Assembly: GCF_900155545.1 (NCBI RefSeq)
Contig: NZ_LT732526.1
Location: forward strand, 580,677 to 614,424
Source: Clostridium sp. Marseille-P2415
GTDB taxonomy: Bacteria > Bacillota > Clostridia > Lachnospirales > Lachnospiraceae
DNA length: 33,748 bases
Direction: 5' to 3'
In this document: positions 1-33,748 of the stretch, in pieces
Position numbering within the stretch: the stretch's first letter is position 1
Layout: every line of letters starts with the position of its first letter
Made by a program: the position numbers and the translations under genes
Notes under the pieces: generated by a model
Told to the model about the DNA's origin: nothing
Database searches by the model: none
Seen by the model: the letters and a program-made list of their open reading frames with translations, nothing else

Positions 1-635
1 TGGCGAAAGAGGTGGCGGAAGAGCAGGGGAATTCCATTGAAGTGTCCAATGATATCAGCCGTGATAACATTGCTCAGTCTCTTCAGAATATTCTGGCCAA
101 TAAGGTGGCGGAATTGACCCAGACCATATCCATGATGGACCCGGATGAGTTAAGCCGGATTTTGAACGTGATTGAACATGCCAGAACGGTGCAGCTTGTG
201 GCTGTTGGGAACACCATACCGGTTGCCCTGGATGGTTCCTTTAAATTCAATCAGCTTGGAATACCGGCTGTATCAGGGACTATCTGGGAAACGCAGATGG
301 CCTATACCTGTAATTTAAGGGAAGAGGATGCAATCATCATCATTTCCAATTCAGGTTTTTCCAAACGCCTCATGACTCTTGCGGCTGTGGCAAAGGAAAA
401 CCACACCCCAATCATAGCGGTAACGAACAATGTCTCCTCACCGCTTGGACAGGCCTGTGATTATCACATTACCACGGCTACCAGAGAAAAGCTGCTTTTG
501 GGAGAGTTCTGTTTTTCCAGAGTGACAGCTACAACTGTGATTGAAATATTATATTTGTTTTTATCTGTCAGCATAAAGGATTCCCATGACCATATCAGGC
601 GCCATGAGATTGCGATTTCTGATGATAAAAAATAA
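1..635 (+). CDS. MurR/RpiR-family transcriptional regulator, C-terminal part (SIS domain), truncated by window edge
   Basis: The reading frame is open from the left edge, so the real start and the N-terminal RpiR helix-turn-helix lie outside the window; the GTG at position 12 is probably an internal codon. The visible part holds a sugar isomerase (SIS) phosphosugar-binding domain: a beta strand with VAVGNTIPVA, then an IIIISNSG segment and an IIAVTNN strand, typical of the ligand-sensing half of MurR/RpiR regulators. Family knowledge: these proteins bind phosphosugars and control sugar catabolism genes. A strong terminator follows, so it is not co-transcribed with fruK, although the closeness to a fructose operon allows a regulatory link (inference). 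Class assignment is good; ligand unknown. Confidence 0.85.
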   Translation, partial: AKEVAEEQGNSIEVSNDISRDNIAQSLQNILANKVAELTQTISMMDPDELSRILNVIEHARTVQLVAVGNTIPVALDGSFKFNQLGIPAVSGTIWETQMAYTCNLREEDAIIIISNSGFSKRLMTLAAVAKENHTPIIAVTNNVSSPLGQACDYHITTATREKLLLGEFCFSRVTATTVIEILYLFLSVSIKDSHDHIRRHEIAISDDKK

Positions 636-672
636 AGCCTCATTTATGACGGCTTTAAACAAGCCCAGGAAG

Positions 673-725
673 GCTCCCGGGTACGGCATGTTTGCATATA
701 CATTGCCGTACCGGGAGCTTTTTTA
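673..725 (+). terminator. Intrinsic terminator after the RpiR-type gene
   Basis: A 15-bp stem formed by 673-688 and 704-718 (GCTCCCGG...TACGGCA against TGCCGTACCGGGAGC, one bulged G) is followed at once by a T-run (719-724). Confidence 0.9.
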
Positions 726-813
726 TTATCCGATGAAAAACAAAAAGCAGGAGGGAACATACTCCGGCCTGTTTTCGGGAACACTGATAATTGTGCAAAC
801 TGCTGAAACAGTG

Positions 814-832
814 CAAGAAATAATATTTCTTG
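814..832. promoter_or_regulatory. Perfect 9-1-9 inverted repeat upstream of the fruK promoter (candidate operator)
   Basis: CAAGAAATA and its exact reverse complement TATTTCTTG are separated by one base, 10 nt upstream of the -35 hexamer of the fruK promoter. Position and symmetry suit a dimeric regulator, but no specific family is identified. Confidence 0.45.
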
Positions 833-842
833 AAGAAACATA

Positions 843-871
843 TTGACGAAATAAAGCAATCGTATTATATT
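843..871 (+). promoter_or_regulatory. Candidate sigma-A promoter of fruKA
   Basis: TTGACG (843-848), a 17-nt spacer and TATATT (866-871), about 50 nt before the fruK start. An overlapping TATTAT at 868 is an alternative -10. Confidence 0.6.
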
Positions 872-920
872 ATAAGCGAGGGAAGAAATAAAATTTTATA
901 GATAAAAGGAAAGGTGACAT

Positions 921-1838
921 ATGATTTACACCGTAACATTTAATCCGGCTTTGGATTATGTCGTAAAGGTAGATCACTTCACGCTGGGAACGGTCAATCG
1001 GACTGAGCGGGAAAGCATCTATTGTGGGGGAAAAGGACTAAACGTATCTGCGGTTTTAGCGGCTTTGGGATACGGGAATATTGCACTGGGTTTTGTGGCA
1101 GGATTTACCGGGCAGGAGATTGAACGGGGAGTTAAAAGCCTGGGCTTTCAGTCGGATTTTATCCGGGTGGAAAAAGGCATGTCCAGAATCAATGTGAAGC
1201 TTAAATCCCGGGAAGAGACAGAGATCAACGGCATGGGGCCTGAAATCACCGGGGAAGATGTGAAACGCCTTTTTGAGAAGCTGGACTGTTTAAAAAAAGA
1301 GGATGTGCTGGTTTTATCCGGAAGCATTCCGAAATCCATTGACGATGACATCTATGAGCGGATCATGAAGCAGTTAGACGGAAGGGGAGTCCGTATCGTG
1401 GTGGATGCGACGAAAGACCTGCTTATCAATGTACTTCCTTATCATCCATTCCTGATTAAACCGAATAATCATGAATTGGGTGAGATGTTTGGCGTAACGC
1501 TCCGCGGGGAGGAAGAGATTATTGATTATGGGAAGCGCCTGCAGGACAAAGGAGCCGGAAACGTGCTGGTCTCCATGGCAGGAGACGGAGCCATTCTCAT
1601 CACCGAGGAGTCGAAGGTATACCGGATGGGAGTTCCGAAAGGAACGGTCAAGAATTCCGTTGGTGCCGGAGATTCCATGGTAGCCGGTTTTATAGCCGGT
1701 TTCCTGGAAAACGGAAGCTATGAGCATGCCCTGCGCCTTGGAAGTGCCGCTGGAAGCGCCAGCGCTTTTTCCGAAGGGCTTGCCGGTAAGGAAGATATTC
1801 TGAAACTGTATGAAGAATTATCAATGGAGGGGTTTTAA
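921..1838 (+). CDS. fruK: 1-phosphofructokinase
   Basis: A PfkB-family sugar kinase of 305 residues, normal for 1-phosphofructokinase. It phosphorylates fructose 1-phosphate, delivered by the PTS, to fructose 1,6-bisphosphate in the cytoplasm. It opens with the family N-terminus MIYTVTFNPALDY, has the substrate-loop GGKGLNVS, and near the C-terminus carries the PfkB signature NSVGAGDSMVAGF with the catalytic Asp at residue 251. The ATG at 921 follows AAAGGAAAGGTGAC. The stop codon overlaps the start of the fused fructose PTS gene by one base (TAATG), which favours fruK over the closely related tagatose-6-phosphate kinase. Transcription probably starts at the promoter near 843-871. Confidence 0.95.
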   Translation: MIYTVTFNPALDYVVKVDHFTLGTVNRTERESIYCGGKGLNVSAVLAALGYGNIALGFVAGFTGQEIERGVKSLGFQSDFIRVEKGMSRINVKLKSREETEINGMGPEITGEDVKRLFEKLDCLKKEDVLVLSGSIPKSIDDDIYERIMKQLDGRGVRIVVDATKDLLINVLPYHPFLIKPNNHELGEMFGVTLRGEEEIIDYGKRLQDKGAGNVLVSMAGDGAILITEESKVYRMGVPKGTVKNSVGAGDSMVAGFIAGFLENGSYEHALRLGSAAGSASAFSEGLAGKEDILKLYEELSMEGF

Positions 1839-3760
1839 TGAAGATTACAGAATTGTTAAAAAAGGAAAGCGTAGAACTGGGCGTGAAGGTTTCTGATAAG
1901 GAAGCCGCCATTGACCGGCTGGTGGGCTTAATGGATGCAGGCGGTAGGCTGAACGACAAGGCAGGATACAAAGAAGGCATTCTTTCGAGGGAAGCGCTGG
2001 GTAGCACGGCTGTGGGTGACGGGATTGCGATCCCCCATGCTAAGACAGCGGCGGTGAAGGAACCGGGCCTTGCCGCCATCGTGGTACCGGAAGGGGTGGA
2101 TTACGAAGCCTTTGACGGTTCCCCCGCCCATTTGATATTCATGATCGCTGCGCCGGAGGGGGAAGCGGATGTTCATCTGGAGGCATTGTCCAGGCTTTCT
2201 ACCTTGCTCATGGATCCTGATTTTAAAGATGATTTGATAAAAGCCGGTTCAAAGGAAGAATTTTTACGGCTTATCGATGACAAGGAATCCGAACGGTACC
2301 AAAAGAAGCCTGCAGAAAAAACTTCGGATGCTCCAAAGGCTACAAATGGATACCGTGTTTTGGCTGTTACGGCCTGTCCGACCGGAATTGCCCACACCTT
2401 TATGGCAGCCGAGAACTTGGAAAAGCTGGGGAAGAAAATGGGAATTCCGGTCAAAGCGGAAACCAACGGGGCGGAAGGGGTAGGCAATGCCCTGACAAAG
2501 GCTGAGATCGCCTCAGCGGACGGGATCGTCATAGCAGCCGATAAAAACGTGGATATGGCCCGCTTTGATGGGAAACGTGTGGTCATGGCTACTGTTTCGG
2601 AAGGAATCCAAAAGGGAGAAGAGCTGATTAAACGGGCGGTGAGCGGGGAAACACCTGTTTACCACCATTCGGGAGCTGTTTCCCAGGGAGAGGGCAATGA
2701 GCAGGAAGGAATCGGTCATTCCGTTTATAAGCATCTGATGAATGGCGTATCCCACATGCTTCCTTTTGTAATCGGCGGAGGAATCCTCATAGCTCTGGCT
2801 TTCTTATTTGATGATTATTCCATAGACCCTTCTAATTTTGGTAAAAACACCCCCCTTGCCGCATATTTAAAGACCATTGGGGAGCAGGCCTTCGGCATGA
2901 TGCTTCCGGTTCTGGCCGGATACATTGCCATGAGCATTGCCGACCGTCCGGGTCTGGCGGTAGGGTTTGTGGGCGGACTTGTAGCTAAAATGGGCGCTAC
3001 ATTTGCAAATCCGGCAGGCGGAAATGTGAACTCCGGTTTTCTGGGCGCTCTGTTAGCCGGCTTCATCGGCGGATACATTGTGCTGATGCTTAAGAGGGCA
3101 TTCAGAAGGCTTCCAAAATCCTTGGAAGGAATCAAGCCTGTCCTCCTCTATCCGCTGATCGGTATTTTACTGGTATCCGTGGTGACAACCTTCATCAATC
3201 CGTTTGTAGGTGCGATCAATGATGGACTCACAAGCCTGTTAAACGGAATGGGCGGCACCAGCAAGATCATTCTCGGTGTCGTTGTGGGAGGCATGATGTC
3301 CGTGGATATGGGCGGCCCTGTGAACAAGGCGGCTTATGTGTTCGGCACGGCCCAGCTGGCAGAAGGTAATTTTGATATTATGGCGGCTGTCATGGCAGGG
3401 GGCATGGTTCCTCCGATCGCCATTGCTCTTTGCACCACATTTTTTAAGAAGAAATTTACAGATAAAGAGCGTCAGTCCGGTCTGGTTAACTATATCATGG
3501 GACTGTCCTTTATTTCAGAGGGAGCTATCCCATTTGCAGCAGCAGACCCGATCCGTGTGATTCCTTCCTGCATGATAGGCTCTGCAGTGGCGGGCGGACT
3601 TTCCATGGCATTTGGCTGTACCCTTCGGGCGCCTCACGGAGGGATATTCGTTCTTCCTACTATTGGAAATCCGTTTGGATACCTGTTAGCCATTATCATT
3701 GGTTCTGCTGTGGGCTGCGTTGTATTGGCCGCACTGAAAAAGAATATACAGGCAGAATAA
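1838..3760 (+). CDS. fruA: PTS fructose transporter, fused EIIA-EIIB-EIIC
   Basis: A single 640-residue polypeptide that imports fructose and phosphorylates it to fructose 1-phosphate. EIIA spans about residues 1-150, with the phospho-accepting His67 in GIAIPHAK. EIIB spans about 172-265, with the active-site Cys180 in VTACPTGIAHTFMAAE. EIIC spans about 290-640 as a polytopic membrane domain, containing VPPIAIALCT and the conserved SEGAIPFAAADP and APHGG motifs. The A-B-C order is common for Firmicutes FruA. Translation is coupled to fruK by the 1-nt stop/start overlap. The operon ends at the terminator at 3768-3799. Residues for phosphotransfer are intact in all domains. Confidence 0.96.
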   Translation: MKITELLKKESVELGVKVSDKEAAIDRLVGLMDAGGRLNDKAGYKEGILSREALGSTAVGDGIAIPHAKTAAVKEPGLAAIVVPEGVDYEAFDGSPAHLIFMIAAPEGEADVHLEALSRLSTLLMDPDFKDDLIKAGSKEEFLRLIDDKESERYQKKPAEKTSDAPKATNGYRVLAVTACPTGIAHTFMAAENLEKLGKKMGIPVKAETNGAEGVGNALTKAEIASADGIVIAADKNVDMARFDGKRVVMATVSEGIQKGEELIKRAVSGETPVYHHSGAVSQGEGNEQEGIGHSVYKHLMNGVSHMLPFVIGGGILIALAFLFDDYSIDPSNFGKNTPLAAYLKTIGEQAFGMMLPVLAGYIAMSIADRPGLAVGFVGGLVAKMGATFANPAGGNVNSGFLGALLAGFIGGYIVLMLKRAFRRLPKSLEGIKPVLLYPLIGILLVSVVTTFINPFVGAINDGLTSLLNGMGGTSKIILGVVVGGMMSVDMGGPVNKAAYVFGTAQLAEGNFDIMAAVMAGGMVPPIAIALCTTFFKKKFTDKERQSGLVNYIMGLSFISEGAIPFAAADPIRVIPSCMIGSAVAGGLSMAFGCTLRAPHGGIFVLPTIGNPFGYLLAIIIGSAVGCVVLAALKKNIQAE

Positions 3761-3767
3761 TATATTT

Positions 3768-3799
3768 AAGCGCCACGGCCCGCAGGCTGTGGCGCTTTG
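3768..3799 (+). terminator. Intrinsic terminator of fruKA
   Basis: Stem AAGCGCCACGGCC (3768-3780) with GGCTGTGGCGCTTT (3785-3798), loop CGCA, one G-T pair, short T-run. It lies 8 nt after the fruA stop. Confidence 0.85.
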
Positions 3800-3819
3800 C
3801 TGTTGACAGGAAAAAGAGC

Positions 3820-3848
3820 TTTACGAACCCCTGTCCATTCGGTATACT
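3820..3848 (+). promoter_or_regulatory. Candidate sigma-A promoter of the GNAT gene
   Basis: TTTACG (3820-3825), 17-nt spacer, TATACT (3843-3848), 34 nt before the TTG start. The nearby TTGACA at 3803 is too far from this -10 to be its partner. Confidence 0.55.
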
Positions 3849-3882
3849 TATTAAAATGGATGAAAGATTGGAGGAGTAAGAA

Positions 3883-4374
3883 TTGGATATTGTAATCAGA
3901 CCTTACGAAGATAAGGATCTTCCGGAAATGACCGCCTTATGGAATCAGATTGTTTTAGAGGGAAATGCATTTCCCCAGGAAACCTGTCTTGACAGCATGA
4001 CCGGGCAGTCATTTTTTGCAGAACAAAGTTTTGCTGCCGTAGCAGAGGATACGGCAGCAAAGAAGCTGTGCGGTCTTTATATTCTGCATCCCAACAATGT
4101 GGGAAGATGCGGGCACATATGCAATGCCAGCTATGCGGTAAGCGCAGAGTGCAGGGGTCACCATATCGGAGAGCGTCTGGTTAATCATTGTCTGACTCAG
4201 GGTAAGAAGCTTGGCTTTCGGATCCTGCAGTTCAATGCGGTCGTTGCCACCAATACTTCGGCCAGGCGCCTGTACGAGCGGCTGGGCTTTCAGCAGCTTG
4301 GGGTGATTCCAGGGGGATTTTTAATGAAGGATGGCCATTACGAAGACATCTGCCCCTATTATCATCTGCTTTAA
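3883..4374 (+). CDS. GNAT-family N-acetyltransferase
   Basis: A 163-residue cytoplasmic acetyl-CoA-dependent acetyltransferase. The start is a TTG at 3883, preceded by GGAGG at 3870-3874; no ATG with a ribosome-binding site is available. The acetyl-CoA site is seen in SAECRGHHIGERLVNHCL (motif A, R/Q-x-x-G-x-G/A type) and the C-terminal part in NTSARRLYERLGFQQLGVIPGG, typical of the family. The substrate cannot be told from sequence. It is a single gene with its own promoter and converges on the DUF305 gene; the two stop codons are only 10 nt apart and no hairpin separates them. Confidence 0.88.
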   Translation: MDIVIRPYEDKDLPEMTALWNQIVLEGNAFPQETCLDSMTGQSFFAEQSFAAVAEDTAAKKLCGLYILHPNNVGRCGHICNASYAVSAECRGHHIGERLVNHCLTQGKKLGFRILQFNAVVATNTSARRLYERLGFQQLGVIPGGFLMKDGHYEDICPYYHLL

Positions 4375-4384
4375 CAGCGGGCGC

Positions 4385-5140
4385 TTATTGGGTGAAATCC
4401 CGCATCTCATTGATTTCCTGCTCCTGAACGGTTATGATGTTCTGGGCCAGGGTGCGGATTTCTTCATAATCTGTGTATTCCAGTATGGATTTTGCCATTT
4501 CCACTGCCATTTGATGATGTTTTATCATGCCGTCTGCAAAAGCGTGGCCGAGGCTGGAAGCATTGGATTTATCCATTTTTTGGCCGCGGTTTAAAAAGCC
4601 GTGGTAGTCTTCCAGATAGGCACTTTCCTTATCCTCATTGTTGTGGCCTTCCGAGCCATATTTATCTGCCAGATCCTGCATTCTGGTAATTTCCGCCTGC
4701 TGGGCCGGGATGATATGTTCTGCCATGCCTTTCAGCTTGTCATCGCTGCTGCCGTAAGAGAGATAGGCTTCTGACATCAAAATGGCGGATTCATGATGAA
4801 GGACCATTCCATTTAAGAAATCAATGGAGGCATTTCCTGATTTCGGAATGTTTTTCATTGCCTGCATCATATCCGTCATGATTTCATCCTGCCTGGACAG
4901 ATAACGGTTGACATTGTCTTCGGCTGAAACGTTGTCTAAGTTGCGGTTTACCTCCACTGACGGATTTGCCCCTGGGGTAACGGAAACGGTAGAAACAGCC
5001 CCCTGGACGCTTTCGGATGGGATTTTGGACTGGTTGGATTTTCGGATTTTGATCCAGTTAACCGAAGTAAAGGTGGCGACCAGCAGGACGGTAAATGCCA
5101 GAATAAAGCCAATGGCCCAATATCTCAAATTTTTTTTCAT
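4385..5140 (-). CDS. DUF305 family membrane-anchored protein with two His-His motifs
   Basis: Read from the ATG at 5140, which has GGGAG 6 nt upstream (the ATGs at 5176 and 5173 have none), this is a 251-residue protein. An N-terminal membrane segment (about residues 7-29) acts as signal anchor, followed by a Ser/Val-rich linker and two helical repeats. The repeats carry FLNGMVLHHESAILMSEAYL and FADGMIKHHQMAVEMAKSIL, the duplicated HH-x(4-5)-M signature of DUF305. Family knowledge: some members (e.g. cyanobacterial CopM) bind copper outside the cytoplasm; a metal-binding role here is inference. It is divergent from the HAD gene and has its own promoter with an inverted repeat in the spacer. 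Confidence 0.85.
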   Translation of the reverse strand: MKKNLRYWAIGFILAFTVLLVATFTSVNWIKIRKSNQSKIPSESVQGAVSTVSVTPGANPSVEVNRNLDNVSAEDNVNRYLSRQDEIMTDMMQAMKNIPKSGNASIDFLNGMVLHHESAILMSEAYLSYGSSDDKLKGMAEHIIPAQQAEITRMQDLADKYGSEGHNNEDKESAYLEDYHGFLNRGQKMDKSNASSLGHAFADGMIKHHQMAVEMAKSILEYTDYEEIRTLAQNIITVQEQEINEMRDFTQ

Positions 5141-5177
5141 AACATTCTCCCATTTCTTTTGATATTCGGACATCATT

Positions 5178-5207
5178 AGTATGGGCAGAAATAAGGCCCT
5201 TATTCAA
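5178..5207 (-). promoter_or_regulatory. Candidate promoter of the DUF305 gene with a 7-1-7 inverted repeat in the spacer
   Basis: On the minus strand TTGAAT (5202-5207), an 18-nt spacer and CATACT (5178-5183). The spacer holds a perfect inverted repeat at 5190-5204, AATAAGG-C-CCTTATT on the plus strand, which could be an operator. Confidence 0.4.
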
Positions 5208-5281
5208 AAAGGCAGGAGAGCTGGATTTTTAAGATATTATGATTTATAATGAAAGGGCAAGAAAGAGGGAAGGAGAGAGAT

Positions 5282-5935
5282 ATGTATAAGTGTTGTATAT
5301 TTGATCTGGATGGAACCATTATCAATACCATTCATTCCCTGGCCTATTCCATCAGTCAGACCATGGAGCATTTCGGATATAAGCCGGTTGATGAGGCCCA
5401 CACCAAGCAGTTTGTCGGGGATGGATTTAAAAAGCTGGTAGAAAGGGCTCTTATTTATTCCGGGGATGAAAAGCTGGTTCATTACGGGGAAGCACTGGCC
5501 GTTTATGAGGAAATATTTAAGAAAAACTGTCTTTACCAGGTGGAGCCTTACGATGGAATGCGGCCGTTTTTAAAATTCTTAAAAGAAAAGGAAATAAAAA
5601 TAGGAGTGTTGACCAACAAAGGGCATGAACAGGCAGTTGAATGCGTGGAGGCCGTTTATGGAACGGGCTTTTTTGACCTGATCACAGGGGAAGGGAACGG
5701 AGTGAAATGCAAGCCGGACCCTTCAGGTGCTTTGATGACAGCGGAGAGTTTTCATGCGAAGCCTTCGGAGTGCCTTTATTTTGGAGATACCAATACCGAT
5801 ATGCGGACCGGTATCAACGCCGGTATGGACACGGCTGCCGTTACATGGGGATTTCGTGACCGGGATGAGTTAGAGGCGTTTCATCCCAGGTACATCATCG
5901 ATCATCCGGATGAGATCAAACATGTTTTTGAATAA
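5282..5935 (+). CDS. HAD-superfamily hydrolase, phosphoglycolate-phosphatase-like
   Basis: A 217-residue cytoplasmic phosphatase. The ATG at 5282 is preceded by GGAAGGAGAG; an earlier in-frame ATG at 5249 has no ribosome-binding site. HAD motif I is FDLDGTIINT (nucleophile Asp8, acid Asp10), motif II VLTNKG, motif III Lys in KCKPDP, and motif IV YFGDTNTDMRTGINAG. A helical cap lies between motif I and motif II, as in the Gph/PGP subclass. Actual substrate cannot be fixed; phosphoglycolate, pyrophosphate or sugar phosphates are all possible. A TATAAT at 5245-5250 may be its -10 element. A terminator follows, so it stands alone. Confidence 0.88.
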   Translation: MYKCCIFDLDGTIINTIHSLAYSISQTMEHFGYKPVDEAHTKQFVGDGFKKLVERALIYSGDEKLVHYGEALAVYEEIFKKNCLYQVEPYDGMRPFLKFLKEKEIKIGVLTNKGHEQAVECVEAVYGTGFFDLITGEGNGVKCKPDPSGALMTAESFHAKPSECLYFGDTNTDMRTGINAGMDTAAVTWGFRDRDELEAFHPRYIIDHPDEIKHVFE

Positions 5936-5961
5936 AATTTTAAAAAAAAGGAAAATTAAGG

Positions 5962-5993
5962 AGAGATAAGAGTGAGTATCTCTTCTTTTTTTA
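5962..5993 (+). terminator. Intrinsic terminator after the HAD gene
   Basis: AGAGATA (5962-5968) pairs with TATCTCT (5977-5983), 8-nt loop, followed by TCTTTTTTTATTT. Confidence 0.75.
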
Positions 5994-6016
5994 TTTGTTG
6001 ATAAAACGGAGGAACC

Positions 6017-7036
6017 ATGGCTAAATACTTTAAATGGGGCTTGATCCTGATTGCGGCCGTCTGGGCGGCCCTTATAGGGACTATGCTGGGATATGCCTGG
6101 AATATCATGCATTTGCCGCAAAAGCTTCCCCAAGCGGAAATGCCTCAGATTCAAAATACGAATATTAGTATAGAAACCCAGGAAAAAATGGAGGGATACT
6201 GGACACTGGCCGTGTTCGGCGTGGATTCCAGGGAAGGAAACTTAGGGAAAGGGACCAGATCGGATATGCAGATGATCCTCAATGTAAATCTGGGTACCGG
6301 GGAAATACGAATGGTCTCTGTCTACCGTGACACGTATTTAAAGATAGACCAGAAGGGCCGGTATGATAAGATCAACGAGGCATATTTCAATGGCGGGCCA
6401 AAACAGGCGATTGAGGCATTGACGGAAAATCTGGATTTAAGCATAGACGATTATGCCTCATTCAGCTGGAAGGCAGTAGCGGATGCCATCAATATTCTGG
6501 GAGGAATCGATGTGGATATCAGTCATGAGGAGTTTCGGGTCATCAATGGTTTCATTACGGAAACCGTGGAAGCTACCGGTGTGGGATCCCATCATTTAAA
6601 AAAGGAAGGGCCCAACCATCTGGACGGCGTCCAGGCAGTCGCTTACGCAAGGCTTCGGAAAATGGATACGGATTTCAAGCGGACGGAACGGCAGAGGGAG
6701 GTTGCAGATCTGGCGCTTGAAAAGGCCAGAAAAGCGGATTTGTCCACCTTAAACCGGGTGGTCACTGCCGTGCTTCCCCAGATATCCACCAGCATTGGCA
6801 TGAAAGATATGCTTCCATTGATGAAAAATGCAAAACGGTTTCATTTAACTGAGACCGAAGGCTTTCCATCGAAACTAAAGGACGTAAAAATCGGGAAAAA
6901 AGATTGTGTCATTCCAGTGACATTGGAGGAAAACGTAAAAAGGCTTCACCAGTTTTTATTTGATGATGAGGTCTACGAGCCTTCCGGGCTGGTAAAAGAA
7001 ACCAGCAGGCAGATTCAGCAGAAGGTAAAAAAATAA
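6017..7036 (+). CDS. LytR-CpsA-Psr (LCP) family glycopolymer transferase
   Basis: A 339-residue membrane-anchored protein. LCP enzymes move lipid-linked wall glycopolymers onto peptidoglycan on the outer face of the membrane. The N-terminus has a single membrane segment (about residues 7-28), then a short linker. The LCP domain runs from about residue 62 to 235: FGVDSREGN, TRSDMQMILNVNL, the hallmark VSVYRDTYLKI, INEAYFNGG, and the C-terminal Arg motif YARLRKMDTDFKRTERQREV, which supplies the phosphate-binding arginines. The start at 6017 has GGAGG 6 nt upstream. It is monocistronic, between two terminators. Older annotations call such proteins transcriptional attenuators; the enzyme role is better supported. 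Confidence 0.92.
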   Translation: MAKYFKWGLILIAAVWAALIGTMLGYAWNIMHLPQKLPQAEMPQIQNTNISIETQEKMEGYWTLAVFGVDSREGNLGKGTRSDMQMILNVNLGTGEIRMVSVYRDTYLKIDQKGRYDKINEAYFNGGPKQAIEALTENLDLSIDDYASFSWKAVADAINILGGIDVDISHEEFRVINGFITETVEATGVGSHHLKKEGPNHLDGVQAVAYARLRKMDTDFKRTERQREVADLALEKARKADLSTLNRVVTAVLPQISTSIGMKDMLPLMKNAKRFHLTETEGFPSKLKDVKIGKKDCVIPVTLEENVKRLHQFLFDDEVYEPSGLVKETSRQIQQKVKK

Positions 7037-7054
7037 GAGAAAAGAGCCAGGAAG

Positions 7055-7105
7055 CCTGTAAAGGGCAGCAGAAGGTTTTGCTTCTGATGTTTTTTACAGG
7101 TTTTT
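7055..7105 (+). terminator. Intrinsic terminator after the LCP gene
   Basis: Two-layer hairpin: outer CCTGTAAA (7055-7062) with TTTACAGG (7093-7100), inner CAGAAG (7068-7073) with CTTCTG (7081-7086), then TTTTTCTTG. Confidence 0.8.
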
Positions 7106-7188
7106 CTTGTTTAAATGCAAAATCGAACCTTTTCCTATTGCACAAAGTGTGCTATACTATGCGAATGGAATCAGATAGGAGATTGAAA

Positions 7189-7206
7189 ATGAATACAAAA
7201 GCCTGA
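7189..7206 (+). other. Five-codon mini-ORF in the trkH leader
   Basis: ATG at 7189 with AGGAG 8 nt upstream reads Met-Asn-Thr-Lys-Ala-stop. It lies downstream of a -10-like TATACT (7153-7158) and 55 nt before trkH. The direct repeat GAATACAAAA occurs at 7191-7200 and again at 7205-7214. Translation is unproven; it may be chance. Confidence 0.25.
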
Positions 7207-7260
7207 ATACAAAACAGGAATATGGTATCATAAGAAAAGAGGAGAGACAGTAAGAGGATC

Positions 7261-8616
7261 ATGGAAGAGAAACAATTGAAACGTGCCAGACGGCACGTGA
7301 GCCAGACACAGTTTATTGCATATGGATTTTTTTGCCTGATTATGACGGGAGCGCTTCTTTTGATGCTTCCCATCTCCAGCAGGGATGGGCAGTCTGAGAA
7401 TTTTTTAAACTGCCTGTTTACCGCGACCAGTGCTTCCTGTGTGACCGGGTTGGTAGTCAGGGATACCTGGTCCCAGTGGTCCTTATTCGGACAGCTGGTG
7501 ATTCTGACAATGATACAGATCGGAGGTCTTGGGTTTATCACGGTAGGAGTGTTCATCTCCATTGTCCTGCGGCGAAAGATAGGACTGAAGGAGAGAGGGC
7601 TTTTACAGGAAAGCGTGAATACCCTGCAGATCGGCGGTGTGGTGAGGCTGGCAAAAAGGATTATAAAAGGAACCTGTATCTTTGAAGGGACCGGAGCTGT
7701 TCTTCTGGCAATCCGTTTCATCCCGCAGTATGGGTTCTGGAAGGGTTTGTTTTACGGTATTTTCCACGCCATTTCCGCGTTCTGCAATGCCGGATTTGAT
7801 TTAATGGGAAATCAGAAGCCCTACAGCTCTTTTGTAGCCTATTATGATGACTGGCTGGTGAATCTGGTCATAATGTCCTTGATCATCATTGGAGGCATCG
7901 GTTTTATCGTGTGGGATGATTTGTACCGGAATAAGCTGCATTTCAGAAAATACATGCTTCATACCAAAATCGTTCTGGTGAGTACCGTGACCCTGGTTTT
8001 TGGGGGAGGGTTCCTTTTCTATCTGCTGGAACGAAACAACCTCCTGGTGGGAATGAATGTGAGCGGGCAGATATTGACATCCCTGTTCAGCTCTGTGACG
8101 GCCAGGACAGCCGGTTTTAATACCACCGATACGGCGGCACTGACCGATGGAAGCAAGCTGCTTACCATAATCCTCATGTTCATCGGAGGGAGCCCCGGGT
8201 CAACAGCTGGCGGAATTAAGACGACCACATTGTTTGTCCTCCTTATGTGCGTGTATTCCAATATCAAGCAGACTTATGGAGTCAACATCTTCGGAAGGCG
8301 CCTGGAAGAGGAGGCCATTAAGCGTGCAGGTACCATTTTAACGATCAACCTGTTCCTTGCGCTTACTGCTTCCCTTGTCATTATGGCAATTCAGCCTCTG
8401 GGATTTTCGGACATACTGTTTGAAACGGCATCTGCCATCGGAACAGTAGGAATGACCACAGGCATTACCAGAGATCTTTATTCCGTATCACGGGTGATTA
8501 TTATTATCCTGATGTACAGCGGAAGAATCGGAAGCTTATCGTTTGCCCTGGCATTTGTTCAAAGCCAGCGCAAGGTTCATATAGAACAACCGGTAGAAGC
8601 AATTAATGTAGGTTAG
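7261..8616 (+). CDS. Trk/Ktr-type potassium uptake protein, membrane subunit
   Basis: A 451-residue TrkH/KtrB superfamily channel-like transporter for K+, Na+-coupled in many Ktr systems. The fold shows four membrane-pore-membrane repeats. The pore loops with selectivity-filter glycines can be read as TATSASCVTGLVV, FHAISAFCNAGFDL, SVTARTAGFNTTD and SAIGTVGMTTGIT. The ATG at 7261 has AGAGG about 5 nt upstream. The next gene, 18 nt downstream, encodes the NAD/ATP-binding RCK regulatory subunit, so both form a classical two-component K+ uptake complex. I see no c-di-AMP (ydaO) riboswitch in the 220-nt leader. Size and the single RCK partner suit Ktr better than Proteobacterial Trk. Confidence 0.93.
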   Translation: MEEKQLKRARRHVSQTQFIAYGFFCLIMTGALLLMLPISSRDGQSENFLNCLFTATSASCVTGLVVRDTWSQWSLFGQLVILTMIQIGGLGFITVGVFISIVLRRKIGLKERGLLQESVNTLQIGGVVRLAKRIIKGTCIFEGTGAVLLAIRFIPQYGFWKGLFYGIFHAISAFCNAGFDLMGNQKPYSSFVAYYDDWLVNLVIMSLIIIGGIGFIVWDDLYRNKLHFRKYMLHTKIVLVSTVTLVFGGGFLFYLLERNNLLVGMNVSGQILTSLFSSVTARTAGFNTTDTAALTDGSKLLTIILMFIGGSPGSTAGGIKTTTLFVLLMCVYSNIKQTYGVNIFGRRLEEEAIKRAGTILTINLFLALTASLVIMAIQPLGFSDILFETASAIGTVGMTTGITRDLYSVSRVIIIILMYSGRIGSLSFALAFVQSQRKVHIEQPVEAINVG

Positions 8617-8634
8617 ATAAAAAGGAGTAAAACC

Positions 8635-9288
8635 ATGAAATCAATTTTAATTATTGGACTCGGCCGGTTTGGCCATCATCTTTGCCTTAATATGGCAAGA
8701 CTCGGCAATGATGTCATGATCGTGGATCAGAAGGAGGAATGCCTGGAGGATCTGCTTCCTTATGTTACCAGTGCAAAGATTGGAGATTGTACCAATGAAA
8801 CCGTTTTAAGAAGTCTGGGGATTGCCAATTTCGATTTATGCTTTGTCTGTATCGGGACAAATTTTCAGAGCAGTCTTGAAATTACCAGTCTGGTTAAGGA
8901 ACTGGGAGGCAGGCGTGTGATCAGTAAGGCAAACCGTGATATACATGCAAAGTTCCTGCTGCGCAATGGTGCCGATGAGGTGATTTATCCGGACCGGGAT
9001 ATCGCTGAGAAGCTGGCGGGCCGTTACAGTGCCGATCATGTTTTTGACTACATTGAGCTGACGCCGGAATATTCTATTTATGAGATCCCTCCGCTTCCGG
9101 AATGGGTACACAAGTCGATTAAGGAAGTGGATATCCGGAACCGGTATCATATCAGCGTCCTGGGAATCAAAAGGGAGGGCAGAGCACAGCTTATGCCGCC
9201 TGCGGATTATGTGATCCAGTCCCAGGAGCATTTGATGGTCATTGGAAAAAAAGAGCATATTGAACATATATTAAAAGAGCTTAAGTAG
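8635..9288 (+). CDS. Trk/Ktr potassium system regulatory subunit (RCK protein)
   Basis: A 217-residue cytoplasmic protein that assembles into the gating ring of the K+ transporter encoded just upstream. The Rossmann N-terminal RCK domain (about 1-130) begins with the nucleotide-binding glycine motif IIGLGRFGHHL, followed by an acidic ribose-contact residue in MIVDQKEE. The C-terminal RCK_C domain (about 135-217) ends in HLMVIGKKEHIEHILKEL. One RCK_N/RCK_C pair is the KtrA length; TrkA of enterics has two. The ATG at 8635 is preceded by AAAAGGAG. Family knowledge: ATP/ADP or NAD and, in Firmicutes, often c-di-AMP control such subunits. Confidence 0.93.
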   Translation: MKSILIIGLGRFGHHLCLNMARLGNDVMIVDQKEECLEDLLPYVTSAKIGDCTNETVLRSLGIANFDLCFVCIGTNFQSSLEITSLVKELGGRRVISKANRDIHAKFLLRNGADEVIYPDRDIAEKLAGRYSADHVFDYIELTPEYSIYEIPPLPEWVHKSIKEVDIRNRYHISVLGIKREGRAQLMPPADYVIQSQEHLMVIGKKEHIEHILKELK

Positions 9289-9310
9289 ATAAGAAAGCTT
9301 GGGGATTGTT

Positions 9311-9493
9311 ATGTTTACATGGTTAACGGCCAATGGTCCGACGATTGTTATTGCCCTGATTCTCCTGGTCCTGGTGTATTTTGCGGCCAGAAAGGTTTTA
9401 AAAAATAAAGGAGGCTGCAACTGCGGGCATTGCGGAGGCGGCTGCGGTCATTGCGCCCTTGGGAATAAAAAAGAGAAAGATAAACCGGTATGA
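9311..9493 (+). CDS. FeoB-associated-type Cys-rich small membrane protein
   Basis: A 60-residue protein read from ATG 9311, which has GGGG 6 nt upstream; a TTG at 9299 in the same frame has a weaker site. One membrane segment (about residues 10-27) precedes a basic stretch and the cluster CNCGHCGGGCGHC, with five Cys and two His in 13 residues, and then a Lys-rich tail. This is the layout of the FeoB-associated Cys-rich membrane protein family, usually encoded beside the ferrous iron transporter gene feoB. No feo gene lies in the window; here it follows the potassium transporter by 22 nt and may share its transcript. A metal-handling role is inference. Confidence 0.75.
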   Translation: MFTWLTANGPTIVIALILLVLVYFAARKVLKNKGGCNCGHCGGGCGHCALGNKKEKDKPV

Positions 9494-9500
9494 AACGGGA

Positions 9501-9540
9501 GAAAGCAGCGGCTTTGGGAAGCCGCTGCTTTCCTTTTCTG
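9501..9540 (+). terminator. Terminator between convergent genes
   Basis: Perfect 14-bp stem GAAAGCAGCGGCTT (9501-9514) with its complement at 9519-9532, loop TGGG, followed by a T-rich tail. It ends the potassium operon and may also hinder transcripts from the opposite gene. Confidence 0.85.
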
Positions 9541-9549
9541 ATTTTCTTT

Positions 9550-10575
9550 TTATTTTAAGTCCAGTTTTAAGTCGCCCAATTTTATCCAGCCCATTTTCCT
9601 GAGTATTTCCCCGAATAGAAAGGTGAGCAGAGCAGGAAGCAGGAAGCAGACGAACAAAATTCCAAGCCACATGGAACTGCCGCCCCCCATTGCTGTATAA
9701 ACGCCGATGGGGCCAACCAGCCCGCAGGTACCCATACCGGAGCCGGCAGGGATGTTTTTTAACTGGAATACCATGGTGGCAATGGGACCGGTTATCATGG
9801 AAGTCAAGGTGGGGGCTATCCAGATTTTTGGGTTTTTCACAATGTTCCCCATTTGCAGCATGCTGGTACCCAGGCCCTGGGCCATGAGACCGCCCACCCC
9901 GTTTTCACGGAAGGAAAGGACGGCGAAGCCGATCATCTGTGCACAACAGCCTGCTGTTGCCGCCCCGCCCGCCAGACCGTCAAGGGACAAGGCAATGCAG
10001 ATGGCCGCACTGCTGATGGGCAAGGTGAGGGCGATGCCGATCAGGGCTGATACCAGAATTCCCATGAATAGCGGCTGCAGTTCGGTGGCTGTTTTTACAA
10101 GGGTACCGAACCAATCCATGAAGCCGGCTACCCCGGGCCCTACAAACTGGGCGATGAGGACCCCGGAAATGATGGTCACGCCGGGAGTGACCAGTATGTC
10201 CAGCCGGGTTTCCTTTGAAACGATTTTACCGAGTTCTGTGGCAATGACTGTTGCGGCAAGAGCCCCGACAGGACCGCCCAGGGAATTACCGGCAATTCCA
10301 ACGGTTGCAGCGGAAAACAGGACCAGAGCAGGAGCGTGGAGCGCATAAGCGATCGCAACGCCAAGGGCGGCTCCGGTGGCGCTTTTTGCATAATCCGCAA
10401 TGACATTAAAAATGTTAAGATTGAATTGCTTGCCCAGTGTACCGAAAATGGTTCCGATCAAAAGAGACGCAAAAAGGCCAAATGCCATAGCACCCAATGC
10501 GTCAATGAGATAGGTCTGGACGGTAATTGTGACGTTTTTCCTCTTGAGGAATTCTTTTACGCCGCTTTTTTCCAT
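9550..10575 (-). CDS. Stand-alone PTS-type IIC membrane permease (PTS_EIIC_2 family)
   Basis: Taken from the ATG at 10575, preceded by AAAGGAG about 9 nt upstream; the longer frame to 10611 lacks a site. The 341-residue protein is very hydrophobic with about eight to ten membrane segments. Its pattern (IDALGAMAFGLFASLLIGTIFGTL, LGVAIAYALHAPALVLFSAATVG, and the Gly-rich IPAGSGMGTCGLVGPIGV) fits the PTS_EIIC_2 group, which is annotated as PTS IIC but often lacks IIA and IIB partners. No such partner is encoded nearby, so substrate and phosphorylation are unknown; it may be a facilitator. Monocistronic and convergent with the potassium operon. Confidence 0.75.
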   Translation of the reverse strand: MEKSGVKEFLKRKNVTITVQTYLIDALGAMAFGLFASLLIGTIFGTLGKQFNLNIFNVIADYAKSATGAALGVAIAYALHAPALVLFSAATVGIAGNSLGGPVGALAATVIATELGKIVSKETRLDILVTPGVTIISGVLIAQFVGPGVAGFMDWFGTLVKTATELQPLFMGILVSALIGIALTLPISSAAICIALSLDGLAGGAATAGCCAQMIGFAVLSFRENGVGGLMAQGLGTSMLQMGNIVKNPKIWIAPTLTSMITGPIATMVFQLKNIPAGSGMGTCGLVGPIGVYTAMGGGSSMWLGILFVCFLLPALLTFLFGEILRKMGWIKLGDLKLDLK

Positions 10576-10610
10576 GGTAGAAATCTCCTTTAAATTATTT
10601 GGTGCACACA

Positions 10611-10626
10611 TTTGACCTTTGTCAAA
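10611..10626. promoter_or_regulatory. Perfect 6-4-6 inverted repeat in the IIC leader
   Basis: TTTGAC-CTTT-GTCAAA lies just downstream of the predicted transcription start of the minus-strand IIC gene and 36 nt from its ATG, a position suited to a repressor site. Confidence 0.4.
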
Positions 10627-10639
10627 GCAGTTGCCATGT

Positions 10640-10667
10640 ATTTTATCACATTATTGTTAAATTTCAA
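10640..10667 (-). promoter_or_regulatory. Candidate promoter of the IIC permease gene
   Basis: On the minus strand TTGAAA (10662-10667), 16-nt spacer, TAAAAT (10640-10645). The surrounding stretch 10640-10720 is very AT-rich. Confidence 0.45.
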
Positions 10668-10756
10668 GCTTTTTAAACATGTTTTTAAAAAATTGATAAT
10701 TTTTAAACAATATGTATCATAAAACCACCTGGCCTCTGCTTGACTTTATTTTAAGT

Positions 10757-10767
10757 TTGTGACACAA
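10757..10767. promoter_or_regulatory. Short perfect palindrome upstream of the CobW-family operon
   Basis: TTGTGACACAA (5-1-5) sits 55 nt before the first GTPase gene and overlaps the spacer and -10 region of a possible promoter, TTGACT (10740-10745) with CACAAT (10763-10768). A metal-responsive regulator site is possible but not shown. Confidence 0.3.
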
Positions 10768-10821
10768 TAAGTAGTTGTAGTTTCATGTAAAACTCTGGAA
10801 AGAAAAGAGGTAAGTATTGAT

Positions 10822-11952
10822 ATGACGAAGATTGATATTATCTCCGGCTTCCTTGGAGCTGGAAAAACAACCTTTATTAAGAAGTTACTGCAGGAAGCCA
10901 TTGCCGGAGAGCAGGTTGTCCTGATTGAGAATGAATTTGGTGAGATTGGGATTGACGGAGGGTTTTTAAAGGATGCCGGTATCGAAATACGGGAAATGAA
11001 TTCCGGTTGTATTTGCTGCTCTCTGGTTGGTGATTTCGGAAAATCACTGGAAGAGGTTCTGACAAAATACCATCCGGACCGTGTCATCATTGAGCCATCC
11101 GGAGTGGGCAAATTGTCTGATGTTATGAAGGCCGTTATTGATGTGGCTTCTGAGCTGGAAGTGACCTTAAACAGCGCAGTCACCATTGTGGATGCCCAGA
11201 AATGCAAAATGTACCGGAAGAATTTCGGAGAGTTTTTCAATAATCAGATCGAGAACGCAGGAACGGTTGTATTGAGCCGTACCGATATCGCCCCGGCTGA
11301 CAAGGTAGATCAGGCGGTTCTAATCGTGCGGGAGTTGAATCCCAGGGCTTCTGTTGTAACGACTCCGTGTGAGGAGCTGAGCGGAAAGCAGCTTCTTGAG
11401 ATCATCGGGAAGCCGGATACCATGGCAGAGGAGCTGATGAATGAGGTAAAAGAGCACCATCATCACCATGACCATGAGGAAGGGGAAGCATGCAGCTGCG
11501 GCCATGAGCACCATCACCATGATCATGAGGAAGGGGAAGGCTGCGGCTGCGGCCATGAGCACCATCACCATGATCATGAGGAAGGGGAAGGCTGCGGCTG
11601 CGGCCATGACCACCATCATCATGATCATGATGGGGAATGCGGCTGCGGTCATGACCATGACCACCATGATGCGGATGAGGTATTCAACAGCTGGGGCCTT
11701 GAGAACGTACCGGCCGTGGCCAAAGAAGAGCTGGATAAGATTCTTGATGAGCTGGCCTATGGAGATGGTTTTGGAGATGTTCTCCGTGCAAAGGGCATGA
11801 TCCCGGGTGAGGAAAAAGGCACATGGCTTTACTTTGACTTAGTTCCGGAACAGTACGAAATCCGTGACGGAGCGCCTGAATATACCGGTAAGGTATGCGT
11901 GATCGGAGCGAACTTAAAAGAAGAGGAGCTTAAAAAGGCCTTTGGAAGGTAA
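10822..11952 (+). CDS. COG0523/CobW-family metallochaperone GTPase with tandem His/Cys-rich insert
   Basis: A 376-residue cytoplasmic G3E GTPase. Walker A is GFLGAGKT (residues 9-16); the family metal site CICC is at residues 63-66 in NSGCICCSL; the guanine-specificity motif reads SRTD in place of NKxD. Residues about 211-289 are a low-complexity metal-binding insert built from the unit EHHHHDHEEGEGCGCGH; two exact-length 51-nt copies lie at 11506-11556 and 11557-11607, flanked by a diverged copy on each side. A CobW C-terminal domain follows (about 295-376). Family knowledge: such proteins deliver Zn, Co or other metals. The cobalamin operon is 7 kb away, so the name CobW does not imply that pathway. 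Start supported by a modest AGAGG. Confidence 0.9.
   Translation: MTKIDIISGFLGAGKTTFIKKLLQEAIAGEQVVLIENEFGEIGIDGGFLKDAGIEIREMNSGCICCSLVGDFGKSLEEVLTKYHPDRVIIEPSGVGKLSDVMKAVIDVASELEVTLNSAVTIVDAQKCKMYRKNFGEFFNNQIENAGTVVLSRTDIAPADKVDQAVLIVRELNPRASVVTTPCEELSGKQLLEIIGKPDTMAEELMNEVKEHHHHHDHEEGEACSCGHEHHHHDHEEGEGCGCGHEHHHHDHEEGEGCGCGHDHHHHDHDGECGCGHDHDHHDADEVFNSWGLENVPAVAKEELDKILDELAYGDGFGDVLRAKGMIPGEEKGTWLYFDLVPEQYEIRDGAPEYTGKVCVIGANLKEEELKKAFGR
11453..11660 (+). repeat. In-frame tandem repeat coding for a His/Asp/Cys metal-binding insert
   Basis: A unit of 51 nt (17 codons) is repeated: nearly identical copies at 11506-11556 and 11557-11607, a first copy at about 11452-11505 with one extra His codon and Cys-Ser-Cys, and a shortened last copy from 11608. 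All copies remain in frame and add no stop. Copy number could vary by slippage. Confidence 0.85.
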
Positions 11953-12021
11953 GCAGAATGGAGGGAACCCCTGACAGGGATGCCTATATGCCCTGAGAAA
12001 AAGGGCAGGAAAGAGGAAATC

Positions 12022-12975
12022 ATGAGTAACACGGATACAATGCAAGACGAATTTATGCCGGTGTTCCTTATCAATGGATTTTTGGAATCAGGAAAGACCC
12101 AGTTCCTTCAGTTCACCATGGAGCAGGATTATTTTAAGTCTGATGGGAAATCTCTGTTGATCGTCTGTGAGGACGGAGAAACCGAATATGATATGGAACT
12201 GTTAAAGCGTAACCGGACAGCAGGCGTGTTTATTGAAAGCATAGAGGAACTGAATCTGGACAGGCTTTTGGAACTGGAACTGCTCTATAATCCGGAGCGG
12301 GTTCTGATCGAGTGGAACGGCATGTGGAACTTGGATGAGCTGAAGCTTCCCGATGACTGGAAGATTTATCAGCAGATCACCCTGATCGATATGTCCACCT
12401 TTGATCTCTATGCGGCCAATATGAAACCGCTTCTTTATTCCATGGTGCGCAATTCAGAGATGATTATCTGCAACCGCTGTGACGGAATTGATGATTTATC
12501 CGGCTACCGCCGAACCCTTAAGGCAATGTGCCCCCGTGGTGAGATTGTATTCGAGGATTCCGAGGGAGAAATCAATGAGATCTCCGATGAAGATCTGCCT
12601 TATGACATAAGTGCCGATGTGGTAACCATATCACCGGAGGCTTATGGGATCTGGTACATTGACTGCATGGAAAGAAGGGAACGTTATGAAGGAAAAATCG
12701 TAGAATTTACAGCTATGGTTTTAAAAACTCCTGATTTTCCCCAAAATTACTTTGTGCCGGGACGCATGGCCATGACCTGTTGTGAAGACGATATGACGTT
12801 CCTGGGCTTTGTTACGAAAGCCCGGGAAGCCAGGGACCTTGAAACCAGGCAGTGGGTCCGTGTCAGGGCTAAAATCGCATATGAGTTCTGGAAGGATTAT
12901 GAAGGAGAAGGGCCTGTGCTGTATGCAGAATCGGTCGTGCCCGCACAGCCGGTGAAAGAGATTGTGCAGTTTTAA
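12022..12975 (+). CDS. COG0523-like GTPase fused to a DUF1980/TIGR03943-like C-terminal domain
   Basis: Taken from ATG 12022 with AGAGG upstream; 317 residues. The N-terminal two thirds resemble a degenerate CobW-type GTPase: Walker A NGFLESGKT (residues 18-26), a Walker-B-like RVLIEWNGMW, and ICNRCD as an NKxD-like motif, but the CxCC metal site is missing. The last third (RYEGKIVEFTAMVLKTPDFP, NYFVPGRMAMTCCEDD, WVRVRAKI) resembles the soluble C-terminal OB-like domain of TIGR03943/DUF1980 proteins, normally partnered with UPF0718 permeases. It follows the His-rich GTPase by 69 nt, presumably in one operon, suggesting a paired metal-allocation role (inference). No permease gene is near. Confidence 0.72.
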   Translation: MSNTDTMQDEFMPVFLINGFLESGKTQFLQFTMEQDYFKSDGKSLLIVCEDGETEYDMELLKRNRTAGVFIESIEELNLDRLLELELLYNPERVLIEWNGMWNLDELKLPDDWKIYQQITLIDMSTFDLYAANMKPLLYSMVRNSEMIICNRCDGIDDLSGYRRTLKAMCPRGEIVFEDSEGEINEISDEDLPYDISADVVTISPEAYGIWYIDCMERRERYEGKIVEFTAMVLKTPDFPQNYFVPGRMAMTCCEDDMTFLGFVTKAREARDLETRQWVRVRAKIAYEFWKDYEGEGPVLYAESVVPAQPVKEIVQF

Positions 12976-13019
12976 CGGCAGGAATAGCAGCTTGCGAAAT
13001 AAAATAGTATTTATGGCAT

Positions 13020-13072
13020 AAAAAATGAGCTTTGAAAATGGCTTTTAAGACCATTCAAGGCTCATTTTTTAT
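13020..13072. terminator. Bidirectional terminator between convergent genes
   Basis: AAAAAATGAGC (13020-13030) pairs with GCTCATTTTTT (13060-13070), extended inward by TTGA..ATGG with CCATTCAA. The A-run on one side and T-run on the other let it work on both strands. Confidence 0.85.
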
Positions 13073-13102
13073 ACACTGTTTTTCGTAGAGATGCTCTTTT
13101 AA

Positions 13103-14509
13103 TTACATGGGAGGCACCGGCGTCGGCCGTGCCGGATCAAATACATCAGGAACGTTAAACAGATCACTTAAGCTGTCAGGGTAATAATACATCCGGTAGC
13201 CATCCAAGTTCCGGCGGGCCTGCCGGAAGTGGTCAGGTCCCAATTGCATCCAGGTGGTTTTGCTGGCGTCTACGTTACAGAAATAGCGGAAACCGAGAGC
13301 TTTTAAGTATGTAAAACGTTCGTTATCTTCGGCGTAGGGAGTCCAGCTGCCGATATCACTTCCAAAGGGGAAGAGGATAATATCGGTGGGGCCGATTAAG
13401 GACTCTACGTTTCGTTTCCACTTGTCCGAATCGATCTTAAAATGTTCCATGGAAATCTGTCCCATATTCCGATGGCCCCAGCTGTGGGAGGCCAGTTCCC
13501 AGCCATGGTCTTTTAAAGACTGGGCCACCTTTGCAGCCTGTTCCCGGTCTGCTTCATAGTTGGGATTGGTGTCTTTATAGGACTCGTCCGTCCGGTATCC
13601 AAGGATTCCGTTATAACCGGTAAGTGCCAGGATTCCGCGGGCTCCTTTATAAGAGAAGCCGGGATGGGTCTTTATGAAATTCTCAAGAATCGGCACCAGA
13701 TCATAGTCTCCGACAGAAACACTTCCATCATCCATCTGCATTTCACAGGTGGGGTAACCGTCTTCTCCGATAATGATACGGGTGGCAAATCCATCCCCTT
13801 TCATATATTCGTAATAGCATACATCATCCTGTGACAGGACAAAGGCTTTCTTGCCTTCTGGAAGCATGATATCCCCATATACAAATTTGGGGTTGCCGTT
13901 TTCATCTGTAGTCTCATATGCAAGGTCATGGATTCTCACCAGAACGTATCCCCGGTCATACATGGACTGCATGATTTTAAGAAATTCCGATTTTGTAGTC
14001 ATCATCTGGTTGTAGCCGGCCTGCTTGGAGTCCCCGTCAAAAGCCTTTGACGTATCCATGATAAGGGAATGGAAAAAGATATGGGTGACATCCTGAGGAT
14101 TGATCCGGACCAGGGAACCTTTGGCAGCCTCGTAACTGGCTATGGCAGATGTCACTTCTTCTTTTGCGGCATAACGGGAATCGGATTTGAGCAGTTTAAT
14201 CGCCCCTTCGTAATCGTATTGAACAGCAAGTGCTTCTGCCTGAGAGAGGAGGGATAACAGATTTTGTTCTTCCGTTGGTTTCCCTGTTGCAGCTTCTCCG
14301 TTTGAGGGGGTCTGCGCTTCGCTCTCTGAGGAAATCCCTGCGACAGAAGAGTCAGCGGGCAACAGCCTGTGTTTGAGCTTTTTGTTGATTGCAATGCCGC
14401 ATAAAGCCAAAACGGCAGTAATGAAAATTCCAAGAAGGACAATAACGGTAATCTGCAGCGTGCGGTTTCGGCCTCTGCCAAAATTCCGTTTGCGGAAATG
14501 TTGATTCAT
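13103..14509 (-). CDS. Membrane-anchored polysaccharide deacetylase-like protein with divergent NodB motifs
   Basis: 468 residues, starting at ATG 14509 with GAGGT upstream. A basic N-terminus is followed by one membrane segment (about residues 20-42), then a Ser/Glu/Thr-rich spacer and a short helical region (LLSLLSQAEALAVQYDYEGAIKLL) resembling a TPR-like repeat. The C-terminal 330 residues form a NodB/polysaccharide-deacetylase domain, with HSWGH as the metal-binding His pair. The first motif reads LSQDDV in place of TFDDG, and the later R-x-P-Y/F-G motif reads LFPFGS. Thus the metal ligands appear present while the rest is unusual. Expected site of action is the outer face, on peptidoglycan or wall glycans; activity is uncertain. 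Monocistronic. Confidence 0.8.
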   Translation of the reverse strand: MNQHFRKRNFGRGRNRTLQITVIVLLGIFITAVLALCGIAINKKLKHRLLPADSSVAGISSESEAQTPSNGEAATGKPTEEQNLLSLLSQAEALAVQYDYEGAIKLLKSDSRYAAKEEVTSAIASYEAAKGSLVRINPQDVTHIFFHSLIMDTSKAFDGDSKQAGYNQMMTTKSEFLKIMQSMYDRGYVLVRIHDLAYETTDENGNPKFVYGDIMLPEGKKAFVLSQDDVCYYEYMKGDGFATRIIIGEDGYPTCEMQMDDGSVSVGDYDLVPILENFIKTHPGFSYKGARGILALTGYNGILGYRTDESYKDTNPNYEADREQAAKVAQSLKDHGWELASHSWGHRNMGQISMEHFKIDSDKWKRNVESLIGPTDIILFPFGSDIGSWTPYAEDNERFTYLKALGFRYFCNVDASKTTWMQLGPDHFRQARRNLDGYRMYYYPDSLSDLFNVPDVFDPARPTPVPPM

Positions 14510-14573
14510 AACGTAACCTCATAATTCTGTAATATTGGGGTGGTACCGAAAGGATATCAACCCTCCCCGTACG

Positions 14574-14602
14574 AGTATAGCATACTTTCCGGGAAGATGA
14601 AA
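14574..14602 (-). promoter_or_regulatory. Candidate promoter of the deacetylase-like gene
   Basis: On the minus strand TTTCAT (14597-14602), 17-nt spacer, TATACT (14574-14579), about 65 nt before the start codon. Confidence 0.45.
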
Positions 14603-14700
14603 TCAAAAGGCAGTAAATTTTTTTCTAAAAAATGGCATATGTTTAAGAAACAATCCCATACAATGGTACAAAGGAATTTTTCAGGGGATCGTGTAAAACC

Positions 14701-15936
14701 ATGAAGAGAGTTACGGCAATTGTTTTAAGCTGCTTTTTGCTGTTTTTCTGTTTATGCCGGCCGGCGGCAGGGCAGGTGCCGGATATAGCGGTAGCCTCGG
14801 ACATGATTATCCAGGCAGAAGAGGCTAAGGAAGCGAATACGGAAGGCGGTCCGGCTTTGCAGTCTCCCAGCGCCGTTTTAATGGAAGCATCAACCGGACA
14901 GATTATCTACGAAAAGGATGCGGATGTGAAGCGGAGTCCGGCGAGCATCACCAAAATCATGACGCTTATTCTGATCTTTGATGCTCTGGACTCCGGTAAG
15001 ATCAAGCTTACGGATGAGGTTGTGACCAGCGCCCATGCAAAATCCATGGGAGGCTCCCAGGTATTTTTGGAGGAGGGGGAAGTCCAGACGGTGGAAACCC
15101 TGATCAAGTGTATTGTCATAGCATCAGGGAATGACGCCTCCGTAACCATGGCAGAATACATAGCAGGTACGGAAGAGGAATTCGTAAAAATGATGAATGA
15201 GCGGGCGGCCGGGCTTGGGATGACCAACACTCATTTTGAGGATTGCTGCGGCCTTACTGATTCCCAGACTCATGTAACAACTGCCAGGGATATCGCACTC
15301 ATGTCAAGAGAGCTGATCAATAAGTATCCTCAGATTCATAATTATTCCACCATATGGATGGAAAATATCACCCATGTGACAAAGCAGGGGACCAAGGAAT
15401 TCGGCCTTTCCAATACCAACAAGCTGTTAAAAATGGCTACTAATTTTAATGTAACCGGATTAAAGACGGGTTCTACCTCTCTGGCAAAATATTGTCTCTC
15501 CGCTACTGCGGAAAAGGATGGGGTCCGTCTCATCGCCTCCATTATGGCAGCTCCTGACTATAAAGTCCGGTTTGCCGATGCGCAGACCCTGCTGAATTAT
15601 GGGTATGCCAATTGCAAGCTGTATGAAGATAAGGAAATGCTTCCTCTCCCTGATATGGTAGTGGATAACGGAGTGGTGGATAAAGTTCCTCTAAAATATG
15701 GCGGTTCATTTTCCTACTTAAGCCTTAAGGGGGAGGATTTTACAGCCATTGAAAAGAAGCTGGAACTGGTACCCTCCATTCCCGCGCCGGTAGAAGAGGG
15801 GCAGACGGCAGGAACTTTGATTTATACCCTGGGAGGTGAAAAAATCGGAGAGGTGCCCGTATTGACGGCGGGAGCGGTCCGGGAAGCAAAATTTGCTGAT
15901 TATTTTAAGCGCTTGTGGAAGGCGTTTAACCTGTAA
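14701..15936 (+). CDS. D-alanyl-D-alanine carboxypeptidase (DacF/PBP5 type)
   Basis: A 411-residue secreted low-molecular-weight penicillin-binding protein that trims the terminal D-Ala from peptidoglycan stem peptides. A signal peptide covers about residues 1-24 (cleavage near AAG-QV). The serine peptidase S11 domain shows all three motifs: S82-I-T-K85, S142-G-N144 and K255-T-G257. A C-terminal PBP5_C beta domain (about 305-395) precedes a final amphipathic helix (FADYFKRLWKAF) that likely attaches the protein to the membrane. The start is ATG 14701 with GGGGATCG about 10 nt upstream. It stands alone between the deacetylase gene (divergent) and a strong terminator. Possible role in vegetative wall or spore cortex cannot be separated here. 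Confidence 0.94.
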   Translation: MKRVTAIVLSCFLLFFCLCRPAAGQVPDIAVASDMIIQAEEAKEANTEGGPALQSPSAVLMEASTGQIIYEKDADVKRSPASITKIMTLILIFDALDSGKIKLTDEVVTSAHAKSMGGSQVFLEEGEVQTVETLIKCIVIASGNDASVTMAEYIAGTEEEFVKMMNERAAGLGMTNTHFEDCCGLTDSQTHVTTARDIALMSRELINKYPQIHNYSTIWMENITHVTKQGTKEFGLSNTNKLLKMATNFNVTGLKTGSTSLAKYCLSATAEKDGVRLIASIMAAPDYKVRFADAQTLLNYGYANCKLYEDKEMLPLPDMVVDNGVVDKVPLKYGGSFSYLSLKGEDFTAIEKKLELVPSIPAPVEEGQTAGTLIYTLGGEKIGEVPVLTAGAVREAKFADYFKRLWKAFNL

Positions 15937-15943
15937 TATATCC

Positions 15944-15985
15944 AAAGGATCTGGCATGGACGATCGTGCCAGATCCTTTTTGTTT
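15944..15985 (+). terminator. Intrinsic terminator after the carboxypeptidase gene
   Basis: AAAGGATCTGGCA (15944-15956) pairs perfectly with TGCCAGATCCTTT (15967-15979), 10-nt loop, then TTGTTT. Confidence 0.9.
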
Positions 15986-16043
15986 ACAGGAAAATTCTCC
16001 GAGCTCCCCGATAAAATAAAAAAGCAATTCATGCGGGAGGTTC

Positions 16044-16133
16044 ATGACGTTTAAGAGGAAGAAGCCACGGAAGAGGCAGCGCGGCAGCACTGGAGTCAGA
16101 CAAGTCAGACCCTTTCTTATAGAAAGGTTTTGA
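16044..16133 (+). CDS. Possible 29-residue very basic peptide
   Basis: ATG 16044 reads 29 codons to TGA 16131. GGGAGG ends 3 nt before the ATG, which is closer than ideal. The peptide starts MTFKRKKPRKRQRGS and has about eleven Lys/Arg. It lies in the 334-nt gap between the carboxypeptidase gene and the PspC operon; the rest of that gap holds a terminator (15944-15985) and the promoter/operator region from 16160 on. It may well be non-coding. Confidence 0.2.
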   Translation: MTFKRKKPRKRQRGSTGVRQVRPFLIERF

Positions 16134-16159
16134 TGTACTTTAAAAAAATATAATAGGTG

Positions 16160-16188
16160 TTGACAACTAATATTATATAACATATAAT
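16160..16188 (+). promoter_or_regulatory. Consensus sigma-A promoter of the PspC-PadR operon
   Basis: TTGACA (16160-16165), exactly 17 nt, TATAAT (16183-16188): both hexamers match the consensus perfectly. Such a strong core promoter is usually held down by a repressor, in keeping with the inverted repeats that overlap it. Confidence 0.85.
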
Positions 16189-16232
16189 ATATATTATACG
16201 AGGTATAATATAAAGCAAAAAATAATATTATA
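16170..16232. promoter_or_regulatory. Cluster of AT-rich inverted repeats, likely PadR operators
   Basis: Three symmetric elements: a 9-3-9 inverted repeat at 16170-16190 covering the -10 box (arms ATATTATAT and ATATAATAT), a perfect 10-3-10 repeat at 16190-16212 (arms TATATTATAC and GTATAATATA) around the start of transcription, and a perfect 10-nt palindrome ATAATATTAT at 16223-16232. The shared ATATTATA/TATAATAT core suggests one regulator, most simply the PadR protein encoded second in the operon. Confidence 0.6.
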
Positions 16233-16270
16233 TATTTGTACATCATAAAGAGAAAGGGAGGTGGGCGGTC

Positions 16271-16519
16271 GTGGAGAGAAAACGTTTGTACCGGTCCGTG
16301 AAGAACAAGGTTATCTGCGGTGTGTGCGGTGGAATCGGAGAGTACCTTCAGGTAGATCCTGTCATGATCAGACTTATATGGGTTCTCCTGATGCTGCTCC
16401 AGCCATGGCGTCATTTATTCCATTTGTTCCTCGGCTTTTCCCTGATGGGAGGCAGCCTGATTCTTTATATCATCGCGGCGGTAATTATTCCCAAGGTGCC
16501 GAAGGATGAGAGCAGGTAG
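16271..16519 (+). CDS. PspC-domain membrane protein (first copy)
   Basis: 82 residues from a GTG start at 16271; GGGAGGTGG lies 6 nt upstream. The PspC domain is plain: KRLYRSVKNKVICGVCGGIGEYLQVDPVMIRLIW split around the CGVCGGI turn, then a hydrophobic hairpin ending LYIIAAVIIP. PspC domains sense or bind envelope stress partners; in Firmicutes they occur with LiaF-like systems. It is the first gene of a five-gene operon that ends with a second PspC gene. A longer frame starting at 16261 in another register is a shadow. No role beyond envelope association can be assigned. Confidence 0.88.
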   Translation: MERKRLYRSVKNKVICGVCGGIGEYLQVDPVMIRLIWVLLMLLQPWRHLFHLFLGFSLMGGSLILYIIAAVIIPKVPKDESR

Positions 16520-16554
16520 CGGATTTTTTAAGATTCGAAGATAGGAGTGGGCAT

Positions 16555-16875
16555 ATGGTTTTTAACACAGGAGCAGCACTATTGGACGCCATTGTCCTGG
16601 CGGTTGTGTCAAGGGATCAGGAAGGTACCTATGGATATAAGATCACACAGGATGTGAGGAACGTCATTGAGATCTCAGAATCAACCCTGTATCCGGTACT
16701 CCGCAGGCTGCAGAAGGAAGAGTGCCTGGAGGTCTATGATCTGGCATTTGACGGAAGAAACCGAAGATATTATAAAATTACGGAAAAGGGACGGGTTCAA
16801 TTGAATCTCTATAAAGGCGAATGGGAAGGCTATTCGCAGAAGATATCCCGGATTTTTGAGGAGGCACATATATGA
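16555..16875 (+). CDS. PadR-family transcriptional regulator
   Basis: 106 residues, one winged-helix domain with the PadR signature: LDAIVLAVVSRDQEGTYGYKI, then the recognition helix region SESTLYPVLRRLQKEECLEVY and wing RNRRYYKITEKGRVQL. Short PadR proteins of this subfamily act as dimeric repressors. ATG 16555 has AGGAG upstream. Its TGA overlaps the next gene's ATG (ATGA), so regulator and the HAAS-domain protein are translationally coupled. This PadR-HAAS/DUF1700 pairing is common in Firmicutes and suggests a regulator with its membrane effector. Autoregulation through the AT-rich inverted repeats at 16170-16232 is likely but inferred. Confidence 0.92.
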   Translation: MVFNTGAALLDAIVLAVVSRDQEGTYGYKITQDVRNVIEISESTLYPVLRRLQKEECLEVYDLAFDGRNRRYYKITEKGRVQLNLYKGEWEGYSQKISRIFEEAHI

Positions 16876-17615
16876 ACAGGGATGAGTTTATGAGAGAGCT
16901 GGAATATCTGCTGTCGGATATTCCCGATGAAGAAAAGGTGGAAGCCATCGGATATTACAGGGATTATCTGGAGGAAGCAGGGCCGGAAAAGGAAGAAGAA
17001 GTCATCAGAGAATTTGGGAGTCCGGAACGCATTGCTTCCATTATCCGTTCGGATATATCCGGCAATTTAGCGGATGGAGGAGAGTTCACGGAAAGCGGTT
17101 ATCAGGATGAACGGTTTAAAGATCCCAATTTTCAGATGGCAAAGCGGTATGATCTCCCGGAAGCCTCGGATTATAAAAGGGAGTATGAGAGGGAGTCCGG
17201 TAAGGGCCGCGCAAAAAAAGGCAGTCCCGCGGATTCCAACCGGATCGTAAAAACCGTTTTATGGATTTTACTAATTATTGCGGCGTCACCCATACTTTTT
17301 GGAATAGGCGGCGGCATGATGGGACTGGTAAGCGGTCTTCTTGGCTGCCTTCTGGCGGCGGTCATCGTGGTCGGTGCGGGAACAGCCGCTCTCCTTGTGG
17401 CCGGAGTTGCCATGGTTCTGGCCGGAATTGTTTCCATGGTTATCCACCCCCTAAGTGGGATATTGCTTTTGGGACTGGGGATACTGATTCTTGGTCTCGG
17501 CCTTCTTGCACTGGCTGTCAGCGGCGCTTTTTACGGAAAATTCCTGCCTTTTCTGTTCCGGAGCTGCGTGAACGCCATTAGCGGATTATTTCATGGAAGG
17601 AGGGGCCGTTCATGA
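16872..17615 (+). CDS. HAAS/DUF1700-family membrane protein
   Basis: 247 residues. The N-terminal 60 residues are the soluble helical HAAS/DUF1700 module (MNRDEFMRELEYLLSDIP, GYYRDYLEEAGPEKEEEVI, FGSPERIASII). A charged linker follows to about residue 128, then an extended Gly/Ala-rich hydrophobic region to about 228 with three to four membrane segments, and a short basic tail. Overlaps padR upstream and the DUF4097 gene downstream by the ATGA arrangement at both ends, so the three genes form a tightly coupled unit. Family knowledge: these proteins are encoded next to PadR regulators and often with DUF4097 proteins; the molecular role is not established. Confidence 0.87.
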   Translation: MNRDEFMRELEYLLSDIPDEEKVEAIGYYRDYLEEAGPEKEEEVIREFGSPERIASIIRSDISGNLADGGEFTESGYQDERFKDPNFQMAKRYDLPEASDYKREYERESGKGRAKKGSPADSNRIVKTVLWILLIIAASPILFGIGGGMMGLVSGLLGCLLAAVIVVGAGTAALLVAGVAMVLAGIVSMVIHPLSGILLLGLGILILGLGLLALAVSGAFYGKFLPFLFRSCVNAISGLFHGRRGRS

Positions 17616-18511
17616 AAAAGTTTATAAAAATATGTTTGATAGCCGGAGGTATCTGCGTTCTCATAGGCGGAGGTATCGCGTTCACAGCAGCGGCCTTAGG
17701 CGGGGATTTGCTGGATGTTGTACCCCAAAGGGCCGTCCAGTGGAGGAAGGAAATCCCGGGAATAACTCTTGACGGTTTCTGGGAGGATCTCGATGATTAT
17801 TATGGCCGGGAATACACGGATATAGCGGAGGAAGGACAGGAAATTTATTCCTCTTCCGAAGTAAAGAAACTGGATGTGGCCGCACGTGCAGGAAGCGTGG
17901 TCTTTGTAGAGGATCCGGCTGGTGACAGGATCAGGGTGTTCTGTAACAGGGATGAAACTCATTGGAGCCGGTTTGAAGAGAATGAGAAACTGGAACTGCA
18001 GGTATACCCTGGCCGGAAAGGAAGCGGAGACGATTCCGGACTGCTGTTTACCATTCATGTACCTAAGGATTACCATTTTTCCAGCGTGAGTTTGAAGCTG
18101 GCCCATTCCAATGGGTCTTCAGACCAGGAGGAGCCGGCTCCGGTTCTCATGGCCCAGTCTCTGTCTGCTGATGAAATGAACCTGGAAACAAAGGCAGGCA
18201 CCATAAAGATCAGTCAGGGCAATGCAGGAGATCTTAACATTGTAAGTGATGTGGGTGCTGTGGATTTTTCCGGAACCACTTCCGGTAATATTGATGCGGT
18301 ATGCAGGGTCGGTGCCATTCGAATGGAGCTGGCTGGAAAAAAAGAAGATTACAATTATGATATCCAGTGCAGGCTGGGAGCGGTAAAGATAGGCGAAGAA
18401 AGCAGCGCAGCCTTAAAAAGCAAGGACACAATGGATAACGGAGCCGGCAAAAACATGGATTTGGAATGTGAAACAGGTGCGATCCAGGTGGATTTTATGA
18501 ATGAATTATAA
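17612..18511 (+). CDS. DUF4097-family membrane-anchored beta-rich protein
   Basis: 299 residues. One N-terminal membrane segment (about residues 5-28, IKICLIAGGICVLIGGGIAFT) anchors a repetitive beta-solenoid-like domain. Repeated short blocks such as LDVAARAGSVVFVED, NLETKAGTIKISQGNAGDL, SDVGAVDFSGTTSGNI, CRVGAIRMELAGK and CRLGAVKIGEES show the G-A/T-hydrophobic rhythm of DUF4097. Such proteins are found with PspC/LiaF and PadR-DUF1700 genes, pointing to the envelope. The start overlaps the previous stop (ATGA). A 47-nt gap with GAAAGGAG precedes the final pspC-like gene. Orientation relative to the membrane is not certain. Confidence 0.85.
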   Translation: MKKFIKICLIAGGICVLIGGGIAFTAAALGGDLLDVVPQRAVQWRKEIPGITLDGFWEDLDDYYGREYTDIAEEGQEIYSSSEVKKLDVAARAGSVVFVEDPAGDRIRVFCNRDETHWSRFEENEKLELQVYPGRKGSGDDSGLLFTIHVPKDYHFSSVSLKLAHSNGSSDQEEPAPVLMAQSLSADEMNLETKAGTIKISQGNAGDLNIVSDVGAVDFSGTTSGNIDAVCRVGAIRMELAGKKEDYNYDIQCRLGAVKIGEESSAALKSKDTMDNGAGKNMDLECETGAIQVDFMNEL

Positions 18512-18558
18512 TACAATGACTACAGTTACATGTCAGAGGGAAGAAAGGAGACATACAA

Positions 18559-18747
18559 ATGGAAGGCAATCAGAAAAGATTATACCGTTCCGATACGGAC
18601 AAAATGCTTTGCGGGGTATGTGGAGGGATCGCAGAATATTTTGATGTGGATACTACCATCATCCGCCTGTTATGGGCGGTGTTAGGCTGTTCAGGCGCAG
18701 GCATCGTGGCATATTTTATAGCGGCTGTCATTATTCCAAGGAGATAA
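18559..18747 (+). CDS. PspC-domain membrane protein (second copy)
   Basis: 62 residues, ATG 18559 with AAAGGAG 10 nt upstream. It repeats the PspC pattern of the first gene: QKRLYRSDTDKMLCGVCGGI, AEYFDVDTTIIRLLW, and a C-terminal AYFIAAVIIPRR. It is shorter because the segment between the two hydrophobic parts is compact. Two PspC paralogues therefore bracket the PadR-HAAS-DUF4097 genes. It is the last gene of the operon, with a hairpin terminator 25 nt after its stop. Confidence 0.88.
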   Translation: MEGNQKRLYRSDTDKMLCGVCGGIAEYFDVDTTIIRLLWAVLGCSGAGIVAYFIAAVIIPRR

Positions 18748-18772
18748 GCGGATCTCAATGCTTGGATTCTGA

Positions 18773-18825
18773 AAAAGAGGCAGGCCATAGCGGATGAACC
18801 GTTCCGCTGTGTCCTGCCTTTTCCC
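18773..18825 (+). terminator. Terminator after the PspC-PadR operon
   Basis: Outer GGCAGG (18779-18784) with CCTGCC (18813-18818), extended by A/T pairs, and inner AGCGGA (18789-18794) with TCCGCT (18803-18808), then TTTTCCC. Confidence 0.7.
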
Positions 18826-18849
18826 TGTAAAATACCGGAAAAAAATTAC

Positions 18850-18878
18850 GTTTAATTCTTCTGGCAGCGGGCATACTC
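18850..18878 (+). promoter_or_regulatory. Possible forespore (sigma-G-like) promoter of the spore protein gene
   Basis: GTTTA (18850-18854), 17-nt spacer, CATACTC (18872-18878), compared with the known sigma-G consensus of a G-x-A-T-A-like -35 and CATxxTA -10. The match is partial; the gene product makes forespore control likely. Confidence 0.3.
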
Positions 18879-18909
18879 TCTTTAGATTTGTGAAAGGAGA
18901 TGCAAATAT

Positions 18910-19131
18910 ATGTCAAAAGGAAAGAAAAATGAACCATTTGATCCTCATAATATGAAGCCGGAGGAAATACTTAAATTCGAAATCGCTACGGAGCTTGGTC
19001 TTGGCGACAAAGTGGTAAATGGAGGCTGGCGCAGCCTGACCGCAAAGGAAAGCGGACGGATTGGGGGCCTGATTACGAAAAGAAAAAGAGAACTGAAAAA
19101 AGACGCTCTTGTGAAAGAAGAGGAAGCATAG
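18910..19131 (+). CDS. Small acid-soluble spore protein, alpha/beta type
   Basis: 73 residues from ATG 18910 with GAAAGGAG upstream. The alpha/beta SASP pattern is clear: LKFEIATELGLGDKV carries the protease (GPR) cleavage region at FE-IA, and RSLTAKESGRIGGLITKRKREL the second DNA-contact helix with the conserved G-x-x-G-G. These proteins coat and protect spore DNA and are later degraded as amino acid supply. The N-terminal Lys/Pro-rich part and Glu-rich tail are longer than in the major Bacillus SASPs, suggesting a minor clostridial form. This shows that the organism sporulates. Single gene between two unrelated operons. Confidence 0.9.
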   Translation: MSKGKKNEPFDPHNMKPEEILKFEIATELGLGDKVVNGGWRSLTAKESGRIGGLITKRKRELKKDALVKEEEA

Positions 19132-19143
19132 GGAAACATTTCC

Positions 19144-19172
19144 TTGCGCCATAAGCAAAAATCTTTTATAAT
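19144..19172 (+). promoter_or_regulatory. Candidate promoter of the cobalamin operon
   Basis: TTGCGC (19144-19149), 17-nt spacer, TATAAT (19167-19172), 21 nt before the cbiD start. The resulting leader is too short for an AdoCbl riboswitch. Confidence 0.6.
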
Positions 19173-19193
19173 GTACATCGAAGAGGAAAAAAT

Positions 19194-20450
19194 ATGGAAA
19201 AACACGAATTAAGAAGCGGATTCACCACGGGAACCTGCGCCGCTGTTGCTGCCAAGGCAGCAGCAGCCATGCTGCTTACCGGAAGTGAACTGGAACATAT
19301 GGAGCTTATGACGCCAAAAGGAAGGTTTGCCGATTTATCCCTTTTCCATGTCGCCTTAAACCGGGAAAAAGCGGTCTGTGCGGTTAAAAAAGATGCCGGA
19401 GATGATCCGGATGTAACGGATCAGGCCCTGGTATTTGCCTCCGTGGAATATTTTAATGGAAAAGAGGATGAGCCGGTAAAAAGATGTTATTGTTGGAACG
19501 GGGAAGAAGCGGACGGCGTAAGTCCGCTTTTTTTGGCTGCCGGAGAAGGGATTGGACTGGTGACAAGGCCAGGACTTTCCTGTCCCGTGGGTATGCCGGC
19601 CATTAATCCGGTCCCCCGCAGCATGATATTCCATGGCGTGGAGGAAGCGAGAAGGAAAGCCGGTTTTGAGGGTTCCTTAAAAATATGCATCTGGATGCCG
19701 GAGGGAAGAAACCTGGCGGAGAAGACCTTTAATCCAAAGCTTGGGATCAAAGGGGGCCTTTCGGTTCTAGGAACCACCGGGATTGTGAACCCCATGAGCG
19801 AAGCGGCTCTTACGGCTACCATACGTCTGGAACTGCATATGAAAGCGGTGGCAGGCATCAGACGGGTCATTCTGACTCCGGGAAATTATGGGGAGGCATT
19901 CATAAAGGAAGCTCTTGGCCTATTCATGGAAGAAGGAGTCACCTGCAGCAATTTCATCGGGGATGCCTTAGAGATGGCGGGAGAAGAGGGCTTCGGCCAG
20001 ATCCTGCTTACAGGGCATATCGGGAAGCTTATCAAGGTCGCGGGAGGTGTATCCAATACCCATTCCAAATATGGGGACCGCCGTATGGAAATTTTGTGGG
20101 ACTGTACCGCTGCCTCATTGGAAGGGAAAAGCTTTAAAAGAAGCAGCATTGGGATGGAATTGAAAAATAAGATCCTTCTGGCAAATACCATGGAGGAAGC
20201 CGCTGGGATTTTAAAGGATTACGGAATACTGGAGCCTGTAATGGAAGAGGCAGTAAACAGAATACAGAAATTTGCCTCCCTTTGGGCAGGCGGGATAAAG
20301 GTGGAAGTGGTGACATTTTCCACCGTTTACGGGATACTGGGAATGAGCCGGGAAGCACAGGCACTCATTGGGCTGTTCGCCGGGATGACCGGAGATACGG
20401 ATAAACAGGAGGATAAAGTATGGCTGGAACCATGTATGGGATCGGAGTAG
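19194..20450 (+). CDS. cbiD: Cobalt-precorrin-5B (C1)-methyltransferase
   Basis: 418 residues. Methylates C1 of cobalt-precorrin-5B with S-adenosylmethionine in the anaerobic cobalamin pathway. The family N-terminus RSGFTTGTCAAVAAKAA is present, as are GIGLVTRPGL-x-PVG and INPVPRSMI, and later GTTGIVNPMSEAA and the GHIGKLIKVAGGVSNTHS segment. It runs somewhat longer than the typical 360-380 residues, mainly from a C-terminal extension. ATG 19194 has GAGG 8 nt upstream. First gene of the operon; its last 31 nt overlap the next gene, whose ribosome-binding site is inside cbiD. Confidence 0.95.
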   Translation: MEKHELRSGFTTGTCAAVAAKAAAAMLLTGSELEHMELMTPKGRFADLSLFHVALNREKAVCAVKKDAGDDPDVTDQALVFASVEYFNGKEDEPVKRCYCWNGEEADGVSPLFLAAGEGIGLVTRPGLSCPVGMPAINPVPRSMIFHGVEEARRKAGFEGSLKICIWMPEGRNLAEKTFNPKLGIKGGLSVLGTTGIVNPMSEAALTATIRLELHMKAVAGIRRVILTPGNYGEAFIKEALGLFMEEGVTCSNFIGDALEMAGEEGFGQILLTGHIGKLIKVAGGVSNTHSKYGDRRMEILWDCTAASLEGKSFKRSSIGMELKNKILLANTMEEAAGILKDYGILEPVMEEAVNRIQKFASLWAGGIKVEVVTFSTVYGILGMSREAQALIGLFAGMTGDTDKQEDKVWLEPCMGSE

Positions 20451-21097
20451 GGCCGGGAGATCCGGAGCTGATGACCTTAAAAGCGGCAAAGAGGATCCGG
20501 GAATTAAACATCATCGCTATTCCGCATAAAGAGAAGGAATTATGTACTGCATATCAGATCGCCAGGCAGGCGGTACCGGAAATAGAGGAAAAGGAATGCA
20601 TTTATCTGCCCATGCCCATGACAAAGGATAAAAAGGTGCTGGAGGAAAGCCATGACCTGGCGGCCAGGGCCGTGATGGAACATCTGGACAGGGGAGAAGA
20701 CGTGGGATTTATAACGCTGGGGGATGTAAGCATTTATTCAACCTGCAGTTATCTGCTGGACAGGCTCTGGAAGGAGGGGTATGCCACCCGCCTGGAATGC
20801 GGAATTCCTTCCTTTTGCGCCGCTGCGGCCAGATTGGGGGTTCCGCTGGTATCGGGGGCAGAGGAGCTTCACATCATCCCTGCTTCCTATCAGGTAAAGG
20901 ATGCTTTAAAGCTTTCCGGTGTAAAGGTGCTCATGAAAGCGGGCAGACAGATGGAAGCGGTAAAGGAAGAAATCAGAAAATGCAGGTCCAGCGCCGTCAT
21001 GGTGGAGAACTGCGGGATGCAGTCGGAACGGATCTATCATTCCCTGGATGAAATCCCGGAAGACGCAGGCTATTATTCATTGTTGATTGTGAGGTAA
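20420..21097 (+). CDS. cbiL: Cobalt-factor II C20-methyltransferase
   Basis: 225 residues, tetrapyrrole methylase fold. It adds the C20 methyl group to cobalt-factor II (cobalt-sirohydrochlorin). The N-terminal SAM-binding loop GIGVGPGDPELMTLKAAKRI, the middle GDVSIYSTCSYL and GIPSFCAAAARLGVPL are those of CbiL/CobI. The start ATG 20420 follows GGAGG by 7 nt and lies inside cbiD, giving a 31-nt overlap; a second ATG at 20432 is possible but less well placed. The stop is 2 nt before cbiF. Length is normal. Confidence 0.94.
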   Translation: MAGTMYGIGVGPGDPELMTLKAAKRIRELNIIAIPHKEKELCTAYQIARQAVPEIEEKECIYLPMPMTKDKKVLEESHDLAARAVMEHLDRGEDVGFITLGDVSIYSTCSYLLDRLWKEGYATRLECGIPSFCAAAARLGVPLVSGAEELHIIPASYQVKDALKLSGVKVLMKAGRQMEAVKEEIRKCRSSAVMVENCGMQSERIYHSLDEIPEDAGYYSLLIVR

Positions 21098-21099
21098 AA

Positions 21100-21864
21100 A
21101 TGGTACATATAGTGGGAGCAGGTCCGGGAGCACCGGACTTAATCACGGTAAGAGGAAAGGAATTGCTGCTGCGGGCAGATGTGATCATTTATGCAGGTTC
21201 TCTGGTAAATCCGGTTCTGTTAGAAGGGAGAAAGGAAGGCTGCCAGGTTTATGACAGCGCGGAAATGACCCTGGAGGAAGTGATCGCTGTGATGGAGAAA
21301 GCGGAAAAAGAAGGAAAGACGACGGTACGGCTCCATACCGGGGACCCCTGTATCTATGGCGCAATAAGGGAGCAGATGGACGAGCTGGACGCAAGGGGGA
21401 TTTCTTATGATGTCTGCCCGGGGGTCAGCTCCTTTTGCGGTGCGGCATCGGCACTTAAGATGGAATATACCCTTCCCCGGGTATCCCAGAGTGTGGTCAT
21501 TACCCGTATGGCAGGCAGGACGCCGGTGCCGGAGCGGGAATCCATCGCTTCCTTTGCAGCCCATGGCACCACCATGGTGATTTTCTTAAGCACAGGGATG
21601 TTAGATGCTTTGGCAGAAGAACTGATAAAGGGCGGTTATGCTCCGGATACGCCAGCTGCCATCGTTTACAAGGCCACCTGGGATGAAGAGAAGACCGTGA
21701 TCTGTACGGTGGAAAGCTTAAGCGAAGGTGCAAAACGGGAGAGTATAAGGAAAACGGCTCTGATTCTTGTGGGCAATGCAGTGGCTCAGAACGCCTATGA
21801 GCGTTCCAGGCTTTATGATCCGGCCTTTACCACGGAATTCCGGAAGGGGACGGACGGGAAATGA
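21100..21864 (+). CDS. cbiF: Cobalt-precorrin-4 C11-methyltransferase
   Basis: 254 residues, SAM-dependent tetrapyrrole methylase. It begins MVHIVGAGPGAPDLITVRG, characteristic of CbiF/CobM, and has YAGSLVNP, LHTGDPCIYGAIREQMD, CPGVSSFCGAASAL and the distal VYKATW and R-K-T-A-L-ILVG segments. Methylates C11 of cobalt-precorrin-4. GAGGT precedes the start. Its TGA overlaps the cbiG ATG (ATGATG). Confidence 0.95.
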   Translation: MVHIVGAGPGAPDLITVRGKELLLRADVIIYAGSLVNPVLLEGRKEGCQVYDSAEMTLEEVIAVMEKAEKEGKTTVRLHTGDPCIYGAIREQMDELDARGISYDVCPGVSSFCGAASALKMEYTLPRVSQSVVITRMAGRTPVPERESIASFAAHGTTMVIFLSTGMLDALAEELIKGGYAPDTPAAIVYKATWDEEKTVICTVESLSEGAKRESIRKTALILVGNAVAQNAYERSRLYDPAFTTEFRKGTDGK

Positions 21865-22928
21865 TGAAGCTTTCTATCGTATGCTTTACGGAGGCCGGAG
21901 CCGGGCTCTGCGTAAGGCTCATGAAAGGACTTTCCATGGCCGGAGACCAGTGTGAAGGCTTTGGGCCCAAAAAGCTTCTGGAATCCGGCTCAGACGGGGA
22001 ATCCCTGGTTCCTCTCAAGACATCGTTAACGGAATGGACAAAAGAGCAGTTTTTGAAGAAAGACGGGATTGTGTTCATAGGGGCTGCGGGCATAGCGGTC
22101 CGGGCCGTTGCTCCTTTTTTAAAGAGCAAAGCAGTGGATCCGGCCGTGGTGGTCCTGGATGATATGGGCCGTTTCTCCATTTCCCTTTTATCCGGCCATC
22201 TGGGCGGAGCCAATGAGCTGGCGGAGCGGGCGGCAGGAATTGCGGGCGGACAGGCGGTCATCACGACTGCCACAGACAACCATGGTGGATTTGCAGTTGA
22301 CTTGTTTGCCAAAAAACAGGGACTTGCCATCACCGGGCTTAGCAGGGTAAAAGAGGTTTCCGCTGCGGTCCTTAGGGGAGAAACCATTGGATTTTACAGT
22401 GATTTTCCGGTAGAAGGGAAACTTCCCCCGGGGCTTGTCTCCGGGGAGGCATGCCGGCTGAACCTTTGGATAACCGTAAAGAACAAGCCGGAAGAGGCTG
22501 TTTTAAAGGATTCCTTTAAGCTGGTTCCAAAGCTTCTCATCCTGGGAATCGGATGCAGGAAAGGGATTCCGGCAGAAGAGATAGAAAAGGCTGTAAATCG
22601 GATTTTTGGGGAGTGGAATTTATCCCTGGAAGGCCTGATTGCATGTGCCAGCATTGATTTAAAAAAAGAAGAAGCAGGGATCTGTGAATATGCGGCCGGA
22701 AAAGGGATCCGGTTTTACACCTATCCGGCCCGGACGCTTGCCGAAACGGAAGGGGAGTTTTCCGCTTCTTCTTTTGTAAAGCAGGTAACAGGAGTTGACA
22801 ATGTTTGTGAGCGGTCAGCCCTTGCCTGTGCTGAGAAACTGGGAGGCGGAAGGCTTCTGGTAAAAAAACAGGCATCGGGCGGCGTAACGGTAGCCGTGGC
22901 TGTCCTGGATTGGAAGGTAAAATTATGA
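21861..22928 (+). CDS. cbiG: Cobalt-precorrin 5A hydrolase
   Basis: 355 residues, normal for CbiG. It opens the delta-lactone of cobalt-precorrin-5A with release of acetaldehyde. The N-terminal domain has FIGAAGIAVRAVAPFLKSKAVDPAVVVLDD and SLLSGHLGGANELAE, the central part TATDNHGGFAVDLFA, and the C-terminal CbiG_C domain GIGCRKGIPAEEIEKAV with ASIDLKKEE and GGRLLVKKQ. Overlaps cbiF by 4 nt and cbiH by 4 nt. An adjacent second in-frame ATG (21864) is an equally possible start. Confidence 0.95.
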   Translation: MMKLSIVCFTEAGAGLCVRLMKGLSMAGDQCEGFGPKKLLESGSDGESLVPLKTSLTEWTKEQFLKKDGIVFIGAAGIAVRAVAPFLKSKAVDPAVVVLDDMGRFSISLLSGHLGGANELAERAAGIAGGQAVITTATDNHGGFAVDLFAKKQGLAITGLSRVKEVSAAVLRGETIGFYSDFPVEGKLPPGLVSGEACRLNLWITVKNKPEEAVLKDSFKLVPKLLILGIGCRKGIPAEEIEKAVNRIFGEWNLSLEGLIACASIDLKKEEAGICEYAAGKGIRFYTYPARTLAETEGEFSASSFVKQVTGVDNVCERSALACAEKLGGGRLLVKKQASGGVTVAVAVLDWKVKL

Positions 22929-23665
22929 ACAGAACAGGAAAACTTTACGTGGTGGGAATCGGCCCGGGATCCTACGAGGATATGACCATAAGAGCGGTAA
23001 AGGCATTGGAAGAGAGCCAGGTCATTGTAGGATATACGGTTTATGCAGATCTTGTGCGGAAACATTTCCCGGATAAGGAGTTTATGACAACTCCCATGCG
23101 CAGGGAACAGGAACGCTGCCGGCTGGCCATTGATGAGGCAAAAAAGGGAAAAACCGTTTCCATGGTATGCAGCGGGGACTCCGGCGTTTACGGCATGAGC
23201 GGTCTGATTCTTCAAATGGCGCGATGGGACCCGGAACTGGAAATCGTAATCATCCCCGGAGTGACGGCGGCGTTAAGCGGCGGAGCGCTTCTGGGCGCTC
23301 CCCTTGGACATGATTTTGCGGTAATCAGCTTAAGTGATCTGCTCACTCCCATGGATTTGATTGAAAAGAGGCTCAGGACTTCAGCCCAGGCAGACATGAT
23401 CATTTGTCTTTACAATCCTTCCAGCAAAAAGAGGGCGGATTATTTAAAACGTGCCTGTGAAACCGTCATGGAATACAAAAGTCCGGAAACCGTGTGCGGC
23501 CTTGTAAGGAATATCGGCAGGGAAGAGGAAGAAATGGAGGTCATGACCCTGGAAAAATTAAGGGATGCCCAGGCAGATATGTTTACGACCATCTTTATCG
23601 GGAATTCCATGACAAAAGAAATAAATGGAAGAATGGTAACACCAAGAGGATATAAACATGTGTAG
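22925..23665 (+). CDS. cbiH: Cobalt-precorrin-3 C17-methyltransferase
   Basis: 246 residues from ATG 22925, which overlaps the cbiG stop (ATGA) and has GGAAGG upstream; an in-frame TTG at 22910 is less likely. Methylates C17 with ring contraction. KLYVVGIGPGSYEDMTIRAV is the SAM loop; GYTVYADLVR, VCSGDSGVYGMSG, IPGVTAALSGGALLGAPLGHDFAVISLSDLL and LYNPSSKKR are diagnostic for CbiH/CobJ. The end overlaps the next gene by 8 nt. Confidence 0.95.
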   Translation: MNRTGKLYVVGIGPGSYEDMTIRAVKALEESQVIVGYTVYADLVRKHFPDKEFMTTPMRREQERCRLAIDEAKKGKTVSMVCSGDSGVYGMSGLILQMARWDPELEIVIIPGVTAALSGGALLGAPLGHDFAVISLSDLLTPMDLIEKRLRTSAQADMIICLYNPSSKKRADYLKRACETVMEYKSPETVCGLVRNIGREEEEMEVMTLEKLRDAQADMFTTIFIGNSMTKEINGRMVTPRGYKHV

Positions 23666-25067
23666 GGTTCTTATTTTCGGGGGTACCACGGAGGGCAGGA
23701 TTCTGGCTGAATACTGCCATGAAAATGGGATAAACGCATGGGTCAGTGTGGCTACCGGATATGGGAAAATGGTTCTGCCGGAGAGCCGGTATCTGCATAT
23801 ACAGGAATCCCCCATGAATTCCGGCGAGATGGAACAGTTTATGGGACGTATGGGCATTGATCTTGTATTTGACGCTACCCATCCTTATGCAGCAGCGGTG
23901 AGTCAAAACATCCTCACGGCCTGTGAACGGACCGGAGCGAAGCGCATGAGGGTGGTCCGGGAGGAATGTGCTGCAAAAGAGGAGGAGAGCATTGTATGGG
24001 CCGGTTCGGTGGAGGAAGCGGTCCTTTCCTTAAGCAAAAGGCAGGGGAATGTTCTTGTAACCACGGGAAGCAAGGAACTTTCGCTCTTTATGGCCCTGGA
24101 TTCCTGGGAGGACCGGGTTTTTGCAAGAGTGCTGCCGACCGTATCTGTGATTTCTGCCTGTGAGCAGATGGGGATAAAGGGAAAACATTTGATCGGCATG
24201 CAGGGACCTTTTTCTGTGGAAATGAACAAGGCCATGATAAAGCAGTATGATATACGGTATCTTGTGACAAAAGAAGCCGGCAATGCCGGAGGTTTCCCGG
24301 AAAAAATAAGAGCTGCAGCGGAATGCGGCATAACAGCGGTTGTTGTTGGACGCCCGGTAAAAGAAGAAGGAATCACGGTACAGGAAGCAAAAAATATATT
24401 GGGTCCAAAGCCTGGCATCCCGCCGGAAAGGAAGAGCGTTTCGCTGATCGGAATCGGAATGGGCGGGCCGGACCAGATGACCGGAAAGGCGTTAAAAGCA
24501 TTGCAGGCCTGCGATGTGGTGTTTGGTGCAGAGAGGATGCTTCTTAGCATTTCCCATGCAATACCAAATGCCGTTCAGAAACCGTTTTATTTAAGCAGGG
24601 ATATCCTGCCCTGGCTGGAGGAGCATAAGGAGTGCCGCCGGATCGGAATCCTTTATTCCGGTGATACGGGTTTTTACAGCGGTGCCGGAAAGATGGCGGA
24701 AGCGTTAAATAAAGAGCCATACTGCCGAAAGTATTGTACCGAAGTTTTTCCCGGGGTATCTTCCGTTTCTTATTTGTGTTCCAGATTGAAAACGGGCTGG
24801 GAAGACGTGCGGCTTGTGAGCCTTCACGGAAGGGATTGGGATATTCTTGAAGAATTAAGGGGCAGTCCCAGGGTTTTTGCGTTGTTAGACGGAACCAATA
24901 CGGTAAAAAGCCTTTGCCGTCTTCTTAAGGAACAGGGATTTGCTGAAATCAGGCTTTCTGTGGGGGAACGGCTTTCCTATCCGGATGAACGGATCACCGT
25001 TGGAACGCCGGAAGCTTTGGAGCAGCAGGAATTTGACCGCCTGTCAGCGGTATTGATTGAGAGGTAA
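23658..25067 (+). CDS. cbiJE: Fused cobalt-precorrin-6A reductase and cobalt-precorrin-7 C5-methyltransferase
   Basis: 469 residues holding two enzymes. Residues about 1-250 are CbiJ/CobK: CRVLIFGGTTEGRILAEYC, DATHPYAAAVSQNI, VTTGSKELSLF, GMQGPFSVEMNKA and VTKEAGNAGGFPEKI. After a short linker, about 260-469 is CbiE: SVSLIGIGMGGPDQMTGKA, VVFGAERML, LYSGDTGFYSGAGKM, FPGVSSVSYLCSRL and LSVGERLSYPDERI. So the reduction and C5 methylation steps sit in one chain, while the C15 methylating/decarboxylating CbiT is a separate gene 3 nt downstream. The start ATG overlaps the end of cbiH. No stop or frameshift separates the halves. Confidence 0.93.
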   Translation: MCRVLIFGGTTEGRILAEYCHENGINAWVSVATGYGKMVLPESRYLHIQESPMNSGEMEQFMGRMGIDLVFDATHPYAAAVSQNILTACERTGAKRMRVVREECAAKEEESIVWAGSVEEAVLSLSKRQGNVLVTTGSKELSLFMALDSWEDRVFARVLPTVSVISACEQMGIKGKHLIGMQGPFSVEMNKAMIKQYDIRYLVTKEAGNAGGFPEKIRAAAECGITAVVVGRPVKEEGITVQEAKNILGPKPGIPPERKSVSLIGIGMGGPDQMTGKALKALQACDVVFGAERMLLSISHAIPNAVQKPFYLSRDILPWLEEHKECRRIGILYSGDTGFYSGAGKMAEALNKEPYCRKYCTEVFPGVSSVSYLCSRLKTGWEDVRLVSLHGRDWDILEELRGSPRVFALLDGTNTVKSLCRLLKEQGFAEIRLSVGERLSYPDERITVGTPEALEQQEFDRLSAVLIER

Positions 25068-25070
25068 TGC

Positions 25071-25643
25071 ATGAGAGATGAACAGTTTATCCGCGGAGAT
25101 GTACCCATGACCAAAAGTGAGGTCCGGGCTGTTTCCATATCAAAACTGGAACTAAAGCCGGATTCCGTTCTCTATGATGTGGGGGCCGGGACCGGATCCG
25201 TATCCATCGAAGCTTCCCGTTTCCTTACCGGGGGACGGGTCTATGCCATTGAAAGAAAGGCGGAGGCAATAAGCCTTATAAGAGCCAATAAGGATAAGTT
25301 CCGTGCCGATTGCCTGGAAATCGTGGAAGGAGCGGCACCGGAGGCCATGACCGGGCTCGAAGCGCCTACCCATGTATTTATCGGGGGGACTTCCGGCTCC
25401 ATGGAAGCAGTGCTTGCTCTTGTGTTGCAAAAGAATCCCAAGGCACGGATCGTTATGAATGTCATAGCTCTGGAATCCCTTGGAGCTGTTTTAACCTGGC
25501 TTAAAAAGCATTCCGTTACGGCAGAAATCGTGCAGGTGCAGGTTTCAAAAGGCAGGCTGGCAGGGGACTGTCATTTGATGCTGGGACAGAATCCGGTTTA
25601 TGTTGTTTCATTCGGAGGGGAAGGAGGAACCGTATTTGAATAA
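25071..25643 (+). CDS. cbiT: Cobalt-precorrin-6B C15-methyltransferase (decarboxylating)
   Basis: 190 residues, class I Rossmann methyltransferase. It methylates C15 and decarboxylates the C12 acetate side chain. MRDEQFIRGDVPMTKSEVRA is the conserved CbiT N-terminus, LYDVGAGTGSVSIEAS the SAM-binding loop, and FIGGTSGSMEAVL a family motif. GAGAGG lies 7 nt upstream of the ATG. The final codons overlap the TTG start of cbiA by 8 nt. Works on the substrate delivered by CbiE of the upstream fusion. Confidence 0.94.
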   Translation: MRDEQFIRGDVPMTKSEVRAVSISKLELKPDSVLYDVGAGTGSVSIEASRFLTGGRVYAIERKAEAISLIRANKDKFRADCLEIVEGAAPEAMTGLEAPTHVFIGGTSGSMEAVLALVLQKNPKARIVMNVIALESLGAVLTWLKKHSVTAEIVQVQVSKGRLAGDCHLMLGQNPVYVVSFGGEGGTVFE

Positions 25644-27042
25644 TGCATATCCCAGGCTGATGCTTGCAGCCCCGAAAAGCGGCAGCGGGAAGACTATGAT
25701 GACCTGCGGGCTTTTAAATGCGTTTCTGGGCAGGAAGATATCCTGCCGGTCTTTTAAATGCGGCCCGGATTATATAGACCCCATGTTTCATAAATATGTT
25801 CTTGGCATAGACGGCGGAAATCTGGATACTTTTTTTCTGGAAAAAGAGAGGGTGAAGGAACAGTTTGTAAATCAGGCAGACGGGGCCGGGATTTCCGTCA
25901 TAGAAGGCGTCATGGGGTATTATGACGGGGTCGGGGGAGACAGTACCCGGGCCAGCTCCTATGAGGTGGCATGTACGGTGGAGGCGCCGGCCGTACTGGT
26001 CCTGGACTGCAAAGGAGCCGGTTTATCACTGGCTGCCTTGATGAAGGGGTTCCTGGAATACAGAGAGGACAGCCATATTTGCGGCGTAATCTTAAACAGG
26101 ACCTCAGAAGTCATGGCAGAGCGGTTAAGGCCTGCCATGGAAGCGCTGGGAATCCGTGTGTACGGATATCTGCCGGAATGTGAGGAAGGCCGCCTGGACA
26201 GCCGGCATCTTGGCCTGGTGCTTCCGGAGGAATTAAAAGGATTCAAGGAACAGCTAGACAAGCTGGCCGCTAAGATGGAAAACACAATTGACATCAAAGG
26301 ACTCATGGAACTGGCTGGGAATGCCGGACCGCTGACCTGTTATTGCGGCGGCAGCGGTCCGGAGGCATTTAAAGCAGCCGCCCGGAGCCGGGTGCCCATA
26401 GGGATCGCAAGAGACGAAGCATTCTGTTTTTATTATCAGGAGAATTTAAAGCTTATGAAAGATATGGGTGCAAAGCTGATCCCGTTCAGCCCGGTTCACG
26501 ATAAAAGGCTGCCGGAAGGAATCTGCGGACTTTTGTTTGGCGGGGGATATCCGGAGCTATACGGACAGGAGCTATCGGAAAATGAATCCATGCTCAGGGA
26601 TATCCGAAACGCATCAGACCGTTCTATGCCCATACTGGCCGAATGCGGAGGTTTCCTGTACCTTCATGATGAACTGGAGACAAAAGAACATAAAATTTAT
26701 CCTATGGCAGGGATCATCCACGGAAGGGCTTATCCCACAGAACGCCTTTTAAGGTTTGGCTACATCGAGGCTTTTTCCAGGGAAGATGCCGCGTTTTTGA
26801 AAAAAGGAGAGTCCATCCGCGGGCATGAATTCCATTACTGGGACAGTACCAATAACGGAACCCGGATGGAAGCACGGAAGCCCGGAGGACGGAAAAGCTG
26901 GGACTGTGTTCATGCAGAAGGGAATCTTCTGGCAGGATTTCCTCATTTTTATTACCCGTCAAATCCTGTTTTGCCAGGACGGTTCGTAGAAGCCTGTGAA
27001 CGGTTTAAGAAAGCGGAATGTAAGGAGGCTATGGAAAAATGA
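25636..27042 (+). CDS. cbiA: Cobyrinic acid a,c-diamide synthase
   Basis: 468 residues. ATP- and glutamine-dependent amidation of the a and c side chains. The best start is TTG 25636, 8 nt after AAGGAGG (25621-25627); the frame extends further up without a site. The N-terminal P-loop region PRLMLAAPKSGSGKTMM binds ATP; KCGPDYIDPMFH, EGVMGYYDGVG and LDC follow. The C-terminal class-I-like glutaminase domain has the nucleophile Cys337 in LAECGGFLYL and a distal His in RGHEFHYWD. Overlaps cbiT by 8 nt and cobT by 4 nt. Confidence 0.94.
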   Translation: MNNAYPRLMLAAPKSGSGKTMMTCGLLNAFLGRKISCRSFKCGPDYIDPMFHKYVLGIDGGNLDTFFLEKERVKEQFVNQADGAGISVIEGVMGYYDGVGGDSTRASSYEVACTVEAPAVLVLDCKGAGLSLAALMKGFLEYREDSHICGVILNRTSEVMAERLRPAMEALGIRVYGYLPECEEGRLDSRHLGLVLPEELKGFKEQLDKLAAKMENTIDIKGLMELAGNAGPLTCYCGGSGPEAFKAAARSRVPIGIARDEAFCFYYQENLKLMKDMGAKLIPFSPVHDKRLPEGICGLLFGGGYPELYGQELSENESMLRDIRNASDRSMPILAECGGFLYLHDELETKEHKIYPMAGIIHGRAYPTERLLRFGYIEAFSREDAAFLKKGESIRGHEFHYWDSTNNGTRMEARKPGGRKSWDCVHAEGNLLAGFPHFYYPSNPVLPGRFVEACERFKKAECKEAMEK

Positions 27043-28118
27043 ACGATGAGCTTCATACATATCTGTCCCGGATCCGGCCGCTTCATGAGAAAGCGATGGA
27101 AATGGCCCGCCTGCGGTGGAGTCATGTAGCAAAACCCCTTAACAGCCTGGGTATCCTGGAAGATGATATTGTAAAGATCGCGGGCATAAGCGGAACCTCA
27201 AACGTGGATATCGGAAGGCGGGCTCTCCTCATACTGTGCGGGGATAACGGGATCGTGGAGGAAGGAGTCACCCAGACCGGCCAGGAGGTAACAGCCGTTG
27301 TGACAGAGAATATGACGGAAGGAAACAGCAGTGTCTGCATCATGGCAGACCGGGCCGGAGTGGATGTTTTTCCGGTGGATATTGGAGTTTCCAGAGATTT
27401 AAGGTCCGGTTCCCGTCATCCTCTGATTCGCAGAAAAATCGCTTACGGCACAAAAAATTTCCGGAAAGAGCCTGCCATGACGCGGGCTGAAGCGGTTAAG
27501 TCCATGGAAACCGGCATCCGTCTGGTTGAGGAACTGGCACAAAAAGGCTATCATCTCATTGCCACCGGAGAAATGGGGATCGGGAATACGACTACCAGCA
27601 GTGCCGTTTCTTCCATGCTTCTTAAGAGAGATCCGGAGGAATTGACCGGAAGGGGAGCAGGATTAAATGAGGAAGGTTTAAGGAAAAAGCTTGAAGTCAT
27701 AAAAGAGGCCATAGAAACATACGGACCCGGGTGCCGGGATGTGACAGACATTCTGGCCAGTGTGGGCGGATTTGATATAGCCGGACTGGCCGGTGTGTTT
27801 TTGGGCGGTGCCATCTGCCGGATTCCTGTGCTGATCGATGGATTTATTTCCGCTGCCGCAGCTCTTGCCGCAGAGCGGATTTATCCGGGATGCCGGGATT
27901 ATATGCTGGCTTCCCATGTATCTGCAGAGCCTGCCGGGCGGCGGCTTCTTGATGAACTGGGGCTGGCACCGCTCATACAGGCCCATATGTGCCTGGGAGA
28001 GGGAACCGGAGCGGTGGCAGCGGTCCCGCTTTTGGATATGGCAGCCGATGTTTATACGAAAATGAGTTCCTTTGAAGACATTCATATTGAAGAATATAAG
28101 CCAATGGAGGGCGTGTAA
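27039..28118 (+). CDS. cobT: Nicotinate-nucleotide:dimethylbenzimidazole phosphoribosyltransferase
   Basis: 359 residues, normal length. It makes the alpha-ribazole phosphate for the lower ligand. RPLHEKAMEMARLRW and KPLNSLGILED open the protein; LCGDNGIVEEGVTQTGQEVT, GEMGIGNTTTSSA and GGFDIAGLAGVFLGGA are family motifs; the catalytic Glu lies at residue 321 in LGEGTGAVAA. Its ATG overlaps the cbiA stop (ATGA) and its stop overlaps the cobU start (TAATG). No cobS (cobalamin synthase) or cobC follows, unlike many cobUST clusters. Confidence 0.95.
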   Translation: MNDELHTYLSRIRPLHEKAMEMARLRWSHVAKPLNSLGILEDDIVKIAGISGTSNVDIGRRALLILCGDNGIVEEGVTQTGQEVTAVVTENMTEGNSSVCIMADRAGVDVFPVDIGVSRDLRSGSRHPLIRRKIAYGTKNFRKEPAMTRAEAVKSMETGIRLVEELAQKGYHLIATGEMGIGNTTTSSAVSSMLLKRDPEELTGRGAGLNEEGLRKKLEVIKEAIETYGPGCRDVTDILASVGGFDIAGLAGVFLGGAICRIPVLIDGFISAAAALAAERIYPGCRDYMLASHVSAEPAGRRLLDELGLAPLIQAHMCLGEGTGAVAAVPLLDMAADVYTKMSSFEDIHIEEYKPMEGV

Positions 28119-28672
28119 TGGTTACGCTGATTATCGGAGGAAGCGGAAGCGGAAAGTCGGAGTATGCCGAAAGCCTGATCCAGGAGCTGGGGGAGGGAAG
28201 GCGGATATACATCGCCACCATGAAGCCCTGGGATGAAGAATGCAGGAAACGGATCGAACGCCACCGGCAGATGAGGGCCAGGAAACATTTTGAAACCGTG
28301 GAGCGTTATCGGAATTTAAAAGACGTTGATCTGGGAAAATCCGGGAAGCCCATGGCAGTTCTTCTGGAATGCATGTCAAATCTGGTATCCAATGAACTTT
28401 TCGGCCTTGGGGAAACAGGAGAAGCCCCTCCCCTGGGAGAAGACCGGGCAGTGGAAGCGGTATTGGAGGGAATCCGGCATGTGAAGGAGCAGTCAGAGGA
28501 ATTTATCATTGTGACCAATGAGGTTTTCTCGGATGGAGACGGCTACAGCGAAAAAACCAATGCCTACCGAAAGGTTCTGGGAGAAATCAATCAAAAAACA
28601 GCCGGACTGGCGGATACGGTCGTGGAGGTAGTTGCCGGGATCCCGGTTATAGTAAAAAAAGGAATGAATTGA
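28118..28672 (+). CDS. cobU: Adenosylcobinamide kinase / adenosylcobinamide-phosphate guanylyltransferase
   Basis: 184 residues. Activates adenosylcobinamide with GTP before lower-ligand attachment. Walker A GGSGSGKS is at residues 7-14; IATMKPWDEE and the guanylylated His49 in RIERHRQMR are present, as is the VTNEVFSDGDGYSEKTNAYR segment replacing the usual VSNEVG. Translationally coupled to cobT (TAATG). Last gene of the cobalamin operon. The -35 hexamer of the next operon overlaps its stop codon. Confidence 0.94.
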   Translation: MVTLIIGGSGSGKSEYAESLIQELGEGRRIYIATMKPWDEECRKRIERHRQMRARKHFETVERYRNLKDVDLGKSGKPMAVLLECMSNLVSNELFGLGETGEAPPLGEDRAVEAVLEGIRHVKEQSEEFIIVTNEVFSDGDGYSEKTNAYRKVLGEINQKTAGLADTVVEVVAGIPVIVKKGMN

Positions 28673-28697
28673 AAAAAATCCTCAATTATGTTATTAT
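28669..28697 (+). promoter_or_regulatory. Candidate promoter of the hydrogenase maturation operon
   Basis: TTGAAA (28669-28674), 17-nt spacer, TATTAT (28692-28697). The -35 overlaps the cobU stop codon. Confidence 0.6.
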
Positions 28698-28706
28698 TAT
28701 AACATA
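28687..28706. promoter_or_regulatory. 8-4-8 inverted repeat covering the -10 box (candidate operator)
   Basis: TATGTTAT and ATAACATA flank TATT. The symmetry centre lies on the -10 element of the promoter above, so a bound dimer would block RNA polymerase. Regulator unknown. Confidence 0.5.
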
Positions 28707-28774
28707 GTAGCATCCTGACACCAAAAACAAAGTTTGAGGTAGAAGGTTCGGCATTTAAGGGATAGTCTGTTTTG

Positions 28775-28800
28775 CCGCGCCTTTCCGGCGCGGTCTTTTT
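28775..28800 (+). terminator. Intrinsic terminator in the hyd leader
   Basis: CCGCGCC (28775-28781) pairs with GGCGCGG (28787-28793), 5-nt loop, then TCTTTTT. It ends cobalamin transcripts but also lies between the promoter at 28669 and the first hyd gene, so it may be an attenuator. CGGCA (28749-28753) can pair with TGCCG (28773-28777) and compete with the stem. Confidence 0.8.
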
Positions 28801-28843
28801 CATTGTACGGCTGTCCGTATGAAACGAAAACGGAGGAATAACG

Positions 28844-29095
28844 ATGGAAACGAGAATTGCAGTGATCGGTATCGTTGTGGAAGAGGAAGAATCGGTGGAA
28901 TTACTGAATGAGATCCTTCATGAATACCGGCAGTACATCATTGGCCGCATGGGGATCCCATATCCAAAGAGAGGGGTCAGCATCATCAGCATTGCAGTGG
29001 ATGCGCCTCAGAGCATGATATCCGCCCTGACCGGTAAGATCGGTAAATTAAAGGGAATCAGTTCCAAGACAGCTTACCAGGGAGTGAAGGCGTGA
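28844..29095 (+). CDS. TM1266-family putative [FeFe]-hydrogenase system regulator
   Basis: 83 residues from ATG 28844 with GGAGG 7 nt upstream. The protein is a small ferredoxin-like/ACT-like fold: RIAVIGIVVEEEESVELLNEILHEY, then IIGRMGIPYPKRGVSIISIAVDA and SALTGKIGKLKGISSKTAYQ. This matches the TM1266 family encoded with hydE, hydF and hydG in many anaerobes; structural likeness to NikR C-terminal and ACT domains underlies the regulator label, but there is no DNA-binding domain. It is the first gene of the operon with hydG (82 nt away) and hydF. Confidence 0.88.
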   Translation: METRIAVIGIVVEEEESVELLNEILHEYRQYIIGRMGIPYPKRGVSIISIAVDAPQSMISALTGKIGKLKGISSKTAYQGVKA

Positions 29096-29177
29096 CAAAA
29101 CAGTTTTAAGAGGCCCGGCCTCATAAAATAAAATACTGACGGAGAAGCAGATGCTGACCCAAAAGAAAGGAAAAAAC

Positions 29178-30596
29178 ATGATGTATGATCCAAAATCGCT
29201 GAAAGCGGAGGAATTTATTTCCCATGAGGAAATTCTGGAAACTCTTGATTATGCGGAAAAAAACAAAGGCAATGCGGAACTCATCGACCGGATCATTGCC
29301 AAAGCGAGGCTCTTAAAGGGCCTGACTCACCGGGAGGCCTCTGTGCTTCTGGCCTGTGAGATCCCGGAAAAAATACAGGAGATCTATGATCTGGCAGAAC
29401 AGATCAAGAAAGATTTCTACGGCAGCCGCATCGTGATCTTTGCCCCTCTTTATCTTTCCAACTATTGCGTGAACGGCTGTACCTATTGCCCGTACCATTT
29501 GAAAAACAAACACATCGCCAGAAAGAAGCTGACCCAGGAGGAGGTTGCAGAAGAAGTCATTGCCCTTCAGGACATGGGCCATAAGCGGCTGGCGATCGAA
29601 GCGGGAGAGGACTCCGTAAACAATCCGATCGAATATATCCTCGACTGCATCAATACCATTTATTCCATCAAGCATAAGAACGGTGCCATCCGCCGGGTCA
29701 ACGTGAACATTGCGGCAACCACGGTAGAGAATTACCGGAAGCTTAAGGAGGCAGGGATCGGAACTTATATTCTGTTTCAGGAAACCTACCATAAGGAAAG
29801 CTATGAAAAGCTTCACCCCACAGGACCCAAGCATGATTATGCATACCATACTGAGGCCATGGACCGGGCGATGGAAGGCGGTGTCGATGATGTTGGCCTG
29901 GGCGTGCTGTTTGGCCTGGAGATGTATAAATATGAATTTGCAGGGCTGTTGATGCACGCGGAGCATTTGGAGGCGGTCCATGGAGTGGGCCCCCATACCA
30001 TCAGCGTTCCCCGCATCAAAAGTGCCGATGACATTGATCCGGACGCATTTGACAATGGAATCGATGATGAAGTATTTGCAAAGCTTTGCGCCTTGATCCG
30101 GATTTCGGTTCCTTATACCGGAATGATTGTTTCCACAAGGGAAAGCCAGAAGGTGAGAGAAAAGGTGATCCGCCTGGGGGTATCCCAGATCAGCGGCGCT
30201 TCCAGGACGAGCGTGGGCGGCTATCAGGAGGAAATCCGTCCTACCGATACGGAGCAGTTTGACGTTTCCGACCAGCGCTCTTTGGATGAAGTGGTTCACT
30301 GGCTGATGGATATGGGGTATATTCCGTCGTTCTGCACCGCATGCTACCGGGAAGGGCGTACCGGTGACCGCTTCATGAGCCTGTGCAAAAGCGGCCAGAT
30401 CCAAAACTGCTGTCAGCCTAATGCCCTCATGACGTTAAAAGAATATTTAATGGATTATGCTTCCGGGGAGACGGCGGAAATCGGTGAGGCGCTCATAGCG
30501 GCGGAACTGAATCACATTCCAAAAGAGAAGGTGCGGATGATCTGCGAAGACCATTTACAGAAGATTGAAGAAGGAATAAGGGATTTCCGTTTCTGA
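29178..30596 (+). CDS. hydG: [FeFe]-hydrogenase maturation radical SAM protein, tyrosine lyase
   Basis: 472 residues from ATG 29178 with AAAGGA upstream; an in-frame ATG at 29151 also has a GGAG site and would add nine residues. HydG splits tyrosine to supply CO and cyanide for the H-cluster diiron unit. The radical SAM cluster ligands are C97-x3-C101-x2-C104 in NYCVNGCTYCPYH, the CX3CX2C spacing, followed by LTQEEVAEEVIALQDMGHKR and AIEAGEDSVNNP. The C-terminal auxiliary cluster ligands are in SFCTACYREGRTGDRF and QNCCQPNAL. Both clusters and the TIM barrel look intact. Co-transcribed with the TM1266 gene and hydF. Confidence 0.95.
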   Translation: MMYDPKSLKAEEFISHEEILETLDYAEKNKGNAELIDRIIAKARLLKGLTHREASVLLACEIPEKIQEIYDLAEQIKKDFYGSRIVIFAPLYLSNYCVNGCTYCPYHLKNKHIARKKLTQEEVAEEVIALQDMGHKRLAIEAGEDSVNNPIEYILDCINTIYSIKHKNGAIRRVNVNIAATTVENYRKLKEAGIGTYILFQETYHKESYEKLHPTGPKHDYAYHTEAMDRAMEGGVDDVGLGVLFGLEMYKYEFAGLLMHAEHLEAVHGVGPHTISVPRIKSADDIDPDAFDNGIDDEVFAKLCALIRISVPYTGMIVSTRESQKVREKVIRLGVSQISGASRTSVGGYQEEIRPTDTEQFDVSDQRSLDEVVHWLMDMGYIPSFCTACYREGRTGDRFMSLCKSGQIQNCCQPNALMTLKEYLMDYASGETAEIGEALIAAELNHIPKEKVRMICEDHLQKIEEGIRDFRF

Positions 30597-30630
30597 TACA
30601 CCAGACTGATAATGATAAGAGGTGACAAGC

Positions 30631-31827
30631 ATGGGACTGAATGAAACACCATCCTCCGAGCGGGTGCATATCGGCTTTTTCGGCCGCCGCAATGCAGGAA
30701 AATCAAGCGTTGTTAACGCAGTAACAGGACAGGAACTGTCCGTTGTATCCGAAGTAAAAGGCACGACCACAGATCCGGTCTATAAATCCATGGAACTGCT
30801 CCCCATGGGTCCGGTGGTCATCATCGATACTCCCGGGTTTGACGATGAAGGAACCCTGGGAGAAATGCGGGTAAGAAAAACAAAGCAGATTTTAAACCGG
30901 GCGGACTGTGCCGTTCTGGTGGTTGACGGAACCATTGGAAAAACGGAGGCAGATGAAGAACTGATCCGTTTGTTTGAGGAAAAGAAGATTCCTTACGTGG
31001 TTGCCTATAATAAATGTGACTTAACCGGTAAACAGCTCTTTCCGGACGGGCTTTCCGTCAGTGCGGAAGAAGGCCTGTTTATCCATGAATTAAAGGAGCG
31101 GATCGGAGGACTTGTAAATACCGGAGATATGAAAATGAGGATCGTGGGAGATTTACTGGATCCCTATGATCTGGTGGTTTTAGTGATCCCCATTGATAAG
31201 GCAGCGCCGAAGGGCCGTCTTATCCTGCCGCAGCAGCAGGTAATGCGGGATATCCTAGAGGCAGGAGGAATATCGGCCGCAGTGCGCGATACGGAATTAA
31301 AGGGGACCCTGGAAAAACTGGGAAAGAAGCCGGCCCTTGTCATAACGGACAGCCAGGCTTTTGAGCAGGTCAACAAAGATACGCCCGAAGATATTCTCCT
31401 TACTTCCTTTTCGATCCTGATGGCCAGGTATAAGGGCTTTCTGGAGGACGCCGTAAAAGGGGTGGCCGCCCTTGCGGAATTAAAGGATGGGGACAGGATA
31501 CTCATTTCCGAAGGCTGTAGTCATCACAGACAGTGCGATGATATTGGAACCGTAAAGCTTCCACGCTGGCTGCGGGAATTTACGGGGAAGGAGCTTTTGA
31601 TTGAAACCTCATCCGGGCGGGAGTTTCCGGAAGATTTATCAGTCTACCGGCTGATCATCCATTGCGGCGGATGCATGTTAAATGAGAGGGAGATGGAGTA
31701 CCGGAGAAAATGTGCTGCTGACGCAAATGTTCCGTTTACGAATTATGGTACTGCCATCGCTCATATGAAAGGAATTTTAAAGAGGAGCTTAAAGATATTT
31801 CCCCATCTGGAAGAGAAGCTTTTATAA
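30631..31827 (+). CDS. hydF: [FeFe]-hydrogenase H-cluster maturation GTPase
   Basis: 398 residues from ATG 30631 with AGAGGTG upstream; a GTG at 30622 in frame is less well placed. HydF is the scaffold on which the diiron subcluster is built and from which it is handed to apo-hydrogenase. G1 is GRRNAGKS (residues 18-25), then GTTTDP, DTPGFDD and NKCD. The C-terminal iron-sulfur site uses C296-x-H298 in EGCSHHRQCDD and H344-C345-x2-C348 in IIHCGGC. All features for activity are present. hydE, the third maturase, is not in the window, nor is a hydrogenase structural gene. Confidence 0.95.
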   Translation: MGLNETPSSERVHIGFFGRRNAGKSSVVNAVTGQELSVVSEVKGTTTDPVYKSMELLPMGPVVIIDTPGFDDEGTLGEMRVRKTKQILNRADCAVLVVDGTIGKTEADEELIRLFEEKKIPYVVAYNKCDLTGKQLFPDGLSVSAEEGLFIHELKERIGGLVNTGDMKMRIVGDLLDPYDLVVLVIPIDKAAPKGRLILPQQQVMRDILEAGGISAAVRDTELKGTLEKLGKKPALVITDSQAFEQVNKDTPEDILLTSFSILMARYKGFLEDAVKGVAALAELKDGDRILISEGCSHHRQCDDIGTVKLPRWLREFTGKELLIETSSGREFPEDLSVYRLIIHCGGCMLNEREMEYRRKCAADANVPFTNYGTAIAHMKGILKRSLKIFPHLEEKLL

Positions 31828-31889
31828 CCGGTCTGGTGTTAAAAAAGTATAAAAAAATATTTTGATATGTTAAAAAATGGAAATAAAGG

Positions 31890-31918
31890 TTGACTAACGG
31901 AAAGGCTTGTGCTACTGT
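31890..31918 (+). promoter_or_regulatory. Candidate promoter of the riboswitch-oadB transcript
   Basis: TTGACT (31890-31895), 17-nt spacer, TACTGT (31913-31918). Predicted start near 31925, only a few bases before the aptamer. Confidence 0.6.
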
Positions 31919-31929
31919 AATGTTAATCA

Positions 31930-32048
31930 GATATAGGGGAGTAGTCAGCATACTGTAATGGAATAGGGTTTCTTTTACAGAAATGCAGTTAAATCAACAT
32001 CGTGGACAGAAATGTTCTGGTTTAATTTGAAAAGACAAGACCTGTATC
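31930..32048 (+). promoter_or_regulatory. yybP-ykoY (Mn2+) riboswitch aptamer
   Basis: The aptamer can be folded by eye. P1: GATATAGG (31930-31937) with CCTGTATC (32041-32048). The conserved 5' loop reads AGGGGAGTAG right after P1 and the conserved 3' strand reads ACAAGACC right before it, both hallmarks of yybP-ykoY. P2: GCAT..CTGTAA (31948-31958) with TTACAG..ATGC (31975-31986). P3: TTAAATC (31989-31995) with GGTTTAA (32019-32025). P4: GGACA-GAAA-TGTTC (32004-32017). The L3 segment TCAACATCGTGG resembles TCAATTCGTG of the Lactococcus aptamer. Family knowledge: Mn2+ bound between L1 and L3 stabilises P1. Here this should prevent the overlapping terminator and switch the downstream gene on. 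The other half of this 334-nt gap is AT-rich without a gene. Confidence 0.85.
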
Positions 32049-32080
32049 CTAATTTTAGGATACAGGTCTTGTCTTTTTAA
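32030..32080 (+). terminator. Riboswitch-controlled intrinsic terminator (expression platform)
   Basis: A perfect 22-bp stem, 32030-32051 with 32056-32077, 4-nt loop ATTT, followed by further T. The 5' arm contains the ACAAGACC element and the 3' strand of P1 (32041-32048), so aptamer and terminator are mutually exclusive. Confidence 0.92.
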
Positions 32081-32161
32081 GGTTAAGATCGGGTGGAACT
32101 GCATAGATTGCCGGCGATTCTGTCTATACTAAAAGTGCACAAGAACGAAGGGAGATTTACA

Positions 32162-33298
32162 ATGGACTTTTTGCTTTCAGGTATTGCTTCTATTACCATT
32201 CCCCAATTGATCATGTACCTCGTAGGTATCTTATTGATCTATCTTGCCATTAAAAAGGGCTATGAACCGTCGCTTCTTCTTCCGATGGGATTTGGCGCGA
32301 TTCTGGTTAATCTGCCCTTATCCGGTGTTATTGATCAGACACTTCCTGGTATCGGGAATACCCATGGCATCATTCAGTGGCTGTTTGAATCAGGAATTGA
32401 AGCCTCCGAGGCGCTGCCGCTGCTCTTATTTATCGGTATCGGAGCCATGATTGATTTTGGCCCTCTTTTATCCAATCCCATTATGATGTTATTCGGTGCT
32501 GCAGCACAGTTTGGTATCTTCTTTACCATTTCCGTTGCCGTTTTGCTGGGCTTCGGCCTTTCCGATGCCGCTTCCATCGGCATCATCGGTGCGGCTGACG
32601 GACCGACCTCCATCCTGGTGTCGCAGATCCTTAAATCAAATTACATCGGCCCCATTGCCGTAGCAGCATATTCCTATATGGCACTGGTTCCGCTGGTACA
32701 GCCGCTGGCGATCAGGATGGTTACCACCAGAAAAGAACGTCTTATCAGAATGCCTTATAATCCGGTGTCCGTATCGAAAAGAATTAAGATTATATTTCCC
32801 ATTGCAGTAACAATCATTGCCGGCTTTGTCGCACCCCAGTCCGTTTCATTGGTTGGCTTTTTAATGTTTGGCAACCTGCTTAGGGAATGCGGCGTTCTGA
32901 ACAGTTTATCGGATGCGGCACAAAACATACTTGCCAACCTGGTTACTCTGCTGCTTGGTATCACCGTTTCCTTCAGTATGAGAGCGGAAGCTTTTGTGAC
33001 CTGGCAGACCCTGCTTATCCTTGGTCTTGGCCTCATTGCATTCGTATTTGACACCATAGGCGGCGTTCTGTTTGCAAAATTCATTAACCTGTTCCGCAAG
33101 AATAAGATCAATCCCATGATCGGAGCGGCCGGTATTTCCGCTTTTCCCATGTCGGCCCGGGTGGTACAGAAGATGGCGATTAAGGAAGACCCTACAAACC
33201 ATCTGCTGATGCATGCCATTGGTGCCAACGTTTCCGGCCAGATTGCTTCCGTGTTAGCAGGCGGCATTATCTTAAACCTCCTGACGACCTTATTATGA
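32162..33298 (+). CDS. Na+-translocating decarboxylase beta subunit (OadB/GcdB/MmdB family)
   Basis: 378 residues from ATG 32162 with GGGAG upstream; a frame extension to 32093 lacks a site. Polytopic membrane protein with about nine to eleven hydrophobic segments. In oxaloacetate, glutaconyl-CoA and methylmalonyl-CoA decarboxylases this subunit couples decarboxylation of carboxybiotin to Na+ export. Key segments are kept: GIIGAADGPTSI with the essential Asp at residue 146, ISAFPMSARVVQK, and MHAIGANVSGQIASVLAGG near the C-terminus. No alpha, gamma or biotin-carrier gene precedes it. It lies behind a Mn2+ riboswitch and is followed 30 nt later by a 46-residue membrane ORF. A TATACT at 32125-32130 could serve a second promoter that bypasses the terminator. 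Confidence 0.92.
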   Translation: MDFLLSGIASITIPQLIMYLVGILLIYLAIKKGYEPSLLLPMGFGAILVNLPLSGVIDQTLPGIGNTHGIIQWLFESGIEASEALPLLLFIGIGAMIDFGPLLSNPIMMLFGAAAQFGIFFTISVAVLLGFGLSDAASIGIIGAADGPTSILVSQILKSNYIGPIAVAAYSYMALVPLVQPLAIRMVTTRKERLIRMPYNPVSVSKRIKIIFPIAVTIIAGFVAPQSVSLVGFLMFGNLLRECGVLNSLSDAAQNILANLVTLLLGITVSFSMRAEAFVTWQTLLILGLGLIAFVFDTIGGVLFAKFINLFRKNKINPMIGAAGISAFPMSARVVQKMAIKEDPTNHLLMHAIGANVSGQIASVLAGGIILNLLTTLL

Positions 33299-33328
33299 AT
33301 CCCTGCTGCATTTTGAAAGGAGCCAGCT

Positions 33329-33469
33329 ATGTTCGATAAATTTCTGATTACACTTGATATTATGTGGAAAGGTATGGTCAGTATTTTTGTGGTTATCATA
33401 ATCATCACCTTACTAATCATGCTGTTCCAATGGTTTGAAAGAAACTTCCTGGATCGGAAGGATAATTGA
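33329..33469 (+). CDS. 46-residue single-span membrane protein, possibly gamma-like subunit partner of OadB
   Basis: ATG 33329 follows GAAAGGAG (8 nt spacing) and reads 46 codons to TGA 33467. The peptide has a short N-terminus (MFDKFLITLDIMWKG), one strongly hydrophobic span (about residues 16-33, rich in Ile/Val/Leu) and a charged tail WFERNFLDRKDN. It begins 30 nt after the OadB-like gene and is surely in its operon, since a terminator follows. The layout recalls the single-span N-terminal part of OadG/gamma subunits of Na+ pump decarboxylases, but it lacks the long Pro/Ala-rich cytoplasmic domain. Function unproven. Confidence 0.7.
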   Translation: MFDKFLITLDIMWKGMVSIFVVIIIITLLIMLFQWFERNFLDRKDN

Positions 33470-33505
33470 GACCATACGTTCCATGCTTCATGGTCAGACT
33501 TTAAG

Positions 33506-33550
33506 GAGCTGTTGCAAAACCAACGGATCGTTGGGCAATGGCTCTTTTTC
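33506..33550 (+). terminator. Intrinsic terminator after the oadB-like operon
   Basis: Outer GAGCTGTTGC (33506-33515) with GCAATGGCTC (33535-33544, two G-T pairs) and inner CCAACG (33520-33525) with CGTTGG (33529-33534), then TTTTTC. A smaller hairpin CCATG-CTT-CATGG sits just before, at 33481-33493. Confidence 0.85.
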
Positions 33551-33667
33551 TATAAAAAAACAGAATCAGGTGTTTTGAATGGCAATGACATTTTCCAGTT
33601 TCTGTGATATTATTATTTTAAATGCCGGGACTTAAAGTATGTTTATACATCAAAAGGAGGAAGACTT

Positions 33668-33748
33668 GTGAAAAATCCGGAGATTGATCAATCAGAACTT
33701 TCGGGAGTTACGCAGATGATATTGAATCTTCTGGGCAGCTTTATTATT
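33668..33748 (+). CDS. Unidentified gene, N-terminal 27 codons only
   Basis: GTG 33668 with AAAGGAGG 7-8 nt upstream opens a frame that runs off the right edge: MKNPEIDQSELSGVTQMILN and on into a hydrophobic stretch LLGSFII. Too little is visible to name it. The 120 nt before it are AT-rich; a TATACA at 33644-33649 may be a -10 element without a clear -35 partner. Confidence 0.6.
   Translation, partial: MKNPEIDQSELSGVTQMILNLLGSFII

Follow-up and report, generated by a model that had tools for sequence, protein, structure and literature searches.

The stretch of DNA analysed here (the window; 33,748 nucleotides, C9:580677-614424 within a 5.25-Mb genome, probably of the genus Lacrimispora) carries an oadB-like gene preceded by a leader of some 230 nt; hydF lies on one side of this segment and a cobalamin cluster on the other. 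The features of this segment, together with the grounds on which each was assigned, are as follows:

30631..31827, + strand: hydF, the upstream neighbour (TIGR03918, 546 bits)
31927..32049, + strand: predicted Mn2+-type (yybP-ykoY) aptamer, a three-way junction without P4 (RF00080, custom model R1, unaided fold, covariation)
31931..31937, + strand: 5′ strand of P1.1, the switch helix, pairing with 32041-32047 (fold; pairing in relatives)
31936..31944, + strand: L1 core GGGGAGUAG (sequence; identical in five genus relatives)
31944..31946, + strand: 5′ strand of P1.2, GUC, pairing with GAC 32034-32036 (fold)
31948..31986, + strand: P2 hairpin (fold)
31987..32027, + strand: P3 arm with internal loop L3 (fold; L3 is that of the own-genome mntP element)
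32034..32078, + strand: intrinsic terminator with stem-loop 32034-32073 and T-run 32074-32078 (predicted folds)
32147..32157, + strand: ribosome-binding-like GAAGGGAGATT (sequence)
32162..33298, + strand: OadB-like membrane protein (OAD_beta), 378 aa (PF03977, 502 bits; Salmonella 6iva, E 5.6e-93; Na+-site residues kept)
33329..33469, + strand: truncated OadG-like protein of 46 aa with a single membrane pass, corresponding only to the membrane half of OAD_gamma (PF04277, 21.1 bits)

The product of 32162-33298 matches PF03977 far above its cut-off of 31.6, which places it in the OAD beta family, and it also matches the beta chain of Salmonella OAD (6iva). The initial annotation had likewise named the next gene oadB-like; to this we add the second, OadG-like gene. 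We do not adopt the GTG at 32093 as the start of oadB: The ATG at 32162 is likelier, being preceded by a Shine-Dalgarno-like GAAGGGAG from 32147 that recurs ahead of 92-95% identical oadB orthologues. Neither tRNAs nor, in the region ahead of the cobalamin cluster (18400-19300), any further RNA families were found. A second RF00080 match in the same genome, at C9:614765, was considered as a duplicated cassette and rejected: With a single N just ahead of it and some 2.16 kb of sequence repeated, it most likely marks two contig ends that were joined with their overlap unmerged, so that one copy is counted.

The RF00080 covariance model aligns at 31924-32078 with 39.9 bits (E 1.6e-9, 401 bases searched). 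The model thus recovers the element claimed initially, but with a score below the Rfam gathering cut-off of 45, for which reason a default Rfam scan of the window lists nothing. This cut-off is a search threshold and not a structural feature; it is reached in none of 397 family genomes (stricter filters) and in none of 25 genus genomes, mntP-linked members included, and is consequently insensitive here. The three-way-junction aptamer is bracketed, as had been noticed from the letters alone, by the landmarks AGGGGAGTAG (L1) and ACAAGACC, and the matching L3 reads UCAACAU (DNA TCAACAT) at 31994-32000. When 31927-32049 is folded alone and unconstrained, the minimum-energy structure comprises P1.1, P1.2, P2 and P3 at -32.4 kcal/mol. 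Of the helices originally proposed, P1 to P3 are thereby recovered, while P4 is absent from the predicted fold of this segment. P4 is also missing from the mntP-linked aptamers L064, L074 and L077, and a hairpin seems to stand at its position in the own-genome mntP leader, in L065 and in the form C described below; we therefore take P4 as optional. Covariation supports P1.1, P2 and P3, with both sides changed in 18 of 23 pairs across 15 sequences, in an alignment that was fitted to the model and in which P1.2 was not among the pairs scored. Three custom models were built, R1 from 5 aptamers, R2 from 15 aptamers and R3 from 11 form-B sequences, all OadB-linked. R1 scores the window aptamer at 128.5 bits, a value that is not independent, as are none of the window's scores from R1 and R2, because both were trained with the window sequence (one of five in R1). 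The longer segment 31905-32085 (181 nt, terminator included) is more stable than its shuffles (z -7.47, 0/200); the terminator hairpin contributes most of this stability. Judged by the RF00080 match, L1 and L3, the unaided fold and the PF03977 gene that follows, the leader of the oadB-like gene is, at the level of sequence, a member of the yybP-ykoY (Mn2+) riboswitch class, as the initial annotation had it.

The 5′ arm of the terminator contains the 3′ strand of P1.1 (32041-32047). An overlap of P1 with a terminator had been proposed and holds at these positions, but the stem is longer than the 22 bp given: Two folds yield 25 or 26 pairs, and extra A-U pairs lengthen the predicted hairpin to 32026-32081. 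As these bases can pair either in P1.1 or in the terminator, the two structures exclude each other, and from this overlap a ligand is expected to turn oadB ON. In the class member from L. lactis, P1.1 is described as being stabilised by Mn2+ and the terminator as being blocked (PMC11087558). By analogy, we infer that the window leader acts as a transcriptional ON switch. Most other Rfam matches in the leader fall on the terminator hairpin (e.g., miRNA families) and were taken as chance hairpin matches. The promoter claimed ahead of the riboswitch fared less simply, in that a sigma-70 consensus scan lists none just upstream of the leader, but a candidate TTGACT - 17 nt - TAnnGT stands ahead of the aptamer, both in the window and in all five leaders of the genus that share it.

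With RF00080 as the only model (E ≤ 0.001), matches occur in 6 of the 25 genus genomes, and all six lie directly before an OAD_beta gene; the five other oadB genes are 93-95% identical to that of the window. In the family sample, the next gene after the ten RF00080 matches (10 of 397 genomes, stricter filters) encodes OadB in four cases, MntP in three, a P-type ATPase in one and other proteins in two, which we take to be an AGCS-type symporter (L075) and an ArsB-type permease (L076). The four OadB cases are the own genome, L062, L063 and L065, the latter three with 73-87% identical proteins; the surroundings of oadB are unrelated in these three other genera, and synteny differs between genera. 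As a survey tool RF00080 is too insensitive, since under the same stricter filters R2 matches 205 of the 397 family genomes (E ≤ 1e-4); R2 also matches 25 of 25 genus genomes (E ≤ 0.001), and R3 matches 123 of 397 family genomes (E ≤ 1e-6), some of these being form A.

For a view centered on the protein, OadB relatives were collected from public genome records: At least 595 stretches matched, at least 576 were confirmed and the best 80 were kept. Over these best 80 of at least 576 loci, R2 gave 45 matches at E ≤ 1, and 41 of them lie no more than 700 nt upstream of oadB on the same strand, in intervals that together cover about 3.5% of all positions searched. At E ≤ 0.01, R2 places the element directly upstream in 34 loci and R3 in one more (L200), that is, in 35 of the best 80; seven further loci of this set have weak R2 matches only (E 0.016-0.43), and 38 have neither R2 at E ≤ 1 nor R3 at E ≤ 0.01 directly upstream. 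Among the remaining loci, form-C-like cores in L161 and L220 went unreported by the models, and the others showed no element immediately ahead of oadB. As a control, canonical oadB loci of the genus were searched, whose proteins are 47-51% identical to the window OadB; the 25 sources gave 24 different loci, one locus being represented twice, and neither R2 nor R3 matched any of them at E ≤ 1. The element is likewise absent before 76%- and 62%-identical homologues in other genus genomes, and from the many relatives that have none directly upstream it follows that expression of the gene frequently does without it. Two further genus genomes carry a 92%-identical oadB behind a decayed-looking aptamer whose terminator is kept, and R1 still matches both; among the numbered genomes this state, decayed-looking aptamer and retained terminator, is found in G008, G009 and G048, with R1 still matching the first two. 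Since the 80 named loci partly overlap the G-numbered genomes (L150 is the locus of G185), the two surveys are not independent. The initial annotation had pointed to a survey of next genes and to conservation in relatives as checks, and both bear it out, with an oadB-like next gene in 6/6 genus and 4/10 family RF00080 matches and the arrangement kept in 6/25 genus genomes and in 35/80 of the best relatives. At the level of sequence, both the riboswitch and its link to this branch of OadB are thus well established.

In the own genome, mntP is preceded by the same element class, which R1 finds and RF00080 misses, and a P-type ATPase gene (C8:125532) is preceded by it with weaker support (R2, E 9.9e-4). 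In L155 and L159 the gene order is oadB - riboswitch - mntP - P-type ATPase, and in L196 the element stands before a Na/Pi-cotransporter gene that is followed by oadB. The 62%-identical homologue sits after a CitMHS transporter gene in five genomes of the genus; before that gene a P-type ATPase gene was found in 3/3 loci read over 7 kb (L050 and L053 by BLAST, L048 by eye). A replacement of MntP by OadB was considered and rejected, as MntP is present in 25 of 25 genus genomes.

Three forms of the aptamer can be distinguished, and all three are found ahead of OadB genes. Form A, to which the window element belongs, has a canonical or near-canonical L3 (UCAACAU) and P2; form C keeps L3, lacks P2 and has a hairpin at the P4 position; in form B, L3 is replaced by GUCANNACG. 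In the own genome, oadB and mntP are both headed by form A, two SPFH genes (C9:558450) by form B and, by eye and by the R2 match given above, the P-type ATPase gene by form C. Form B shows good covariation in its fold: 95% of cells are paired and 25 are changed on both sides, a number that none of 500 shuffles attained, although the count of further pair types (18) does not exceed that of the shuffles. In a FastTree phylogeny covering 119 OadB-like and 6 canonical proteins, the forms, assigned by hand, cluster without being monophyletic, and they require 23 changes (four states) versus a shuffled mean of 50.6; because many branches are weakly supported, the number of independent form switches is unsure. 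For this purpose B was taken to include the L196 operon and both UCGUCAU loci of the tree; L148 was assigned to A, and L171 and the genomes with the order riboswitch-CNNM-oadB to no form.

To compare targets, 151 fetched loci were sorted by L3 into UCAACA (70), GUCANNACG (71), UCGUCAU (3) and no recognisable core (7), with one core per locus under a loose pattern; the seven core-less loci were left out and the three UCGUCAU loci kept apart. For UCAACA loci with a following gene (67/70), this gene encodes MntP in 32, a P-type ATPase in 18, OadB in 8, a Na/Ca exchanger in 2 and another protein in 7. For GUCANNACG loci (70/71), the counts are P-type ATPase 38, HflK-like SPFH protein 8, OadB 8, Na/Ca exchanger 5, CNNM/CorC 4, Na/Pi-like 1, ArsB-like 1, MntP 0 and other 5, two of the latter also being SPFH-type (one Pfam-tested). 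The main gene labels were confirmed by Pfam on representatives; one reference, named AgcS, actually represents the gene that follows the symporter-like one, and none of the counted rows matched it. MntP thus follows 32/67 UCAACA and 0/70 GUCANNACG cores (Fisher p 7.6e-13), a value to be read with the facts that the genomes are related, that the R2 and R3 loci are best-scoring matches plus hand-picked ones down the lists and not a random sample, and that mntP leaders were among the sequences from which R2 was built. Cation transporters account for most of the other targets seen, and the company of MntP, P-type ATPases, Na/Ca exchangers and CNNM proteins suggests divalent-cation export.

We then compared the protein itself with canonical OadB. 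Members of its own group are 62-100% identical to the window OadB and canonical OadB proteins 47-53%, and we accordingly treat it, on these identities, as a separate OadB branch. In a residue survey of 129 branch members (119 distinct sequences) against 10 canonical genus proteins, the equivalents of E40, D203, S382, R389, N412 and S419 are invariant in 129/129 branch members. The R304 position holds R in only 20/129 and the N311 position N in 93/129, the window protein having S and N, respectively. R304 is reported as essential in Salmonella OadB (PMC7274780), but its position varies among the ten canonical proteins, too (R in 5, Q in 4, K in 1); E40, D203, S382, N311 and N412 were likewise compared as residues essential there. 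Four positions are branch-specific: E83, I97, F328 and Q360 occur in 129/129 branch members versus G, T, V and V in 10/10 canonical proteins. An OadG-like motif follows 111/129 OadB-like genes, with no more than 43 residues beyond the motif and with three loci ending too soon; this is the stricter count, used because some automatically called OadG frames are clearly spurious. The window OadG covers positions 4-36 of the 76 of PF04277 (E 5.2e-4, its 21.1 bits being below the cut-off of 27), and for the OadG that belongs to the full complex of the own genome the coverage is 2-75. A full OadG with an alpha-binding tail is therefore not what the window locus encodes; in Salmonella, removal of the gamma tail is reported to lower alpha binding severely (PMC7274780). 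No gene for an alpha subunit or a biotin carrier was seen beside oadB in the neighbourhoods read. The own genome does hold a full set of carboxyltransferase, OadG, biotin carrier, OadB and OadA at C9:1.88 Mb, and OadA is present in 58/58 near-complete genomes with the branch gene versus 60/66 without it (Fisher p 0.03; 71/75 versus 72/80 over all genomes searched). The suggestion that carriers might lack alpha subunits consequently yields no clue, and OadA presence was set aside as uninformative about function; with OadA elsewhere in every near-complete carrier, a partner in trans is available.

Of the two functions initially considered for the gene, a role in Mn2+ or divalent-cation homeostasis is better supported than a Mn2+-dependent decarboxylase, because riboswitches of this class also precede mntP and a P-type ATPase gene in the own genome, oadB occurs beside riboswitch, mntP and ATPase, no alpha gene lies in the neighbourhoods read, and OadG is truncated before the alpha-docking tail. 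We regard it as somewhat better than an even bet that the ON-switch leader and the stand-alone beta-gamma pair are part of a metal-efflux set whose OadB exports Mn2+ or other divalent cations, probably in exchange for Na+. In the mechanism we envisage, high Mn2+ would dock L1 on L3, the formation of P1.1 would withhold the 5′ arm of the terminator, and oadB-oadG would be transcribed; at low Mn2+ the 25-26-pair terminator would halt RNA polymerase. OadB-OadG, presumably a stand-alone beta-gamma pair derived from sodium-pump decarboxylases, would join MntP and the P-type cation ATPase in the metal-efflux set of the cell, and OadB would act as an elevator-type carrier expelling Mn2+, or divalent cations more widely, probably for Na+, a coupling suggested by the kept Na+-site residues. 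Against an exporter count the retention of E40 and of all Na+ sites, as a working decarboxylase subunit needs, the 38 of the best 80 (of at least 576) relatives without the element, the MntP already present throughout the genus, the unreached RF00080 cut-off, OadA in all 58 near-complete carriers, the variability of the R304 position among canonical proteins, too, and the decayed-looking aptamers of G008, G009 and G048.

The main rival to an exporter is a decarboxylase partner in trans: OadB-OadG would be a working Na+-pump module that borrows OadA or another carboxytransferase together with a biotin carrier, and under Mn2+ load it would raise the Na+ gradient that drives Na+-coupled metal export. 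The invariance of E40, D203, S382, N412 and S419, the ubiquity of OadA among near-complete carriers and the full decarboxylase set of the own genome all fit such a module. However, OadA is nearly as common without the gene, the gamma protein has no docking tail, R304 is mostly replaced and no alpha gene adjoins in the loci read, and we consider this explanation rather unlikely, though it deserves to be weighed before all others. A Mn2+-dependent decarboxylase made only at metal plenty, a matter of sufficiency and not of efflux, draws on the binding of divalent metals by biotin carboxyltransferases; the subunit that depends on metal is alpha, however, and this transcript does not encode it, and most other riboswitch targets seen are cation transporters, which leaves such an enzyme very improbable. 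We give least credence of all to the idea that the aptamer is a relic and the terminator alone acts: Decayed-looking copies exist in the three genomes named above, but the window copy keeps L1, L3 and its helices.

The ligand itself might also differ, with a yybP-ykoY-class element answering mainly another divalent ion (Ca2+, Co2+, Cd2+) and the regulon handling divalent cations generally. Form B, with its altered L3, has target genes in common with the window form; the leader of S. pneumoniae mgtA, called a Mn/Ca-sensing yybP-ykoY element (PMC11434433), is described as a three-way junction with a higher affinity for Ca2+ than for Mn2+ that is nevertheless activated better by Mn2+ (PMC9495176, citing Martin 2019); yybP variants with altered ion specificity are expected by a review (PMC7266159); and Mn2+ riboswitches are said also to bind Co2+, Cd2+ and Ni2+ (PMC11477304). 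For the window element we hold this improbable, if a little less so than the Mn2+-dependent enzyme, as its L1 and L3 are canonical and the same as in the own-genome mntP element. The form-B aptamer is another matter and may sense an ion other than Mn2+. At E ≤ 0.01, RF00080 gave no match in the ten form-B loci searched. One form-B locus (L266) matches RF02617, SSRC10, with 43.2 bits at a cut-off of 56, and the window element reaches 31.4 bits only. In S. pyogenes, SSRC10 is flanked by a hypothetical gene and by the gene for a putative calcium transporter, and the same source treats it as an sRNA, reported among candidates detected from the complementary strand (PMC3675131); given that description, it is at most a candidate leader of the transporter. 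On these likenesses, drawn from covariance-model matches in our loci and from published descriptions of the streptococcal RNAs, we would group form B with SSRC10 and the mgtA leader as a single kind. In the open-licence literature searched, no paper naming a Ca2+ riboswitch was found. Going further, we tentatively propose, as a conjecture we would not yet back at even stakes, both that stand-alone OadB is a class of divalent-cation exporters with shrunken gamma under yybP-ykoY control in Clostridia and that form B (GUCANNACG) is a sister class for another ion, Ca2+ being the first candidate, with the same targets except mntP.

Compared with known systems, the window element shares L1 GGGGAGUAG and L3 UCAACAU with RF00080 elements such as those of L. 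lactis and E. coli mntP, and with the L. lactis element also the overlap of the switch helix P1.1 with a terminator (PMC11087558); it differs from them in the missing P4, the score below the Rfam cut-off and the OadB-like target. S. pneumoniae mgtA and SSRC10 are likened to form B by the single match of L266, whereas the window element departs from them by its canonical L3 and low RF02617 score. The window OadB resembles the Salmonella and canonical proteins in sequence family and Na+-site residues, and is unlike them in having no adjacent alpha gene, an OadG without tail and the four branch-specific residues. The Na+-I riboswitch (DUF1646 motif) is likewise an ion riboswitch found before an oxaloacetate decarboxylase gene, but it is another RNA class for another ion, and its enzyme is described as a Na+ pump (PMC9337991). 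No report linking OadB with yybP-ykoY was found in the open-licence literature searched.

The riboswitch pairing, which is found again in many Clostridia, and the company of mntP suggest that the protein helps cells shed excess metal ions, and a riboswitch-controlled, possibly Na+-coupled exporter of Mn2+ or other divalent cations is the most likely identity of the OadB-like protein. If this is true, the OadB family joins the Mn2+/divalent-cation efflux set of Clostridia, and the pairing gives a handle on what orphan OadB proteins do. Additionally, the form-B aptamers would make the drift of yybP-type RNAs to other divalent ions, a question raised in PMC7266159, testable, and directly so because the own genome appears to hold forms A, B and C before different genes.

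At the window's end (33748) stands a single N, after which the assembly continues with a repeat of ~2.16 kb (C9:614424 onward of the same contig; fetched locus L003, 262-4591) comprising the end of hydF, the riboswitch, oadB, oadG and the start of the cobS-like gene. A real duplication of the riboswitch-oadB unit is disfavoured, since the repeat adjoins the N; it is probably an unmerged contig overlap. Genes of a cobalamin biosynthesis cluster (window 19194-28672; L003 4510-10136) lie on either side of hydG-hydF and the riboswitch-oadB unit, and in genome G018 (locus L079) a cobS-like gene and those following it are likewise close to oadB, with one other gene between.

Upstream of oadB, three aptamers (L047, L049, L343) appear decayed, with L1 and L3 altered and the terminator hairpin retained beside them. 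In three genomes (loci L269, L273 and L274; genomes G057, G384 and G156), a CNNM/CorC-type gene stands between the riboswitch and oadB on the same strand. Canonical-L3 aptamers at L106, L115 and L346 precede genes that we take to be ABC-transporter ATPase-like, an exporter type that, to our knowledge, has no precedent for the yybP-ykoY class.

Two variant elements, of form B (altered L3) and resembling form C (L3 kept), occur elsewhere in the window's own genome:

C9:558450-558553 (L294 1950): form-B aptamer and terminator, upstream of two SPFH/Band-7 genes (HflK/HflC-like)
C8:125532-125629 (L341), minus strand: form-C-like aptamer and terminator, upstream of a P-type cation ATPase; only E 9.9e-4 with R2, a custom model built from 15 aptamers including the window's

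The latter lacks P2 and carries a hairpin at the P4 position. The form-B arrangement ahead of SPFH/Band-7 genes is recurrent, with eight HflK-like loci in an L3-sorted, non-random survey of 151 fetched loci. A form-B element of the yybP-ykoY class at L266 1469-1591 (minus strand) is similar to Rfam's SSRC10 (Streptococcus sRNA 10, RF02617), a family that may represent a leader fragment instead of a free sRNA.
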